Shown here in pieces: positions 1 to 64,000 of a stretch of DNA of 64,000 nt (position 1 is the stretch's first letter; every line of letters starts with the position of its first letter). Below the pieces are notes generated by a model. The model ran no database searches, was not told the DNA's origin, and worked only from the letters and a program-made list of their open reading frames with translations. Made by a program: the position numbers and the translations under genes. This DNA comes from Candidatus Kapaibacterium sp. (GTDB lineage Bacteria > Bacteroidota > Ignavibacteria > Kapaibacteriales > UBA4661): positions 1 to 64,000 of the forward strand of contig JALONG010000006.1 in assembly GCA_025455065.1 (NCBI GenBank), given 5' to 3'.

Positions 1-29
1 CTTTTCTCTGTAAGCAGCATAAATACTCG

Positions 30-49
30 CACAGACAAGAATGTCTGTG
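30..49. repeat. palindrome of the CACAGACA repeat family (fragment)
   Basis: A perfect hairpin with arms CACAGACA and TGTCTGTG around AGAA. The same palindrome in opposite orientation starts the two larger repeat elements near 29.99 kb and 37.65 kb, so this is probably a partial copy of that element, perhaps continuing beyond the window start. Confidence 0.7.
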
Positions 50-101
50 CCACTGAAGCCGGATTTTTTTGCACAGTTATCAACTCAAATTGGTATAACA
101 C

Positions 102-143
102 AAAAAAGCGGCTCTTGAAGCCAAAGTACCCCAAAAGCCGCTT
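102..143 (-). terminator. intrinsic terminator of fumC
   Basis: Read on the minus strand, the arms AAGCGGCT and AGCCGCTT are followed by a run of six T residues. It begins about 25 bases past the fumC stop codon and fits a rho-independent terminator, though the loop is long (about 22 bases). Confidence 0.6.
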
Positions 144-165
144 GAAATCTTGAATCTTGGAGATA

Positions 166-1560
166 TTATTCCATTCCCGGCTTCGTCATTGCTGCGGGGT
201 TGATGGCAAAATCAAACTTCTCGCCCGTAATCAACCCAAGTTCTATGCCTGCATCGCGCAGCGTACCGCCTGTTTTGTGGGCGTGTTTAGCGATTTTTGC
301 TGCGTTATCGTAGCCGATATGCGGGTTCAGAGCCGTTACAAGCATGAGCGAATTTTTCATGTAATAATCAATTTTCTCACGGTTCGGCTCAATTCCTTCG
401 GCGCAATGCTCCTCGAACATGATGCAGGTGTCGGCAAGCAAACGGACGCTCTGGTTGAAATTATAGATGATAAGCGGCTTGAAGACGTTGAGTTCAAAAT
501 TGCCGGACGCGCCGCCGATGTTGATTGCCACGTCATTACCCATGACTTGCGCTGCAACCATTGTCATTGCTTCGCTTTGCGTGGGGTTTACTTTTCCGGG
601 CATAATGGATGAACCCGGCTCATTTTCGGGAATACTAAGTTCGCCCAAGCCGCAGCGCGGACCCGAAGCTAACCAGCGAACATCATTAGCAATTTTCATC
701 AAGCTGGCAGCCAAGGTTTTAAGCGCTCCGTGAGCAAAAACGAGTGCGTCGTGTGCAGCCAAGGATTCAAACTTGTTCGGCGCGGAAACAAAGGGTAATC
801 CCGTTTCTTTCGCAATTTGCTTTGCTGCTTTTTCGGCAAATTCGGGGTGCGTATTTAAGCCCGTTCCGACGGCAGTACCGCCCAATGCTAATTCATACAC
901 GCCCGGAAGCACAGCATTGATACGGCTGAGAGCCTGATTAAGCTGATGCACATATCCCGAAAACTCCTGCCCAAGCGTGAGCGGCGTAGCGTCCATGAGG
1001 TGTGTGCGACCTGTTTTGATGATGTCTTTGAACTGCTCGGATTTGTGCTGAAGCGTATCGCGGAGTTTTGTAACGGCAGGAATGAGGCGTTTGACAAGTT
1101 CTTCGGCGGCGGCAATGTGCATCGCCGTTGGGTAGGTGTCGTTAGAACTTTGTGCTTTGTTCACATCGTCGTTGGGGTGAATAGGCTTTTTGCTGCCCAT
1201 TTCACCGCCTGCCATTTCGATTGCGCGGTTAGAAATCACCTCATTGACATTCATATTTGTTTGTGTGCCGGAGCCTGTTTGCCAGACCGAAAGCGGGAAG
1301 TGGTCATCAAGTTTTCCGGCAATAACTTCGTCGGCTGCTTTGGTGATTAAATCACGCTTTTCGGCAGGAAGTAAGCCAAGTTCGGCGTTCACAATCGCGG
1401 CAGATTTTTTCAAAATACCCATAGCGCGAATCACTTCGCGGGGCATACGCTCATTGCCAATGGCAAAGTGGATGAGAGAACGTGCGGTTTGTGCGCCGTA
1501 GTATTTATCGCTTGGGACGGCGATTTCGCCCATGGTGTCTTTTTCAATGCGTGTGGACAT
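166..1560 (-). CDS. fumC: class II fumarate hydratase
   Basis: Catalyses reversible hydration of fumarate to L-malate in the cytoplasmic TCA cycle, as an iron-independent homotetramer. The 464-residue length is the normal family length. The fumarase/aspartase superfamily signature [11 protein letters not shown] lies near residue 315, the flexible catalytic loop. The N-terminal [16 protein letters not shown] and the segment [14 protein letters not shown] near residue 95 are typical of FumC rather than aspartase or argininosuccinate lyase. It is a single gene with its own terminator downstream; the MFS gene further downstream of it in the window (1689-3032) is transcribed towards it. Nothing looks damaged. 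Aspartase is the only realistic alternative, and the [20 protein letters not shown] stretch favours fumarase. Confidence 0.96.
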
Positions 1561-1688
1561 TGGTAACTCAAAATAATTGGGTGGTAAAAAACAGAAGGAA
1601 TTATCACAGGGTTGAAGGCTTTATGACTCACGAATATAGCATTTTTCGTGCAAAAACACATCGTTACAATAATCACAACAGCAATCAT

Positions 1689-3032
1689 TTAGGCAGCGTG
1701 TTCCTCAGCTAAACTCGCCCGAAAATACTTCAAACCCATAGCGTATAACGCAACCGCAGCCGACAAACTCAGCACTGCCGTTACACAAATCGAATACCGC
1801 AAAGCCGCATCATTCCTAAAAACGAAGTCCGTCAGCGATGAAACGATAATCGGTCCCGTGCCACCGCCCATGACGTTGATTGTGAAGAGAAAAAGCGCTC
1901 CTGCCTGTCCTCGCATTTGATTCGGCATAAGTTGCTGAATTGCTGCGGGAGCCGCTCCGTAGGGCATAAAACCAAAAAATGCCGTCCAAATAAAACACCA
2001 CGCTGCCATTTCTCCTGTGGGCAAAAGTGGCATCATGACTGCAACGGGCAGTAATCCTGCCGCAGCCGTTAGCATGACGAGCATATTTGCATCGGTGCGC
2101 CCTTTTTTCAAAAACCACGCAGCCAAGCGGCTCCCAGCCCATAAGCCTAGAGTACCAAAAAGAATACTCGTCGAACCTTGCCAAAGCCCGATTTCAGGGC
2201 GTTTCCAACCGTAGGTGCGTATAAAAAACTCCGGAAACCAAAACCCAACGCCTTGATTAAAAATAGAAAACATTCCAAAGCCAATCGTGTGGCAAAAGGC
2301 AGCTTTTTTATGCTTACTCACATACTGCCAAACCTGAGCGATATTCACGCTTTTGGCGTTGTCCGCACCAATACGCTGGGGTTCTTTGACGGTGAAAAGC
2401 AGCAAACTTACGAGGAGTCCGGGCAAGCCGACCAAAAAGAAAATATACTGCCAAGGATAAATTTCGCCCACAAGAGGAAGTTGCATCATCCCTGCGCTTG
2501 CAGCAAATCCCGCTATTGCTCCCGCGAGCATAACTGCCGTGCCGTTACCAACCGAAATACCCATCGAATACACGCTCATCGCCGTTGTGCGCTTTTCCGG
2601 CGGGAAATAATCGGCAATAAGCGAATACGCGCTTGGGCTGAGTGTTGCTTCGCCAACGCCGACGGCTACACGTCCAATAAACAGTTGTACATAACTTTTT
2701 GCCATGCCGCAATACACCGTCGCCAGCGACCACAGCGCAATGCCGCCTGCAATCACGTTCCTTCGCACAGTGGTATCTGCCAAACGTCCGGCGGAGATAC
2801 CCAAGAACGTGTAAAAGAGCGTAAATGCTATGCCCATGAGCATACTCATATCCGAATCCGTCACGCCAAATGTTTTTTTGATTGGTCCGACTAAATACCC
2901 AAGTATCACGCGGTCAATCATGGACGAAATGTATGCTAAGAGCAAGACGGCAATAGCGTACCAGCCTTGTCTGGGTGGGGGGAAGTGTTGGTTATTTGTC
3001 ATTGGTTGCTTGGTGCTTGGTTGCTTGGTCAT
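1689..3032 (-). CDS. MFS transporter, spinster-like
   Basis: A 447-residue inner-membrane carrier with about 12 hydrophobic helices. The N-terminal half shows the major facilitator loop between helices 2 and 3 (GRLADTTVRRN) and the segment GRVAVGVGEATLSP, which is characteristic of the spinster-like group (YSMGISVGNG follows). The substrate cannot be told from sequence; family members move organic anions, lipids or drugs. The first ten residues (TKQPSTKQP) are encoded by the tandem repeat spanning the start region, and a second Met at position 11 (base 3002) is an equally plausible start, since neither Met has a clear ribosome binding site. The upstream gene in the same direction is the carboxylate symporter, 125 bases away, so a two-transporter unit is possible. 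Confidence 0.85.
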   Translation of the reverse strand: MTKQPSTKQPMTNNQHFPPPRQGWYAIAVLLLAYISSMIDRVILGYLVGPIKKTFGVTDSDMSMLMGIAFTLFYTFLGISAGRLADTTVRRNVIAGGIALWSLATVYCGMAKSYVQLFIGRVAVGVGEATLSPSAYSLIADYFPPEKRTTAMSVYSMGISVGNGTAVMLAGAIAGFAASAGMMQLPLVGEIYPWQYIFFLVGLPGLLVSLLLFTVKEPQRIGADNAKSVNIAQVWQYVSKHKKAAFCHTIGFGMFSIFNQGVGFWFPEFFIRTYGWKRPEIGLWQGSTSILFGTLGLWAGSRLAAWFLKKGRTDANMLVMLTAAAGLLPVAVMMPLLPTGEMAAWCFIWTAFFGFMPYGAAPAAIQQLMPNQMRGQAGALFLFTINVMGGGTGPIIVSSLTDFVFRNDAALRYSICVTAVLSLSAAVALYAMGLKYFRASLAEEHAA

Positions 3033-3081
3033 TAGTCGTTGGTTGATTGGTCATTAGTCATTAGTTGATTGGTCATTAGTC
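3001..3081. repeat. heptamer-based tandem repeat at the MFS start codon
   Basis: Degenerate units of about seven bases such as TTGGTTG, ATTGGTC and ATTAGTC run for about 80 bases. They cross the start codon of the MFS gene and supply its first codons. This resembles the short tandemly repeated repetitive (STRR) sequences known best from filamentous cyanobacteria. Confidence 0.75.
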
Positions 3082-3157
3082 TTGTGGGGCGCTTAATTCC
3101 TGCATCTTCGAGAAAATTGAGAGTCTCGCTTTTTCTACGCAAGTGCTATGCAAAGCG

Positions 3158-4477
3158 CTATCCTGCTAGTGCCTCAGCCATTTGTGCCTCGTCTAATTCG
3201 CCTTCGCTTTTGGCTATAACGATTGTTGCAATGGTGTTTCCGACAAGGTTTGTTGTGGACATGGCTTCGGACATAAACCGATTTACGCCCAAAAGCAGCG
3301 CCATTCCTTCCACCGGAAGTAATCCAGTGGCGGAAATTGTTGCCGTGAGTGTTACGAAGCCTGCTCCGGTAACGGTTGCAGCGCCTTTGGATGTGAGAAG
3401 GAGCAGCGCTAAAATCGAAAGTTGTTGCCCCAGCGAAAGTGGAATGTTGTAGGCTTGTGCGATAAACATTGCTCCCATAACCAAATAAATGCACGTTCCG
3501 TCGAGGTTAAATGAATATCCCGTCGGCAGAACCAAGCCAACAATGGAGCGGCTACAGCCTAAACGCTGAAGTTTTTGCATCATGCGTGGAAGCACCGATT
3601 CGGATGAAGCCGTGCCTAAAACAATGATAAACTCATCTTTGATAAACCGAATAACACGCCAAAGGCTAAACCCATACCACCGCGCAATCGCCCATAAAAC
3701 AACGCTGACGAAGAGAAAACACGTGAGGTAAAACGACAACATCAATTTCGCAAGTGGAATAAGAGCGGAAAGCCCAAACTTCCCAATCGTAAAGGCGATA
3801 GCACCGAAAGCGCCTATTGGTGCGACTTTCATAATCACGCCAATAATATGAAAAAGCACCTCCATTACCCGTTCCAACAGTTCCAAAACCACGCGCCCAC
3901 GCTCACCCAAGGACAACAAGCCAAAGGCAAAAAGCAGCGCAATAAAAAGGACTTGTAGCAATTCACCATCAACCAAGGCACTAACAAACGTCTTTGGGAC
4001 AATGTTCATCACGAAATCCAGCGTAGATTGCGCTTTGGCGGCGGAGGTGTATTGCGAAAGGTCAGTTTGTGGTACGGCGGCAACATTAAAGCCTGCTCCG
4101 GGCTGCAACAGATTCACCACCACAAGACCGATAATAAGCGCCAGCGTCGTAACAACTTCAAAATATATCAGCGCCCGAACACCAATTTTCCCCACACGCC
4201 GCATATCACCTACGTGCGCGATGCCTGTAACAATCGTACAAAAGACAATCGGCGGCACTATCATTTTGACCATTTTGATAAAAATGTCGCCAAGCGGCTT
4301 CATTGCTGCTCCGGTCTCAGGAAAAAATGCCCCGAGAATAATACCGATAACAACAGCAACAATGACGCGAAAGGTGAGGTTGTTGTAAAAGGGTTGTGGC
4401 TTGGAAGGCTCTTGCATACTAGCGCGGCGAGGTGGTGAGTGGGCGGAGAAAGTTGTGGAATTGGCGATAGAACTCAT
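3158..4477 (-). CDS. dicarboxylate/amino acid:cation symporter (DAACS family)
   Basis: A 439-residue inner-membrane symporter that takes up C4-dicarboxylates or acidic amino acids with sodium or protons. The family core is intact: the serine-rich re-entrant hairpin TASSESVLPRM near residue 292, the segment GYSFNLDGTCIYL of transmembrane helix 7, SKGAATVTGAGF of the second hairpin, and NRFMSEAMSTTNLVGN of helix 8, which holds substrate-binding residues. Length is typical of GltP/DctA. Met21 (base 4417), just before the first hydrophobic helix, is a possible alternative start. A dicarboxylate importer close to fumarase is suggestive of C4-acid use but is not proof of it. Confidence 0.92.
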   Translation of the reverse strand: MSSIANSTTFSAHSPPRRASMQEPSKPQPFYNNLTFRVIVAVVIGIILGAFFPETGAAMKPLGDIFIKMVKMIVPPIVFCTIVTGIAHVGDMRRVGKIGVRALIYFEVVTTLALIIGLVVVNLLQPGAGFNVAAVPQTDLSQYTSAAKAQSTLDFVMNIVPKTFVSALVDGELLQVLFIALLFAFGLLSLGERGRVVLELLERVMEVLFHIIGVIMKVAPIGAFGAIAFTIGKFGLSALIPLAKLMLSFYLTCFLFVSVVLWAIARWYGFSLWRVIRFIKDEFIIVLGTASSESVLPRMMQKLQRLGCSRSIVGLVLPTGYSFNLDGTCIYLVMGAMFIAQAYNIPLSLGQQLSILALLLLTSKGAATVTGAGFVTLTATISATGLLPVEGMALLLGVNRFMSEAMSTTNLVGNTIATIVIAKSEGELDEAQMAEALAG

Positions 4478-4491
4478 AGTTGCAGCCCGCA

Positions 4492-4516
4492 GTGCAAGCG
4501 GGCTGCCCTTGCAAGC
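4492..4516. repeat. GCAGCCCGC hairpin upstream of the symporter
   Basis: Perfect 9-base arms GCAGCCCGC and GCGGGCTGC enclose seven bases, 15 bases upstream of the symporter ATG on the minus strand. No T-run follows, so it is not a standard terminator. It could mask the ribosome binding region or be a repeat; a similar hairpin occurs at 38671-38695. Confidence 0.6.
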
Positions 4517-4560
4517 GGACTACAACGTGTCAAACATCTTTAATTTCACGCGGTGCGAAC

Positions 4561-5769
4561 TTACCCAAAAATTGCTTCATCCCCAAAGAAACAACTTGAT
4601 GCGCCTGTCCAAGGAATGCGGTTATACCGCGCTCCCAGCATCGGTCCGCGCCCTGAGCGCAGAAGCGACAAATACGGAACGGGCTTTGGGGAATTTGGCT
4701 CCCAGATACACAAAATTCGCACTTCTGCTTTGTTCATTCCGTCCGGCGTGTAGAGCGCTTCAGCATAATGCACACGCTCTTGCAAAATCCATTTGTCGCG
4801 CTCTTCTGCGGGAACATTCTGCACATCTTCGCGGGTGGGATTAACGTTTACGCCTTTACCGGCAAAGGCAAAAAGCGGCTTCAGCACGTAATTTTCGATG
4901 TCCTGTGGGATTTCCGGCAGCGTATGAAGAAAATGTGTTTTGGGAACGCTTTTGTGCTTCAAAAACGGCATGGAATATTTGCTGATGAGGAAATACCAAT
5001 TTGGATGTCCCGCCCATTCCACATCCAAATCATCGCGCCAATCGAAAGGAATGACCGCTTTTGCGTCATCAAGTTCATCAATGATTGCGCGGTTGAAAAT
5101 GCGGTGAATCGGAATCCATTTCCCGTCGCGTTCATACAAAAGTTTACGCCCTTCTTTTTTGAGCGAACAAATATCTACCGCCCGAACACCCGTCAGTTGC
5201 TCGGTTGCGAGGAAATCTGGCAAGGTTTTTTGCTTGTCGGGTGTAAGCTCCATCAAGACAACATTTTCTTTATCATGCCCGTTGAGGAGGTTTTTGCGGA
5301 GTGTTGCGAGATATTCATCAGGCGTTTTTCCGCTCAAAATGTAGTAGAGGCGCGGGTCAAGATTGAAATGCTGAATTGCTTTTTGCGAATAGAAAAATTG
5401 AAAACCGTAAAGCGAGGGAAAGCCTTGTAATTCAATAAGTTTTGGCTCATATTCACCATCGGCATTTTTTGTCACGGCAAAATCTACAATTCCAAAAAGC
5501 GGGTGCGGATGTTGATTTGGCACGGTGTAGCGAGCTTCCAACGACGGTTTGGCATAGTCCAAATACTCCGGTGTAATGCACTCCAACAAGATAGAAACTG
5601 CGGCTTCTTCTAATTTTCGTGCAAATGTACTCGAAAGAAAAAGCGGCATCTCGCAGACACGAAATTCAATCGTTGTGCCGAGTGAAGCGTCTAAATCCTT
5701 CAAAAAGGTTTTGTAGCGCTCTTCGGTGTAGTTCTCTGTTGTGTAGCGGCGTTGTAATGCTTCGAGCAT
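4561..5769 (-). CDS. ATP-grasp-like protein of unknown function
   Basis: A 402-residue soluble protein with no signal peptide or membrane helix. I do not recognise a named family. The C-terminal third looks like an ATP-grasp nucleotide-binding fold: YVLKPLFAFAGKGV near residue 288 resembles the Lys-Pro and glycine-rich loop, and DKWILQERVHYAEAL near 323 resembles the hinge strand. The N-terminal half has conserved-looking motifs LIELQGFPSLYGFQ and FNRAIIDEL. Such enzymes usually ligate an amine or amino acid to a carboxylate through an acyl-phosphate, so a peptide-ligase-type role is possible but unproven. The gene lies 83 bases upstream of the symporter and points the same way. Confidence 0.6.
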   Translation of the reverse strand: MLEALQRRYTTENYTEERYKTFLKDLDASLGTTIEFRVCEMPLFLSSTFARKLEEAAVSILLECITPEYLDYAKPSLEARYTVPNQHPHPLFGIVDFAVTKNADGEYEPKLIELQGFPSLYGFQFFYSQKAIQHFNLDPRLYYILSGKTPDEYLATLRKNLLNGHDKENVVLMELTPDKQKTLPDFLATEQLTGVRAVDICSLKKEGRKLLYERDGKWIPIHRIFNRAIIDELDDAKAVIPFDWRDDLDVEWAGHPNWYFLISKYSMPFLKHKSVPKTHFLHTLPEIPQDIENYVLKPLFAFAGKGVNVNPTREDVQNVPAEERDKWILQERVHYAEALYTPDGMNKAEVRILCIWEPNSPKPVPYLSLLRSGRGPMLGARYNRIPWTGASSCFFGDEAIFG

Positions 5770-5920
5770 AGTTTGTACTCCCGCGTTAAGGGTGGGTAAA
5801 ATGAGAAAAATGGATAATCAAGGGCAGTAGTCTTGAACACGGCACAATTTAGGCGTTCAGCACTAAGAAACAAAACTTTATTGTGGATTTTTAGGTGAGA
5901 AGTTTGATTTTGTGCGCAAC

Positions 5921-5976
5921 AATCCTGTAAATTCAATCCTGTAAATTCAATCCCGCAAATTCAATCCCGTAAATCA
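5921..5976. repeat. 14-bp tandem repeat overlapping the lolA stop codon
   Basis: Four consecutive 14-bp units (AATCCTGTAAATTC twice, then AATCCCGCAAATTC and AATCCCGTAAATCA). The lolA stop codon (5961-5963) lies at the boundary between units three and four, so the last lolA codons are part of the array. Confidence 0.85.
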
Positions 5977-6593
5977 ATCACCTGCACACCTTGTGGCGGC
6001 TTCCATTCAAACATCGCGTCGGTCAGCCCTGCATCGGGAATGATGCTGCTAATTTCCCATTCATGCAGCGTCGAGCCGTCGTAAATAGCGAGTTGTTTGA
6101 GCTTCAAATCTCGTGAAAGGCGCATACCCACTCGCTGCATATCGCTAATTTGGTCGCGTGATTTTGCGGGGGCAAGGCTCAGAAGCAGGTCGTTACTGCT
6201 TTTTTCGGCACTGAGGCTTGGTTTGTACCCACGCGGGAAATTCATAAAAATCCGTTCCGGCGAGATATTATCAGGGTTGTCACGGAAATCCGATATAACG
6301 ACTTTTTTTTGTGCTGCGTCATAATTCCACACTGTTGTGCCGTTGCAAATAATCGTCCGCCCCGAAACTTCCAAAATATATTTATTGCCACGCTTGAGTG
6401 CCAGTGAGCCGCGCACATCCTCGCTTTTCATGACGAACTTCACACGCAACGAAGCACCGTCAGCATATTTTTTTTGGACGGCATTAAACACCTCATCGGC
6501 GCTTGGTGAGGGCTGTGCATAAAGCCATTGTGCAGAAAGCCACATCGTTTGGAATAAAAAGAGGGAAAGCAGAGCAGCAACGGTGCGATTCAT
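5961..6593 (-). CDS. lolA: outer-membrane lipoprotein carrier protein LolA
   Basis: Periplasmic chaperone that carries lipoproteins from the inner membrane LolCDE complex to the outer membrane. From Met at 6593 it is 210 residues, starting with a hydrophobic signal peptide (NRTVAALLSLFLFQ...) cleaved near LYAQPS. The mature part begins with SADEVFNAVQKKYADGAS, has the strand GSLALKRGNKYILEVSGR and the aromatic strand IICNGTTVWNYDAAQKKVVI, as in LolA half-barrels. An in-frame Met nine codons upstream (6620) would put charged and aromatic residues before the signal peptide and is less likely. It stands alone and is divergent from the lipoprotein gene at 6894. Its 3' end runs into a 14-bp tandem repeat. 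Confidence 0.88.
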   Translation of the reverse strand: MNRTVAALLSLFLFQTMWLSAQWLYAQPSPSADEVFNAVQKKYADGASLRVKFVMKSEDVRGSLALKRGNKYILEVSGRTIICNGTTVWNYDAAQKKVVISDFRDNPDNISPERIFMNFPRGYKPSLSAEKSSNDLLLSLAPAKSRDQISDMQRVGMRLSRDLKLKQLAIYDGSTLHEWEISSIIPDAGLTDAMFEWKPPQGVQVIDLRD

Positions 6594-6893
6594 AGCGGCA
6601 GAGTAGTAAGCGTGGAACAAGAATTAAACCTATCATTTCGACGAAGAAGTCTCATAAATGGTTTGCTTGGGGACGGAAAAAATTTGGGTAGATAGCTTGA
6701 CTTTCTTATATTCCGAAACTTTTCCATGTTTCAGGCATAAACAGAACGCCGAATGGGAAACCCTAACGACGAAGTACGGCAATAGTAATCAGAATGTTTC
6801 AACCATTAACAGTGTCGTTTTCAACTACGATAGACGGCTTAAAACCTTAGAACACGAATAACACTTATCAATCGTTTACAGGAGATTTTTACT
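6594..6893. other. divergent intergenic region
   Basis: About 300 bases between lolA (leftward) and the small lipoprotein gene (rightward). Short open frames occur but none has a convincing start or protein-like composition. It presumably holds both promoters; the only clear signal is AGGAGA nine bases before the ATG at 6894. Confidence 0.5.
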
Positions 6894-7223
6894 ATGAAGG
6901 CTAAATACCTTATCGCCGCAGGCGGCTTTATCGCTGTGTCCGTGCTGACAGGTTGCGGTGCCGCAAAAATTACCGATGAGCAAAAAGCACAAATCGCCGA
7001 ACTCCGTCGCCAACAGGCTTCGTTGGGAGAGAAAATAAAACTGCGCCAAAGCGAAATTGCCCGTTTGGAAAGCGAAATCGCCGACCGTGAGCGTGCCGTT
7101 GCAAAGTGTAACGAAGACAAAACAGCATTGGAACAGCGTTTAGCAAAATTCCCCAATGCGTGGCCCGATTACACCGAACCCGCAAAAGACACTGTTAAAA
7201 CAAGCACAGGCAAGAAAAAATAA
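6894..7223 (+). CDS. small coiled-coil lipoprotein
   Basis: A 109-residue lipoprotein. The signal peptide ends in the lipobox LTGC with the lipidated Cys near residue 21. The mature protein is one long charged helix (residues about 28-85, heptad-like QIAELRRQQASLGEKI) followed by a Lys-rich tail. A strong ribosome binding site (AGGAGA) fixes the start. It is 49 bases upstream of the LysM gene, whose protein also has a coiled coil, so they may form one envelope-anchored complex. The size and form recall Lpp or the lipoproteins that partner wall-binding proteins, but no named family is recognised. Confidence 0.75.
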   Translation: MKAKYLIAAGGFIAVSVLTGCGAAKITDEQKAQIAELRRQQASLGEKIKLRQSEIARLESEIADRERAVAKCNEDKTALEQRLAKFPNAWPDYTEPAKDTVKTSTGKKK

Positions 7224-7272
7224 CGCTTGACAACAACAAACAAGGAATTATTCACCTTTTCTCCACGAAAAT

Positions 7273-8112
7273 ATGACACGTCGTACTCATACGATTTCCT
7301 CTTTTCTGGCGGCTGTTGTTGTGGCGGTATCCCTTCAAACAGCTTCCCCGCTTGCGTTTGCTCAACAGCAACCCGTTCCGCTCGACCCCAATAAACCCGA
7401 CGAACAACTCACTAAAGATGAAGCCGATGTGCGCATTAAGCAGTTCCGCGAGGCGGTAACAGGCTTGGAAGCGCAACTCAAGCAAGGTGAAGACAAATTT
7501 GCTGCAACAACGAAAAAACTTGCTGACTTGCAAAAAGCTGCCGCCGATTGCGACAGCGCATTTTATGCCCTTGTGAATGCTTCCAAAGCTGATGTAGCGG
7601 CGTTTCGCCAGCGTTTAGGCGTGTTGGAAGGAAAAGTGCGCGAATTGAAGGCACTTTCCGATGATGCTTTAGCAGAAAAAGACAAACAAGACCAAGTGCG
7701 GGCGCTAGAAAATGAACTCAACGCCATGCGCAAAGAAAAAATCGCCCTTCTGCCGGAATTTTACGATAAAATTATTTTCCTTGCCAAAGAAATCAAGGGT
7801 TTGTACCGCGAGAAGAAAACAAGCACCTACACCGTCGGAACATGGGCGGAAAACCGCGAGTGTCTGTGGAATATCTCCGCTCGCAATGAGATTTATGATG
7901 ATGCCTTTTTGTGGCCCAAAATCTGGGTGGCAAACAAAAATATCATCCGCAACCCTGATATTATCTACCCGGGACAAGAATTTGTGATTCCCGCTAAAGC
8001 TGACAAAACCTCCGAAGAAATGAAAGCGGAACGCAAATACTGGCGCATGAAGCGCGGCTCATCTGCAAGCGCCGCACAACCCGCTCCGCTCAAAACCGGC
8101 GTGAATAACTAA
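7273..8112 (+). CDS. secreted LysM-domain protein
   Basis: A 279-residue exported protein. A signal peptide ends near ASPLAFAQQ. Residues about 50-175 form a coiled coil (LEAQLKQGEDKFAATTKKLA and similar). The C-terminal part has a LysM peptidoglycan-binding domain: YTVGTWAENRECLWNISAR opens it and PDIIYPGQEFVIP closes it near residue 238. The Trp-rich form (LWPKIWVANKN) is the variant seen in FCB-group periplasmic proteins. A disordered tail follows. Likely role: tethering the envelope to peptidoglycan together with the preceding lipoprotein. A strong terminator follows, so these two genes appear to form one transcript. Confidence 0.82.
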   Translation: MTRRTHTISSFLAAVVVAVSLQTASPLAFAQQQPVPLDPNKPDEQLTKDEADVRIKQFREAVTGLEAQLKQGEDKFAATTKKLADLQKAAADCDSAFYALVNASKADVAAFRQRLGVLEGKVRELKALSDDALAEKDKQDQVRALENELNAMRKEKIALLPEFYDKIIFLAKEIKGLYREKKTSTYTVGTWAENRECLWNISARNEIYDDAFLWPKIWVANKNIIRNPDIIYPGQEFVIPAKADKTSEEMKAERKYWRMKRGSSASAAQPAPLKTGVNN

Positions 8113-8129
8113 ACATCAATAGCTTACCG

Positions 8130-8176
8130 AATAAACTGCTTTGTCGTGCATGACAACAAAGCAGTTTATTTTCGTT
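8130..8176 (+). terminator. intrinsic terminator after the LysM gene
   Basis: A 14-base perfect stem (ATAAACTGCTTTGT with ACAAAGCAGTTTAT) with an 11-base loop, followed by TTTTCGTTT. It ends the lipoprotein-LysM transcript. Confidence 0.8.
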
Positions 8177-8279
8177 TCTAATGTTCGGCGGTCTGCAAAA
8201 AAAAGAATAATTGCCTCACCTGAATTTCGCTCTTGTACCTCCAATACAAGTCCGTTTCTTTTCAGAAACCCTTGTTGTT

Positions 8280-9260
8280 ATGCGCTCTGCACTCCTTTCC
8301 ATTGTTACTATTCTCACTGTTTCATCCTCGCTTTTTGCGCAAGATGTCCGTGTTCGTGCTTGGCTAGACACCGCATCAATGCGTATCGGCGAACAGACTC
8401 GCCTCAGGCTTTCGATTGAACACTCCCCCGGAATCCAAGTGCAGTTCCCGTTTATCGCCGATTCACTTGTGAGCAAGGTGGAAGTTGTTGATAGAACAGC
8501 GATTGATTCGACGGTGCAGGAAAATGGGCGTGCATTGCAGCGCCAAACCTTCACACTGACTTCCTTCGACGAAGGCGCTTACGATCTTCCCGCCCTAACC
8601 TTCACTTACCGCAAACCCAATGACCAAGCCGAGTACAGCATCCAAACACAGCCATTAATGCTGGCTGTCAGTGGCGTTCCCCTGCCGCAAGCACCGCCCT
8701 TGCAAGATTCCACGCAAGCCGAAGAGCAGGACAATATCCGCGACATCAAACCGCCGCTTGCCGTGCCGCGCACGTTCTTGGAAGTCGCACCATATCTTGT
8801 TGGCGCGATAGTCCTTTTGGGCGCAATTATTTGGGGTGTGTGGTATTGGCGGAAGCGTCGTGCCTTGGCGTTGGCAAATATTCCTGCGGTGCTTGTACCC
8901 AAGCGCCCTCCCTACGAAATCGCTATGGAACAGTTGGAACGTTTGCGAGAACAACGCCTGTGGCAAAGCGGTGCTGTGAAAGAATATCACACCGAACTTT
9001 CGGAAATTTTACGGGTGTATTTGGAAGGCACCTTTGACGTAATTACGCTTGAGGCAACAACTGATGAAATTTTAGCGGAACTCCGCGCCAAATCTTGCCC
9101 ACAGCCGACGATTGACCTTTTGGCAACAGTGCTGAAAAAAGCTGATATGGTCAAATTTGCAAAATATGTTCCGCTTCCTGAGGAAAATGAACAAGGAATG
9201 AAAATCGCAACGGAGATTGTACAAATTACCGCTCTGCGAGAACAAACTTCGCAGGACTAA
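8280..9260 (+). CDS. BatD-like single-pass membrane protein
   Basis: From Met at 8280 the product is 326 residues. A signal peptide (ALLSIVTILTVSSSLFAQ) is followed by a beta-rich periplasmic domain (RVRAWLDTASMRIGEQTRLR resembles the start of BatD/oxygen-tolerance repeats). One transmembrane helix spans residues 170-190, and a cytoplasmic helical domain (EQLERLREQRLWQSGAVKEY, LSEILRVYLEGTF) resembles the tail of BatD and DUF4381 proteins. In the Bat system such proteins accompany MoxR ATPase and von Willebrand proteins, none of which is here. A longer frame begins at 8211 but would put a charged leader before the signal peptide. Function is inferred only. Confidence 0.65.
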   Translation: MRSALLSIVTILTVSSSLFAQDVRVRAWLDTASMRIGEQTRLRLSIEHSPGIQVQFPFIADSLVSKVEVVDRTAIDSTVQENGRALQRQTFTLTSFDEGAYDLPALTFTYRKPNDQAEYSIQTQPLMLAVSGVPLPQAPPLQDSTQAEEQDNIRDIKPPLAVPRTFLEVAPYLVGAIVLLGAIIWGVWYWRKRRALALANIPAVLVPKRPPYEIAMEQLERLREQRLWQSGAVKEYHTELSEILRVYLEGTFDVITLEATTDEILAELRAKSCPQPTIDLLATVLKKADMVKFAKYVPLPEENEQGMKIATEIVQITALREQTSQD

Positions 9261-9354
9261 TATTTCGCAGGATTAATGCTCCGAAGGCGCTTCAAAACGA
9301 CGTTCTTCAGTTTCAGACTGCATCATTTACATTTCGCACTTGCCCTGATATACC

Positions 9355-11529
9355 TCAAAGCCTTACCACTGCGCCCGTTGCAAGCGATTCCTCTGCGGCA
9401 AACGTCGCTTTGGTAACGGCACGAATGATTGCATAATCAATCGGAAACGGCTTCCCCGCTTGCACTGCCGACAGCGTTGCGGCAATTTCTTCCGCATGAC
9501 CTTTCCCTCCGCCAAAAGAATAGTGTTTTGCCTTGCCGGAGCGCATCAAATCGAGCTTCGTGAAATTGTGCATTTGTGCCACAGCCCCTTCACAAAATAC
9601 TTCGCAATATTCCTTTGGCAAACTGCTGTCCCCATTGGCGAAATAATGAACCGTCCCTAGTGAACCGTCGCTGAAGGTGAGCGTCATGGAGACAGTATCA
9701 TGTTGCGCGGCTTGGATATTGGGCGTGGAAATCGTCTGCGCGACAACACTTGTGGGAACTGCACCCGTCAAAAACGCCATGCAGTCAATAAAATGGCAGC
9801 ATTCACCAACAATCCGCCCGCCCTGTGCGCGGTCTTGAATCCACGAATCACGCGGGATAGCACCGGCGTTCACGCGGTAAACCATCGTCATCGGGTCTTT
9901 GCGATGTGCAAAAAACTCACGCATTTTGACAAACGGTTCAGAAAAGCGTCTATTGAAGCCAACCATGATTGCATCAGGTGAATGATGCTCCTCCAAAGCC
10001 GTATCAATCCTTGCGAGTTCGTCCTCATTGACACAAAGCGGCTTTTCGACGAAAATGCGTTTTTTCTGCTGCAATGCCTCCAAAACAAAGGCTGCGTGAG
10101 AATCGTGGCGCGAGGCGCACAGCACCAAATCCACGTCCGCATGAGCCGCCACAGCGCTTGCATCCGTCCCAAAGCCCGAGAAACCGAACCGTTCAGCCAC
10201 AGATTTCGCGCTGACGGGCGTACTTGTTGCCACTGCGATAAGCCGCGCTGACTTGCTTTTTTGAATATGCGGCAGCAAACTCGTCTGCGCAAATGCCCCA
10301 GCGCCGATTACACCCACGCCAATCGTGTTTACTCCGACGGTTTCACGCGGCTTTGCTGAAGATGATATTTTCGTGTTCTTGAGGATTGGTGCGGTTTTGA
10401 GGGCGGTTTCCGGGCGTTGGTATTCCAGCACAATCCCCGAATAGCGCTCCTTGACTGCTCCCGTGATAAGTGCGTAAGCATCGGCGGCGCGTTCAAGGGG
10501 AAAGCGGTGTGTGGTCATCGTGCGCACATCCATTGTTCCGGCAGCAATAAGTTCCAAAAACGCCTGCATATTGCGGTTCTCCGTCCAGCGCACATAGCCT
10601 GCGGGGTAATCCACGCCTTGCTCCTCGTACACAGGGTCGTAGCGCCCTGCGCCATAGCTGCACGAAATGGTAAAATTGACCTCTTTTTCGTAAAATGGTG
10701 AGCGGGGAATGTTCATGCCCACAGCGCCCACAACAACGACTGTGCCTCGCTTACGGACGATTTCCATAGCGAGTTTCACTGGTTCGTCGGAATCGGTCGA
10801 AGCGGTGATAATCACCGCGTCCACGCCCAGCCCATGCGAAAAGGCTTCGAGCGTTTTTTTTGCATCGGTGTTGCTTGGTAAAACTACGTCTGCGCCGAGA
10901 GTTTGTACGGTTTGGAAGAGTGCTTCGTTTACATCCAATCCCGCAACGGCGCAGCCCGACGCTTTCAAAATCTGAACAGTCATTTGTCCCAAAAGCCCCA
11001 AACCCATCACTGCTACTCGCATTCCAAGCTGCACGTTTGCCTGACGAACGCCTTGCATCGCAATCGCACCAAGCGTCGTGAAGGCGGCTTCTTCGCTGGA
11101 AACTGCCTCCGGCACAGGCACGGCGAGGTTTTTCGGCACGGCAACAACTTCTGCATGATAAGCGTATTTGTTCCCGCCGCAAGCCACGCGGTCGCCGGGC
11201 GAAAATTCGGTGCAGCGCGACTCCAGAACAATGCCGGAAACGCTGTATCCAAGCGGCTTGTAGGAATCAAGCGTGTTTTGAACTTTGCGGAAGGTCGAAG
11301 TTATGCCGTCTTTGCGCACACTGTCCAGCACTTTTTTGACTTCTTGCGGTTGCTTCAAGGCACGTTCCAGCAAGGAGGACTGAGCCTTTGAGACCGATGT
11401 GCGCTCTGTGCCGGCGCTGATAAGAGAATGAAAAACCCGCACCAAAATCCCATTCTCAGGGCAGCTTGGTACGGGCAGTTCTTCGACGAGGATTTCTCCG
11501 GTGGATTGATGCTGAAGGACTTGGAGCAT
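9355..11529 (-). CDS. bi-domain dehydrogenase: zinc-type MDR fused to Gfo/Idh/MocA
   Basis: A 724-residue two-part enzyme. Residues 1 to about 355 are a medium-chain (zinc alcohol) dehydrogenase: GDRVACGGNKYAYHAEVVAV, and the Rossmann fold MRVAVMGLGLLGQMTVQIL near 168. Residues about 400-724 are a Gfo/Idh/MocA oxidoreductase: IGVGVIGAGAFAQTSLLPH for NAD binding and EKPLCVNEDEL with the EKP motif. The fusion is widely found in surface-polysaccharide loci, where it is thought to oxidise nucleotide or glycosidic sugars; the substrate is unknown. Here it is the last gene of an operon with a serine hydrolase (gap 6 bases) and a MATE exporter, not in a recognisable polysaccharide cluster. Confidence 0.85.
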   Translation of the reverse strand: MLQVLQHQSTGEILVEELPVPSCPENGILVRVFHSLISAGTERTSVSKAQSSLLERALKQPQEVKKVLDSVRKDGITSTFRKVQNTLDSYKPLGYSVSGIVLESRCTEFSPGDRVACGGNKYAYHAEVVAVPKNLAVPVPEAVSSEEAAFTTLGAIAMQGVRQANVQLGMRVAVMGLGLLGQMTVQILKASGCAVAGLDVNEALFQTVQTLGADVVLPSNTDAKKTLEAFSHGLGVDAVIITASTDSDEPVKLAMEIVRKRGTVVVVGAVGMNIPRSPFYEKEVNFTISCSYGAGRYDPVYEEQGVDYPAGYVRWTENRNMQAFLELIAAGTMDVRTMTTHRFPLERAADAYALITGAVKERYSGIVLEYQRPETALKTAPILKNTKISSSAKPRETVGVNTIGVGVIGAGAFAQTSLLPHIQKSKSARLIAVATSTPVSAKSVAERFGFSGFGTDASAVAAHADVDLVLCASRHDSHAAFVLEALQQKKRIFVEKPLCVNEDELARIDTALEEHHSPDAIMVGFNRRFSEPFVKMREFFAHRKDPMTMVYRVNAGAIPRDSWIQDRAQGGRIVGECCHFIDCMAFLTGAVPTSVVAQTISTPNIQAAQHDTVSMTLTFSDGSLGTVHYFANGDSSLPKEYCEVFCEGAVAQMHNFTKLDLMRSGKAKHYSFGGGKGHAEEIAATLSAVQAGKPFPIDYAIIRAVTKATFAAEESLATGAVVRL

Positions 11530-11535
11530 TGTAAT

Positions 11536-12747
11536 TTATCGTTTGCGCAACGTTGGCGTTTGAGTGAGTGTGGCAGATGTTGTCGTGGCGTTTGTGGCTT
11601 GATGTGCCGCGATAAATGCTGACAACGGTGGGACAATTTCTCGAATATGTTTCTTGATAGCGCGGTATGTCGGGTTCATCTTGCGTAAGGGTGTTGTTGT
11701 CGCCAAAATTCCGCAGATATTTCGCCGAACATCGTACCAAGGCGTAAAGCCCAAGCGCCCTTGCGAACTGACATCAATAAGGTCGTAGGGAGCAGGCACA
11801 GAGCCAATCGGCTCAATACAAAGCCGCCAAACACCGATACCGTAATTTGCTTTTTCGCCCGTATTGGTCAAATCGGCGTGTGATTGTTGGAATTGCTTCA
11901 AAACGGGTAGATACCCCGCATGATTGCTCATCATTTCGGTAATTGCCTGTTCGGACAATATCCGTTTTCCCTGCCAAACACCTTTCCCTGCTATCATCTG
12001 CAAAAACCGCATAAAATCTCGTGCCGAAGACGCTGCTCCGCCCGCAATAAGCGGATTTGCCGTAATGCCCTGTCCGTAAAACGTCGTATGCGCCATTCCA
12101 AGCGGCTTTGCAATACGTTCTTGAAAGAGCTGTTCCCACGATTTTCCGCCGACAATTTCCACGATTCTTCCGCCAATTTGCATTGAAGCGCCGCCGTAGG
12201 CAAATGCCGTTCCGGGCTTGTATTTAAGCGGTTCTCGGCAAATTGCATACACGGCATTTTTCATCGTCAGGCTTGTATCCCGCATCACGGCTATTTCTCC
12301 GGCAAAACCCGATGTGTGTGTGAAAAGTTGCCGAATCGTGATGGTGGCTTTGGTGCCGGAAAGATACCGCAAATACGTCCCAATCGAATCCGAAAGGGAA
12401 AGTTTATGCTCATCCACAAACGTCATCAAGAGCGCAGCAGAAAGCCATTTTGAAGCAGAAGCAATCGGAATAACCGAATCGGCGGAAATTTTGCCGTAGC
12501 TTTTGTCAAAAAGAGTTTTCCCGTCTTGCGCCAGCATGAGCGCACATCCGCCATCAAAGCGCGAAAGCGAGTCGCGCAACAGTTTGTCTATCCGCGAAAA
12601 ATCGTAGTGATGTGCTTCCGTTTGAAATGCTTGGGGATGCGGTAGTTGCTGGGCATTGGAAATAGTTGGTGCGTAAAAACAATCCGCAAAAAACAAGAGT
12701 GCTGCGAGGAAAAATAACGGCAACAGCTCATCAGACCTGCGTTGCAA
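11536..12747 (-). CDS. serine beta-lactamase-like hydrolase (class C/esterase fold)
   Basis: An exported serine hydrolase of the beta-lactamase/transpeptidase-like family. The nucleophile motif is SASKW (Ser-x-x-Lys), followed by SAALLMTFVDEHKLSL. The second motif is tyrosine-based, YGGASMQIGGRIVE, where penicillin-binding proteins have Tyr-x-Asn. GTAFAY and FQERIAKPLGMAHTTFYG are typical of the esterase-like branch. A signal peptide (LPLFFLAALLFFADCFYAP) starts just after a TTG codon at 12747 that overlaps the MATE stop by 17 bases; I prefer that start. An ATG at 12792 would add 15 residues and 45 more bases of overlap. It may be an esterase, D-aminopeptidase or lactamase. It is translationally coupled to the MATE gene. 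Confidence 0.78.
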   Translation of the reverse strand: MQRRSDELLPLFFLAALLFFADCFYAPTISNAQQLPHPQAFQTEAHHYDFSRIDKLLRDSLSRFDGGCALMLAQDGKTLFDKSYGKISADSVIPIASASKWLSAALLMTFVDEHKLSLSDSIGTYLRYLSGTKATITIRQLFTHTSGFAGEIAVMRDTSLTMKNAVYAICREPLKYKPGTAFAYGGASMQIGGRIVEIVGGKSWEQLFQERIAKPLGMAHTTFYGQGITANPLIAGGAASSARDFMRFLQMIAGKGVWQGKRILSEQAITEMMSNHAGYLPVLKQFQQSHADLTNTGEKANYGIGVWRLCIEPIGSVPAPYDLIDVSSQGRLGFTPWYDVRRNICGILATTTPLRKMNPTYRAIKKHIREIVPPLSAFIAAHQATNATTTSATLTQTPTLRKR

Positions 12748-14113
12748 GCCAGCGTTTTTGTATGAGATGATAATATGCCAACAGCGCACCAAAAGCGTAT
12801 CCTGTTAAAATTCCGTACCAAAAACCGTGAACTCCAAGCCCGACAACCCTTGCCAACACAAGCATTATCGGCACTTGCAAACCGAACAGCACCGTAAGCA
12901 TGAGTGCCATGCTTCTCAGAGCATCACCCGCGCCGGAAATTACCCGCAAAGCAAGTATCAATGCGACAAAGCAAGGATAGGACAATGCCGAAATCCGCAT
13001 ATATGCAACGGCTTCGGCAAGGACATTTGCATCACGAGTAAAGAGCGACGCAAAATACTCACCTCCGACAAAAACTCCAAGCCCTAAAATTATGACGATG
13101 CCAATCATCTGCACTGTTGCGGCTCGGTAAAAATCAAAGACACGCCTGATATTCCCTGCTCCCAAGCACTGCCCCGTGAATGTTTCTATGGCAACGCCCA
13201 TCGCAAAAATCGGCATAAAGACAAAAAAGTCTAAGCGCAAGCCCAGCGTGTATGCGGCAGCGGCATTTGTCCCATAAGCGTTATGCAGCGTCATTACAAG
13301 GGCGCGAGAAGCACCAACGGCGAGATATTGCAACGATGAGGGAACGCCGATTGCCAAAATGGAGCGCACCGTTTCGGCTTTGGGCAAAGGCAAACGCCAA
13401 ACCACGCGAAAGCGCGTCGCGCCTCGCGTCAGCATGAACATTCCCAGCCCAGCCGCACCAAAATTCGCCAGCGCCGTTGCCAAGCCTGCTCCGAACATTC
13501 CGAGTGGCGGCAAAAGCTGCACAGAAGCCACGTTCACGCCAAAAATCAGCAGGGGCGCAAGCAGCAAATTCAGCAGCGTAAAACTCACCAGCGTCCGCAT
13601 AGCAAAGCCGGAATTGCCTGTGGAACGCGCCGTTACGTTCATTTGATAAATCAAATTGCTGAAGGGCAAACTTGCCAGTAAGATTGGTAAATACTGCATT
13701 ACATAGCTCAAGGTCTGACCTTTTACACCCAAAAGCGGCAGCGCAAAGGGCAGCAGAATTTGCATGATGAGCATTATCGCCGTCGAAATAATCAAAATAC
13801 CCGATAAGCCTTGCACAGCAACGGTTTCAGCCTCTTGGGTATTGCCTTCGCCGGTGCGCCGCGCAATAATGATGCCCGTTCCAACGGTAAAGCCGCTTGC
13901 CGCCGTGTAGATAAAATAATAAAACTGCTCCGAAATGCCGATAGCTGCTATGGCGGACGAACCCAAATGACTGACAAAAAACGTGTCAATCCACGAATAC
14001 ACAATCGTCAGCATAAAACTGAAGACAAGCGGTGCTGTGAACGACCAAAGCGTCGGCGTGATTGCGCCGTGAAGAATATCGTCCCGTGATATGGTCTTGG
14101 TTGGAGAAGGCAT
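12731..14113 (-). CDS. MATE family efflux transporter
   Basis: A 460-residue inner-membrane exporter of the multidrug and toxin extrusion family, which uses sodium or proton gradients. Twelve hydrophobic segments are visible. The N-terminal motif WSFTAPLVFSFMLTIVYSWI with DTFFVSHLGSSAIAAIG is the classic MatE opening, repeated in the second half as GVPSSLQYLAVGASRALVM. It is the first gene of an apparent operon with the lactamase-like hydrolase and the bi-domain dehydrogenase. The pairing with a hydrolase may mean modification and export of one compound, but the substrate is not predictable. Confidence 0.9.
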   Translation of the reverse strand: MPSPTKTISRDDILHGAITPTLWSFTAPLVFSFMLTIVYSWIDTFFVSHLGSSAIAAIGISEQFYYFIYTAASGFTVGTGIIIARRTGEGNTQEAETVAVQGLSGILIISTAIMLIMQILLPFALPLLGVKGQTLSYVMQYLPILLASLPFSNLIYQMNVTARSTGNSGFAMRTLVSFTLLNLLLAPLLIFGVNVASVQLLPPLGMFGAGLATALANFGAAGLGMFMLTRGATRFRVVWRLPLPKAETVRSILAIGVPSSLQYLAVGASRALVMTLHNAYGTNAAAAYTLGLRLDFFVFMPIFAMGVAIETFTGQCLGAGNIRRVFDFYRAATVQMIGIVIILGLGVFVGGEYFASLFTRDANVLAEAVAYMRISALSYPCFVALILALRVISGAGDALRSMALMLTVLFGLQVPIMLVLARVVGLGVHGFWYGILTGYAFGALLAYYHLIQKRWLATQV

Positions 14114-14275
14114 ACAAGTCTAACGTGGCGTAAATACAAATGTTTCACGAGTATTCTGCCGATTTGTTGCGGCGCTCAAAATAGCAAAAACTAGAAATTT
14201 TCAATGTGCTTTTGGCGTGAAGAAATTCGTGGTGTATTTTTGGAGAACACAAATTTATTCACTCTTGATTGCACC

Positions 14276-15316
14276 ATGCAAACCTACTCGTTTCCCCCTC
14301 TCAAAGCATTACCCGCATTTCCAAGCGGATTGGATGCTTGCATTGACATTATTGCACGGCACACCTCCTTTTGCATTACGACACACGTCAATTCCGACGG
14401 AGATTCTCTCGGCTCACAGCTAGGATTGACGCTGCTTCTCCGGCAATTAGGAAAAACCGTGCAGAATGTTAATCCCAGCCATGTTCCTGAAAACCTTCGC
14501 TTTCTTCCTTGTTCGGACGAAGTGCTTGTGTTTGATGCGGAGCGTGATACGTCGGTGCTTGCAGAAGCGGATGTAATTTTGGTTTTAGACGGGAACAGCC
14601 CTTCGAGAATGCGCGGTATGGAAGAAGCAATCATGCGCTCTCCGGCGGTGAAAGCGGTGATTGACCACCACCAAGAACCCGTAGAATTTGCCCGTGCCTA
14701 CGCCATTGACACCGAGGCGTGTTCCACAGCAGAACTCATTTACCGCTTGCTGACGCGCTTGGAAGAGCGTGACGGCAAAACGTACCTCACAAAACCGCTT
14801 GCCGAAGCGCTCTACACGGGAATAATGACCGACACGGGGAATTTTCGTTTTCCGCGCACGACATCGGACGTACACCGTATCATTGCTCGTTGTATTGATG
14901 TTGGTGTTGAGCCGTATTACATTTTCGACAGCGTGTTTAATCAAAACCCGATGAACCGCTCGCGGCTGCTGGGGCTGACGCTGGCGAATCTTCAAACCTA
15001 TCACAACGGCAAACTCTGCATGATGCTCGTGAGTGAAGCAATGATGCGGGAAACAGAGACCAATGTGGATCACCTTGAGGGTTTTGTTGAGCAGACGTTG
15101 GGCTTGCGCGGTGTGCAGATGGGCGCGATTGTGGCGGAAATGCCCGATGAAATCAAGATTTCCCTGAGGTCGAAAGGTTCACTTCCCGTGAACAAAATTG
15201 CCGGATTTTTCGGCGGCGGCGGACACATCAACGCAGCCGGATGCCGCACAAAAACAATGAGTTTTCGTGAAGTGCAAGAGACGATTGTGCGGTTGTCGGC
15301 GGAGTATTTGGCGTAG
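14276..15316 (+). CDS. nrnA: DHH/DHHA1 phosphoesterase, NrnA type
   Basis: A 346-residue cytoplasmic enzyme, probably bifunctional: degrading nano-oligoribonucleotides and removing the 3' phosphate of pAp. DHH-family motifs are all present: THVNSDGDSLGSQ (motif I), the aspartate of VILVDLNG-like VILVLDGN, VIDHHQEP (the DHH motif) and MTDTGNFRF. The C-terminal DHHA1 substrate-binding motif GGGGHINAAGC is intact. The Met at 14276 gives the family-typical N-terminus; the frame continues 24 codons upstream but that part looks non-coding. It is monocistronic and convergent with the NlpC/P60 gene. Confidence 0.9.
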   Translation: MQTYSFPPLKALPAFPSGLDACIDIIARHTSFCITTHVNSDGDSLGSQLGLTLLLRQLGKTVQNVNPSHVPENLRFLPCSDEVLVFDAERDTSVLAEADVILVLDGNSPSRMRGMEEAIMRSPAVKAVIDHHQEPVEFARAYAIDTEACSTAELIYRLLTRLEERDGKTYLTKPLAEALYTGIMTDTGNFRFPRTTSDVHRIIARCIDVGVEPYYIFDSVFNQNPMNRSRLLGLTLANLQTYHNGKLCMMLVSEAMMRETETNVDHLEGFVEQTLGLRGVQMGAIVAEMPDEIKISLRSKGSLPVNKIAGFFGGGGHINAAGCRTKTMSFREVQETIVRLSAEYLA

Positions 15317-15445
15317 GAAGCGGTCTGCATTCTTATTCGGTTGTTGTACAACGATTTGCCCGTGAATCGTACCTTGTCATGTTTGACTTGTTTTACAGCA
15401 CAAAAAATGTGGTAGAAGAGGGAAAATCTGATTGCACAATGCCAC

Positions 15446-16111
15446 TCAATCCGCCCCTTCCCGCAAAATCCTTCTTGCTCCCATAAATGTCTTTGCCAAA
15501 TATGTGTCCGAAAAGGATTGCCTGACCACCCCGCTTTTGCTGGAAGCGTGAATAATACTATCGTTGCCGACATAAATCCCAACGTGGGAAACACCTGTAC
15601 CATTGGTGTTAAAAAAGAGCAAATCTCCTACCAGTAAATCCGCCGCATCAATCCAAGTACCACTTACAAATTGGTCTTTGGTGCTGCGCGGCACTGCAAT
15701 TCCTTGTTCCTCATACACACGCATCACAAAGCCTGAACAGTCCGTGCCGTCGCGCCCCATTGCGCCATAGCGGTAGGGCGTTCCCAGCCAACGTTCTGCG
15801 CTTTCCATAATGCCGTGCTGCCACACATTCAGTGGGGTAGATGATGCGTTATTTGGCGCGGTGGACACAGATGTTGAACTGGCACGACTTTTGACCCTTG
15901 AAGAAGAAACAATGCCTGAGGTTGATGACGAAATTCCCTTTGCCGATGAACTGAAGCGCACCGCACTTTGACATGACGGCAAAAGTAGCAAGGCGCAAAA
16001 CACTGCGCCGTAAAGGACAGAATAGAGCGTAAAACATCTCACGCTTTGTGAATAAAGCACGTGCAATTTTTCTGCTTCTGAATCATTTGTGATGAAAAGT
16101 GGCATAGACAA
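15446..16111 (-). CDS. NlpC/P60 peptidoglycan hydrolase lipoprotein
   Basis: A 221-residue envelope cysteine peptidase that likely cuts gamma-D-glutamyl-diaminopimelate bonds in peptidoglycan. The C-terminal domain has the catalytic Cys in DGTDCSGFVMRVYE and His in GVSHVGIYVGN, and the family opening WLGTPYRYGAMGRDG. The N-terminus has a hydrophobic stretch ending in a lipobox (LLLPSC), then a Ser/Thr-rich linker of about 50 residues. About 30 polar residues precede the hydrophobic stretch from the first Met, so the true start may be further in, though no better ATG with a ribosome binding site is visible. Confidence 0.85.
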   Translation of the reverse strand: MSMPLFITNDSEAEKLHVLYSQSVRCFTLYSVLYGAVFCALLLLPSCQSAVRFSSSAKGISSSTSGIVSSSRVKSRASSTSVSTAPNNASSTPLNVWQHGIMESAERWLGTPYRYGAMGRDGTDCSGFVMRVYEEQGIAVPRSTKDQFVSGTWIDAADLLVGDLLFFNTNGTGVSHVGIYVGNDSIIHASSKSGVVRQSFSDTYLAKTFMGARRILREGAD

Positions 16112-16500
16112 TGGCGAACAAAAATGAGACAGGTATTGAGAAAATTATGTCGGTGGTATCACTTTGATACAAGCCGCTTTACTTCAAACCATTCCGTTCT
16201 ATTGCTTGTGGAGAAGTATTCAAATGCCATGCCAATCAAGGTTTTGTGCGCTTTTTCTTGTTGTGGTGATGGGTGTGGTCTTGATTATGACTTTTGGTCA
16301 GGTGAAAAAATTACTTTCCGATACTACCACATTTCGTGAAAATTGTCGTTGTTTGTAACTAAATATTTATATTTTTGTTGTTATAGGTAGAGTTATCACA
16401 CAACAAAAAGCACTTCATAACTCACGCAGCACCATTGTTCTCCTATTTCCGTTTTTTTTCATCGGTATAATTACCACGTATATTCACAATTTTTCGAGTA
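16112..16500. other. intergenic region, possible tiny membrane peptide
   Basis: About 390 bases between divergent genes. A plus-strand frame from ATG 16224 to 16358 would encode 44 residues with one hydrophobic helix (ALFLVVVMGVVLIMTFG) and a Cys-rich end, but it lacks a ribosome binding site. No other structure stands out; promoters for both neighbours are expected here. Confidence 0.3.
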
Positions 16501-16773
16501 ATGACCATGACAGCCTCAGCAACTTCCGCCTACAAGCCCACTTCTCATGCCGGAGAATGGCTTGAACACGAGATTCGTGAAATGTTAATCAAAATTCACC
16601 GCAGCGAGCGGCTTTCTCGTGCGGACTTGGCAACCGGGGCGCTTGCTCTCAGCATGGTGCGCCGTTACAACACGCTGCTTGCGCCGGAGCGCTTGCAAGC
16701 CATTCAGCACGTATTACATGAAATCAATACGCTGCTCGCCGCACATCCTGAACTTATGCCCTACGATGCTTGA
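16501..16773 (+). CDS. small hypothetical protein
   Basis: A 90-residue protein that I do not recognise. It has no signal peptide, membrane helix or Cys. After a Ser/Thr/Ala-rich start it is predicted helical and charged (GEWLEHEIREMLIKIHRSER, then LSRADLATGALALSMVRRYN), ending HPELMPYDA. A second Met two codons in could be the start. A strong terminator follows directly, supporting it as a real single-gene transcript. The second helix pair could be a binding or dimerisation unit, but no function is assigned. Confidence 0.6.
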   Translation: MTMTASATSAYKPTSHAGEWLEHEIREMLIKIHRSERLSRADLATGALALSMVRRYNTLLAPERLQAIQHVLHEINTLLAAHPELMPYDA

Positions 16774-16792
16774 GATTTTTCCCGTAATGTTC

Positions 16793-16833
16793 AAAAAGCC
16801 GGATATTCAATCGTGAATATCCGGCTTTTTTTT
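16793..16833 (+). terminator. intrinsic terminator after the small protein
   Basis: A near-perfect stem (AAAAAGCCGGATATTCA with TGAATATCCGGCTTTTT) closing a short loop and ending in eight T residues, 20 bases after the stop codon at 16771-16773. Confidence 0.9.
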
Positions 16834-16897
16834 GTCAAACCCATTCTACGTCAAACCCATTCTACGTCAAACCCGTTCTACGTCAAACCCGTTCTAC
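16834..16897. repeat. 16-bp tandem repeat, four copies
   Basis: Four head-to-tail copies of GTCAAACCCRTTCTAC, with only the R position varying (A, A, G, G). The last copies share CCGTTCTACG with the start of the adjoining hairpin, so the array may have grown from that hairpin arm. Confidence 0.85.
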
Positions 16898-16961
16898 GGT
16901 TAAGAAACCGTAGGACGGGGAGCGGTTGCGCCGTCCTGCGCTTTCCTAAGCGTAGGACGGC
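16889..16961. repeat. pair of CCGTYCT...AGGACGG hairpins upstream of the giant gene
   Basis: Two palindromes. The first (16889-16918) has arms CCGTTCTACGGTT and AACCGTAGGACGG; the second (16930-16961) has arms GCCGTCCTGCGCTT and AAGCGTAGGACGGC. A third member lies downstream of the giant gene at 28125-28154. None is followed by a T-run. Confidence 0.8.
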
Positions 16962-16980
16962 TTACCCGGAAAAACACTTT

Positions 16981-16996
16981 TGGCATATTTTTTGCA
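16981..16996 (+). promoter_or_regulatory. candidate sigma-54 promoter upstream of the giant gene
   Basis: TGGCAT-N5-TTGCA matches the -24/-12 consensus TGGCAC-N5-TTGCW with one mismatch and exact spacing. It would give a leader of roughly 280 bases before the ATG at 17286. No rpoN or enhancer-binding protein gene is in the window, so this is a sequence match only. Confidence 0.35.
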
Positions 16997-17285
16997 TTTC
17001 GCAATAGTGCAAATATTCTGCGTTTGGTATTCCCCTCATAACGATACAAAATGTGGAAAAATTTGTGGAAAAGTCTGCAATGAAGAGAGGAATCCTGTAA
17101 AAAAATGGTATCTTTGCCCCATTGCATATTTACATGAAGTGAGCGAGGTATTTATGTTAAAGTACAATGCTTTAACTGTAGAAAAATTACCTCCCTTCTC
17201 CTCCATCCCTTTTCCCTCAGCCTTTTACTCGTGAAACAACCCTCTTTTTCAATTCACAAGGTGTTTTTTTTTGGAGATATATTGT

Positions 17286-20200
17286 ATGAACTCTCTTCAC
17301 TCTTCTGCTCAGCAGCGCTCGCCGATTCGTGGTGTGGCTCTGCGCCCCTTGGGTAGAACTGCCGACGGAGACGGTACGAATAGCAAAGCGTCGTTGGATG
17401 CTTTGGAAACGATGCAAAAGGATATGTCCTTATTGCAGCGTTCGCTTCGTTCTGTGCTGAAGGCGACGCGCATGGCAGCGAAAGGCTCGGCTGTGCAGGT
17501 ATTGGCATTTGTAGTCGCGCTCTTTGCAATGGCGAATATGGCGCACGCGCAAGCAACGTATTTTTGGGTCGGTGGTGCCAACACCGATTGGGGACGACCA
17601 TCGAACTGGAGTTTGGCTTCCGGTGGCGCTGGTGGTGCTGGCGTGCCAGGTTTCCCGTATGGTAATGCTCAAGATGTGGCAATTTTTGACGGTAATTCCG
17701 GTACAAACATTGCTATTTTAACGGGTTTTCCAACGAATGGTGCTGCGGCTTCCGTTGGGCAGATTCGTTTGCTCAATAGTCTTTCAACCGGTCCGCAAGT
17801 TACCTTTGGCGGTGCTGGTTCTACACTTGCCACAATTCGGCTTGGTGGCGTGGCAACAAGCACAAATCCTCCTCTCTTTGTCGGGTCGTTGTGTCGCTTG
17901 TTTATTGATCAGAATATTACACTTGAAACACTTACAAATCTTGGAGGTGCTGCAAGTTCTGCCGCAATTTTTGGAGATTTATCAATTCGTGTAGGTGGTA
18001 CGGTAACAAACACAGTCGCCTCCCGATTTAGAATTGAAGACGGTGGCTCGTTGCGTATGTCCGGTGGAACGTTCACCACTGCAGGTGCCGCAAGTGCTGT
18101 TTTGTACGCTCTTACCGGTAATCGTGGTTCGCTAGTGTATGATCGTAATGATAATACAACTGTTACAATTCCTGCTCCAAATAATGCAACAGAATTACCT
18201 GTAACGGTAGCAGGACCACCTGCTGACATGGTCGGTAACCTTGTTGTTCGTCGCCCAGTGGGATCTGTTACAACATTTACTGATGGAAATACATATGACT
18301 TGGGCGGAACATTGATTGTTGATGGATGTCCTCTCAACTTTCCTAATAATTTGACTATAAATCTGGCAGCAAGCCGCATATTGAATGGTGGTAACCTCTT
18401 TTCGGCAAGCGCGGCATTGAACAATAATATGTTCTATCGTGATTTGGTTGCTGCAGCCGGAGTAACGCCTCTCAACCCGACAGTATCAGATTTGTCGTTT
18501 GGTATTAACCTTGCTGGTCTGATTCCTAACGGTCAGTATTTGAACCGTTTGGCTAATAGCATATCGGGTATGAATCTGACGATTAATTCAGACTTGAACA
18601 TTGTTGCTAATGGTGGTGCCGCAGCCGGTATTTTGCTGGGCAACGCTGTAGCTGGTGGACAACTTACTATTCCAACAACACGCACGGTCACTTTACGTCG
18701 CGGTACGGGAACAATTGAAGCTGCAATGAATACTGGTCGTTTAATTGTAAACGGTATATTTGCAATGGCGACGGGGGCAACCTTCACAAATAATAATACA
18801 AACTTTAACAGTCCCATCGCGGGTATTTTGGTGAATGCCGGTGGACGTATCCAATTAAATGGTACTGCAACTATTAATGCAGGTACTGCAAATGGTGTGT
18901 TCTATGATGGTCCGACGGCAACGCTTGAATACCTTGATCGTGATGCGAGCGTAGCACGAAACGTCGTTACCTACGAAGCATTTACAGGCAGTGGTGCGTA
19001 TCCAGCGCCGGCGGGTGTCCGTAACGCGACGACACAAGAACTGCCTGCTGATATGCGTGGTGGCGTAACAGTTAATCGTCTTTATGCGGAGGCTACCGGG
19101 ACACCGAATATCGCAAGTCTTGTTGCAATGCAGCAAAACACAACAATGAGCGGTCCTCTTACGCTTACACAAGGTACATTCGGTTTGAATGGTCGCCAAC
19201 TTATACTCAACGGTACAATTACAACTAACGTTGGTGGCGGCTATATTGCTGCTGGTAATGCTGCTGGCTCATCTGCTCTTGTTTATAATTCCACAGCAAA
19301 TGGAACGATTGCTGTAACAACAGCTTCGACGGCACCGCACGGGAACATATTTAATTACATTGAAATTAATAACACTGGCAACTTGTCGTTTGTAAGTGGA
19401 CAATCACTCGCACTCAATGGTTCTGCGCCGAATATGAATTATGGTTTGAATGGTGTTGCTAACTACAATGGTCAGTTGCGTTTTAACAGTACAGGAAATC
19501 TTATTCTTAATGCCGCTCAGATAACCTTTACCGGTGCTGGCGCTGCAAACACAAACCCTGCAACGGCACAAGGCGGTCATATCCCGATTACAACGGCTTC
19601 CGTTGGCGCAATTGTTGGTGATGGTGCTGCACGGTTGATTTTTATCAATACTGCCGCAGGAACTGCTCAAATTCGTTCGTTCCCACGTTTTGCGGTGGGT
19701 GGGCAGCAATTGCTGGAATTGCGTGTTGCTGCTGATGGTACGACAATGCCAAGCCCGGGTGGAACATCTCCAACGCTGACCGACTACATGGTGTCGCTCA
19801 GAACACCCCTCCAAACTAGTATTGTTACACTCCAAAACAACGCTATTCTTCAGCTTGCTAATGGGGCAAATCTTACGGTGTTAAATCCGCCGGATTTGGC
19901 AACAGCACAGAATGTACCAAACTCCAGAGGTAATTTTATTGATGCTTCTCAAGGTGGTAGCCTTCAATTACGGGGTTATTTAACTGCGGGTAATGTTCTT
20001 ATTCCTGTCGGGGTAAGTTTTGTAGATGTGAATGGCGGGTTACTACCATCGTCGTACCGCCCAATTACCGTCAGCAATAGCATTACCGCTATTCCGGGTG
20101 AAAATTATACCGTTACCGTTACATCGAATATTGTCAATCTTGTTCCTGCTATTCCTGCACTCGCAAACAACAGTATGCGTGGACAATGGAATATTACAAG

Positions 20201-23200
20201 TGGTTCGGGTGTAAATGGTGCTGGTGGTGCGCTTCAAGTCGGTTGGGGAAATCTTGCATTTCCTACTCCTGCTATGACTGTTGCGGGTGATGAACCTGCG
20301 CAATTTAATACGACATTGATTGCTGCCGGTCCGCCAGCCGGAACAACCTTAACAACGATTCGCCGGTGGACAGGTGCAACTTATACCAACGTTCTGCCGA
20401 CAAACCCTGTTAATGGCGGTACGTTAGCAAATCCTCGTTCTATTCAGGCAACATATAACGGTGCATTAAGCAATACAATCTTCATCGTTTCCAACGAACT
20501 TTTCCCTATACACTGGGTCGGTGGTTCTACCGTTGCTGGAGACTGGGGGCAAATCAACAATTGGGCTTCCACTCGTCTTGGAACGCCGGGTTCTGCCAAC
20601 CCTCCGGGTGTGAATGATTGGGCGGTCTTTGACGCAGCTCAAGCGCCGCGTATTACAACCAATATTCCGCCAAATATTCAGCAAATGAGTGTTATTGAAG
20701 GAGCAAATGTTACGCTTGCGCCAACAGATAACACCCGTACAATGAGTATCAATCGTGATTTGGCAAATAATGACAACTTACTTGTTGGTCCAAGTTCGCG
20801 TTTGGCGATTGGTACGGGTACATTCCCCATGACACTGACAGTTCCAAATACAGCGACAGCAAATGGTCCGAATACTTCCGTGTTTGGGACGTTGGCTATC
20901 TTGGGTAATGGCACGTATAACCACGCTGACGCGAATAGTACAATTTTGATTGCAAACGGTGGAACATTGCATCTTGGAACGGCATCGGCATCCTCACTTC
21001 CGGCTGTTACAACTGGTTTCCAAAAGAACGGTGCTGGAGCTGTCTTACGATATGGCGGCAATCAAAATTCTACCCCACCGTACATCTTTGGTGCGCCAGC
21101 AGAACAGAATGCAACTTTGCTCTATGAAGACGCAAATGGCGGCACGGATATTCGTACAGGCGCTGCTGCCGCAAATGGTGAATTGCCAGCATCGCCATTC
21201 CCGGGTAACATGATTATCAATAAAACTGTTGCCGGTTCGGTATTTGGTCTTGTCGGTAATTATAGCATTGCAAGTACCGCTACACTTCAATCTGGTATTT
21301 GGGATTTGACACAAGCATTTATGGGTGGCGGTGGATTTGGTTTAACAGTTGGTACTGGTCCGAACCCATCTGTTGCTGCGCCCGGTAGCCGTACACTTAA
21401 AATCACTGGTACATTACCAAATACAGGACTTCGCGGTAATGTTGCAAACTCAACACTAACGTTGAATGGTCCCGGTGTTGCCGATTTGCAATTTGTTCCC
21501 GGCGGTGAATTCCTCAATGCTCTTACGATGAACGATGCTTCTAATGCTGCCCCAAATGCTGCATTGTCGGCTGTATTAAAAACAAATTTGACAGTTGGTG
21601 CGGGTAACTTTGTGATGACTAACGCTCGTACTGCGGTGAATATGGATTACGGTTTAACAATCCTTACTCCCCATATACTTCGTTTACAAGGTGGTGCTAA
21701 TACTATTACAAGTGGACGTATCCTGAATCAAGGTACGGTAGCAATTCCAACAGGTGGTGCTTTAGCATTACCAGCGACAGTAGCCGCTGGCGGCTTAGAC
21801 ATTGCGACGACCGGCACAATGAGTATCATCAATGATGGTAACGTGACGGGTACGGCGGGAGTAAATCCTGTTCGCTATCTCAACGTTGCTTCACGACTTT
21901 TATACTCCGCTGAAGGCGCAGGTTTGGCAAATAAAAACACGGATGATATGGTATTCCCCCAGATTTTTAATGCCAGTTTGGTTATTGACAAAAACTCTTC
22001 GGGTACGACAACGACTAATACGGTAACCTTAAACAACTGTAAAGTTGTTACGCAAGGTACAGTACAACTTGTTGGCGGTGATTTGCTTTTGAATGGTCAG
22101 TTGTTCAAAATCGGTAGTGCAACACAATTAAATCCTACGCCTGCTGCTGCTGATTTCTTGAATAATACAATTTCCACGACTGCACGTCTCTTACAAGGCG
22201 GTGGTCGTATTTTTGGTGATAATGCGGCTGGTAATTCATCATTGGTCTATAACAGTATTCATAATGCAAATCTTTGGCTTGGTGAGTTAAATGTTGCAAT
22301 GACTGCACATCGCGGACGCTTCTTGAATAAACTGGAAATTAACGGTCCGGCAACACTTACGCTTTCAACTGCTGCTGTTGTTAATATCCAATCTGCTGGC
22401 GTGCCTACGTGCGGCGGAGCAATGGAAACAACCTATCAAGGAACATTGCGTTTGGATAATAGTACGGGTAATTTAGCTTTGAACGGTAGTGCGCTTCGCC
22501 TGACCGGTACCGTTGCTCCAACAGCAGGTCAAGTATTGACGACGGTCACGGGCGGTACAATTTCAGGTGACGCGCTCCCCGGCACATCAATTGAAATTAC
22601 GTCGCAGAGAGTCTTTAATATTCGTATGGCTCCGGGTGCCGGTGCTGCCTTGCGTGATTTTGGGCTGAACCCCGCAGCAACTGCTCCTGCTGTAGGGCAG
22701 CACCAAATTTCCTTGATTTCTTCGATGACAACGGATATTTTGGGCGTAACAAGGAATATCCTTTCGTTGGCAAGCTCCTCAGTAAATCTTACTGTTACCG
22801 GAACAGGGACAAACTCAACATCCGGTAATACAACGGGTGGACAAGCGGCATTTGGTCTTAACAATAATAACTTCGTTGACCTTTCGCCGGGCGGTACGCT
22901 CACAATGTCAATCCCGAACAATACTACCCGTATGTTCCCGATTGGTGTTACGAATAACGCCGTTACGTTTATCCGTCCTGCGCCACTGACCATTACGAAT
23001 CAAGGCGGCGCACAGGACACCTACACAGTTGGTGCGCAGCGTGGACTGACATTCCAAAATTTGGTATATCCCGATAAAGTAAACGTTCAATGGACCATCG
23101 CACGCGGCGGTGCTTCGGCGATGAATCAAACTGTTCAGTTTGGTTGGCACACCGAACATGAAACTGCTGCGCCCGGCTTCCAACGTCAAAACAGTTTCCC

Positions 23201-26200
23201 AACGCAGTGGAACGGCACAACCTATCCGCAGTTGGCAGGCTCACTTTCATCAACGATGACCGTTAGCACTCCGCCGGGTATGGAATGGTCGCAAACCATT
23301 ACCTTCCCTAGCGTTAGTATGACTGGTGGTGGAAATCCGTTTGGTGTGATAGCTCCTCCAGCTGCGATTATCATGGCAGCAGACTCACTGTCGCCAAGTG
23401 GCTCCGGCGGCTTTAATTCCCCTAACGTAGGGCGTTTTGCAAGCCCGAATGCCGGAAACTTGACGATTACAAGCGGCACACCGTTCAATTTGCGCATTGG
23501 TGCTTTTAACGGATTGAACCTTCCTTCGCCCGTGCGCATTAGCTTGAACAACATCCGCGCAGATTTCTACCCGCTTCCGGGTGGTAATGCGGTCTTCAAC
23601 ACAACCGGCTCTGCGACAGCAGCGACACCGTTTGTTTTGAACGTACCGAATAATCCTGTGTATGCTTCAACGGGTGTTGTCAGTTTACCTGCAAACGTAA
23701 CGGTGGACTGGCTTAATCCCGGCGCAGCATCCAGCACACAAGCGATTTTGCGCCTGTTTGACCCGACTGGTACACTAACATCCGCAACTTTGATTGTTAC
23801 AATCAACGCTCCGCCACTTCGTCCTTCGACGATTGCCTACACGCAAATCCAAGGCTCAAGCAGAGGTACGGTAGGCTTTAATGGCGGTGGTTTGGGGCAG
23901 TTTAATATCACCGGCGGTGTATCCTTCCCGATTAACTTTGGCTTATATTCCAATGCGAATTTGCTTATCCCCACAACGGCAACCACAACCTTTATGGCAA
24001 CGATTGAATCCATCCCGGGTGTAACGGTTGCGGGGGCAAATCTCGTCCCGACACCGGGTACGCCGCAAGCACCGACAACAGCAACGGTGAATGCGAACGT
24101 GGCAATCGGCAGTTTGCGTCCGATTTTCAACTGGACTAATCCTCCCGTCGGTGGCGGTATCACGAAAGCTCTCGTGCGGTTGTCATGGTTTAGCGGTGGT
24201 GAAATGGGTTCCCCGCAACTCGGCTCGACAACAGTGATTGTAACGCTTAGTACAGGCGGCACAGTGCCTGTGCGTTTGGGTTATGCGGTGAATTCAGGTG
24301 ATATTTTGGATGCGAATTTGGCAACACAAGGTATTAACGGTGGTGCGTTTACGCTCGCAAACCCCATTATCAGCAATCGTATTATTCCGGTAAACTTTGC
24401 TGCCTTTGCTAACATGGGCGCTGTATTGCCTCCTGTTCCGGCTCCAACGCAGGTGCGATTGTCTATCGCGGCTGACCCGATAAATCCTTCGGAGGTATTC
24501 TCGTTAGAAGGGACAACGGAAACAAACTTTAATGCTGACGGTACAGGGACGCTCCTGCCACGAGTTGTTTACAATGCAAACAACCCCACGACAGCAGTCG
24601 CCGTGATGACATTATCGGTAATTAGCGGTCAAACAACCCTCTTGACAACGACAGCGCAAGTACGTGTTTCCACTACGGGTTCACTTGCGACACGGACATC
24701 GTTTAATTCTGTCGTTGGACCAACACGAGGTCATACAAGCGAAGCCGTTGGCGGTATCGGCATAAACGGTGGTAATCGTAATATCCCGAGTGGTCGTCCG
24801 TTTGACATTGATTTCGGATATTTCAACGGTAGTGATGTTCTGGCGCTAGGTGGCGCAACCCCGATGCAGCTTTCGATTGTACCGGGAAGTATCATGCCGT
24901 TTACGGAAAACGTAACGCTGGACGGCACAACGACGGTGAACGTGTTCCCGATTACTCGTCAAGCCCGTTTGAGCGGTGCAATTTTGAATTGGCGCAACCC
25001 GACGGTAGCAGGACCGATTACCGTGCGTATTCGTCTTGAGCCTATCGGTATGTTGTCCGGTTTTCTTGCTCCGATTCAAGCAACCGAAGCAACCATCACC
25101 ATCTCTACCGGTGCATCTGTCCCCGTTGCCTTGGCGATGAGCCAAATTTCTTCAATTGGTACGCAAGGTGTAAACGGCGGTAACTTGAACATCATCAATA
25201 ATGTACCGTTCAACATTGACCTTGGTTTGTTCGATGCAAACGGTGTTCTCGCGCAGTCGCTCTCTAATTCTTCCGTCGGTCTGACGGTAGAAGCGGTAAC
25301 AGCCGGTCAGGCATTTACGGTGAGCGGAAACGTATCGGGCGTGTTTGTAAACCAAAGCGGTATTCGGTTGAATAACGTTGCGGTTCAGTGGACAAACCCG
25401 ACAGCGCCAACAACACAAGTACGATTGCGTGTTTCCACCACCGCAGGTGCAGGACCGATTGCTTCGACATCGGTCGTTGTTACGCTCTCAGCAGGTTCGC
25501 TCTTCCCTGTGATTGTCGGCTTTACTCCGGCAACAGGTGGACCAGGTTCGGTGGTCTTGATTAGTGGTGCGAACTTTACGGGCGCAAATAGTGTAACTTT
25601 TGGCGGCGTACAAGCGGCATCCTTCACGGTATTAGGTGATGGGGTGATTTCGGCTGTTGTTCCAGCCGGAGCAATTAGCGGACCGATTACGGTTTCACGC
25701 TCTGCGGGACCGAACTTCCCAGCCGGCTCCGGTACGTCCATGGGCGTATTTACGGTTGGCACTCCGCCGACAATTACCTCGTTTAGTCCGATACAGGGCG
25801 GAAATGGTACAGTTATCACGATTAACGGTACAGGCTTCGGCTCTGTTGCGAACATCTTGAATGTGAGCGTTGCCGGAGTGAACGCATCGGTACAAAGCAT
25901 CAATACAACGGGAACACAGATGGTTGTGCAGATTATCGGCACATCGCTTACCCCGCGTATTGCACCGATTACGATTGCTTCTTTGACCGGTACTGCTACC
26001 TCTGCGCAGCCTTTCACATTCAATCTGCCGCCGGCTATTACCAGTGTTACGCCAAACAGCGCCATTGTGAATGGTCAAGATATTCCGATTATCATTCGCG
26101 GTGCAAACTTTAATATCAATCTCTTTCCGCCGCCGGATGCCGTTCAAGCCGGTGTATATTTCTCACTTTTCAATACGCCGCAGGCTATCAGCCCGTCATC

Positions 26201-27995
26201 GCGTATTGCGGTGCAGAGTGTAACGCCGACGGAAATACGTGCGACAATCTCCGGTACGTTTAACAACATGGTCGGACAGCGCTTTATCACGGTGCTGAAC
26301 AATGACGGTCAATATATCAGCATTCCGTTCCAATTGGTACAAGGCGGCACACCGACGCTCACGAGCATTACGCCCAGCGTAACCTCTGCAAGTGGTGTTG
26401 CGTTTATTGCGACGATTGAGGGTACGAACTTCTTCGGTTCTGCCGGAACGTCGGTAACAATTAACAACACCGCAGTAACGGTTATTTCTGCTCAGGCAAC
26501 ACAAATTCAGATTCTTGTTCCTGCATCATTTAACCAAGTGGCAGGAACGTTGAATGTGGTTATTCGTAACTCCGACGGTCAGCAAGTACAAGGAAGAATC
26601 ACCGTAACTGACCCGGGCAGAGTAGCAATTTCGAGAATTACTCCGCCTCGGGCTGTTGTTGGTTCACCGAATACGACCATTACCATCGAAGGTTCGGGCT
26701 TCTTCTTGACCGCAGACGTAACGTTCAATAATGTTTCGCTCCAAGTTCTGCCCGGACGCTCAACAACACAGATTGTGGCTGTAATACCGGCAAATTCGCT
26801 TGCGACCTTCGGAACGTTCCCGATTCGCGTTACCAATCCGGCAGGTTTCTCCGGTGCGGCACTCTTTAACGTCGGGTATGCACCGCCTGTTGTGAACAGT
26901 GTTGTAACAGCAAGCGGCAATATGCCCGGTCAGACCTCAACGGCTGCATCGGTCTTCCCGTTCACGTTGGCTGTGAATGGCTCAGGCTTCCGCCAAGGCG
27001 TTACAGTAACGTTTAACGGCACACAACTCAATTTGCTTTCCACATCTGATACACAGGTTATTGCTCAAGTTCCTGCCGGATTGAATACGCTGGGTGTATT
27101 CCCGGTTGTGCTTTCCAACGCAGACGGCTTGTCGTCAAACGCTACCTTTAGTATCGGTCCGCCAAATGCGCCTGAGATAATACGTGTCAGCCCCAACGTT
27201 ACCAACGCAACGGCGACACCGTTTACGATTACCATCACAGGACGCAATTTCACACCGGGTCCACAAGGTACACCGTTACCGGGCTTCCAAGTTCTCTTTA
27301 ACGGTCGCGCATTGCAGGTGCTTTCGGTTACGCCGACGCAAATTACCGCCTTTGTTCCGGCAGGGGTGAATAACCAAGAAGGCAATGCAACAGTTCTCGT
27401 GGTAAATCCTGACGGACAGCGTTCCAATCAGGCAACGATTAACGTCCTTTGTTCGCTTTGTCCTCTAATAACCAGCGTTTCGCCCGGTTCACTTCGTTCA
27501 AGCTATCCCTTTGACGTTACCTTCACCATTAACGGCTCGAACTTCCGTCCGGGAGCGACTGTAACGGTTGGCGGTGCGCCGCTTCGTATCGTAAGTGTGA
27601 GTGATGGTCAAATAATCGCTGTGGCTCCGGCAGGCTTCTTCCTTGGTAATTCGGTTATTCGCGTTCAGAATGTGGATAATACGGTTGTTACGCTCTTTGA
27701 TGCTTACACTGTTAGCGTCCGTGAGGTGATGACGGTAGAAACCATGACCGGAAGCGTGTATCCGAACCCGATTGAAGACATGATAACCTTTGAAGCACAA
27801 GTACCGAAAGCAGGGCAAATTCGTGTACGTGTAACCGACGTTCTCGGCAACACGGTCGTTTTGTTCACCCAAGCAATCGGTGCAGGTAAATTCACCCACC
27901 AACTTGACGTAAGCGCACTCCCGACGGGTGTGTATATGTTCGAGATGACCGATGGTGAACGCCGCTTCATCGAAAAACTTGTAAAGCGTAAATAA
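17286..27995 (+). CDS. giant T9SS-exported surface protein with IPT/TIG repeats
   Basis: A 3569-residue cell-surface or secreted protein. GGAG nine bases before the ATG at 17286 supports this start. The leader is unusual: about 65 polar residues precede the hydrophobic core (VQVLAFVVALFAMANM) and cleavage is expected after AHA at residue 88. Two large beta-strand-rich modules follow (about 90-1070 and 1072-2040), each opening with a WVGG...DWG...NW motif and closing with a Trp-Ile...QxGW element. Next are five related repeats of 120-150 residues (about 2045-2738), each with an (F/I/V)NGG or NAG core followed by PF-I-FG-F. Then come eight IPT/TIG immunoglobulin-like domains (about 2739-3478; for example ITSFSPIQGGNGTVITINGT). 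The end is a T9SS sorting domain (VYPNPIEDMITFEAQVP ... LPTGVYMFEMTDGERR). Likely an adhesin or matrix protein; no catalytic motif is seen. The first half looks more A+T-rich than neighbouring genes. Confidence 0.88.
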   Translation: MNSLHSSAQQRSPIRGVALRPLGRTADGDGTNSKASLDALETMQKDMSLLQRSLRSVLKATRMAAKGSAVQVLAFVVALFAMANMAHAQATYFWVGGANTDWGRPSNWSLASGGAGGAGVPGFPYGNAQDVAIFDGNSGTNIAILTGFPTNGAAASVGQIRLLNSLSTGPQVTFGGAGSTLATIRLGGVATSTNPPLFVGSLCRLFIDQNITLETLTNLGGAASSAAIFGDLSIRVGGTVTNTVASRFRIEDGGSLRMSGGTFTTAGAASAVLYALTGNRGSLVYDRNDNTTVTIPAPNNATELPVTVAGPPADMVGNLVVRRPVGSVTTFTDGNTYDLGGTLIVDGCPLNFPNNLTINLAASRILNGGNLFSASAALNNNMFYRDLVAAAGVTPLNPTVSDLSFGINLAGLIPNGQYLNRLANSISGMNLTINSDLNIVANGGAAAGILLGNAVAGGQLTIPTTRTVTLRRGTGTIEAAMNTGRLIVNGIFAMATGATFTNNNTNFNSPIAGILVNAGGRIQLNGTATINAGTANGVFYDGPTATLEYLDRDASVARNVVTYEAFTGSGAYPAPAGVRNATTQELPADMRGGVTVNRLYAEATGTPNIASLVAMQQNTTMSGPLTLTQGTFGLNGRQLILNGTITTNVGGGYIAAGNAAGSSALVYNSTANGTIAVTTASTAPHGNIFNYIEINNTGNLSFVSGQSLALNGSAPNMNYGLNGVANYNGQLRFNSTGNLILNAAQITFTGAGAANTNPATAQGGHIPITTASVGAIVGDGAARLIFINTAAGTAQIRSFPRFAVGGQQLLELRVAADGTTMPSPGGTSPTLTDYMVSLRTPLQTSIVTLQNNAILQLANGANLTVLNPPDLATAQNVPNSRGNFIDASQGGSLQLRGYLTAGNVLIPVGVSFVDVNGGLLPSSYRPITVSNSITAIPGENYTVTVTSNIVNLVPAIPALANNSMRGQWNITSGSGVNGAGGALQVGWGNLAFPTPAMTVAGDEPAQFNTTLIAAGPPAGTTLTTIRRWTGATYTNVLPTNPVNGGTLANPRSIQATYNGALSNTIFIVSNELFPIHWVGGSTVAGDWGQINNWASTRLGTPGSANPPGVNDWAVFDAAQAPRITTNIPPNIQQMSVIEGANVTLAPTDNTRTMSINRDLANNDNLLVGPSSRLAIGTGTFPMTLTVPNTATANGPNTSVFGTLAILGNGTYNHADANSTILIANGGTLHLGTASASSLPAVTTGFQKNGAGAVLRYGGNQNSTPPYIFGAPAEQNATLLYEDANGGTDIRTGAAAANGELPASPFPGNMIINKTVAGSVFGLVGNYSIASTATLQSGIWDLTQAFMGGGGFGLTVGTGPNPSVAAPGSRTLKITGTLPNTGLRGNVANSTLTLNGPGVADLQFVPGGEFLNALTMNDASNAAPNAALSAVLKTNLTVGAGNFVMTNARTAVNMDYGLTILTPHILRLQGGANTITSGRILNQGTVAIPTGGALALPATVAAGGLDIATTGTMSIINDGNVTGTAGVNPVRYLNVASRLLYSAEGAGLANKNTDDMVFPQIFNASLVIDKNSSGTTTTNTVTLNNCKVVTQGTVQLVGGDLLLNGQLFKIGSATQLNPTPAAADFLNNTISTTARLLQGGGRIFGDNAAGNSSLVYNSIHNANLWLGELNVAMTAHRGRFLNKLEINGPATLTLSTAAVVNIQSAGVPTCGGAMETTYQGTLRLDNSTGNLALNGSALRLTGTVAPTAGQVLTTVTGGTISGDALPGTSIEITSQRVFNIRMAPGAGAALRDFGLNPAATAPAVGQHQISLISSMTTDILGVTRNILSLASSSVNLTVTGTGTNSTSGNTTGGQAAFGLNNNNFVDLSPGGTLTMSIPNNTTRMFPIGVTNNAVTFIRPAPLTITNQGGAQDTYTVGAQRGLTFQNLVYPDKVNVQWTIARGGASAMNQTVQFGWHTEHETAAPGFQRQNSFPTQWNGTTYPQLAGSLSSTMTVSTPPGMEWSQTITFPSVSMTGGGNPFGVIAPPAAIIMAADSLSPSGSGGFNSPNVGRFASPNAGNLTITSGTPFNLRIGAFNGLNLPSPVRISLNNIRADFYPLPGGNAVFNTTGSATAATPFVLNVPNNPVYASTGVVSLPANVTVDWLNPGAASSTQAILRLFDPTGTLTSATLIVTINAPPLRPSTIAYTQIQGSSRGTVGFNGGGLGQFNITGGVSFPINFGLYSNANLLIPTTATTTFMATIESIPGVTVAGANLVPTPGTPQAPTTATVNANVAIGSLRPIFNWTNPPVGGGITKALVRLSWFSGGEMGSPQLGSTTVIVTLSTGGTVPVRLGYAVNSGDILDANLATQGINGGAFTLANPIISNRIIPVNFAAFANMGAVLPPVPAPTQVRLSIAADPINPSEVFSLEGTTETNFNADGTGTLLPRVVYNANNPTTAVAVMTLSVISGQTTLLTTTAQVRVSTTGSLATRTSFNSVVGPTRGHTSEAVGGIGINGGNRNIPSGRPFDIDFGYFNGSDVLALGGATPMQLSIVPGSIMPFTENVTLDGTTTVNVFPITRQARLSGAILNWRNPTVAGPITVRIRLEPIGMLSGFLAPIQATEATITISTGASVPVALAMSQISSIGTQGVNGGNLNIINNVPFNIDLGLFDANGVLAQSLSNSSVGLTVEAVTAGQAFTVSGNVSGVFVNQSGIRLNNVAVQWTNPTAPTTQVRLRVSTTAGAGPIASTSVVVTLSAGSLFPVIVGFTPATGGPGSVVLISGANFTGANSVTFGGVQAASFTVLGDGVISAVVPAGAISGPITVSRSAGPNFPAGSGTSMGVFTVGTPPTITSFSPIQGGNGTVITINGTGFGSVANILNVSVAGVNASVQSINTTGTQMVVQIIGTSLTPRIAPITIASLTGTATSAQPFTFNLPPAITSVTPNSAIVNGQDIPIIIRGANFNINLFPPPDAVQAGVYFSLFNTPQAISPSSRIAVQSVTPTEIRATISGTFNNMVGQRFITVLNNDGQYISIPFQLVQGGTPTLTSITPSVTSASGVAFIATIEGTNFFGSAGTSVTINNTAVTVISAQATQIQILVPASFNQVAGTLNVVIRNSDGQQVQGRITVTDPGRVAISRITPPRAVVGSPNTTITIEGSGFFLTADVTFNNVSLQVLPGRSTTQIVAVIPANSLATFGTFPIRVTNPAGFSGAALFNVGYAPPVVNSVVTASGNMPGQTSTAASVFPFTLAVNGSGFRQGVTVTFNGTQLNLLSTSDTQVIAQVPAGLNTLGVFPVVLSNADGLSSNATFSIGPPNAPEIIRVSPNVTNATATPFTITITGRNFTPGPQGTPLPGFQVLFNGRALQVLSVTPTQITAFVPAGVNNQEGNATVLVVNPDGQRSNQATINVLCSLCPLITSVSPGSLRSSYPFDVTFTINGSNFRPGATVTVGGAPLRIVSVSDGQIIAVAPAGFFLGNSVIRVQNVDNTVVTLFDAYTVSVREVMTVETMTGSVYPNPIEDMITFEAQVPKAGQIRVRVTDVLGNTVVLFTQAIGAGKFTHQLDVSALPTGVYMFEMTDGERRFIEKLVKRK

Positions 27996-28059
27996 TTTCA
28001 GGAAATATCTCGTCCACCTCGCGCTGCTTTAAGCCTGAGGGGAATGATAGATAGGGTAA

Positions 28060-28101
28060 AAAAGCCCCGATACTGTAAGAGTATCGGGGCTTTTGTTTTT
28101 T
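28060..28101 (+). terminator. intrinsic terminator of the giant gene
   Basis: A perfect 14-base stem (AAAAGCCCCGATAC with GTATCGGGGCTTTT) around a 7-base loop, ending in a T-rich run, 65 bases after the stop codon. Confidence 0.92.
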
Positions 28102-28124
28102 TGCGGAGGATTTTTTCGGGAAAT

Positions 28125-28154
28125 CCGTTCTACGCTTAGGAAAGCGTAGGACGG
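28125..28154. repeat. CCGTTCT...AGGACGG hairpin downstream of the giant gene
   Basis: Arms CCGTTCTACGCTT and AAGCGTAGGACGG with loop AGGA. Its right arm is identical to that of the second upstream copy (AAGCGTAGGACGG), so the giant gene is bracketed by members of one hairpin family. Confidence 0.8.
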
Positions 28155-28166
28155 TGATAGCGACGA

Positions 28167-28832
28167 TTACTGGGCGAGAAGTATTGTTCCTGTCTCGCCT
28201 GCAATGATGCGCTGTTCGAGGGTTGCAAGGAGGTCTGTTTCGATACGCTCCAGTTCAGTGGCACTTGGTGTGTCGGTGTCCGTCCACAGTGGCTCACCGC
28301 AACACAAGAATATATGCGGTTTTTCATCTGCTAAAAACTCGCAGCGCATAGCCAGAGGCACGATAGCGACACGTTTTCCTTGTTCGCGGCACTTTTTCAT
28401 AACCCGCTCTATTCCTCGATTGTAACCGAGTGGGCGTTTGCCCCACGCTGATAATTCTCCTTGCGGAAACATCACTAAAAGCCGCTTCCCTTCAAGCAAT
28501 TGCACGGTATAGTCCAGCGTTTCCACGATGCCTTTGGGGGATTGTTGGTTGATGGAAAATGCACCGACAAAGCGGAAAAACCAAAACTCTTGCAAACGAT
28601 GCTCCAGCATCATAATAAAGTATTCACGTTTCCAGAGGAGTACATTCAGCATATACGGAAAAAAGCCATCCCACCACGTTGCATGGTTCGGAAGCAGCAC
28701 AATAGCGGTGTCATCGGGTATGGCGGGAAGGTCGCCCAGAAGATGCAGCGCGTGAAAACGGCGTTTGATGAGAGAACGAAGATACGGGCGAAAAATAGCG
28801 TGCGCCCAGCGTTGGTGCTTTGCGGTAATCAT
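28167..28832 (-). CDS. lysophospholipid (1-acylglycerol-3-phosphate type) acyltransferase
   Basis: A 221-residue PlsC-fold acyltransferase acting at the inner membrane. The catalytic His-x4-Asp motif is NHATWWDGFF near residue 51 and the substrate motif is FPQGELSAWG near residue 121, where PlsC usually has FPEGTR-like sequence. There is no strong transmembrane helix at the start, unlike many PlsC proteins. The acceptor may be lysophosphatidic acid or another lysolipid. CdsA, which uses phosphatidic acid, is the next gene upstream in the same direction (186-base gap holding an inverted repeat), supporting a phospholipid role. Confidence 0.82.
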   Translation of the reverse strand: MITAKHQRWAHAIFRPYLRSLIKRRFHALHLLGDLPAIPDDTAIVLLPNHATWWDGFFPYMLNVLLWKREYFIMMLEHRLQEFWFFRFVGAFSINQQSPKGIVETLDYTVQLLEGKRLLVMFPQGELSAWGKRPLGYNRGIERVMKKCREQGKRVAIVPLAMRCEFLADEKPHIFLCCGEPLWTDTDTPSATELERIETDLLATLEQRIIAGETGTILLAQ

Positions 28833-28858
28833 TTAGTGGAATTATCAGTGAGAGCAGT

Positions 28859-28987
28859 GGGGACGCGGATTTTGAGGATTCAGAGGATTTGGATGATGAG
28901 AAGAGCAATGAATATTGTCGCCAAACGAAGTATCAATCTTGCCGTACAGCATCCTCAATATCCTTGTCATCCTCATAATCCGCGTTC
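28859..28987. repeat. imperfect long inverted repeat with ACGCGGATT ends
   Basis: Two arms of about 38 bases, each starting at its outer end with ACGCGGATT and rich in GAGGAT/AAGGAT blocks, face each other around about 50 unrelated bases. It fills the gap between cdsA and the acyltransferase gene. It has no coding capacity and looks like a dispersed non-autonomous repeat. Confidence 0.7.
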
Positions 28988-29018
28988 TCTAATTCTAATA
29001 TCCAGAAAAGTTACCACA

Positions 29019-29927
29019 TCAGGAAAGAAGCAAAAAGAAATGCACATACAAATACACCACCGGTGCAACAAACATCGCTGCATCGAAGCGGTCATATACG
29101 CCACCGTGTCCGGGAATGATATTGGAACTGTCCTTCACACCTGCATCACGTTTGAAGAGCGATTCAACTAAATCCCCGAACTGTCCGATAATACCGACCA
29201 GCGCACCGATAACGGCAGCGTGAAGCGGCGGCAAAAATGGTAGAAGATAATGCGCCAATGCGACAAACGCAGCCGATGAACTCAAAAAGCCCACGACTGC
29301 CCCTTCCCACGATTTATTCGGGCTGACGCGGGGAAAAAGTTTGTGTTTGCCAAATGCCTTTCCGGCAAAAAATGCGAGGGAATCACACGTCCAAATGCCG
29401 ATAAACGTAGCAAATACGAGCCATGCGCCCCACTTATCGCCTGCGGCAAGGCGCTCTGTGGGGGAAAGTCCGTTCAGAAATGGCACTACAACGGGTGTTT
29501 CAAGCATTTTCCCGCTAAAGGTTACGCGAAGACCGATAAGGCTTGTGAGAAATGCACCGATATACACCACACCAAAGACCGTGATTGCGGCGTTCCAAAG
29601 CGGATGCGGTTTGTTGCGGAGAAGTTCGATAATCAGAACTGTCAGCACAAAAATCAGAATGAGTGCCGGAAAAAGCAAGCGTGTAAGCGCTTCGGGGGCG
29701 ATACCCACTATCATAAAATACACACCAACAAGAAAACTTCCCACATAGCCCGTAATGCGCTGTGGGGATGCCGTTGTGTGTTTGCCTAAATCGTAGAGTT
29801 CTTTGAGTGCCAAGATTGCCAGCATTTGCGCAAACGCCCAAAACCACCACCCGCCCAAAATTACCAAACCAATGATAATGGGCGCTGCGATGAGGGCAAC
29901 AATCGTGCGGACGGCGGTATTGCTCAC
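29019..29927 (-). CDS. cdsA: phosphatidate cytidylyltransferase
   Basis: Makes CDP-diacylglycerol from CTP and phosphatidic acid, the branch point for membrane phospholipids. The 302-residue protein has about eight hydrophobic helices. The family signature is complete near the C-terminus: LFKRDAGVKDSSNIIPGHGG followed by VYDRFD, containing the metal-binding aspartates. NKSWEGAVVGF upstream is also typical. It lies in a leftward cluster with the phosphohexomutase upstream and the acyltransferase downstream. Confidence 0.95.
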   Translation of the reverse strand: MSNTAVRTIVALIAAPIIIGLVILGGWWFWAFAQMLAILALKELYDLGKHTTASPQRITGYVGSFLVGVYFMIVGIAPEALTRLLFPALILIFVLTVLIIELLRNKPHPLWNAAITVFGVVYIGAFLTSLIGLRVTFSGKMLETPVVVPFLNGLSPTERLAAGDKWGAWLVFATFIGIWTCDSLAFFAGKAFGKHKLFPRVSPNKSWEGAVVGFLSSSAAFVALAHYLLPFLPPLHAAVIGALVGIIGQFGDLVESLFKRDAGVKDSSNIIPGHGGVYDRFDAAMFVAPVVYLYVHFFLLLS

Positions 29928-29984
29928 AGAAGGAGGGAGATGAAGGTGGTACGAAAAAATGCGATTGGTGTATCACTTCGCGGC

Positions 29985-30135
29985 TTCCGTAGCACAGACA
30001 TTCTTGTCTGTGTCCCAAATGAGCGAAGCGAATAGTCTTCCAAGCCTTTCTTTATGCTACTTGCGATAAATTATGCCTTGCGGCGTTCATGGCACAGACA
30101 AGTTGAGCGCGGCGCTCAGTCTGTGCTACGGGAAG
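29985..30135. mobile_element. MITE-like 151-bp element (copy 2 of the CACAGACA family)
   Basis: Outer inverted ends CTTCCGTAGCACAGAC and GTCTGTGCTACGGGAAG, each continued by an inner palindrome: CACAGACA-TTCT-TGTCTGTG at the left, and CACAGAC...GAGCGC-GGCGCTC...GTCTGTG at the right. It has no coding capacity and sits between the phosphohexomutase and cdsA genes. The copy at 37644-37797 has the same ends and layout but a different centre. Confidence 0.65.
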
Positions 30136-30183
30136 CCTGTTTTTACGCTGCTTACAAAACCTTGCGTGGTAATGACGCAATAA

Positions 30184-31569
30184 TTACCGAATTTTCGATG
30201 TGCAGGCAATAGCGATTTCTTCAGCTTCCTGTAACGTTGTTGCTTCGACGATAACGCGGATAATCGGCTCGGTATTCGAGGTGCGTAAATGCGCCCAACC
30301 ATTCGGGAAGCCAAGCCGTAAGCCGTCGGTCGTATCAATGGTAGCATCGGGAAAATGCTTTTTTACATCCTCAAAAATTGCTGCTACATCGCCCGTAAAT
30401 TCTTGTTTATGCTTTACCATAGCGTAATGCGGCAGCGCATTAACGACGCTGGAAAGCGTCATTTTGGGGCGCTCATGCTTGACCTGTGCTAAAAGAAGCA
30501 GCACCAGAGCCGTTCCGACAAGAGAATCACGTCCCGCGTGGCAAGCAGGCAAAATCACTCCGCCGCTTCCTTCGCCGCCGATAAGCGAATTATGTTCGAG
30601 CATTGCTTTGACAACATTGATTTCCCCAACCGCCGTGCGTATGACCTTTACGCCATAGTGCGCTGCAACGTCCGCTACTGCTTGTGTGGTGGACATATTG
30701 ATAACGACGGGTGCATCGGCATTTTCGCCAAAGTATTGTTTATTGCGCAGCACCGAAAGCGTTGAAAGAACAATCGTATTTTCTTCAAAAACCACGCGCC
30801 CACGCTCATCCACCAGCACGAGGCGGTCTGCGTCGGGGTCCACCGCCACGCCAAAATCGGCTTTGTGTTCCACAACGGCTTTTGCGAGGTCGCCGAGATT
30901 GTCGGGAATAGGTTCGGGGGTGTGCGGGAAAACGCCCGTACCGTCGCAGTAAAGCGGAATAACTTCGCATCCAAACGCTTTCAGCAAATACGGGATAAAA
31001 TGTGAGCCGGAAGCATTAACGGCATCCACAACGACGCGGAATTTGTAATTGCGAATGAGTTCTACATTGCCCGAATTAGAAAAAACCGGCAGCAGCATGA
31101 TAGATTCCGTGTGGTGTGCAGCCGGATTTTGGTGCGTGGTCATGCTTTCGCCGTGTTGGTCGGAAACGAAGTGAAAACGGCGCTCTTCCAAGCATTTCCA
31201 GAAACCTTCGTTTTCTTCGGCATTCAGGAAAACGCCTTGATTGTTGAGAAATTTCAAGCCATTCCATTCCACCGGATTATGTGAAGCAGAAATGGAGATA
31301 CCACCCGCCATTGCTTGATGTTCGGCGAAAAGCTGCACCGTTGGCGTAGGAACGATGCCAAGTTCCAGCACTTCCCGCCCCGATGCGGCAAGCGTGGCGC
31401 AGACAATTTTTTCAATCCATTCCCCCGACGGACGACCGTCGCGCCCGACCACCACAATGCCCGGCGGCAAATAGGATGCAAAGGCTGCGGTGTATTCGGC
31501 GATGATAAAGGGCGTAAGCGCATCACCAAGCGTGGCGCGAACACCGGAAATTGAGCGAATGAAGGGCAT
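30184..31569 (-). CDS. phosphohexomutase (phosphoglucosamine/phosphomanno-mutase family)
   Basis: A 461-residue alpha-D-phosphohexomutase that moves phosphate between C1 and C6 of a sugar. Four family motifs are present: the phosphoserine loop ISASHNPVEWNG, the metal loop DPDADRLVLVDE, the sugar-binding loop GEGSGGVILPACHAGRDS and the phosphate-binding RTSNTEPIIRVIVE. The start at 31569 (MPFIRSISGVRAT) matches family N-termini; the frame stays open for 112 more codons upstream, but that stretch lacks family similarity and lies in the divergent promoter region. The GEGSGG form is seen in both GlmM and ManB-like enzymes of this phylum, so glucosamine-6-phosphate or mannose/glucose-phosphate are all possible substrates. 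Confidence 0.88.
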   Translation of the reverse strand: MPFIRSISGVRATLGDALTPFIIAEYTAAFASYLPPGIVVVGRDGRPSGEWIEKIVCATLAASGREVLELGIVPTPTVQLFAEHQAMAGGISISASHNPVEWNGLKFLNNQGVFLNAEENEGFWKCLEERRFHFVSDQHGESMTTHQNPAAHHTESIMLLPVFSNSGNVELIRNYKFRVVVDAVNASGSHFIPYLLKAFGCEVIPLYCDGTGVFPHTPEPIPDNLGDLAKAVVEHKADFGVAVDPDADRLVLVDERGRVVFEENTIVLSTLSVLRNKQYFGENADAPVVINMSTTQAVADVAAHYGVKVIRTAVGEINVVKAMLEHNSLIGGEGSGGVILPACHAGRDSLVGTALVLLLLAQVKHERPKMTLSSVVNALPHYAMVKHKQEFTGDVAAIFEDVKKHFPDATIDTTDGLRLGFPNGWAHLRTSNTEPIIRVIVEATTLQEAEEIAIACTSKIR

Positions 31570-31928
31570 AAATGCTGGTTCTCCTTGAGAAGAAATGCGG
31601 TCAAAAGCGCGACGCGAGGTAGTCGCAACTTGTCGTGCAAGGGCGCAAACAGTTCGGGTGGTTGAGGTAAATTTTGCCTGAACTCCGCGCAAAATTTTGC
31701 TCAAAATACACATCCATTCTCTCTTGTCAAAGGGAAGTTTCACGAAAACGCATTTTAACAAAATAATTTGCGTAGAAACACGGAAAAACGCTTGTGTAAC
31801 CTTGATTATGACGAAAATTTTCCCTAGTTTCCCAGTCCTTTTTGTGGTCTGACACAGCAAGCAAAAAAGTTTTCTATATCCCCCAAATTTTCTCATTTCT
31901 CTCACCTTACTTTTCTAAGGATAGTTCC
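31570..31928. other. divergent intergenic region
   Basis: About 360 bases between the phosphohexomutase and the protease gene. Open frames run in from both sides without family similarity. I see no repeat or clear promoter consensus beyond generally A+T-rich DNA at 31740-31930. Confidence 0.5.
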
Positions 31929-34900
31929 ATGAAACACTCCTCCAATGGTGCGTTTTCTCGTTTATGGCAAAAAGCCGTGTGCGGAGCGTTCCTGCTCGTC
32001 TTTGCGCTGAATGGTGCTGCTTGGAAAGCACACGCGCAGGTGTATTCGGAGCAGAATGACCGTTCGCCGGAGCAATCAACATCGGTACAACCCAGAGCAG
32101 AGCAGTCCGCAGCACAACAAGCGGCAACCACAAAACGCAGTGCTGCGAAATCTTCCGTCATTTCCCGCGAAGAAGCCGCAATTCAAAGCAGTCTCCGTCG
32201 CCTCGTTTCCGGCAAAGCGCTTGGAAACGGGATGTTCAGCCTTGCTAAAGCACCGCGCCGAATGCCGCTCAAAGAAGGCACCTACGAAAAAGGCGCAATT
32301 TACGTCAAAACCCGTGAGCGTTTTCCTGTCGGGAAAGGATCAACCTCATTCCAATCCTCGGTGCTGATGCGCGGTTTGGAGGGCGTTGTGGTGCGGGAGA
32401 TTCGCCCCGTTTCTCAGGCGCATAATAGCGGCGCATTGCTTACGTCGGACGATTTTGGCGTAGGACGGATTTACACCGTGCGCTTTGACCCGGGAGTAGA
32501 TGTACAGCGCCTTTGCGCGGAACTGTCGCAAAATCCCGAAGTGGAATATGCCGAGCCAATCTATATCTACCAACTCCAACAGCAAGACCGCGTAACGCCG
32601 AATGACCCGCTTTTTGCGAGGCAGTACCATTGGGCGCGTATCGAGGCAGAGCGGGCTTGGGGTATCACACGCGGCGACAGCACGATTGTGATTGCGATTT
32701 GCGATAGCGGCGTGGATATTGAACACGAAGATTTGCGCGGTAATATCTGGACAAACCCGGGCGAATCCGGCATGGATGCTATGGGGCGCGACCGTCGCAC
32801 CAATGGTGTGGACGATGACAATAACGGTAAAATTGACGATTGGCGCGGGTGGGATTTTATTGGCAACACAACCCCTCAAGACCGTGCTGCATCTATCTTG
32901 CGTCCCGATAACGACCCGCGCCCGCGTCCGCTCCGTGATTTGGACACACAAGACGGTCTCAATCACGGCTCACACGTGGCGGGTATTGCAGGTTCGACGG
33001 CGGACAACCGCACGGGAGGCTTGGGTTCAGGCTATCGTTGCCGCATTTTACCGATTAAAAACGCAACGGAGGATTTTCCCAATTCACAAAGCGTCCTTTC
33101 GGGGTATGAAGGTATTCTCTATGCCGCACAGATGGGCGCACACATAGTGAACTGCTCATGGGGCGGTCCAGGCGGGTTTAGTCAAGTCGCACAGGATTTT
33201 ATCAACACTGCAACAGGCATGGGTACGCTTGTTGTCGCGGCGGCGGGCAATGCTGCTTCGCTTATGGATGACGGGTATTTTCCTGCTTCGTTTGATAATG
33301 TAATGTCTGTCGGCGCATCGGATGAAAACGACACTCCGGCAGGATTCTCCAACTTTGGCGTAAAAACTTCGGTCTTCGCCCCCGGCGACAATATTCTCAG
33401 CACTGTTATCAATAACCAATATGTTCTATACGGCGGTACTTCCATGGCTTCGCCAATGGCAGCAGGAATTGCCGGACTGGTGCGCCATCTGCACCCTGAT
33501 TGGACACCGCAGCAAATTGTTCAGCAAATTCGCGGTACGTCGGAAAATGTTTTGGTGCCGGGTGCGGCAGCACGACCATTCAATTACTTCGGGCGGATGA
33601 ATGCCTTCCGTGCGTTGAACATCAACCGCACTATCAACGGTGCGGGCGAAACGATGCCCGGCATTATCACCGCCGGAAACAGCATTGATGCGGTGAACGG
33701 CTTGATAACGAGTTTTGAGCCGAAACGTTTGGTCTTGTCGGTGCGGAATATCCTTTCCGACGCATCCGATGTCAGCGTAACACTTACGCCGCTTGACCCG
33801 AATATCGTAGCGATTCAGCCAACGATGAATATTGGGAATTTGGCAGGCGGACAGCGCAAAGATGTAGAGTTCACCATTCAATTGCAATCCGGTGCATTGG
33901 CTTCGGCGGGGCTGTTGGACATTAGCGATTTTGTTATCACCTACCGCTCCGGGTCGTATATCAACTACGAATTGCTGACCGTTCCCTATCAGCTTCCTGC
34001 AAGCAATTCTACGCCGCAGTTAGTGGTTTCTCCTGTTACGAATTTTGGTACAACGCCGATTGCGACGACAGCATCGGTGCGCATTACCAATACCGGTAAT
34101 CAAACTATCCGCGTGACAGCTGCTACACAGGCATTTACAGGAGCAAACGCGGGTGAATTTTCGCAGGTGGATGCACTGACGGGATTCGACCTTGTGGCGG
34201 GGGCTTCCACCACGAGCCAAATTCGCTTTACGCCTACGCAAGGCTCTTCGGGACAGCGCACGGCAGCCTTCAATGTCGTCGGGATGTCCAACGGCGTTGT
34301 TCCCACAACAGGTGCAGGTACGCCGATTGCAAGCGGCTATACCTTTAGCCAGCGTCAGGAAACTTATACCGAAATTCAGGATAATAATTTTCCCTTTGCT
34401 ATGGGTGGCGCAAATCTTGACGACGCAGAATTTGATGTTGATTTGCCCTTCCCATTCCAATTTGGGCAGACAACCTACACCAACGCTCGTATTGTTTCCA
34501 ACGGATTTTTGGCGTTCCGCCCTGCGCGGTCGTCCATTCTTGATAATGCTTTTGTTACGACACCAATTGGCGATGCCAGCTATGGTGCAGAGGGCATTAT
34601 TTCCGGCTTTACGCTAGATTTGTATATGCTGCAAGACGGTACGATTCGCTATGGCACACAAGGCACTGCTCCGAATCGTGTCTTTACGGTACAATGGAAG
34701 CGGGCTTCCTTTGTGACAAATACGGGTGTTTCGCCGGATGCTGATTTGAATTTTCAAATTCGTCTCTACGAAGGCTCGAATCGCATTGAATTTGCCTATG
34801 ACCGCATGAGTTTTACCCGTGATGGTTTTCTCATTCGCGGTCAAGTCGGCTTGCGCGGACGCACTCCGGCAGATTTTAACAATCGTCTTGTGAATTTTAC

Positions 34901-37619
34901 GGCACATAATTGGCTTACCTCTGTGACCGGAAGTGCTCCGACAGATCGTTGCGATTTATTTCCGGAAATTGCACCTCCTTCCGGCTTGGTGTATGTCTAT
35001 ACGCCGGGTGATTTTGCCGCAACAAGTTCGCCACGTGTAACGGCGTTTCAACGCTCAACGGAACTCCGCGCTACCGCACGTTCCGGCGGTGTGTTGATGA
35101 CCACCCCGCCATTAACAACAGGGGTGAGTTTTAATACCGTAAATCGTATCGGTGGAGCAGTTGTGGCGAGCATTCCAACAACGATCGGTACAACACGCAT
35201 AGAAACAGTCACGATGGCGAATATCAGTGCAAACCCGCTCACAATCACATCGCTTGACATTGTTCCCGTTGTAGATGCGACTGCTGGCGAGTTTCGTGTA
35301 TTAAGCCAAGTTCCGATCACGATTCCACCGAATGCAGTCAGAGAAGTGCAGGTTGCTTTTTCGCCAAGTGTGAATCGTTTCCGTGAAGCAGCACTGCGCA
35401 TTGGGTATGACGGTGTAACAGCCGTGATGCCGCTTTTGGGTGGTGTGCAAGGTGCGACGGACGTTCTGAGGTTCTTTAACGACGTGGGAACGGATTTAAC
35501 GGGAACACCCGGATTTTTCAGTCGTTTCGACCGCTTACCACCATTCTCCTTAACCGGAGCCTTGCCGCCAATAAATCTTGCTCCGATTGGTACGACGCGG
35601 ATTGTGGAATTGATTTCGATTCGCAATATGGGAACGCAGCCCGTAACGGTTACGGGAGCAACCTTCACGCAGGCGACCTTGGCAAGCGTTGTGAGCCGTG
35701 AGTTTAGACTACTCACACCGCTTCCCTTTACGGTACAGCCCGGAACATCACAAACACTTTCGATTGCGTATTCGCCGATTGATGCAGGAGAAAAACTTGT
35801 CGATTTCCGCTTATTCAGCAATACTGCTGCTCCGGCGGTGTTACGCTGCGGTAGTGTTGGTGGTGTGCCGCGAGCAATTCAGGTAACACCGAGAGGAACA
35901 AACGATGTTGTTAATACGTCGCCCATTGCCTACAACGTTAGTTTTGGTTTAGTACCGATTAACACCACAGCCACACGCAATATCACCCTTCGCAATAGCA
36001 GCACAGCATCCATGCGCATCTCCGGTGTAAGTTTTGGTGGCGTGAATGGTAGCGAGTATTCGGTGAATACGTTCTTTCCGATAAATGTGGCAGCGGCTCA
36101 GACAACAACGCTGACCGTTACCTTCCGTCCGCAAGATGTTGGCGTACGCACAGGCGTAATGACCCTCTTCCACAACCAAGCGCCGGAATCGGAGAGCATT
36201 GAACTTATCGGCAGTGGTGATGCTTTGCGGCGTTTGGCAGTACCGCTTTTTACGCAAATTTTCAACCAAACTGCACCTAACGCAACGTCTTCCACGATTG
36301 CCATCGGACTGCGCAATGCAGGACGGCAAACCGTTACAGTTGCAAGCGTTACGATTGAAGGCAGAGATGCAAATCAGTTCCGTTTCTTGCGTTCTATTCC
36401 TAACGGCACAACCATTGCAACGGCTGTTACTTCGACAGCAACGGTCTTTTTTGCACCGACATCACGCGGCGTGAAAGAGGCACGGCTCATTGTGCGCAAC
36501 AATGGGGACTTCCCGTATATGACAGTGGAACTGCGCGGAACATCGTCTGATTCCGTCGCACGGGCAACAATCGCAACGCTGGATGCTTCGGCTCAGTTCG
36601 GTGATGAAATCAGCGTACCGATTATTCTTCGTAACGGACGCTCGCTTCCCGCAAACACGACCATTTACGCGAATTTGCGGTTGAATGCCTCCATGTTGCA
36701 GCCGTTGGATGCTGCTTCCACAGGTATTGTTACCGACAATCAGCGCGTGGTCAGGCTGACGCTCACACCAAACGGCACAGACACTGTGCTGACGCGCCTT
36801 CGTTACCGCGCAGTGCTTGGGAACGACACAACGACGGTCTTGCGTTTGGAAGAAGCATTTGCCACCAACGCCACTATTTCTGCGGTTTCCGGGCGTTTGA
36901 CCATCACGGGCGCACCGCAGGCATTCTTGCAAGTAGCAGCAGGACAGCGAAACGCGCAATACTCCGCAGCGCCGGGCGGCACGGTCTCCATGCCGATAGT
37001 GGTACGGAATCGTCATCGTATTCCCGCAGGAAGGAATCTTATTGCAACGATGACCTACAACGCATCACTGCTCGAACCGACGAACTTGACGATGTTTGCA
37101 GCGTCGAATAGTGTGGCGGGTGGAATTCGCACGATTGTTTTTGCAATTCCCCCCGGCACGGCAGAAGATTTGGTGATTACGCCGACATTCCGCGCTGCCG
37201 TTGGTAATTCAACGGGTTCGACCGTGACGATGCAAAACAGTATTCGCAGTGTGGATCCGATTTTTGGCGATTTGCAATTCCTCCAGCCTTCGGGCAGTTT
37301 TGCGCTGACCAATCTTAACCGTGCAGGTGGGAATCAACTCTTTTTCTCGCCCCGTGCAAGTTTGGTGATTGTACAAAGCAGCCCCAATCCTGCAACGGAA
37401 GCGGTTTCGGTCACATTCCGCACGATTGACGACGGCAACGTAACAGTAAGCCTCGCGGACGCAAGCGGAAAAACGCTTTATGAAGAGCAGTTAAGCGCCC
37501 TCAAAGCAGGTGAACACACGCTGCGTCTGCCGACAAGCACACTGCCGACAGGCTCATATTTGCTGACCTTGCGCTCGGCTTCGGGCAAAGCAACGCAAAC
37601 GCTTCAGATTGTGCGGTAA
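31929..37619 (+). CDS. T9SS-exported subtilisin-like serine protease
   Basis: A 1896-residue secreted protease. The signal peptide ends near WKAHAQVYS. A propeptide-like region (residues about 100-220, with YVKTRERFPVGKGS) precedes a peptidase S8 domain. The triad is intact: Asp259 in AICDSGVDIEHEDL, His346 in NHGSHVAGIAG and Ser505 in YGGTSMASPMAAG, with the oxyanion-type Asn in AAAGNAASL. After it come choice-of-anchor D-like domains (VTNFGTTPIATTASVRITNT and two or three relatives), a beta-sandwich insert (FPFQFGQTTYTNARIVSNGF), two related cohesin-like repeats near residues 1545-1770 and a T9SS sorting domain (SSPNPATEAVSVTF ... LPTGSYLLTLRSASGKA). It presumably acts at the cell surface or outside on proteins. 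Confidence 0.92.
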   Translation: MKHSSNGAFSRLWQKAVCGAFLLVFALNGAAWKAHAQVYSEQNDRSPEQSTSVQPRAEQSAAQQAATTKRSAAKSSVISREEAAIQSSLRRLVSGKALGNGMFSLAKAPRRMPLKEGTYEKGAIYVKTRERFPVGKGSTSFQSSVLMRGLEGVVVREIRPVSQAHNSGALLTSDDFGVGRIYTVRFDPGVDVQRLCAELSQNPEVEYAEPIYIYQLQQQDRVTPNDPLFARQYHWARIEAERAWGITRGDSTIVIAICDSGVDIEHEDLRGNIWTNPGESGMDAMGRDRRTNGVDDDNNGKIDDWRGWDFIGNTTPQDRAASILRPDNDPRPRPLRDLDTQDGLNHGSHVAGIAGSTADNRTGGLGSGYRCRILPIKNATEDFPNSQSVLSGYEGILYAAQMGAHIVNCSWGGPGGFSQVAQDFINTATGMGTLVVAAAGNAASLMDDGYFPASFDNVMSVGASDENDTPAGFSNFGVKTSVFAPGDNILSTVINNQYVLYGGTSMASPMAAGIAGLVRHLHPDWTPQQIVQQIRGTSENVLVPGAAARPFNYFGRMNAFRALNINRTINGAGETMPGIITAGNSIDAVNGLITSFEPKRLVLSVRNILSDASDVSVTLTPLDPNIVAIQPTMNIGNLAGGQRKDVEFTIQLQSGALASAGLLDISDFVITYRSGSYINYELLTVPYQLPASNSTPQLVVSPVTNFGTTPIATTASVRITNTGNQTIRVTAATQAFTGANAGEFSQVDALTGFDLVAGASTTSQIRFTPTQGSSGQRTAAFNVVGMSNGVVPTTGAGTPIASGYTFSQRQETYTEIQDNNFPFAMGGANLDDAEFDVDLPFPFQFGQTTYTNARIVSNGFLAFRPARSSILDNAFVTTPIGDASYGAEGIISGFTLDLYMLQDGTIRYGTQGTAPNRVFTVQWKRASFVTNTGVSPDADLNFQIRLYEGSNRIEFAYDRMSFTRDGFLIRGQVGLRGRTPADFNNRLVNFTAHNWLTSVTGSAPTDRCDLFPEIAPPSGLVYVYTPGDFAATSSPRVTAFQRSTELRATARSGGVLMTTPPLTTGVSFNTVNRIGGAVVASIPTTIGTTRIETVTMANISANPLTITSLDIVPVVDATAGEFRVLSQVPITIPPNAVREVQVAFSPSVNRFREAALRIGYDGVTAVMPLLGGVQGATDVLRFFNDVGTDLTGTPGFFSRFDRLPPFSLTGALPPINLAPIGTTRIVELISIRNMGTQPVTVTGATFTQATLASVVSREFRLLTPLPFTVQPGTSQTLSIAYSPIDAGEKLVDFRLFSNTAAPAVLRCGSVGGVPRAIQVTPRGTNDVVNTSPIAYNVSFGLVPINTTATRNITLRNSSTASMRISGVSFGGVNGSEYSVNTFFPINVAAAQTTTLTVTFRPQDVGVRTGVMTLFHNQAPESESIELIGSGDALRRLAVPLFTQIFNQTAPNATSSTIAIGLRNAGRQTVTVASVTIEGRDANQFRFLRSIPNGTTIATAVTSTATVFFAPTSRGVKEARLIVRNNGDFPYMTVELRGTSSDSVARATIATLDASAQFGDEISVPIILRNGRSLPANTTIYANLRLNASMLQPLDAASTGIVTDNQRVVRLTLTPNGTDTVLTRLRYRAVLGNDTTTVLRLEEAFATNATISAVSGRLTITGAPQAFLQVAAGQRNAQYSAAPGGTVSMPIVVRNRHRIPAGRNLIATMTYNASLLEPTNLTMFAASNSVAGGIRTIVFAIPPGTAEDLVITPTFRAAVGNSTGSTVTMQNSIRSVDPIFGDLQFLQPSGSFALTNLNRAGGNQLFFSPRASLVIVQSSPNPATEAVSVTFRTIDDGNVTVSLADASGKTLYEEQLSALKAGEHTLRLPTSTLPTGSYLLTLRSASGKATQTLQIVR

Positions 37620-37643
37620 ATTGTCAATACGCTATCCAATTCT

Positions 37644-37797
37644 CTTCGTAGCACAGACATTCTTGTCTGTGTCCCTAACGGCGCTAGGCGTAGTTATCGA
37701 AAGCAGTGTAAAGACTGGCTTTGAAGATTATTCGATGTAGGGATACAGACTGGGAATACGGACAAGTCGAGCGCCGCGCTCAGTCTGTGCTACGAGG
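37644..37797. mobile_element. MITE-like 154-bp element (copy 3 of the CACAGACA family)
   Basis: Ends CTTCGTAGCACAGAC and GTCTGTGCTACGAG form inverted repeats. The left end continues as the CACAGACA-TTCT-TGTCTGTG palindrome followed by TCCC, as in the copy at 29985. The right end has the GAGCGC-CGCGCTC core. The centre does not resemble that of the other copy. It lies between the protease and the beta-barrel gene. Confidence 0.65.
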
Positions 37798-37848
37798 AAT
37801 CTGGTGTGCGTTAAAAAAGTGATTTCTCATTTCCATTTTTATCATATT

Positions 37849-38646
37849 ATGAATCAAAACACTCTCAAAACCGCGCTGCGTCTTGTGGCTGTCGCTGTGA
37901 TACTTTTCGCCGCAGCCACAGAGCGCTCCGAAGCGCAGGGCGGTCGCCCGCGCCGCTTCTCGCTTGGGCTGTATGGCAGTTACGGTATGGATATGCACAG
38001 CGCAAATTTTCTGGATTTGCCGAACAATCCTGTCTTTACGCCACGCACAGGCGGCACAAATGAACCGGGACCGTTTACGGGAACAACCTCATGGAATCCC
38101 GTTGTTGGTATTGTCATGGAGTATTTGCTGGACGAGCGTTTGAGTGTTGGCTTGCGAGCGCATTACGCCACGCAAAACGCCCGTTTGACCACCCGTGCAA
38201 ACTACCGCGTCGGGCGCGATGACGGTACGTTTGCCGACGCAACCAGCGAATATGCCATTAGCGATTCCATTCAAATCATCGGTCTTGAGCCGATGGCAAG
38301 CTACAACGTGTGGGAAGGGTTATCCGTACATTTGGGCGTGAGGCTGAATTTTGCTACGTCGGCGCGGTATAATCAATCGGAAACACTGATTGCTCCGGCA
38401 GATGGTAGTTTCTTCGGTGGCACAACGCCCATTCGTACCCGCAATGTCACAGTGGGTGATTTACCAAACGCAAACACCTTCACCATTGCGCCGATTGTTG
38501 GTTTGAGTTACGCCATTCCGATTATTGACCGCTTGACAGTACAGCCGGAAGTGTTCTTTTCCTACGGTTTGATGCCTGTTGTACGGGATTTGCAGTGGAC
38601 GGTGAACTCACTTCGCCCGGGACTTGCGGTGAAGTACAAATTTTAA
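37849..38646 (+). CDS. outer-membrane beta-barrel protein
   Basis: A 265-residue exported protein from ATG 37849. The signal peptide ends near ERSEAQGG. The mature part alternates aromatic and polar residues as in porin-like barrels (RRFSLGLYGSYGMDMHSA, RLSVGLRAHYATQNARL, FTIAPIVGLSYAIPI) and ends in a strand with C-terminal aromatic residue (RPGLAVKYKF), the usual signal for BAM insertion. About eight to ten strands are likely. No specific family is recognised; it may be a PorT/OmpA-barrel-like protein. A terminator follows. Confidence 0.75.
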   Translation: MNQNTLKTALRLVAVAVILFAAATERSEAQGGRPRRFSLGLYGSYGMDMHSANFLDLPNNPVFTPRTGGTNEPGPFTGTTSWNPVVGIVMEYLLDERLSVGLRAHYATQNARLTTRANYRVGRDDGTFADATSEYAISDSIQIIGLEPMASYNVWEGLSVHLGVRLNFATSARYNQSETLIAPADGSFFGGTTPIRTRNVTVGDLPNANTFTIAPIVGLSYAIPIIDRLTVQPEVFFSYGLMPVVRDLQWTVNSLRPGLAVKYKF

Positions 38647-38670
38647 CGCAGGAATTGACACGATTGCTTC

Positions 38671-38705
38671 GCAGCTCGCTTCCTAAGCGGGCTGCGGCTG
38701 TTTTT
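38671..38705 (+). terminator. intrinsic terminator after the beta-barrel gene
   Basis: Stem GCAGCTCGCTT with AAGCGGGCTGC (one G-T pair) and loop CCT, followed by GGCTGTTTTT. Its stem resembles the hairpin at 4492-4516. Confidence 0.7.
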
Positions 38706-38759
38706 GGGGGTGCAGATTGATGAAACACTGTTTTGTTTTTATTCTCCAACGGAGGAACG

Positions 38760-38855
38760 ATGAATATTCGTAAACTCTTTGGTGAAATTCCATTTTTTAC
38801 CGATTTTGCATACACCACGACTTTTTTCTCCCACTTGATTCACCACCCGCCATGA
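38760..38855 (+). CDS. 31-codon leader ORF overlapping the RND pump start
   Basis: A short frame with a near-ideal ribosome binding site (GGAGGA, three bases from the ATG). It encodes 31 residues starting MNIRKLFGEIPFFTDF and ending SHLIHHPP. Its TGA overlaps the ATG of the RND gene in an ATGA arrangement (38852-38855), the classic layout for translational coupling. The RND gene has no ribosome binding site of its own apart from sequence inside this frame. It could be a regulatory leader peptide or simply a loading device. No family is recognised. Confidence 0.55.
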   Translation: MNIRKLFGEIPFFTDFAYTTTFFSHLIHHPP

Positions 38856-41800
38856 ATCTCCCTTTACTCAGCCTCAAACGCCCTGTTTTTGCGATTGTTA
38901 TGTCGCTTGTTATCATGCTTTTTGGCGTTATGGGCTATTCGCTGCTTGGGGTACGCGAATTTCCTGCTATTGACCCGCCCGTTATCTCTGTCCGCACCGT
39001 CTATTCCGGCGCAAACCCTGAAATTGTCGAATCACAAATCACCGAACCGCTTGAAAAGGCGATTAACGGTGTACAGGGTGTGAGAACGATTTCCTCGAAC
39101 AGCGCTCTGGGCGTGAGTATTATCACCGTCGAATTCACCGTCGAGGCAGATTTGGAGCAGGCTGCAAACGATGTGCGCGATAAAGTTGCGCAAGCGCAGC
39201 GCCAACTGCCACAAGACATTGACGCACCACCGGTGGTAACAAAGGCAGACGCAAGCGGCGACCCGATTTTTTTTATGCCCGTGCAGAGCCGTTCCATGAA
39301 CATCATGCAGCTTTCGGCATATGCGGAAAACGTTCTGCAAGAGCGCTTGCAGACGATTCCGGGTGTAAGTCAGGCGCTCATTTTTGGGATTAAGCGCTAT
39401 GCCATGCGGCTCTGGATTGACCCCGCACGGTTAGCCGCGTATAATCTCACTATTCAGGATGTGCAAGAAGCGCTGAACCGCGAAAATGTTGAACTGCCAA
39501 GCGGGAAAATCTACGGCAATCAAACTGAACTGACCGTGAAAACCTTTGGGCGATTGGACAAAGAAGAAGATTTCAATAACCTGATTTTACGCCAAACAGA
39601 CAACCGTATTATTCGTTTCCGCGACATCGGGCGTGCGGAACTTGGTCCCGAAAACGAGGAAACATCGCTTCGGCGCAATAATTCGCCCGGAGTTTCTATT
39701 GCCATTATTCCGCAACCCGGGGCGAATGTGGTTAGTATTGCGGATGAATTATACAAACGCTTCGAGATTATTAAGCGCGAACTGCCGCCGGATATGATTA
39801 TTGCTGTCGGGATTGACCGCAGTCGTGCGGTGCGGGCATCAATTCTGGAAGTGCAGGAAACGCTGGCAATCGCATTTTTGCTGGTGGTCATCGTTATTTT
39901 CCTCTTTTTCCGTGATTGGAAAATTGCCTTGCGCCCGCTTATTGACATTCCCGTTTCGCTTATCGGCGCGTTTTTTATCATGTACATTTTCGGTTTTTCG
40001 ATTAACGTTCTGACGCTCTTGGCAATCGTCTTAGCGACGGGCTTGGTGGTGGATGACGGAATTGTGGTAACGGAAAATATCTACAAAAAAATCGAGCAGG
40101 GAATGTCGCCTCTGGCGGCTGCCAAAGCGGGTTCAACGGAGATTGTGTTCGCCGTTATTTCCACATCAATCACGCTTGCGGCGGTGTTTCTACCCGTGAT
40201 ATTTCTGCAAGGCTTTGTGGGAGCGCTGTTCAGGGAATTTGGTGTTGTTATTGCCGCATCGGTCTTGATTTCCGCCTTTGTCTCGCTCACGCTCACGCCT
40301 GTTTTGAGCGCAAAACTTTCCGGCGATGCGCATAATCGCTCGAAGTTCTACACAATGACAGAGCCGTTTTATCAGTGGTTGGACAGGGCGTATCGCAGAA
40401 CGTTGGAGAAATTTTTGCGTCATCGTGCGTGGGGCATTGCGATTTTGTTGGCAAGTTTTGGCGCGATTTATCTGCTCGGTACAACACTCAAAAACGAACT
40501 CGCACCGCTTGAGGACAAAGGTTTTCTGCGGATGCCGATGACTGCACCCGAAGGAACAAGTTTTGATGCGATGGAAGGAATCATTGGCACGGCAGCGCAA
40601 TTTATCATGGATTCCGTGCCGGAACACCGCATGGTTTTTGGCATTACCGCAGGTGGTGGTGGTTCGACGGGTGCGGTAAATTCAGGCTTTGTGAGTATTC
40701 TGCTTGCCGATGCCGGTGAACGCAAGCGTACACAAATGCAGATTGCGGAATATCTCGGCAAAAAAATGCGCGGATTTAATGCCGCCAGAGCAATTCCCGT
40801 GCAGGAACAGACGATTTCCACAGGCTTCGGCTCAGGATTTGGTCTGCCCGTGCAGTTTGTGATTCAAAATTTGGATTTTGAAAAACTGAAAAGCAAACTC
40901 CCGCAATTCCTCGAAGAAGCGCAGAAAGACCCGACGTTTCAGACAGTGGACATCAATTTGAAATTTAACAAACCCGAACTTTCGGTTTCGATTGACCGCC
41001 TGAAAGCGACGGAATTAGGCGTTTCGGTACGGGATATTTCCAACACGCTGCAACTGGCGCTTTCTAACCGCCGTTTTGGATATTTCCTCATGAACGGCAA
41101 GCAATATCAGGTCATCGGGCAGGTAGAGCGCGACGACCGCGACCGCCCGGGTGCGCTTCAGGGCTTTTATGTGCGGAATAATCGCGGTCAGCTTATTCCG
41201 CTCGATAATTTAGTGCAGTTTAACGAGGTTTCAAGCCCTCCGCAGGTTTTTCACTACAACCGCTATAAATCCGCAACCATTTCTGCCGGACTTGCTCCGG
41301 GAAAAACTATCGGCGACGGCGTAAAAGCTATGGAAGCAATAGCCGCGCGGGTTTTGGATGACAGCTTTAGTACGTCGCTTTCAGGCGCGTCACGGGATTT
41401 TGCGGAAAGTGCGTCGAACACAAGTTTTGCATTTTTGTTGGCGTTATTGCTTATTTATCTCATTTTAGCGGCGCAATTTGAAAGTTTCCGCGACCCGTTT
41501 GTGATTATGCTCACCGTACCGCTTGCAGTCTTGGGTGCGCTTTTGTCGTTGTGGGCTTTTAACCAAACGCTGAATATCTTTTCGGAAATTGGTATTATCA
41601 TGCTCATCGGTTTAGTAACGAAAAACGGCATTTTGATTGTGGAATTTAGCAATCACCTTCGCGCCGAAGGGAAAAATCTTTTTGAGGCGGTGCTGGACGG
41701 CTCTGCTGCACGCTTGCGTCCGATTTTGATGACAAGCCTGGTAACAGCTATCGGCGCACTGCCGATTGCGCTGGCGCTGGGTGCAGCCTCACAAAGCCGC

Positions 41801-42001
41801 GTCCCGCTTGGGATTGTGGTTGTGGGCGGAGTGCTGTTTTCGCTGGTGCTGACGTTGTATGTGATTCCGGCGATGTACACCTATCTCGCAAGCAAGAAGC
41901 AATCAAGCCTTGAGGAAGAAACTCCTTTGCCGCAGGAAACTTCTTTGTCGCAAGTGCGGGAAGAGCAAGATGTGAAGCCTGCTCTGGAAACTGTCAGTTA
42001 A
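38852..42001 (+). CDS. RND multidrug efflux permease (HAE1/AcrB type)
   Basis: A 1049-residue inner-membrane trimeric pump exporting hydrophobic or amphiphilic compounds by proton antiport. N-terminal LSLKRPVFAIVMSLVIMLFG and REFPAIDPPVISVRTVYSGA are family-typical. The proton-relay aspartate pair is in ATGLVVDDGIVVTENIYKK near residue 397. Two six-helix blocks flank two large periplasmic loops. No membrane-fusion protein or TolC partner is next to it, so partners would be elsewhere. It begins inside the stop of a short leader ORF and ends with its own terminator, so it is separate from the TonB-sigma unit downstream. Confidence 0.95.
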   Translation: MNLPLLSLKRPVFAIVMSLVIMLFGVMGYSLLGVREFPAIDPPVISVRTVYSGANPEIVESQITEPLEKAINGVQGVRTISSNSALGVSIITVEFTVEADLEQAANDVRDKVAQAQRQLPQDIDAPPVVTKADASGDPIFFMPVQSRSMNIMQLSAYAENVLQERLQTIPGVSQALIFGIKRYAMRLWIDPARLAAYNLTIQDVQEALNRENVELPSGKIYGNQTELTVKTFGRLDKEEDFNNLILRQTDNRIIRFRDIGRAELGPENEETSLRRNNSPGVSIAIIPQPGANVVSIADELYKRFEIIKRELPPDMIIAVGIDRSRAVRASILEVQETLAIAFLLVVIVIFLFFRDWKIALRPLIDIPVSLIGAFFIMYIFGFSINVLTLLAIVLATGLVVDDGIVVTENIYKKIEQGMSPLAAAKAGSTEIVFAVISTSITLAAVFLPVIFLQGFVGALFREFGVVIAASVLISAFVSLTLTPVLSAKLSGDAHNRSKFYTMTEPFYQWLDRAYRRTLEKFLRHRAWGIAILLASFGAIYLLGTTLKNELAPLEDKGFLRMPMTAPEGTSFDAMEGIIGTAAQFIMDSVPEHRMVFGITAGGGGSTGAVNSGFVSILLADAGERKRTQMQIAEYLGKKMRGFNAARAIPVQEQTISTGFGSGFGLPVQFVIQNLDFEKLKSKLPQFLEEAQKDPTFQTVDINLKFNKPELSVSIDRLKATELGVSVRDISNTLQLALSNRRFGYFLMNGKQYQVIGQVERDDRDRPGALQGFYVRNNRGQLIPLDNLVQFNEVSSPPQVFHYNRYKSATISAGLAPGKTIGDGVKAMEAIAARVLDDSFSTSLSGASRDFAESASNTSFAFLLALLLIYLILAAQFESFRDPFVIMLTVPLAVLGALLSLWAFNQTLNIFSEIGIIMLIGLVTKNGILIVEFSNHLRAEGKNLFEAVLDGSAARLRPILMTSLVTAIGALPIALALGAASQSRVPLGIVVVGGVLFSLVLTLYVIPAMYTYLASKKQSSLEEETPLPQETSLSQVREEQDVKPALETVS

Positions 42002-42032
42002 AAAAATTCCGCACTTTGGAGAAAATTTCAAA

Positions 42033-42083
42033 AAAAGCCGTAGAAGCCGCATAAAAACCGCCTTCTACGGCTTTTGAATTTTT
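42033..42083 (+). terminator. intrinsic terminator of the RND gene
   Basis: A perfect 14-base stem (AAAAGCCGTAGAAG with CTTCTACGGCTTTT) with a 15-base loop, then GAATTTTTT. It separates the pump gene from the TonB-sigma operon. Confidence 0.88.
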
Positions 42084-42165
42084 TGCATCCATTCTTGTCA
42101 ACCATTCCCGGCAATCTGTCGTCTTGAGCGATAACAACAGTTTTTCACGTTTTTTGGAGACGGCA

Positions 42166-42897
42166 ATGACAACAACATCCTTGCGCTACGGCGCTTACGA
42201 ACTGAAAATGACGATTCCCGCTTCAACGCTGCGCGGATTTTTCGGCTCACTCACACTCTTGGTGGCGGTGTTTATCGGGTATAGCGCGGTTGTTTTGGCA
42301 AATCGAATGACATTGACGAAAATGCCGACAATCGCAAGCACAAAACTAATGCACCTTCCGCCGCCTGTTTCTGCACAGCCCGCCACTCCTCCTCCGCCCA
42401 CAACATTGCTTGCAAGCGGACTTGCCGCACGTGCCGGAACGCCTGTTCCTGTGCCGGATGCGCTTGTTTCTTCGGATGAGGCTGTATTTGCCAATGTGGA
42501 TGAAATCTCACGAGCAAGCGCGGAAGGCGGTAATGGTGTTGAAGAGGGAACGATGTCGCTCATCACAGATTCTACTGAAGTGCGAGAGGAAGAGCCGGAA
42601 ATGTATGATATATTTGCCGTCGAAAAAGAGCCGTATATTGAGATTCGGGATCTGCAACGTAGAGTAGTCTATCCTGAAATGGCGAAACGAGCAGGAATAC
42701 AGGGCATTGTTATTGTTCGTGTCTTGGTCAGCAAAGATGGAAAGCCCAAAAAATATGTTATTGAGCGGAGCGATTCGGAATTGTTGAACAATTCTGCTTC
42801 GGATGCTGTGATGAATAGCCGCTTTACACCTGCAATACAGCAAAATCGCCCTGTTGAATGTTGGGTGAGTATTCCTATTGCTTATCGCTTACGCTAA
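42166..42897 (+). CDS. TonB family energy transducer (TonB-A)
   Basis: A 243-residue TonB protein that links proton-motive force (through ExbB/ExbD) to outer-membrane receptors. GGAG seven bases before ATG 42166 supports this start rather than the TTG at 42124. A membrane helix spans residues 22-45, followed by a Pro-rich stretch (LPPPVSAQPATPPPP), a linker ending in acidic EVREEEPEMYD and a C-terminal TonB domain (residues 160-243: VVYPEMAKRAGIQGIVIVRV ... FTPAIQQNRPVECWVSIPI). It is strongly similar to the second TonB at 43565-44653 from the Pro-rich region to the end, so the two arose by duplication. It is the first gene of the unit. Confidence 0.9.
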   Translation: MTTTSLRYGAYELKMTIPASTLRGFFGSLTLLVAVFIGYSAVVLANRMTLTKMPTIASTKLMHLPPPVSAQPATPPPPTTLLASGLAARAGTPVPVPDALVSSDEAVFANVDEISRASAEGGNGVEEGTMSLITDSTEVREEEPEMYDIFAVEKEPYIEIRDLQRRVVYPEMAKRAGIQGIVIVRVLVSKDGKPKKYVIERSDSELLNNSASDAVMNSRFTPAIQQNRPVECWVSIPIAYRLR

Positions 42898-42923
42898 ATT
42901 TGTTCATTCAAACCCTAGATTTC

Positions 42924-43556
42924 ATGCGCTCTTCCGAATCACATATCACTGAACGTATTCAGCAGTATTGTCAAAGCACAAGCGATGTTGAGAAGCGTTC
43001 TGCATTTCGGCACTTTTACGACACCGCAAAAAACCTTGTGTTTGCTGTTGCATCCCGCATAGCGCCAAACTATGCGGCTGCGGAGGATTTGTCGCAAGAA
43101 ATATGGTTGAAAATCTTGCGAAGTGTCTGCTCATACCGAGCCGAAGCCTCATTCGGTGCGTGGTTGAGGAGTGTTGCGCTCAGAACGTGGCTGGATATGC
43201 GCAAAAGACCGTCGGAGAAAACGCAGCGCGAACTTTGCCGTGTGAGTTTGTCGGAAAGCCTCCTCGAAAGCGGTGAAGAAGGCATTATTGTTTTCGATGG
43301 CAGTTTCCAAGCAAAACCTGATGTTCTGGCTGAAGCAGAAAGCGTACAAGCCTTGATAGAAAGCGCTTTGCAACGACTTACCATAGCAGAGGCAAATGTT
43401 TTTCGTGCAAGGCATAATGGCGAGTTATCATTTCGAGAAATTGCCGAAGAACTTGGCGTAAGCGACGGTACGGTGAAAACACTCCATTTTCGTGCAATGA
43501 AAAAACTCCAAGTTCTGCTCAAGCCTATTTTTGAGACTTCCTCCACACTTTCATAA
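42924..43556 (+). CDS. ECF (group 4) RNA polymerase sigma factor
   Basis: A 210-residue sigma factor. Region 2 is AAEDLSQEIWLKILRSV with GAWLRSVALRTWLDMRKR (-10 recognition), and region 4 is the helix-turn-helix LSFREIAEELGVSDGTVKTL (-35 recognition). The linker is somewhat long. The ATG at 42924 is favoured; an open frame extends back into the TonB-A gene. It lies 26 bases after TonB-A and 8 bases before the second TonB, so all three are likely co-transcribed. The second TonB's cytoplasmic N-terminus is its probable anti-sigma partner. No iron-responsive FecR-type gene is present. Confidence 0.92.
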   Translation: MRSSESHITERIQQYCQSTSDVEKRSAFRHFYDTAKNLVFAVASRIAPNYAAAEDLSQEIWLKILRSVCSYRAEASFGAWLRSVALRTWLDMRKRPSEKTQRELCRVSLSESLLESGEEGIIVFDGSFQAKPDVLAEAESVQALIESALQRLTIAEANVFRARHNGELSFREIAEELGVSDGTVKTLHFRAMKKLQVLLKPIFETSSTLS

Positions 43557-43564
43557 TTTCAGCA

Positions 43565-44653
43565 ATGCAAGCAACGACCTCACCCAATGACCGTGAACGG
43601 CTGGAACACTTGATGATAAGCGCTGTTTACGACGACATCACGGACGCAGAGCGTAAAGAACTTAATATGCTGCTCCGTCAAAATCCTCGTGCATTGGATG
43701 AACTTCTCGCACTTCAGGATTTGCGCCGTTTGATGACAAAACCTCTGTATCGCGCAGAGGCAAATCGCACCAAAGAACAACAATCGGAAGCCCGCGAAGC
43801 CTTTTTTGATGCGCAGTGGAAGGTGCTTGATGAAGAATTGGAGGCGGCGTTTCGTCAAAATAAAGCGCCTATTTTGCCAGAGTCTGTGCTCATAAAAAAC
43901 GGTGCAATGCCTCGTAACTATGCACCGAACAAGCCGCTCATTCGACCGTCGGAACTCATTCGCTATATTCCTCGTGCCACAGAACGAGGTTTTGTGGGCG
44001 CTGCACTACTTTTAACCTTGCTCATTGGGGGATACTCCTTGTTTCTTATTGCCACTGCAAGCGGCTTACCGAAGCGTCCTGCTATTAACAAAATGAAACT
44101 GACGAATCTTCCGCCGCCGCCAACAGCCCAGGATGACACGCAAGCACCGCCCCCGCCACCAAGCGCCTCCGGTCCTGCCGCAAGAGCCGGAACGCCTGTT
44201 CCCGTGCCGGATGCGCTTATTGCGCCTGATGTGAAAGACTTTGCGAATGTGGATGAAATCTCACGCGCCAGCACGATAGGCGGCGACGGGAATGACCAAG
44301 GGTATTTGGGTTTGGCTTCGGATGTGGATACGGAAGTCCGCGAAGATGAGCCGAGCGCCTACGATTTTATCCCCGTTGAAAAAGAGCCATACGTTGATAT
44401 TCGAGAATTGCAGAAAAAGGTTGTGTACCCCGATATTGCCAAGCGTGCGGGGATTGAGGGGAAAGTCAATATTCGTGTTCTCGTTGGGAAAAATGGCGTT
44501 CCCAAAAAGCACATTATTGAATCAAGCGATTCAGATTTGCTGAACGACGCGGCGGTGAAAGCGGTGATGAACTCTGTGTTTACGCCTGCTATTCAAAATA
44601 ACCAGCCCATTGACTGTTGGGTGAGTATTCCGATTGTGTTTCGGTTGCGGTGA
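43565..44653 (+). CDS. TonB protein with anti-sigma-like cytoplasmic domain
   Basis: A 362-residue single-pass protein. Residues 1-140 are predicted cytoplasmic and helical: RERLEHLMISAVYDDITDAE then RKELNMLLRQNPRALDELLA, a layout like the N-terminus of membrane anti-sigma factors (short helix, acidic turn, second helix with the NPxxxDELL motif). No Zn-binding HxxxCxxC is seen. One membrane helix spans residues 143-165. The periplasmic part repeats TonB-A: Pro-rich (LPPPPTAQ), the shared RAGTPVPVPDAL and FANVDEISRAS segments and a TonB C-terminal domain (about 280-362). The gene starts 8 bases after the sigma factor, the standard place for its anti-sigma factor. The anti-sigma role is inferred from position and helix pattern; the TonB domain is clear. 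Confidence 0.85.
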   Translation: MQATTSPNDRERLEHLMISAVYDDITDAERKELNMLLRQNPRALDELLALQDLRRLMTKPLYRAEANRTKEQQSEAREAFFDAQWKVLDEELEAAFRQNKAPILPESVLIKNGAMPRNYAPNKPLIRPSELIRYIPRATERGFVGAALLLTLLIGGYSLFLIATASGLPKRPAINKMKLTNLPPPPTAQDDTQAPPPPPSASGPAARAGTPVPVPDALIAPDVKDFANVDEISRASTIGGDGNDQGYLGLASDVDTEVREDEPSAYDFIPVEKEPYVDIRELQKKVVYPDIAKRAGIEGKVNIRVLVGKNGVPKKHIIESSDSDLLNDAAVKAVMNSVFTPAIQNNQPIDCWVSIPIVFRLR

Positions 44654-44695
44654 TATAGAAAGTTGCTTGAAAGCAGGGTTTGGGGCGCTTTTGCT

Positions 44696-45646
44696 TTACA
44701 AATTCCCCCGAAAATACTCCACCGTGCGCTTCATTGCCGCTGTCCAATCATTGGACGGCGTGAAGCCCGTCAGAACCTTGATTTTATCGCAGTTCACGGG
44801 TGTTGAGCCGATGTCAATCGTTTGGATTTCGTGCGGAAGCGGTTTAACGGTAAGTTCGCCCTGTCCGCAAGCATCCACCACAAGTTGAGCGATTTCGTGA
44901 ATCGGGATATTTTGTCCGTTCACATTCAAAGCCGTGAACGGCACGTAAAAACTGCCTTCGGTGGCAATGCGCCAGACGTATTCGACCACATCCTGCACAT
45001 AAACCACAGGACGTGTGCGGTGTGTACCGAAAATTTCGATTGCCCGTCCTTCCAAAACATCACGGATAAAACCGCCAATAAGTCCAATATCCTCGCCCTT
45101 TGTCGGCATATTTTCCCCAAAGCAATTCCCAAAACGCAGGCTCACAACGGCGTATTTGTAGAGTTTTGCGTAAATGCGGTAATACGATTCCGCTGAGAGT
45201 TTATGTACCCCTTGAACGTCCTCCGGCAAAAGAGGCGTGTCTTCGGTAATTTCTCCGCCCACAAAATTCCCATAGACACCCCGCGAAGACAAGTAAATAA
45301 GACGCTTGCCGGGGTGCTTCTCCAGTGCTGTGGCAATGTGCAGATGCGAAAGTTGGTTGAGTGCCACATCAAAATTCGGCTCATAAAGCGCCAACCTATG
45401 CGCTGTCCACGCCATAGTGTCAATGACAATATCGCTTTGAGATAAGTATTCGTCAAGGTTTTGAACGTTCTCGACTTTTTCTTCAATGAGCGTGATGCCC
45501 TGTAAGCCTGATAAATTCTCGCGTCTGGCGCTTGTGCGCTCAATCATGCCATCAATAACGATAGCTTTCCAACCTTCTTCGGTGAAACGTCGTGTAATTG
45601 CGCTGCCGATAAAACCTGCGCCGCCGAGGATAAGTGCTGTTTTCAT
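44696..45646 (-). CDS. NAD-dependent epimerase/dehydratase
   Basis: A 316-residue extended short-chain dehydrogenase acting on a nucleotide sugar. The Rossmann motif GGAGFIGSAI is at residues 7-16 from Met at 45646. The catalytic region contains Ser-Ser-Arg-Gly-Val-Tyr (LIYLSSRGVYG) in place of the usual YxxxK spacing start, with HKLSAESYYRIYAKLYKYAV giving SxxxYYRxxAK-like residues further on. Closest in form to UDP-glucose 4-epimerase-like enzymes; the substrate is unknown. An upstream extension to 45709 lacks family similarity. It is 66 bases downstream of the chemoreceptor gene, in the same direction. Confidence 0.82.
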   Translation of the reverse strand: MKTALILGGAGFIGSAITRRFTEEGWKAIVIDGMIERTSARRENLSGLQGITLIEEKVENVQNLDEYLSQSDIVIDTMAWTAHRLALYEPNFDVALNQLSHLHIATALEKHPGKRLIYLSSRGVYGNFVGGEITEDTPLLPEDVQGVHKLSAESYYRIYAKLYKYAVVSLRFGNCFGENMPTKGEDIGLIGGFIRDVLEGRAIEIFGTHRTRPVVYVQDVVEYVWRIATEGSFYVPFTALNVNGQNIPIHEIAQLVVDACGQGELTVKPLPHEIQTIDIGSTPVNCDKIKVLTGFTPSNDWTAAMKRTVEYFRGNL

Positions 45647-45712
45647 GGTGAAAAAATTGTGCAAAATGAGTAAATATGCTGCTTGGAAAAGCGGCACAAA
45701 TTTATGCACAAT

Positions 45713-47689
45713 TTACGACAAACGTAAATGCAAATTTCCTTGCAACGTTGGTTGGCTGCGGCGAGGAGAAATACTTGCCGCGCTTATGGAGGCACTCTGC
45801 TCCGAATCAAGAATGAAGCGGTCTGCAACGCTTTTAAGGTGTTCGGCTTCGCCTGTAATACTCCCCACAGAACTTGCCACACCTTGAATATCGCTGTTGT
45901 TCGAGACAATCGCCGAACTGATACGCTCCACGTTCAGCGTGATTTCTTGCGCTGTGGAGGACTGTTTTTCCGCCGCCGAAGCAATCTGAATAATCAGCCC
46001 GTTTACGTGTTCAATGCCCTCAACGATAGATTTTAAGCGCTCTCCGGCATTATTTGCACGTTGGATGCCCGTTTGCACTCGCTCCGCACCAACACTGGCG
46101 GCTTCGGTGGCGTGTTTGGTGTCGTCTTGAATCAGGTGAATCGTTTTGGTGATTTCCTTCGTGGCTTTCGTTGTTTTTTCGGCGAGTTTCCGCACTTCAT
46201 CGGCAACAACGGCAAAACCTTTTCCTGCTTCTCCTGCACGAGCCGCTTCAATGGCTGCGTTCAGGGCAAGCAGATTCGTTTGGTCAGCGATTTCCTCAAT
46301 CGTTTCGACAATCGCGCCGATTTGCTCCGACGAACTGCCCAATTTCATCACCACGCCAGCCATACTGTCCACCACTCCTGCAATCGTCGTCATGCTTTCC
46401 AGCGTGGTTTGAACAGCATTTTGTCCGGTTTTTGCGGAATCCACAACGCGGTGCGAAACCTCAGAAGTCGCACTAACATTAGTCGCAATGCCGTTGATAG
46501 AATCCGACATCTGTTCAATCGCTCCGGCAATTTCGCCCACACGCGAGGACTGCTCACGGCTTTGGTGTGAGATTCTATCAGCATTGACGGCAATTTGCGA
46601 CGATGCAGCCGCTAAACTGGAAGCTGCCTCCTGCATTTGGATAATCGTCGTGCGCTGTGCTTCAATCGTATCATTCAGCGCGGCGATAAGTTGCCCGACG
46701 GCATCATCTTTGGTTGTGCGGAGGGTTTGGCTCAGGTCGTTATGACGCACGGAGTCCAGAAAGCGCGTAATACGGGCAACTTCCGCCTCAAGATAAAACT
46801 GCTGTTCAATGACTTCATTCCGTGCATCTTCGGCGGCTTGCTCGGCTTTGCGAATGGCGCGGCGACGCTCTTGCTCGGTCAAAGCGCTCATTTTACGCAA
46901 GTTTGCCGACATCGTTGTAAATTCCTTTCCCAAATCGCCGATTTCATCGGTTCGGTTCAAATCCAGTTCGATTGCGGCTGTTTCGGGGTTTTCGCTAAAG
47001 CGCTCCGTGAAATCCCGAATAGCGCTTCCAAGGCGGCTTACGGGCTTGGCTATCCACCGTCCCAGCACAAACCCTAGCACTAAACTCAGCAAAACACCGA
47101 TGCCGCGCATAATCCACGCTTGATTGCGAATTTGCTGCTCAATCACCAAGTATTCTTTGTAGGAAATATCTACCTCCAAGACCGCCACAGCCTTGCCGGA
47201 AGCGTCTTTGACGGGTGCCATGCCCGAAATCCACACGCCGTTGTCGCTTTTGTAAATGTCCGTCGCGCCCGCTTTGCCCTCGCGCAAAGCACGGTGGAAT
47301 GTCTCGGCAACGCCTTTATCGCGGAAAGTGTATTTGTCACCCGAAAACGGTGTTGGGTGCGTCATTATGCCGAAGGAGGTTTCATCAGTTTCGGAGGCTG
47401 TGAGCGTGTACCAATTTTCCGCATATCCAAGTGCGGAGCGCATTGCCACAAGCGGCTTAATAGTTTCGGCAAATACCGCCTTTGCCGCAGAATCCTTCCC
47501 AAGCGCCATTTGGTGCTGCTCGCCCGAAATAGTCTGCGCGGCTGCCGTCGCCACATCACGCAGGCGTTCAGCAATCATCTCGCGGCGCTCATCAATGTTG
47601 ATTGTGAGCGCTACTTGAAGCACAATTTCCAGCAAAAGCCAGCACACCAGAATAATCGGTATGGCAATTTTAATCCAAAGTTTGTTCAT
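45713..47689 (-). CDS. methyl-accepting chemotaxis protein with Cache-type sensor
   Basis: A 658-residue transmembrane chemoreceptor. Helices at residues 8-30 and 191-213 bracket a periplasmic sensor of about 160 residues whose end ([16 protein letters not shown]) is typical of Cache/PDC ligand-binding domains. A HAMP domain follows at about 211-265, then a coiled-coil insert with a second HAMP-like segment ([20 protein letters not shown]). The signalling tip that binds CheA/CheW is intact ([20 protein letters not shown], then [17 protein letters not shown]). The C-terminus has no CheR-tethering pentapeptide. No other chemotaxis gene is nearby, so it acts with a system elsewhere. Confidence 0.93.
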
Positions 47690-47759
47690 GGGAGTAGGTT
47701 CTAGGTTCTGGGAGATAGGTTTGAAGCGGTATGGCGGTGAACAAGGAAAAAGCGAATAA

Positions 47760-47930
47760 CTAAAAACTAAAAACTAAAAACTTAGGACTTTCGCGAACAC
47801 AAGTCGCAAGGGGCTAAAACCCCTTGTTAAACAATGACTTACGCAACAAGGGGTTTCAACCCCTTGCCTCAAAAGTATGGTTTTGCGAAAGTCCTAAAAC
47901 TAAAAGCTAAAAACTAAAAACCAAAAACTA
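47760..47930. repeat. CTAAAAA heptamer array interrupted by an insertion
   Basis: Three CTAAAAA units at 47760-47780 and about five diverged units at 47894-47930, separated by the 114-bp palindromic element at 47783-47896. The right part reaches exactly to the ferredoxin stop codon (47928-47930). An STRR-type array into which the element appears to have inserted. Confidence 0.8.
47783..47896. mobile_element. MITE-like 114-bp element with 15-bp inverted ends
   Basis: Inverted ends TAGGACTTTCGCGAA and TTTGCGAAAGTCCTA match at 14 of 15 bases. Inside are two hairpins built from CAAGGGG and CCCCTTG arms (47807-47826 and 47847-47866). There is no coding capacity. The heptamer setting hides any target-site duplication. 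Confidence 0.65.
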
Positions 47931-49253
47931 CTTCCCATTCTCCAACGCCAAGACACCACGCGGACACACTGCCGAACACACGCCGCAGCCCACACACGAA
48001 GCGCGAACAATGTCCTCGCCGCGCTGCGCGTAAGAGCGAACATCTATGCCCATTTCGCAGTAGGTGGAGCAGTTTCCGCAGGAAATACACTGTCCGCCAT
48101 TGGTGGTGATGCGGAAGCGTGAGAAACGGCGTTGGAAGATGCCTAAAACTGCTGCCATCGGGCAACCGAAGCGGCACCACACGCGGCTGCCCATAATCGG
48201 GTAAAAACCTGTTCCCACCACGCCGGAGAAGAGCGAACCGATAAGAAAACTGTATGTTTTTGAGTATGCTAAGGAAAATTCACCCAGCACCGCGCCTTGC
48301 ATGGCGGAGTTTATCCAGAGCAAGCCCGTCATGGTGGTCACAAAAATGAGAACACTGTGAATCATCCAACGCTCTATTTTCCATGCTTTGAGCGATTTAT
48401 CGGAGTTTTGGCGAAAGGGGTCGCCGAGTGTTTCTGCCAAACCGCCGCAGCCGCACACCCACGAGCAGTACCAGCGTTTGCCGAAAAAGTATGTCAAAAT
48501 AGGCGTTGCAACGAAGGTCATTATCATTCCCCAAATAATCATAAAGACCATGAGGTGATTCGGCGAAGCAAGAAAATATTGGACGTTCAGGGGATTGAGA
48601 TAGTCGTATTTGAGGGGCCAAAAGTAGGTGAAATAAAATTCCGGCTGATTCATCATCTGAAGCCACGCGGGAATGAGGTAGGCGAACAGGAGTTGGAAAA
48701 AGACCACCGACAATGTGCGGATGATATGATACCGACTGTGCCGATACTTCGCAATCATGCGGACTCCCATAATAATCACCGCCAGCGTGTAGAGCGTTCC
48801 GTAGAGAAACCATTGGTCGGCAGCTTTGCCGCGAAGCAAGAAACTAAGAGGGTCGGCAGCGCGGATGCAGTGTTGCAAATACTCCGCATACCAATAGAGT
48901 AACACGTAAAAGCCTGTCATTCCCACGCCGATAATCCATGCCGCAGCGCCTCGATGTTGCGCACGGCTGAACATGATGCCGTTGTGATGAATACCGGGTT
49001 TATACTCCGAAAACAGAGGCAGAATGTACAATAGCGCTCCAAAGGTTGCCAAACCAAGGCTTCCAAGAGAATAGAGTGCCGGAATGGTCGTAAATGCTCC
49101 TGTCCCGCCGATAATAAAAATCATCACTCCCAGCACAAACAGTGCTAATGCGCCTTTGCGCAAAGGGGAGAGTTCCAAAAGCGGCTGCGCGAAGTTTTTG
49201 GGAATGGTTATGCTGTCAAGGGCGACAAATGCTGGTGTTGTGGTGTTTGGCAT
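47928..49253 (-). CDS. membrane-bound 4Fe-4S ferredoxin-type protein (NapH/NosR-like)
   Basis: A 441-residue inner-membrane electron-transfer protein with about seven hydrophobic helices. Two C-terminal [4Fe-4S] sites are clear: CISCGNCSTYCEMG and CVGCGVCSAVCPRG. A third Cys cluster (WYCSWVCGCGG) is in the membrane part near residue 267, and a fourth (WCRFGCPMAA) near 365, as in NapH, NosR and CcoG-like polyferredoxins. It probably passes electrons from the quinone pool to a periplasmic or cytoplasmic partner. No partner reductase or flavoprotein gene is next to it. The stop codon lies at the edge of the heptamer array. Confidence 0.85.
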   Translation of the reverse strand: MPNTTTPAFVALDSITIPKNFAQPLLELSPLRKGALALFVLGVMIFIIGGTGAFTTIPALYSLGSLGLATFGALLYILPLFSEYKPGIHHNGIMFSRAQHRGAAAWIIGVGMTGFYVLLYWYAEYLQHCIRAADPLSFLLRGKAADQWFLYGTLYTLAVIIMGVRMIAKYRHSRYHIIRTLSVVFFQLLFAYLIPAWLQMMNQPEFYFTYFWPLKYDYLNPLNVQYFLASPNHLMVFMIIWGMIMTFVATPILTYFFGKRWYCSWVCGCGGLAETLGDPFRQNSDKSLKAWKIERWMIHSVLIFVTTMTGLLWINSAMQGAVLGEFSLAYSKTYSFLIGSLFSGVVGTGFYPIMGSRVWCRFGCPMAAVLGIFQRRFSRFRITTNGGQCISCGNCSTYCEMGIDVRSYAQRGEDIVRASCVGCGVCSAVCPRGVLALENGK

Positions 49254-49577
49254 AAATAAATCCTCCGCAAACGTGAATTGGTGAGCAATGATGAATGGTT
49301 GCGAGGCTCATTGTTCTTGCTTCTCTATGAGAACCTCGCTCATCACAAATAATACGAAATTTTACCATGTAAAGATTGTCAGTCCCAAAACATTTGCAAA
49401 AAATTTCCCGAAGAAATTCCGACAAAAAGACTGGCACGTAATTTGCTTTTTGAAAAGATGTCGCCCAAAACACCATAAAGCAACGGGCAACCCCAAATTG
49501 ACTATCAGTACGCTATGCAAGATTTGATGCGGTACACAGCACATTAACCTTGCGGCAACAGCATAACAGAGGCAACA
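49254..49577. other. intergenic region upstream of ftsK
   Basis: About 320 bases between the divergent ferredoxin and ftsK genes. Two short open frames have no protein-like features. The only notable signal is the sigma-54-type sequence at 49432-49447. Confidence 0.5.
49432..49447 (+). promoter_or_regulatory. candidate sigma-54 promoter upstream of ftsK
   Basis: TGGCAC-N5-TTGCT is a full match to the -24/-12 consensus with exact spacing. A transcript would begin about 120 bases before the ftsK ATG. No enhancer site or regulator gene is evident, and whether the organism has RpoN is not visible here. Confidence 0.45.
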
Positions 49578-52500
49578 ATGAACATGACATCACGCGACTC
49601 ATTTGGTGCAAATCCCCTCGGTGGCAATGCTACGAGCGGCAATACTATGTCCCGTCAAGGAAACACAGGGCTTCCGGCTGGTTTTACGCCGCAAAACGGC
49701 TCAAATCCGCCGTCTGCAAAAAACAGTACGCCGAAACAGCCCAATACACCACAAAACCGTACAGGCAACCAAGCACCAAACACCGCTCCCAAGCAGCCTT
49801 CACACGCTTCTGCTCCAAAGTCTTCGGGAAAACTCCCTGTTTCCAGTGAACAGATGCAGCAGTTCCTCGCGTTGGTGAATACGCACAAACGCGAGATTGG
49901 TGCGGCGCTTTTGGGGTTGTTTGCTGTTGTGTTGCTTTTGGCTCTTGTGTCGTATGACCCCGCAGACCGCTCCAATGCTCGTGTTTCACTCACTCCCGAA
50001 CAATCACAAACGGTTGCTACTCCTCGTTCCGCAAACGTCAATATGCGAACTGCTCCAACGACAGTAACTACGCCGCTTCAAGAAGAATACGTCATTAAAA
50101 ACTGGCTTGGATACGTGGGCGCGACAGTTGCTCATTTTGTCTATAACTACACCGTCGGCTACGCAGCGCTGCTCTTTCCGGCAATGATGATGCTTTGGTC
50201 GGTTTCGATTTTGCGTTACAAAATCTCTGACCGTTTGCTTTTGGGAACGGCTTTGGCACTTGTCGGAGCGGCAATTTTAGCAAGTTTCGCCGGCGTGTTG
50301 CAGCTTGTTCCGTGGATGCCGCCGATGCGCCCCGAATGGAGCGGTTCAGTCGGGCAGTTTATAGCACGGATGCTTTGGCAGATTATCGGCACAGTCGGCG
50401 CATTTATCGTTCTGACGGGCAGTTTGATTGCAACGATTTTTGTGGCGCTGGATTTGGATATTGAAAAAAGCATTACCCGCTTCAAAGCAGAGCGGGAGCG
50501 CCTTTCCGCCTTGAAAAATAAAACGAAATCGAATATCGCAACAGTAGTGAAGGAAGAACAGGCATTTACCAACGAAAGCAGCACCGATGCAGCTTCTATG
50601 GCTGCACAGTTTACCGAAGAAATTTTATCGGCGAAAGATTACGATGACTATCACGTTGAAATGCCTGCCACACCTAGTGTTTCGGCTAGTGTTTCGGCAG
50701 AACCAATTCCGGACACAATCCTTTCTGCTTCGGCAAAAAGCGCATCAACGCTTGCCGATGCCGACGAACCCGCACGCATATTGCGCCGTTCAGCCCAAAG
50801 CCCTGATGCTACTTCGCTTCGCCGCGATATTTTAAGCAAATACGCCGAAGACGAAGCGCACGACGTGGAAAGCGCTTCCAAACAGGAAATTTTAACACAA
50901 AGCCCTGTTTTAGTTGCTCCGCAGGTGGAAATAGTAGCTCCGCAGGTGGAAATCGTACCGCAAAATCCTCCAAAGGCTGAAGCGGAAATTCTCTCACAAG
51001 CCGCACAAAATCTTGCTCCTCAAGCGCTCACTGCACAAGCGCCTGTACTAACGGAAAAGCGCGTCAATATCGGCGCGACAAACAGCCCGACCATGAGCGT
51101 CAGTACGCCGCAAACAACGGTGTTCGCACAAGGATTTTCCTATCCGGCGCAAGCATCTATCACGTTTGTTGAAGCAACAAAAGCTGAGGCACCTAAGCAA
51201 GAGACTTCAGTAGAGGACACAAAAAAAAACGATGAACTGAACGATGTATCAAGCGCGGTTTTGCCTGAAACACATGGTAATGCTATTGGCAACGAAGCAA
51301 GTAAAGATGCGTCTTTTACGCAGAATCGTTTCTCCGATGAAGAACTGACTGTTCACCGCCGCAATACCGAACACCTCGCGGGATTAGTTGCAGGGCAGGT
51401 TGCAGAAGAAGTTGCTTCCGGTATTGCCACAGGTATCGCTTCACAAGTGGCAGCAGAAGTCGCGGAACGCATTGCGCACAGTGCCGTGCAAGCCGCAGTA
51501 CAAGTGGCTATGGAGAAAGCAGCACTCACAAGTACCTTTGCATCCGCAGCACCCGTTATTGCTCCCACAGAAGCAACCACGCCGTTTGTGAGTGATTCGT
51601 TTGATGCGGATTTGGTCAATGAGTTTGCGACCGAAACGCTTGTTGCCAAGCCTGAAACGCTTGTTGCCAAGACGGAAGTGCCGATTACCATTCGCACCAA
51701 CGCGCAAAACGTTATTCCCAAACCGATGTTCATGCCGCAGAATGACGAAATTTTGCGTGAAGAAATTCAGTATGAGCCGCCGACCTTGGATTTGCTTGTT
51801 CCGCAGGAAGTGAGCGATTCAGTGAGCGAAGAGGAATTGCAAAATAACGCACGAGTATTGCAGGAAAAACTGCGTACTTTCCGCATTGAAATTGAAAATC
51901 TGCACGTTACGCCAGGACCTGTGGTTACGCAGTATGAATTTAGCCTCGCTCCGGGTGTGAAAGTGTCGCAAATTGAAAATTTAACCAACGACATAGCGCT
52001 TGCGCTCAAAGCGCGTGGAATCCGCATCATTGCTCCTGTTCCGGGGCGTGGTACGGTTGCGGTGGAAATCCCGAATGCCCGTGCAACGGCTGTGCGCTTC
52101 AGCAGTATCGTGGATTCGGCGGAGTTCGAGGATTCGCAATTACGCCTTCCTCTTGCGCTCGGCAAAACGATTCACGGCGACGTATTTACTGCCGACCTTG
52201 CGAAAATGCCGCATTTGCTCATTGCCGGTGCGACGGGTTCGGGCAAAAGCGTCGGTATTAACTCCATTATCGCGTCGCTGCTCTACAAAATGCACCCGCG
52301 CAATTTGAAGTTCGTCATCATTGACCCCAAGCGCGTAGAAATGACGCAGTATAAGGCGCTGGCGAATCACTTTTTGGCGGTGTGTCCCGACATTGACGAA
52401 AAAATTATTACCGATGCCCAAAATGCCGTCATAGCGCTTAAATCCGTCGTTGCGGAGATGACGCGCCGTTACGAAGTGCTGCAAAAAGTTGGTCAGCGCA

Positions 52501-53240
52501 ATATCGTGGATTACAACCAAAAAGTCCGTGAAGGGCGCTACAAAGACACTTCGGACTATGTTCACCACGAAATGCCGTATATTGTCGTGATTGTGGATGA
52601 GCTTGCAGACCTGATGATGACTGCTTCGCGTGAGGTCGAAGAGCCGATTTGCCGCTTGGCGCAGCTTGCGCGGGCAGTCGGGATTCACCTTATCGTCGCA
52701 ACGCAGCGCCCGTCGGTGGATGTGGTAACGGGCCTCATTAAAGCAAACTTTCCGGCGCGAATTGCTTATCAGGTTGCTTCAAAAATTGATTCCCGAACAA
52801 TCTTGGATTCAAGCGGTGCGGAGCATCTTTTGGGCAATGGCGATATGCTCTTTACTCCGGGCGGTGCTGGGAAACCCATGCGTTTGCAAAATTCCTATCT
52901 CTCAACCGATGAAGTAGAGCGGATTTGCGACCACATTGCCGCACAAGAAGGCTTCTCGCAGCCGTATATGCTGCCTTCAGTAAGCGAAAAGACGCAACGA
53001 GGTGGCGGACAAGGCTCTGACGACGACCGCGACGACCTTTTTGAAGAGGCGGCACGTTTGGTTGTGCGTCATCAGCAATGCTCCACATCACTGCTCCAAC
53101 GCCGCATGAAAATTGGCTACGGACGCGCTGCGCGGATTGTGGACCAACTCGAAGAAGCAGGCGTAATCGGTGCAATGGACGGCAGCAAAGGCAGGACGGT
53201 GCTTCTGGACAGCGAATCGGCACTGAATGCTATGTTATGA
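49578..53240 (+). CDS. ftsK: DNA translocase FtsK
   Basis: A 1220-residue septal DNA pump that clears the chromosome dimer region and aids Xer recombination. A Pro/Asn-rich cytoplasmic start (1-105) leads to about four membrane helices (from residue 107, IGAALLGLFAVVLLLALVS, to about 290). A linker of about 440 residues follows, Ala/Gln/Thr-rich, with short internal repeats (VAPQVEI twice, ETLVAK twice) and a striking Ala/Val helix at 596-650. The motor (about 730-1140) has Walker A GATGSGKS with Lys890 and Walker B IVVIVDELADL with Asp1007. The gamma winged-helix domain ends the protein (RRMKIGYGRAARIVDQLEEA). Length is typical for proteins with a long linker. A terminator follows. Confidence 0.96.
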   Translation: MNMTSRDSFGANPLGGNATSGNTMSRQGNTGLPAGFTPQNGSNPPSAKNSTPKQPNTPQNRTGNQAPNTAPKQPSHASAPKSSGKLPVSSEQMQQFLALVNTHKREIGAALLGLFAVVLLLALVSYDPADRSNARVSLTPEQSQTVATPRSANVNMRTAPTTVTTPLQEEYVIKNWLGYVGATVAHFVYNYTVGYAALLFPAMMMLWSVSILRYKISDRLLLGTALALVGAAILASFAGVLQLVPWMPPMRPEWSGSVGQFIARMLWQIIGTVGAFIVLTGSLIATIFVALDLDIEKSITRFKAERERLSALKNKTKSNIATVVKEEQAFTNESSTDAASMAAQFTEEILSAKDYDDYHVEMPATPSVSASVSAEPIPDTILSASAKSASTLADADEPARILRRSAQSPDATSLRRDILSKYAEDEAHDVESASKQEILTQSPVLVAPQVEIVAPQVEIVPQNPPKAEAEILSQAAQNLAPQALTAQAPVLTEKRVNIGATNSPTMSVSTPQTTVFAQGFSYPAQASITFVEATKAEAPKQETSVEDTKKNDELNDVSSAVLPETHGNAIGNEASKDASFTQNRFSDEELTVHRRNTEHLAGLVAGQVAEEVASGIATGIASQVAAEVAERIAHSAVQAAVQVAMEKAALTSTFASAAPVIAPTEATTPFVSDSFDADLVNEFATETLVAKPETLVAKTEVPITIRTNAQNVIPKPMFMPQNDEILREEIQYEPPTLDLLVPQEVSDSVSEEELQNNARVLQEKLRTFRIEIENLHVTPGPVVTQYEFSLAPGVKVSQIENLTNDIALALKARGIRIIAPVPGRGTVAVEIPNARATAVRFSSIVDSAEFEDSQLRLPLALGKTIHGDVFTADLAKMPHLLIAGATGSGKSVGINSIIASLLYKMHPRNLKFVIIDPKRVEMTQYKALANHFLAVCPDIDEKIITDAQNAVIALKSVVAEMTRRYEVLQKVGQRNIVDYNQKVREGRYKDTSDYVHHEMPYIVVIVDELADLMMTASREVEEPICRLAQLARAVGIHLIVATQRPSVDVVTGLIKANFPARIAYQVASKIDSRTILDSSGAEHLLGNGDMLFTPGGAGKPMRLQNSYLSTDEVERICDHIAAQEGFSQPYMLPSVSEKTQRGGGQGSDDDRDDLFEEAARLVVRHQQCSTSLLQRRMKIGYGRAARIVDQLEEAGVIGAMDGSKGRTVLLDSESALNAML

Positions 53241-53374
53241 AAAACCCTATCGAACCCTCATCATTCCTCGCGTAAAGAGGCTTGGCAAAGCGCATGGGTG
53301 CGGCACAAAGCGCTGCTTCCTGTTTTGGTCAAGACAATGATATGACGTTGTGCGTAGAGGGGCGCACTATCTCC

Positions 53375-53423
53375 AAAAAAGCCGATACACACGAGTTGCT
53401 CGTTGATGTATCGGCTTTTTTTT
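53375..53423 (+). terminator. intrinsic terminator of ftsK
   Basis: Stem AAAAAAGCCGATAC with GTATCGGCTTTTTT, with an additional inner stem (ACGAG with CTCGT), ending in eight T residues. It is about 135 bases after the stop codon and reads well on both strands. Confidence 0.85.
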
Positions 53424-53459
53424 ATGAAATTTTTTTACTTGCCTAAAAAACTGCTAAAT

Positions 53460-53529
53460 CCCTCATCCTATTGCCCTTATCCCATTGCCCTTATCCCATT
53501 GCCCTTATCCCTTTGCCCTTCCTACCCTT
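53460..53529. repeat. 14-bp tandem repeat overlapping the HPr stop codon
   Basis: Four 14-bp units (CCCTCATCCTATTG, then CCCTTATCCCATTG twice, then CCCTTATCCCTTTG) plus a degenerate fifth. The HPr stop codon (53522-53524) lies in the degenerate unit. The unit shares CCCTTATCC with the array at 60337-60440. Confidence 0.88.
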
Positions 53530-53788
53530 CACCAAAGCCTGCTTCAAAAAATTCGAGCATTTCTTTGAGCGCTTGTTCTTCGTCCGGTCCGTCGAGTTCG
53601 ATGGTGAGTTCGGAGTTTTGTTCGGCGGCGAGTGTCATTACGCCGATGATGCTTTTCGCGTTTACGCGGAAGCCTTCGCGGATAAGGAAAATTTCCGATT
53701 GAAAGCGCGAGGTGATTTTGACAATCATCGCTGCGGGACGTGTGTGCAAGCCGGCGCGGTTTTTTATGGTTACAACATGAGTAATCAT
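53522..53788 (-). CDS. HPr family phosphocarrier protein
   Basis: An 88-residue cytoplasmic phosphocarrier. The active-site motif NRAGLHTRPAAMIVKI contains the phosphorylatable His (residue 15 from Met at 53788). The regulatory region KSIIGVMTLAAEQNSELTI contains the Ser site seen in HPr proteins controlled by HPr kinase. No enzyme I or sugar permease is nearby, and in many FCB bacteria HPr serves regulation rather than sugar uptake. It is 34 bases downstream of the polyprenyl synthase gene. Its last codons merge with the 14-bp tandem repeat. Confidence 0.92.
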   Translation of the reverse strand: MITHVVTIKNRAGLHTRPAAMIVKITSRFQSEIFLIREGFRVNAKSIIGVMTLAAEQNSELTIELDGPDEEQALKEMLEFFEAGFGEG

Positions 53789-53822
53789 GGCGTTTTCAGT
53801 TAGGACGTTTTTCGGGGCGAAG

Positions 53823-54821
53823 TTAATGAGTACGTTCCAGAAGCATCGTTGCAAAATCATGTAAATAAGCGCGTCCGGCGTTATTGGGCAGCGAATCTAA
53901 GGCGTGATGCGCCTTTTGGGTTAATTTGGCAACTTCTGCTTGTGCGTCATCGAAAATGCCATTGCGCTCAAATAAACGCTGCATTGCGGGAATATGTTCT
54001 TCGTTCAAACCACGGTTGGCGAGAAAATGTTCGAGCAGTAAACGGTCGTCTTGGCTCATGGAATCGTGCTTTTCCAATGCTTTGATAATGAGAAACGTTT
54101 TTTTTCCCTCAAGAATATCGCCGCCCACAGTTTTGCCTAATTTCGCCCCGTCAGCCGCAATATCCAGCAAATCATCCTGCACTTGAAACGCGATACCGCT
54201 TGCGTAGGCATATGCGGTAAGCGCCTGAAGATGAGCAGTAGAGCCGTTTCCAAGGATGCCGCCCAGCTGCACGGAGAGTTCCAGCATTTTGGCTGTTTTT
54301 TTGTCAATCATCTGAAAATAGTCATCCAAGCTAATGTGGGAGCGGTCTTGAAACTCAAGGTCAAGTGCTTGTCCCTCACAAACTTCGATGATGCTGAAAT
54401 TGACGGCAGTAATAAGTTCTGCAAGGCGCTTCAAATCAGGGGAACGGAGCAGTGTTTGGTACGCAATGGCAATTAAACCGTCGCCGGAAAGAATTGCTGC
54501 GCTCTCGTTCCATTTGACATGAACCGTGGGGTTGCCACGGCGCACAGATGCAGCATCCATGATGTCGTCGTGAATAAGCGTGAAATTGTGAAGCATTTCA
54601 ACGGCTATTCCCGCAAAGAGAGCATCCATGCCGCGCCCACCGACGGCATCGCACGCCATCATCGTCAAAACAGGGCGAACACGTTTGCCGCCGCTCAAAA
54701 GCGTATAGCGCATCGGCTCATAAAACGTGTGTGGATGTTGCTTGGCGAGGATTTCGGCAAGCGTTGATTCTACGGCGTGTTTGTAGCGGGAATACTGTTC
54801 GGTGAACGAGGTGTTTTGCAT
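53823..54821 (-). CDS. polyprenyl diphosphate synthase (trans-isoprenyl type)
   Basis: A 332-residue enzyme that condenses isopentenyl diphosphate units into a prenyl chain for quinones or other lipids. The first aspartate-rich motif is HDDIMD followed by RRGNPTVH, and the second is VQDDLLDIA. GGKRVRPVL is the substrate-binding segment. Product length cannot be read with confidence; residues before the first motif (EMLHNFTLI) lack a bulky residue at the usual short-chain stop, which would allow a long chain. Met at 54821 or eight codons upstream (54845) could be the start. It precedes HPr. Confidence 0.9.
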   Translation of the reverse strand: MQNTSFTEQYSRYKHAVESTLAEILAKQHPHTFYEPMRYTLLSGGKRVRPVLTMMACDAVGGRGMDALFAGIAVEMLHNFTLIHDDIMDAASVRRGNPTVHVKWNESAAILSGDGLIAIAYQTLLRSPDLKRLAELITAVNFSIIEVCEGQALDLEFQDRSHISLDDYFQMIDKKTAKMLELSVQLGGILGNGSTAHLQALTAYAYASGIAFQVQDDLLDIAADGAKLGKTVGGDILEGKKTFLIIKALEKHDSMSQDDRLLLEHFLANRGLNEEHIPAMQRLFERNGIFDDAQAEVAKLTQKAHHALDSLPNNAGRAYLHDFATMLLERTH

Positions 54822-54953
54822 TGTAAGGCTCTTCAAATCTGGCATAGAGTATAGAAAAACTACGCGGAAACAAGGTAATAAGCGGCAATCTACGAAACAA
54901 TTTCGAGAGAAGCGGGGGAAAAATTTGTCGCTTTTGAGTGTATTGACGAGGCT

Positions 54954-56153
54954 CTATTTCCCGTACGGGCGCTCCAAAAACTGCCGTGCGTATTTGTGGG
55001 AATCGTAGTAATCTTCCCAACTCAGCACTTTGTTGTATTGCTTCACGGCAAGGTCGCGTTTGCCTTGAACATCGTAGATATTGCCCACGCGGGAATTAAG
55101 CATAATCATCCAGCCGGAGGGCTTCTCGTCGAGTTTGCGGCAAAATTCGTCGCACTTGTAAAAATACGTCAGTGCGTCATCATATTTCCCGCGCTGCATA
55201 AGGGAAAGCCCGATGTAATACATTGCCTCGCGGGCAATGAGATTATCGTAACCCGTTTTGCGGTCAATGCAGTTATTCAAAATTTCGCGCCACACTTCTT
55301 CCATGCGGTCATAATTTCCCGTCTGCACGTAGCATCGCCCCAAATATGCCTTAAACAGGGAGTTTTTGGGGTAATCCGACGAAAGTTGCTGCGAAATCGC
55401 AAGCGCTTCGGAATAATTTTTTTCCATGCCGTATTGCAGTTGCAACAGCACAACTTTGGCTTCCGTAGCGGCATAGCGGGCGCTTTGGGCTGCGAGTTTT
55501 AGCTCTGCTATACCGGCACGTTTGTCGCCGGGCGGAAGCATGGCGATAAGCGGCTTCACGGCAGGATAACGCTCAGGAATGGTTTCCATAAAATAATGAT
55601 AAATCCCCGTACCTAGCATCACATCTCGGTTTCCGGGGGCAACTTCCTGACATTTTTGCACAAGGTCGAAAGCCCGTTTGCCGTCTAATGCCGCCGCCGC
55701 CCAATCGTTGCGGGTAACATGATACCGCCCACGAAAGCCCAAAATACCGCCTTTGAAGAACAATCCGACAATATCATTGTCATTTTTGTCCAAAATGCTG
55801 TCGCAAAGTGTAACAACGCGGTCAATTTTTTTCAAAAAGCGTTCATCGGTGCGCTTGTCGCGGCTGTTGGTAACGATTGCCCACCAATCCACCATCGCAT
55901 CCAGAAAATATCCTGCCGGATGTTGCGGATAGGCATTGATAACTTTCTGAAAATTTGTGCTGGCGCTGTCAAACTCGAGGTTGTAAATATGCCGTACACC
56001 CGCTCTCACGGCAGAATCAGCATCGGTGCGCATAAGCGCCCATTGTGCGGAAAGTGGCGTGATTGCTGCCGTGCTGAGAAAAAGCAGAAAGACAAATACC
56101 ATGCGCAAAGCGTTGGTGCTACTATGAAGCGAGGTCAGAAAAGAGAGATTCAC
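54954..56153 (-). CDS. secreted tetratricopeptide-repeat protein
   Basis: A 399-residue exported protein with a signal peptide (MVFVFLLFLSTAAITPLSAQ) after about 17 residues. The rest is helical with several TPR-like units, for example AGVRHIYNLEFDSASTNFQK with VINAYPQHPAGYF, and near the C-terminus SLMQRGKYDDALTYFYKCDE and GKRDLAVKQYNKVLSW. It probably acts as a protein-binding scaffold in the periplasm. No specific family is assigned; it might also be an outer-membrane assembly factor. It stands alone, with a 13-bp tandem repeat just upstream of its start. Confidence 0.8.
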   Translation of the reverse strand: MNLSFLTSLHSSTNALRMVFVFLLFLSTAAITPLSAQWALMRTDADSAVRAGVRHIYNLEFDSASTNFQKVINAYPQHPAGYFLDAMVDWWAIVTNSRDKRTDERFLKKIDRVVTLCDSILDKNDNDIVGLFFKGGILGFRGRYHVTRNDWAAAALDGKRAFDLVQKCQEVAPGNRDVMLGTGIYHYFMETIPERYPAVKPLIAMLPPGDKRAGIAELKLAAQSARYAATEAKVVLLQLQYGMEKNYSEALAISQQLSSDYPKNSLFKAYLGRCYVQTGNYDRMEEVWREILNNCIDRKTGYDNLIAREAMYYIGLSLMQRGKYDDALTYFYKCDEFCRKLDEKPSGWMIMLNSRVGNIYDVQGKRDLAVKQYNKVLSWEDYYDSHKYARQFLERPYGK

Positions 56154-56171
56154 AGCAATTTGGGTGTGATG

Positions 56172-56203
56172 GTGAAATGATAGGGTGAAATGATAGGGCG
56201 AAA
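56172..56203. repeat. 13-bp tandem repeat upstream of the TPR gene
   Basis: Two and a half copies of GTGAAATGATAGG, starting 19 bases upstream of the TPR gene's ATG (56153). This is the one short array here whose period is 13 rather than 7, 14 or 16 bases. Confidence 0.75.
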
Positions 56204-56299
56204 CACAAGGTTTTATCGTGTGTTTGGTGCTTTACACGGGCAAATAGTTTAATTGCGCCGTGAGCGATGCTTTTCACAAAATGTATTCGATAAGCCTCA

Positions 56300-56479
56300 T
56301 CACGACAGGCTTGCGATGTATTCCAAAATACGTTTTTTCATCGCTTCTTCGACCTCGACGTGGGCATTGCCTTTAATCATTTCTTCTAATTGTGGACAGT
56401 AAGAAGCGTAGCCCGTTTCACCCCAACGGCGAATGAGTACATCGTAATCGCTAGGATTGGTGCTGGTTGGCTTACTCAT
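56300..56479 (-). CDS. HicB-like small protein
   Basis: A 59-residue protein from Met at 56479, preceded by a GAAAGG ribosome binding site. The pattern DVLIRRWGETGYASYCPQLE then VEEAMKKRILEYI resembles the N-terminal RNase H-like fold of HicB antitoxins (UPF0150), but the typical C-terminal DNA-binding helix is absent and no HicA toxin is beside it. It may be an orphan antitoxin-like or regulatory protein. The frame extends to 56548 with a hydrophobic leader that lacks a ribosome binding site. Confidence 0.5.
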   Translation of the reverse strand: MSKPTSTNPSDYDVLIRRWGETGYASYCPQLEEMIKGNAHVEVEEAMKKRILEYIASLS

Positions 56480-56720
56480 GGCGGAAAACCTTTCGAGAAA
56501 AAGAGTGGTGAGAGAACAAAAAATTATGAAGTGCAACGGCACGAACACAAGATTGTATCGGCATTGCAGATGATGACTACAAAATTACAATAAGTTTCTG
56601 AAAAATTTTTGTCTTTCCGATGAAACTTTTGTCATTATCCGCCGTTTACCAAAGAAAGATTAAACGCGCGTCTTTTTTACTACAAAATTTGTCAAAAAAT
56701 TCCATTCTAAAGGTGTAGCT

Positions 56721-57077
56721 ATGAAAAAGCAACATTTCTTCTCTGCTATTTTTGCAATTATTTTTGCTGTAATACCTGCATTTTTGTCAGCAAATACTCC
56801 CGCTCTAGCAAGCAATGACATTGCTGCACTCCGTAAAAGCATCGGGTATCCCTCATGGGCTGTGAAGCAGCAAGTGGAAGGGCGCTTTGAAATGATTGTG
56901 TACGTCGGTGAAAACGGCGAAGTTTCAATGGTCAATTTTGACGCATCTTCATACTCTCCGCAGCCGCTTACACGCTTGATTGCAGAGGTTTCCGAAAAAA
57001 TCTATGCGTATCGTTTCTCTCCCGAATCTGCGGGGCAGACATTCCGTATTCCGTTTAATTTCGTTTTGACGAAGTAA
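56721..57077 (+). CDS. secreted protein consisting of a TonB-C-like domain
   Basis: A 118-residue exported protein. The signal peptide ends near NTPALAS. The mature part resembles a free-standing TonB C-terminal domain: IGYPSWAVKQQVEGRFEMIV with YVGENGEVSMVNF, and a last strand YRFSPESAGQTFRIPFNFVL. The Tyr-Pro start, the Gly-rich turn and the final F-x-P-x-x-x-x-x-Q pattern mirror the TonB domains at 42.2-44.7 kb. There is no membrane anchor or Pro-rich spacer. It may bind or compete at TonB-dependent receptors, or use the fold for something else. A terminator follows. Confidence 0.7.
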   Translation: MKKQHFFSAIFAIIFAVIPAFLSANTPALASNDIAALRKSIGYPSWAVKQQVEGRFEMIVYVGENGEVSMVNFDASSYSPQPLTRLIAEVSEKIYAYRFSPESAGQTFRIPFNFVLTK

Positions 57078-57137
57078 TATTGCGACCTTAATCTTGTAAA
57101 GCATTATTCCATAAAAATTTATGCTATGCAAACAATG

Positions 57138-57173
57138 AAGCCCTCTCGCATAATGCGAAGAGGGCTTTTTTTG
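57138..57173 (+). terminator. intrinsic terminator after the TonB-C-like gene
   Basis: Stem AAGCCCTCTCGCA with TGCGAAGAGGGCTT (one bulged A), loop TAA, followed by seven T residues. Confidence 0.85.
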
Positions 57174-57235
57174 TTGTTATTGCGGAGTGCGGAAAAATCT
57201 TCCGTACGCACAAACAGTTTTGTAACTTGGCACAA

Positions 57236-57622
57236 ATGCTCATTTTATTCACAAACGACGTTATTGCTGTGATAATCCTCCCCGATACTGATGATGCCTT
57301 GCTAAACGAGTGCGAAATTCAGACATTTCGCTCCGGCGGCAAAGGCGGGCAGAATGTGAACAAAGTGGAAACGGGAGTGCGACTCATTCACAACCCAAGC
57401 GGACTTGTGGCGCAATCCACCACCGAGCGCAGCCAATACATGAACAAAAAACGCTGCTTAAAAAAATTACGTCTCCGCGCCGCAGAACTCAATTACCGTG
57501 CGCCGGAGCGGGTTGCAACAAAAGTGCCGTTTTCAGTGAAACGGGAAAACCGTCAGCGAAAAACGAAAACATCAGCAAAAAAGCAACTGCGGCAGCGTCC
57601 GCGTTTTTTGGAAGATGATTGA
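57236..57622 (+). CDS. peptide chain release factor-like protein with GGQ motif
   Basis: A 128-residue protein of the class I release factor catalytic-domain family, which hydrolyses peptidyl-tRNA on stalled ribosomes. The catalytic GGQ is in [19 protein letters not shown]. It lacks the codon-recognition domain of RF1/RF2. A basic tail ([20 protein letters not shown]) resembles the ribosome-binding tail of ArfB or the MTRFR/C12orf65 group; the SGGKGGQ form with [12 protein letters not shown] favours the latter. The first 16 residues ([15 protein letters not shown]) are hydrophobic and unlike the family, so a GTG start at 57269 is plausible. It is convergent with the DUF2127 gene (14-base gap). 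Confidence 0.8.
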
Positions 57623-57636
57623 CGGGAGCAAGGTTT

Positions 57637-58143
57637 TTAGCGGTTTGTCGTGCCTGTTTCCCCAGTTCTTTTCGAGACTTCTTTTTCCGCCGCTTCTTTT
57701 TTGTGGAGTGTCCGCCAAAGATACCACACAATGGCGCTGTTTGCGAGGATAACACAAAATTTGACAATCGTTGGTTTATGCGTGAAATGATAGATTTCAA
57801 GCGGTATGAGTGCCGCTGTTGCCACAACCATAAACCATTCCGCCCAGCGCTGCCCCATATAGACACCAACACCTTCAATCCACAGCACGACCGTGTAAAT
57901 CAGCGACAACACGCCTGTCGAGCGCACGGCATCGCCCAGTAAAAATGTTTCGATTTTGGACAGCAGCCAATGAACAAGTTTCCCGTGCGGCAGCATCAAT
58001 TCTTCATCCAACCACTCAATGGCGAGTTGATACCACGTGTCGCGGGTATCGAGAAAAACCAGCGAAATCCCGATAAACAGCAGCGCAAAACCCTTGGCGA
58101 TTTTGTAGAGCGCAATAGTCCGAAGATATTTGTTGGAGTGCAT
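57637..58143 (-). CDS. DUF2127 membrane protein
   Basis: A 168-residue inner-membrane protein with four hydrophobic helices: ALYKIAKGFALLFIGISLVF, a helix near GVLSLIYTVVLWIEGVGVYM, one near EWFMVVATAALIPLEIYHF, and FCVILANSAIVWYLWRTL. The motif LLxGDAxRxxGVLSLIYxxV with GQRWAEWF marks the DUF2127 family, whose function is unknown. A basic tail is cytoplasmic. It is the last gene of a leftward unit with SurE and the Fsr-like exporter (75-base gap). Confidence 0.78.
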   Translation of the reverse strand: MHSNKYLRTIALYKIAKGFALLFIGISLVFLDTRDTWYQLAIEWLDEELMLPHGKLVHWLLSKIETFLLGDAVRSTGVLSLIYTVVLWIEGVGVYMGQRWAEWFMVVATAALIPLEIYHFTHKPTIVKFCVILANSAIVWYLWRTLHKKEAAEKEVSKRTGETGTTNR

Positions 58144-58218
58144 TTCTTGTACCTCGTGCGGAAGATAATGATTCGGAAATAATGAGCGATTTGTAATACC
58201 AGCCTCAATGCCTCATGT

Positions 58219-59472
58219 TTACTCGTCTGCGGGGATATTCCACGTGCGAATCCGCATGTCATCCGGCAAAAAATACGTTACAATACCAAGCGCGGGAAGC
58301 GCACAGCAAACTATCATCATGGTTTGAATCCCCAGCCAATCCGCCATTCTTCCGAGTGCAATCGAACCCACAGCTGCCAAACCAAACGCAAGACCGAACA
58401 TCAAGCCTGATACCATGCCCGTTCTACCAGGTAGAAGGTCGAACATATAAATCAGCGCAACAGTGAAGCCTGTCAAAATTGCAAAACCGCTTCCTGCGAC
58501 GAGAATGTAGGAAATAAGCGGGTTTTGCGCGGCACTGACAAAGGGCAAAAAGACGGCAAACGGCGCACAACCAAGCGTGGAGAACGCCAGCGCATTTTTT
58601 TTACCAAAGCGGTCTGCGAAAAATCCGCCAAAAAGTGTGCCGACAGCTCCGGCAAAAAGAAAGATAAACGTGTGTGTTTGCGCTGTATTCAGCGATGTTC
58701 CGAAATGTTGCATTTGAAAGAGCGAATAAAAATTGCTCATTCCCGCAACAAACCACGCCCGCAAAAACGCCAGAAAAAAGACCAAGCCCGAAGCAAAGCG
58801 GATGATGCGTAATTGCTGCCCCGTACGGCGAATCCGCGAAGCAATCGCTCGCTTGCGAAGCGAGGGAATATGCGCTTTGTACCACGCGGCAATCGTGTAC
58901 AGCATCAACAGTGCAACCGCCGCCATGCCGACAAACCACACTGCGCCAAACTGTCCCATCGGAACAAAAATGATAATCGTCATCAGTGGCGCAAATGATG
59001 TTCCCATGTTCCCGCCGACTTGAAAGATAGATTGCGCCAAGCCTTGACGCGCTCCTGACGAGAGCAACACAATCCGCGAGGCTTCGGGATGAAAAACCGC
59101 CGAACCAAGCCCCACAAGCATCACAGCGACAATTATCCAGCCCAACGTGGAAGCCACCGAAAGCAGTCCCATTCCCGCCATCGTACACGCCATTCCTGCC
59201 GGAAGCCAGTAGGGTTGAGGCTTACGGTCGGTGTACCACCCGATAATCGGTTGCATCACCGATGCTGTCATGCTGTTCGCAAAAGCAATTAAGCCAAGTT
59301 CCGTATAGGAAAGATGTAAACTGCGTTGAACAATCGGGAACGTTGCAGGAACGACGGCTTGCATAATGTCGTTCAGCAAATGCACCGTGCTTATGCCTGC
59401 CAAAACAGGCACAACGACTGATGAAGCAAGTGATGAAGCGCTTTGTGGAGGTTGTTCGTGAGGTGATTCCAT
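58219..59472 (-). CDS. MFS exporter, fosmidomycin-resistance (Fsr) type
   Basis: A 417-residue inner-membrane transporter with 12 predicted helices. Family features include HLLNDIMQAVVPATFPIVQ at the start, GWYTDRKPQPYWLPAG in the 2-3 loop, and GSAVFHPEASRIVLLSSG, the Fsr-type HPExxR motif. Fsr proteins export fosmidomycin and some other compounds; the natural substrate is unknown. It starts 16 bases after surE, so it is likely translated from the same message. Confidence 0.85.
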   Translation of the reverse strand: MESPHEQPPQSASSLASSVVVPVLAGISTVHLLNDIMQAVVPATFPIVQRSLHLSYTELGLIAFANSMTASVMQPIIGWYTDRKPQPYWLPAGMACTMAGMGLLSVASTLGWIIVAVMLVGLGSAVFHPEASRIVLLSSGARQGLAQSIFQVGGNMGTSFAPLMTIIIFVPMGQFGAVWFVGMAAVALLMLYTIAAWYKAHIPSLRKRAIASRIRRTGQQLRIIRFASGLVFFLAFLRAWFVAGMSNFYSLFQMQHFGTSLNTAQTHTFIFLFAGAVGTLFGGFFADRFGKKNALAFSTLGCAPFAVFLPFVSAAQNPLISYILVAGSGFAILTGFTVALIYMFDLLPGRTGMVSGLMFGLAFGLAAVGSIALGRMADWLGIQTMMIVCCALPALGIVTYFLPDDMRIRTWNIPADE

Positions 59473-59488
59473 TGTGTGGATGCCTTGA

Positions 59489-60241
59489 TTATGGCGTAAT
59501 GTCCAAACGGCTCATAAAATCTGTTGCCGTGAGTTGATATTGGATGGGCGTAACCGAGACGTAGCCTGCTTTCATAGCCCCTTCATCAGTATTTTCGTCG
59601 GTATCTTTGGAATTGTAATGCCCCGAAAGCCAGAAGTATTCACGCCCCATCGGGTCTAAACGCCGCTCGTAGGCATCTTCCCAGCCGGAAGTACCCTGTT
59701 TGGTTACACGAAAGCCTTTGATGTGTTCTTTGGCAATCGCAGGAACGTTCACATTAAGAACGATGTCTGCGGGGACGTTCAACGCGAAATATTGCGCGGC
59801 AAGTTTCGCGGCATATTCAGCCGCAACGGTGCAATCCGTCTTGTAATCCAGCGAATCAATCGAAACGGCAATAGACGGCAAACCCATCATCATTCCTTCG
59901 GTTGCTGCCGACACGGTGCCGGAATAGAGAATATTTTTCGACGTATTCGAGCCGTGATTGATGCCGGAAACCAGCAAATCCGCCTTTTCTTCCAGAAGCG
60001 AGCAAATGCCGATTTTTACACAATCCGCCGGAGTACCGTTGATTGCATACCCGAAAAAAGCCCCGTCGCGGCGTATTTTCGTTGCACGGAGCGGACTGCT
60101 TACGGTCAAAGCGTGTCCCACAGCGCTTTGTTGGCGGTCAGGCGCAACAACGGAAACTTTGCCAACAGTGCGCAGCGCTTGAACCAGCGCGTAAATACCG
60201 GGTGAATCAATACCGTCGTCGTTGGTTACAAGGATGTGCAT
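59489..60241 (-). CDS. surE: 5'/3'-nucleotidase SurE
   Basis: A 250-residue cytoplasmic phosphatase that removes phosphate from nucleoside 5'- or 3'-monophosphates and short polyphosphates. The metal site is formed by NDDG at residues 7-10, Ser in DRQQSAVGHALTV and Asn in SGINHGSNTSKN, all present. NGTPADCVKIGI is also a family block. Length is normal. It leads a leftward unit with the Fsr-like exporter and the DUF2127 protein. Confidence 0.95.
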   Translation of the reverse strand: MHILVTNDDGIDSPGIYALVQALRTVGKVSVVAPDRQQSAVGHALTVSSPLRATKIRRDGAFFGYAINGTPADCVKIGICSLLEEKADLLVSGINHGSNTSKNILYSGTVSAATEGMMMGLPSIAVSIDSLDYKTDCTVAAEYAAKLAAQYFALNVPADIVLNVNVPAIAKEHIKGFRVTKQGTSGWEDAYERRLDPMGREYFWLSGHYNSKDTDENTDEGAMKAGYVSVTPIQYQLTATDFMSRLDITP

Positions 60242-60336
60242 AGTGTTTTTTTGTTAGTCAAAAGTGGTACAACAGTCGTTTGTCAAATTGACGGAAAAGC
60301 ATGATAAAATCTCGCTTCGTTTCCCTTTTCATTTCG

Positions 60337-60440
60337 CCCTTATCCTTCAGCCCTTATCCTTCAGCCCTTATCCTTCAGCCCTTATCCTTCAGCCCTTATC
60401 CTTCAGCCCTTATCCCTCATCCCTTCGCCCTTATCCCTCT
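60337..60440. repeat. 14-bp tandem repeat overlapping the plsY-like stop codon
   Basis: Five perfect copies of CCCTTATCCTTCAG (60337-60406), one variant copy and degenerate copies to 60440. The stop codon of the plsY-like gene (60431-60433) falls in the degenerate end. The unit shares CCCTTATCC with the array at 53460-53529. Confidence 0.92.
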
Positions 60441-61099
60441 TTCTCGTCTTGGTCAAACATTGTGCGAATTGGCTCTAAATGCCGCACAAATACTTGGAGT
60501 GCGAGGATAAAAACAAAAAATGTGAAGGGGGCAATCGTATCGCAGCGAACCTGCATAAATGCCCGTGCAAGCTGTTCCGGTGCGGTGTACATCAAAACAG
60601 GCGTTGCTAATGCGCCTGTCATAATGCCGACATAGACACTGCGGCGAATCACAAAATATCCCGTCAGCCAGCAAAGTGTAAATATCACTGCCGGAACGAT
60701 ATTGACTGCCAACATCACCCCCGCAACAACCGACAAACCCCGTCCATACTGCTGCGCACGGCGGAAAATCATGTTGTAATTATGTCCCAATACGGCAAAA
60801 AAACCCGTGAGAGCAGGCGCAATGAAGGTTTCCGTGCCGACAATACTTGCGCCCAATATCATCCCGATTTTTACCGCGAAAAAACCCTTTGCCGTATCAA
60901 TAAACGCCACCAATGCTTGTGTTTGAAGCAGTTTTTGCTGCGCCCATATCCGTTGAATCGTAGCGGTTTGCGGCTCTGCGTCCAGAGTGCTTGCTTCAAG
61001 GCTTTCGCGCCCTGTTATGCGGGCAAGAACAAATGCGGTCGGGAATGCTCCGATGCAATACCCAAAAATCATGCAGAGAAGTTGTACGCCGATAGGCAT
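60431..61099 (-). CDS. diverged PlsY-like glycerol-3-phosphate acyltransferase
   Basis: A 222-residue inner-membrane protein with about five or six helices. The start (GVQLLCMIFGYCIGAFPTAFVLARITG) and the blocks VAFIDTAKGFFAV and VLGHNYNMIFRRAQQYGRGL align in order with PlsY, which acylates glycerol-3-phosphate from acyl-phosphate. However, the SGNxGATN motif is absent (the position reads ASTLDAEPQT), and the GHxxPxFxxFKGGKG motif is degraded to a form with GRGL. The final HLEPIRTMF echoes the HRxNIxRL end. Either an inactive or re-specialised paralogue, or a distant family member. It sits between a T9SS-domain protein upstream and surE downstream. Confidence 0.65.
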   Translation of the reverse strand: MPIGVQLLCMIFGYCIGAFPTAFVLARITGRESLEASTLDAEPQTATIQRIWAQQKLLQTQALVAFIDTAKGFFAVKIGMILGASIVGTETFIAPALTGFFAVLGHNYNMIFRRAQQYGRGLSVVAGVMLAVNIVPAVIFTLCWLTGYFVIRRSVYVGIMTGALATPVLMYTAPEQLARAFMQVRCDTIAPFTFFVFILALQVFVRHLEPIRTMFDQDEKEG

Positions 61100-61164
61100 A
61101 AATGCTGGGGTTTGGTGATGGAAAATGCTTAGTTTTCTCTTTGGGTTTTCTCTCTTAATTTTCT

Positions 61165-61692
61165 CTAGCGCGAAACAATAAATTTTTGTGCCGTTTTGAA
61201 ATGACGACCACGCACAACACAAATATACACGCCATCGGAAAGGGTAGAAAGGTCGAAACTGACCGTATTCATGCCGGATTTTGCTCCTCCGGCGTAAATG
61301 TCCGAAACACGCTTGCCCAGAATGTTAAAAGCCACAATTTCCACCTCTTGTGCTTCGCGGAGCGTCAGTTTCACCACACCGCGTTCTGCTGTGGCATCGG
61401 TAAAAAGTTCTACAATGTGGTCATTGCGAAGAGTGTCGGCAACAAGAGCATCGGAGCGGCTTGGAACAGGAATCGGGATTGTACGCGGTGTTGGGGGTGT
61501 TTTCCGTTTTTTGGCAGTTTTTGTACTTTTTTTTGCGGGTTGCGTTTTTGCGGATTGTGAACTTGAGGAAACGCCCTGTAAGCGCCCATTTGCCTGCATT
61601 TTCAAGGGAAAACAACTCAGCGCCCACAGTGCCAGCCACAACGCGGCAAAAAAACAAGACGTGTGTGAAAAATGTCGGGCTGAATGGCGCAT
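61165..61692 (-). CDS. minimal T9SS sorting-domain protein
   Basis: A 175-residue exported protein with nothing recognisable except its export signals. A signal peptide (FFAALWLALWALSCFPLKMQ) is followed by about 60 residues of Ser/Lys/Thr/Pro linker (AKKSTKTAKKRKTPPTPRT), then a T9SS type A sorting domain of about 85 residues (LREAQEVEIVAFNILGKRVS ... LSDGVYICVVRGRHFKTAQK). Met at 61692 gives a compact leader; Met at 61713 is also possible. It may be a surface-attached peptide, with the basic linker as the functional part, or a degraded larger protein. It precedes the plsY-like gene by 65 bases. Confidence 0.72.
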   Translation of the reverse strand: MRHSARHFSHTSCFFAALWLALWALSCFPLKMQANGRLQGVSSSSQSAKTQPAKKSTKTAKKRKTPPTPRTIPIPVPSRSDALVADTLRNDHIVELFTDATAERGVVKLTLREAQEVEIVAFNILGKRVSDIYAGGAKSGMNTVSFDLSTLSDGVYICVVRGRHFKTAQKFIVSR

Positions 61693-61884
61693 GAAGGGAA
61701 AAACAGTTCGCAAAAAGGATGATTGTAGGGTTTGACAGCGTTTTTAACAAAAACACAAAAACACAAGAACGCAATTTACGAAAAACACGGTTTTCTGCCG
61801 TTCCTTTTTTGCAGAATCCGTATATTGCGTTCTTGTTTGGCGCGTCTAAACCCTGAAAGCGTCATTTTTACTTGTTTTTCAGCT

Positions 61885-62817
61885 ATGTACACTATTCAAC
61901 TGCCGAATTTTCAAGGTCCTTTCGACCTTTTGCTCTATTTCATCAAACGCGATGAACTCAACATACACGATATTCCGATTGCGCGAATTGCGAATGAATT
62001 TTTGCAATACACCCGCCTTATCGAATTGCTGGATTTGGAGTTAGCAGGAGAGTTTTTGGTCATGGCTTCCACGCTCATGCAAATTAAAGCGAAACTGCTT
62101 CTGCCCGAAGAAAAAAAAGAAGGCGACGAAACGCAGGAAGAAAATGACCCCAGAGCAGAACTTGTACGGCGTTTGCTGGAATACAAGCGCTACAAAGAAG
62201 CAGCCGAAGAACTGAATGTGATGTCGGAATCGCAGCGTTACATCTACTATCGCCAGTTTTTCGCTGCCGATGTCAAACATGACCCCAATCCGCTTGACGA
62301 ACTCACGCATTTGACCTTGTTTGACTTACTCGCGGCATTTTCGAGGGCGCTGCAAAAAGCCCCGAAAGCCCCTGCGCCGCATACGATTGAGCGCGAACCC
62401 GTTACGATTGAAGAGCAGGCAGCGCTGATTATGGCGCTCTTTCAATACCGCGACGAAGTAGCATTTTCCGAACTTGTCGCCAATACTGACCGTTCTACGC
62501 TGGTTGTAACCTTCCTTGCGCTTTTGGAAATGATGCGCAATTTTCATATTCGCATTAAGCAACACGAACAGTTTGGTGAAATTTATTTGTTCAAGCCCAA
62601 CGATTCACCCGATATTCCCAACGACCAAACACCGCACAACAACGAGGCTTCTGAAGATTCTTCACCGGAAGGAATCAGTACGCTGAAAGAACTCAAACAG
62701 CGTGAAAAGCAAGAACGCAAGGGACAGCGCGGCTTGCAGAGTCTCAGCACACAAGGAGGCGGTGCAGAACACCACTTTTCGGCAGCAGAAACGGCGCTGT
62801 CGCTGACCTTGAATTGA
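61885..62817 (+). CDS. scpA: segregation and condensation protein A
   Basis: A 310-residue kleisin that bridges SMC heads together with ScpB in chromosome condensation. The N-terminal block FQGPFDLLLYFIKRDELN with IHDIPIARIANEFLQY near residues 8-40 is the ScpA signature, followed by EFLVMASTLMQIKAKLLLP. The C-terminal winged-helix is near VAFSELVANTDRSTLVVTFL. A charged tail of about 60 residues follows, longer than in many ScpA proteins. The ATG at 61885 gives the family start; the open frame upstream is not conserved. The folC gene begins 19 bases downstream. Confidence 0.93.
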   Translation: MYTIQLPNFQGPFDLLLYFIKRDELNIHDIPIARIANEFLQYTRLIELLDLELAGEFLVMASTLMQIKAKLLLPEEKKEGDETQEENDPRAELVRRLLEYKRYKEAAEELNVMSESQRYIYYRQFFAADVKHDPNPLDELTHLTLFDLLAAFSRALQKAPKAPAPHTIEREPVTIEEQAALIMALFQYRDEVAFSELVANTDRSTLVVTFLALLEMMRNFHIRIKQHEQFGEIYLFKPNDSPDIPNDQTPHNNEASEDSSPEGISTLKELKQREKQERKGQRGLQSLSTQGGGAEHHFSAAETALSLTLN

Positions 62818-62836
62818 GAATTTGTGCTTTTTTGCA

Positions 62837-64000
62837 ATGATGCCTGAAACACGCCCAAATATCGCCTCAGAGATTCTTCCTTCCACGCTGCACGAACTGT
62901 TGGAGGAGCTTTATACGCTCAGGCGTTTTCACGCCTCCGCAGGTCTGCACCGCATTGAATCTCTGCTCTCGGCACTTGATAATCCGCAAAAGCGCTTCCC
63001 GTCTGTGCATATTGCCGGAACAAACGGTAAAGGTACGGTATCGTCACTCATTGCATCGGTGCTGACAGAAGCAGGGTACAAGGTCGGTTTGTACACCTCA
63101 CCACATATTTTGCGCTTCAACGAGCGCATCCGTATCAATGGCGCAGAAGTGAGTGATGAAGAGCTTTTGGCACTTGTCCGGCGAATTATGCCGCTTGTGA
63201 TGCAAGAAAACGGAACGTTCTTTGAAGCCGCAACAGCGCTTGCTTTTCAGTATTTTGCCGATAACGATGTGGATATTGCTGTGATTGAAACAGGCTTGGG
63301 AGGGCGCTTGGATGCGACAAACGTACTGACGGCAGAAAACGTGCTGCTTACCGCGATTACATCTATTGACTACGACCACATTGAGTATTTGGGCGACACG
63401 CTGCCGCAAATTGCCTCCGAAAAAGCGGGAATTATGAAGCAGGGCGTTCCCTGCATCGTTGCAGAGCCGCGCGGGGAACTTCGTGCTACATTCAACGATC
63501 ATGCAAAGCGCACCAATGCTCGCTTGTCGTTTTTGGATGATGATTGTGCCGTGAAGGTAGAAGAATGTTCGCAAAACTTTACGATGCGTTTGCAAATTAC
63601 AACACCGCAATATGTACGAAATAGCGTAGAATCTCGCTTGTGTGGCACACACCAAGCGCGGAATATCCTCACGGCGGCAGCGTGTTTGGAGAATATACAG
63701 GTACAATTCCCAAGCACGGAAACGGACTTCCTAAGCGGCTTGCAGAACATTCACCGCAACAGTGGTCTTCGCGGACGCATTGAACTTCTGCGCAGTGCGC
63801 CGCCGCTTGTCATGGACGTGGCGCATAATCCCGCAGGAATGGCTATGCTCATTCAAACGCTACAACAGTGCGGGTACGCAGGAGTGCGGTGGAATGTGGT
63901 CTTTGGGGCTATGCAAGACAAACATTTGGAAGCAATGCTCAAAACGCTTGCGCCGATTTGTGCCTGTCTGCACCTTCCAAACCTTGATTTTTCCCGTGCC
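62837..64000 (+). CDS. folC: folylpolyglutamate/dihydrofolate synthase (partial, cut by window end)
   Basis: The first 388 residues of a Mur-ligase-family enzyme that adds glutamate to folates, and in many bacteria makes dihydrofolate. The P-loop HIAGTNGKGTVSS, the SPHILRFNERIRINGAEV block, the ETGLGGRLDATN motif and the late VMDVAHNPAGM block are all present in one open frame running to the last base. A pair of adjacent ATG codons at 62837 gives the start. It follows scpA with a 19-base gap, so they probably share a transcript. The C-terminus lies outside the window. Confidence 0.93.
   Translation, partial: MMPETRPNIASEILPSTLHELLEELYTLRRFHASAGLHRIESLLSALDNPQKRFPSVHIAGTNGKGTVSSLIASVLTEAGYKVGLYTSPHILRFNERIRINGAEVSDEELLALVRRIMPLVMQENGTFFEAATALAFQYFADNDVDIAVIETGLGGRLDATNVLTAENVLLTAITSIDYDHIEYLGDTLPQIASEKAGIMKQGVPCIVAEPRGELRATFNDHAKRTNARLSFLDDDCAVKVEECSQNFTMRLQITTPQYVRNSVESRLCGTHQARNILTAAACLENIQVQFPSTETDFLSGLQNIHRNSGLRGRIELLRSAPPLVMDVAHNPAGMAMLIQTLQQCGYAGVRWNVVFGAMQDKHLEAMLKTLAPICACLHLPNLDFSRA

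Follow-up and report, generated by a model that had tools for sequence, protein, structure and literature searches.

A predicted anti-sigma/TonB fusion protein encoded beside an ECF sigma factor in Candidatus Kapaibacterium and its relatives

The protein encoded directly behind an ECF sigma factor gene in the uncultured Candidatus Kapaibacterium sp. joins a predicted anti-sigma domain to what appears to be a whole TonB. On balance, this fusion is probably a TonB that keeps the sigma factor bound until engagement in the periplasm frees it, raising the TonB supply. More tentatively, we propose that cell-surface signalling is here condensed into one protein: TonB would itself be the anti-sigma factor, its physical contact with the outer membrane would be sensed in the cytoplasm without an intermediary and would set the TonB supply, and the arrangement would have arisen more than once in one family. 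The two domains and their conservation, as well as the linked gene order and the promoter motif described below, were all read from sequence. A literature search for an anti-sigma/TonB fusion architecture found no description of one.

The window, i.e., the whole stretch of 64,000 nucleotides that was analyzed, comprises positions 1 to 64,000 of the forward strand of contig JALONG010000006.1 (assembly GCA_025455065.1). Its three genes of interest (Table 1) were found where the initial annotation had placed them, all on the plus strand, and the 8-nt gap it had given between the sigma stop and the fusion start was exact.

Table 1. Features of the sigma-fusion locus (positions in the window)
Feature	Position	Strand	Details
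ECF-type promoter-like motif	42096..42123	+	-35 TGTCAACC 42096-42103, spacer 16 nt, -10 CGTC 42120-42123
TonB1, plain TonB, 243 aa	42166..42897	+	TonB_C E 1.9e-20
ECF sigma factor, 210 aa	42924..43556	+	TIGR02937 E 4.6e-29; Sigma70_r2 and r4
Anti-sigma/TonB fusion, 362 aa	43565..44653	+	one continuous ORF
Fusion, predicted anti-sigma domain, residues 1-100	43565..43864	+	AlphaFold2 model; homology to plain anti-sigma factors; fold matches
Fusion, TonB-derived cytoplasmic stub and transmembrane helix, residues 127-166	43943..44062	+	27/40 identical to C89
Fusion, periplasmic linker, proline-rich, disordered, residues 167-280	44063..44404	+	pLDDT mostly <50; 96/113 identical to C89
Fusion, TonB C-terminal domain, residues 281-362	44405..44650	+	PF03544 E 2.8e-19, residues 286-361; 75/82 identical to C89

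Homology, predicted fold and gene position together identify residues 1 to approximately 100 of the fusion as a predicted anti-sigma domain, bearing out the anti-sigma-like N terminus first suspected from the helix pattern. The N termini of the fusions aligned with those of plain anti-sigma factors at an hhalign probability of 99.1. A profile built from eight plain anti-sigma factors scored all seven fusions at 26 to 60 bits, and the reciprocal profile from the seven fusions scored 8/8 plain anti-sigma factors at 16 to 54 bits. Because the E-values refer to sets of 1, 7 or 8 sequences, these comparisons are better judged by bits and probability. The fusion profile also detected anti-sigma-like proteins elsewhere in the class. 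Among the fetched loci outside the family there were eight such ORFs, two of which (L159 and L164) exceeded the Pfam cut-off for zf-HC2. Six were mapped, and each of them lay behind a sigma-like gene on the same strand, with the neighbors called by eye; the closest overlapped its neighbor slightly and the most distant lay 177 nt away. The Pfam anti-sigma families gave no match to the fusion protein of the window. Similarly, a sequence search of the anti-sigma domain plus helix against PDB chains returned five matches up to E 10, none of them an anti-sigma factor, and a search of the plasmid collection returned none. Neither a FecR nor an STN domain was matched by Pfam in the fusion, and its N-terminal part is predicted to be helical and precedes the transmembrane helix.

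AlphaFold2 predicted bundled helices at residues 7-21, 27-39 and 41-58, followed by a fourth helix at 69-99. The pLDDT was 90-92 at residues 11-50 and 65-79 in the fourth helix, within a model of overall mean pLDDT 68.9 and pTM 0.42. Thus, the disorder that would have spoken against the domain did not appear in the prediction. In the part of PMC7406223 that covers them, class I anti-sigma factors are described as an N-terminal three-helix bundle, a linker and a fourth helix, and the predicted helix layout matches this description. Foldseek with the predicted domain gave 43 matches, nine of which were RsiW, RslA or MucA chains; none reached E 0.001, the top match being ynzC (E 0.9) and the best anti-sigma factor having E 1.0. 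The best four entries of 154 realigned chains were RsiW, MucA, RslA and MucA (Z 6.2-6.6; next 5.2), at a level where helical bundles (Z below approximately 13) may match through common arrangement. No other anti-sigma-like gene adjoins the sigma gene. We consider it very probable that the domain binds the sigma factor encoded upstream.

The rest of the fusion appears from its sequence to be a complete TonB, with stub, helix, linker and TonB_C domain. Its hydrophobic helix was placed at approximately residues 144-162 by hydropathy and at 128-165 in the model, and TonB_C was predicted as a block of pLDDT 78-88 at residues 301-360 in a full-length model of mean pLDDT 57.8 and pTM 0.25. TonB1 likewise has a single hydrophobic helix. 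The initial annotation had assigned about 140 cytoplasmic residues to the second TonB only. The extension is indeed confined to the second, but the new domain covers only residues 1 to about 100, and residues 127-143 or so (SELIRYIPRATERGF) are the counterpart of the cytoplasmic stub of plain TonBs. The statement that the two TonBs have almost all periplasmic sequence in common was too strong: they are 59% identical over fusion residues 130-362 (linker, 65/112; TonB_C, 55/82). The four motifs listed for the pair are present in both proteins and are not peculiar to them, as C89 has 4/4 and C34 has the first two unchanged. C89, the ExbD-linked TonB encoded downstream of two exbD genes in the same genome, is the closest relative of the fusion's TonB half (85% identity). 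This similarity is suggestive of a fusion TonB that works with ExbBD and receptors, and a working TonB is the likely nature of this half.

A protein of this layout could also be an ordinary membrane anti-sigma factor whose TonB tail serves only to span the envelope as a tether, or as a sensor under protease control, with no part in transport or receptor engagement. Related plain anti-sigma factors do carry other periplasmic parts (low-complexity tails, HEAT repeats), and M50 peptidases are present. Furthermore, the Dma anti-sigma factors of Bacteroidota, as described in part of PMC13088901, resemble the fusion in having an anti-sigma domain at the N terminus, one helix, a long disordered tether, a C-terminal domain that spans the envelope and an adjoining ECF gene, and they bear an unrelated tail, a C-terminal beta-barrel, where the fusion ends in TonB_C. 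Against a mere tether stand the acquisition of a whole TonB, stub and helix included, its closeness to C89 in every segment (Table 1) and the low dN/dS of the TonB half (NG86, 0.07-0.10 in two close pairs over short stretches). We therefore regard the tether reading as unlikely.

The predicted output is more TonB. The TGTCAACC-N16-CGTC-type motif occurs once in the window (mean of shuffles, 0.04), where its -10 element lies 42 nt upstream of the TonB1 ATG, which is preceded by GGAGA. An ECF-type promoter motif heads 7/7 fusion clusters and stands directly before a plain tonB gene in five of them; in G199 and G201, it precedes yfbK rather than the sigma pair directly. Because the motif directly precedes its gene, TonB1 is a plausible first target of the sigma factor, and to this extent the earlier suggestion of the plain TonB as first target held. 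Across the family, the strict motif had 29 matches in 8/10 genomes versus 11 for the reversed control. In the genome of the window itself it was no commoner than the control (3 versus 3), and none of its three sites lay near a plug-domain match. Sorting the 29 matches by eye gave a sensible downstream gene in 22 and none in 7; for many of the 22 (e.g., L176, L180, L185, L186, L192, L193, L195 and L198), the mechanical ORF starts upstream of the motif, and the assignment presumes a true start codon 3' of it.

In the mechanism that we favor, the class I-type anti-sigma domain would tether the ECF sigma factor, encoded just upstream, at the inner membrane. The TonB half would become engaged in the envelope, either bound and pulled by loaded receptors via ExbBD or, when demand is high, drawn away. 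Engagement would then release the sigma factor through a conformational change along the single helix, or alternatively through stepwise proteolysis with an M50 protease acting last. The freed sigma factor would transcribe its own cluster, including the plain tonB behind the motif in 5/7 loci; TonB supply would rise, and newly made fusion protein would recapture the sigma factor. That TonB engagement is the signal seems to us somewhat probable. The opposite polarity, in which the sigma factor stays bound during engagement and an idle fusion lets it go, would make the protein a reader of lacking work or of proton-motive force loss. The sequence fixes no direction, and more TonB as output suits either; however, in described cell-surface signalling the anti-sigma factor is inactivated after ligand binding, and this inactivation needs receptor-TonB contact (PMC11637429 and PMC9249621, relevant parts), and we hold the reversed polarity to be improbable.

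Conservation bears on whether the N-terminal domain has a function at all. The sigma-fusion pair was found in 7/10 genomes of the family, so its absence from relatives, which would have refuted the proposal, did not occur. Besides the window, the architecture is complete in five genomes and present up to the contig end in a sixth, in two genera in all. The two genes adjoin in 7/7 loci, with a 4-nt overlap in four and a gap of 6-8 nt in three. In a comparison of G000 with G200 and G205, the N-terminal part diverged faster (57-58% identity) than the TonB half (approximately 80%), and with the linker included its dN/dS was 0.27-0.35 (NG86) or 0.46-0.69 (YN00), clearly less constrained, as would suit a functionless remnant on what is merely a TonB. 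Yet over the first 62 codons dN/dS was 0.07-0.08 (NG86); all these ratios come from two close pairs and short stretches, and in the G000 pairs no dS was obtained by NG86 over the anti-sigma stretch. Moreover, domain and sigma neighbor were retained jointly in all seven loci, and the predicted fold is intact. Given the dN/dS figures in particular, a vestigial domain was not favored and is very improbable. An assembly or gene-calling artefact, conceivable for genomes in 90 to 680 contigs (10/10) with six named records metagenome-assembled, was refuted with near certainty by independent assemblies, with uninterrupted ORFs in six other genomes (one cut at the contig end) and divergence that differs between the two halves.

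The TonB halves of the fusions were not monophyletic; the fusion therefore either arose repeatedly or was homogenised with resident TonBs. In the tree of the anti-sigma domains, several inner nodes are weakly supported (33-58), and the tree does not decide between one and several fusion events. A 307-aa anti-sigma-like protein of G230 (L107) is at most a candidate outgroup fusion: TonB_C was below threshold (E 0.0062; 17.4 versus 24.6 bits), and the family TonB_C profile gave no match to it. Coevolution as judged by Mantel tests was dropped, since sigma distances correlated with those of the TonB half (r 0.77, n = 6) much as with those of the anti-sigma domain (r 0.77 for 14 pairs; r 0.88 for the 7 fusions).

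Known systems have parts of this design. According to the sections of PMC9249621 and PMC11637429 that treat it, FecI-FecR-FecA likewise combines an ECF sigma factor, a single-pass membrane anti-sigma factor and a tie to TonB-dependent uptake. There, however, TonB is separate and the periplasmic part of the anti-sigma factor senses the receptor signalling domain, whereas here TonB itself would bear the anti-sigma domain. IutY, in the account given in part of PMC9249621, is also a fused polypeptide of TonB-linked ECF signalling, but it joins sigma to anti-sigma, and no TonB part is described in that portion. In the PUMA3 system (VreA-VreI-VreR) of Pseudomonas aeruginosa, as partly covered by PMC2729926, a TolA/TonB-like C-terminal domain occurs within ECF signalling, but the protein that carries it, VreA, is a receptor in the periplasm that has a signalling domain, and not the anti-sigma factor.

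Closer to home, YfbK-ECF-anti-sigma modules of the same family (C87, identical to L111, and L108-L110) have a sigma factor and an anti-sigma domain homologous to those of the fusion locus, and a similar promoter motif precedes yfbK in G000, G200 and G204. Unlike the fusion, their anti-sigma factors are plain, with a low-complexity tail, and the two tested (L111 and L108) had no Pfam match to TonB_C. The genome of the window also holds a classical ECF-FecR-receptor locus; hence, the fusion is not the sole possible envelope-to-sigma route. Pfam STN matches numbered 0 in this genome and 1/123 in the order. The description of a genome without signalling domains was nevertheless dropped, as the N-terminal stretch of the L141 receptor resembles STN by eye, while Pfam does not call it.

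The mechanical action of TonB in the envelope is hard to follow from within the cell. Where a TonB naturally carries a sigma-binding domain at its cytoplasmic end, the cell would have its own reporter of TonB engagement. If the proposal is true, TonB supply would be set by direct feedback, bypassing receptor signalling domain and FecR, and the same molecule could energize nutrient uptake and turn genes on or off, a second TonB gene included. That the TonB halves are not one clade suggests a coupling useful enough for it to be rebuilt, or for it to track the resident TonB.

The anatomy of the cluster and of its third gene product, here called the fusion, is secure.

Genes of the TonB-sigma-fusion cluster in the window
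Gene	Position	Strand	Family matches
TonB1, plain TonB	42166-42897	+	TonB_C (Pfam, NCBIfam)
ECF sigma factor	42924-43556	+	ECF family match (Pfam, NCBIfam)
Fusion, 362 aa	43565-44653	+	TonB_C (Pfam, NCBIfam)

The first 130 residues of the fusion matched no Pfam or NCBIfam family above the curated cut-off. An alternative TTG start of tonB1 at 42124 is unlikely, because 42123 is the last base of the promoter motif and GGAGA stands before the ATG at 42166. Upstream of the cluster (37804-42001) are genes for a small membrane-type protein and an RND-type efflux protein, both named by eye; they also adjoin the cluster in the related genome G202 (locus L103) but not in loci L102, L104, L105 and L106. 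A single ORF of 3574 codons spans 17271-27995.

On contig C87 of the same genome (G000), a related ECF sigma gene stands before the gene for a 335-aa plain membrane protein, the N terminus of which matches residues 10-104 of the fusion (E 0.003). Profiles of seven fusion N termini and eight plain N termini matched each other with an hhalign probability of 99.1, and the plain profile gave all seven fusions 26-60 bits; the E values of this comparison refer to tiny target sets. When 294 genomes of the class were searched with a profile of the fusion N termini plus helix, homologues were found beyond the family. Among the loci fetched from this search, eight ORFs outside the family contain the domain, and the family TonB_C profile matched none of them. 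In all six with printed maps (L152, L153, L157, L159, L164, and L167), the preceding gene is sigma-like by eye. L159 and L164 exceed the Pfam cut-off for zf-HC2, a zinc-type anti-sigma motif.

AlphaFold2 analysis of the N-terminal 133 residues (mean pLDDT 68.9; pTM 0.42) predicted helices 7-21, 27-39, and 41-58 packed together (pLDDT 90-92 over residues 11-50) and, beyond a weak linker, a fourth helix at 69-99 (pLDDT 65-79). Class I anti-sigma domains have the same layout, according to excerpts of PMC7406223. A Foldseek search with this model revealed no significant single match (top, ynzC; E 0.9), and 9 of its 43 matches were RsiW, RslA, or MucA chains. Upon realignment of 154 chains, the best four entries were RsiW, MucA, RslA, and MucA (Z 6.2-6.6); since middling Z scores are common in helical bundles, this supports the fold without proving it. 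The initial annotation had described the cytoplasmic region as anti-sigma-like, and both the profile match and the predicted helix layout bear this out. We conclude that the extra N-terminal domain is, as predicted from profiles and models, an anti-sigma domain and that an anti-sigma function of the fusion is very likely.

In the full-length model (mean pLDDT 57.8; pTM 0.25), one long helix (128-165) leads into a disordered linker, which is followed by a TonB_C fold. The fusion was compared with TonB1 and with the resident TonB encoded on contig C89 of the same genome, where the gene stands after two exbD genes. Identity to the C89 TonB was 27/40 in the stub and helix, 96/113 in the linker, and 75/82 in TonB_C, versus 15/40, 65/112, and 55/82, respectively, to TonB1. 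By these regional identities and the model, the fusion is an anti-sigma domain set ahead of a complete TonB. At L004:973-2214 (contig C24 of the same genome), L059, and L060, TonB paralogues bear an N-terminal cytoplasmic extension of another kind; the ORF list of L004 shows no sigma gene.

The fusion was detected in 7 of the 10 family genomes (G000, G198, G199, G200, G201, G202, and G205), the G202 copy being truncated by the end of its contig. This search did not detect it in G203, G204, and G206, the absence from G206 and G204 being uncertain because G206 is 70% complete and the TonB pieces of G204 are cut by contig ends. The sigma gene directly precedes the fusion at all seven loci, with a 4-nt overlap in four and a gap of 6-8 nt in three, and an extra TonB-type gene always adjoins the pair. 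The latter is a full upstream TonB in five cases, an upstream 154-aa TonB_C protein in G201, and a downstream TonB in G199. A genome-collection scan with the fusion N termini yielded six loci, all in the six relatives already found (four titled Ignavibacteria bacterium, two Candidatus Kapaibacterium sp.). In the plain modules and in the G199 and G201 fusion loci, the sigma gene is preceded by a YfbK-like von Willebrand factor gene, assigned by Pfam on L105 only and via matching ends in the others.

In G230, which belongs to a different family of the order, L107:5310-6886 encodes an ECF sigma factor 42% identical to that of the window and, after it, an anti-sigma-like protein of 307 aa whose end shows a sub-threshold TonB_C match. 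G201 additionally harbors, on contig C30, a plain anti-sigma-like gene (L114:4422-5534) that lacks an immediately preceding sigma gene; a sigma-like gene lies approximately 2.5 kb off on the opposite strand. The YfbK-linked sigma gene of G201 is followed by a TonB fusion instead. A second, distinct pairing, in which a TonB_C protein gene comes after an ECF sigma gene, is present at L112:3321-5985 (contig C15 of the window's genome) and at L115-L120. In the 668-aa C15 protein, a short cytoplasmic N terminus and one helix precede TonB_C and a T9SS-type sorting tail. Relatives matching from the N terminus are present in 7 of the 10 family genomes (G000, G198, G199, G200, G201, G202, and G204), and among the order matches listed, none outside the family reaches this N terminus. 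Five of the seven maps show the preceding sigma gene; in G199 and G201 an overlapping antisense ORF masks it.

In a tree of 16 sigma factors, the fusion-linked ones were split: the G199 and G201 members clustered with sigma factors of plain YfbK modules (support 100), and a single clade was rejected (AU p 0.002). A single clade of the TonB halves was also rejected (AU p 2.3e-5; one long branch dropped). The TonB halves of G199 and G201 grouped with TonBs of their own genomes (support 82-85), that of G198 grouped with other G198 TonBs (its TonB1; support 79-87), and those of G000, G200, and G205 were nearest to C89-type TonBs with weak support (47-50). The trees would be compatible with three histories: repeated formation of the fusion, repeated conversion of its TonB half by resident TonBs, or loss of an old fusion in the plain modules.

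The upstream regions have in common TTGTCAACC, followed 16-17 nt on by CGTC or GGTC; the AAC and CGTC elements are similar to those of ECF promoters. The motif matched once in the window (0.04 expected) and 29 times across the 10 genomes (11 for the reversed pattern). Inspection of the downstream genes by eye assigned five of the 29 sites to tonB1 of a fusion cluster, five to a yfbK-like gene, six to a further ECF sigma gene, three to a gene whose small secreted product has a YDWGNV-like motif, and three to a gene for another shared protein; the remaining seven had no clear gene. In G199 and G201 the yfbK site stands at the start of the fusion-bearing cluster, so that the motif heads all seven fusion clusters; given the gaps of 182 and 121 nt, respectively, after yfbK, its cotranscription with the sigma pair in these two genomes is putative. 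All five yfbK sites are N17-GGTC, while four of five tonB1 sites are N16-CGTC and that of G198 is N17-CGTC. These differences are compatible with each sigma factor reading its own promoter. Just upstream of a third group of ECF sigma genes in the family (L176, L182, L186, L187, L192, and L195) lies a near-identical motif (N16-CGTC), and thus cross-talk among sigma factors is possible. The three strict sites of G000 (fusion cluster, C87 yfbK module, and contig C44 with no clear gene) equal the reversed control in number. None of the 49 plug-domain matches lies close to them, which suggests TonB supply, not receptors, as the predicted output of the sigma factor.

Excerpts on described systems state that signalling needs receptor-TonB contact (PMC11637429) and that the anti-sigma factor is proteolysed (PMC9249621). 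The genome of the window contains six M50 peptidase matches in four reading frames (best E 2.1e-43), so sigma factor release via proteolysis is possible. It also contains a classical ECF-FecR-receptor locus on contig C70 (L141:1-3108), and therefore the classical route may run alongside the fusion. The N terminus of the L141 receptor is STN-like by eye without a PF07660 match; hence, STN counts in the order may be too low.

Among the titles and abstracts listed by searches of open-licence PMC papers, none dealt with an anti-sigma domain fused to TonB; the nearest described systems, as far as the excerpted sources go, are the Dma family, VreA, and IutY. The fusion is a new variant among membrane anti-sigma factors and in TonB-linked signalling. 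The best reading, which we consider somewhat better than an even bet, is that it would serve as a TonB-engagement sensor feeding back on TonB supply.
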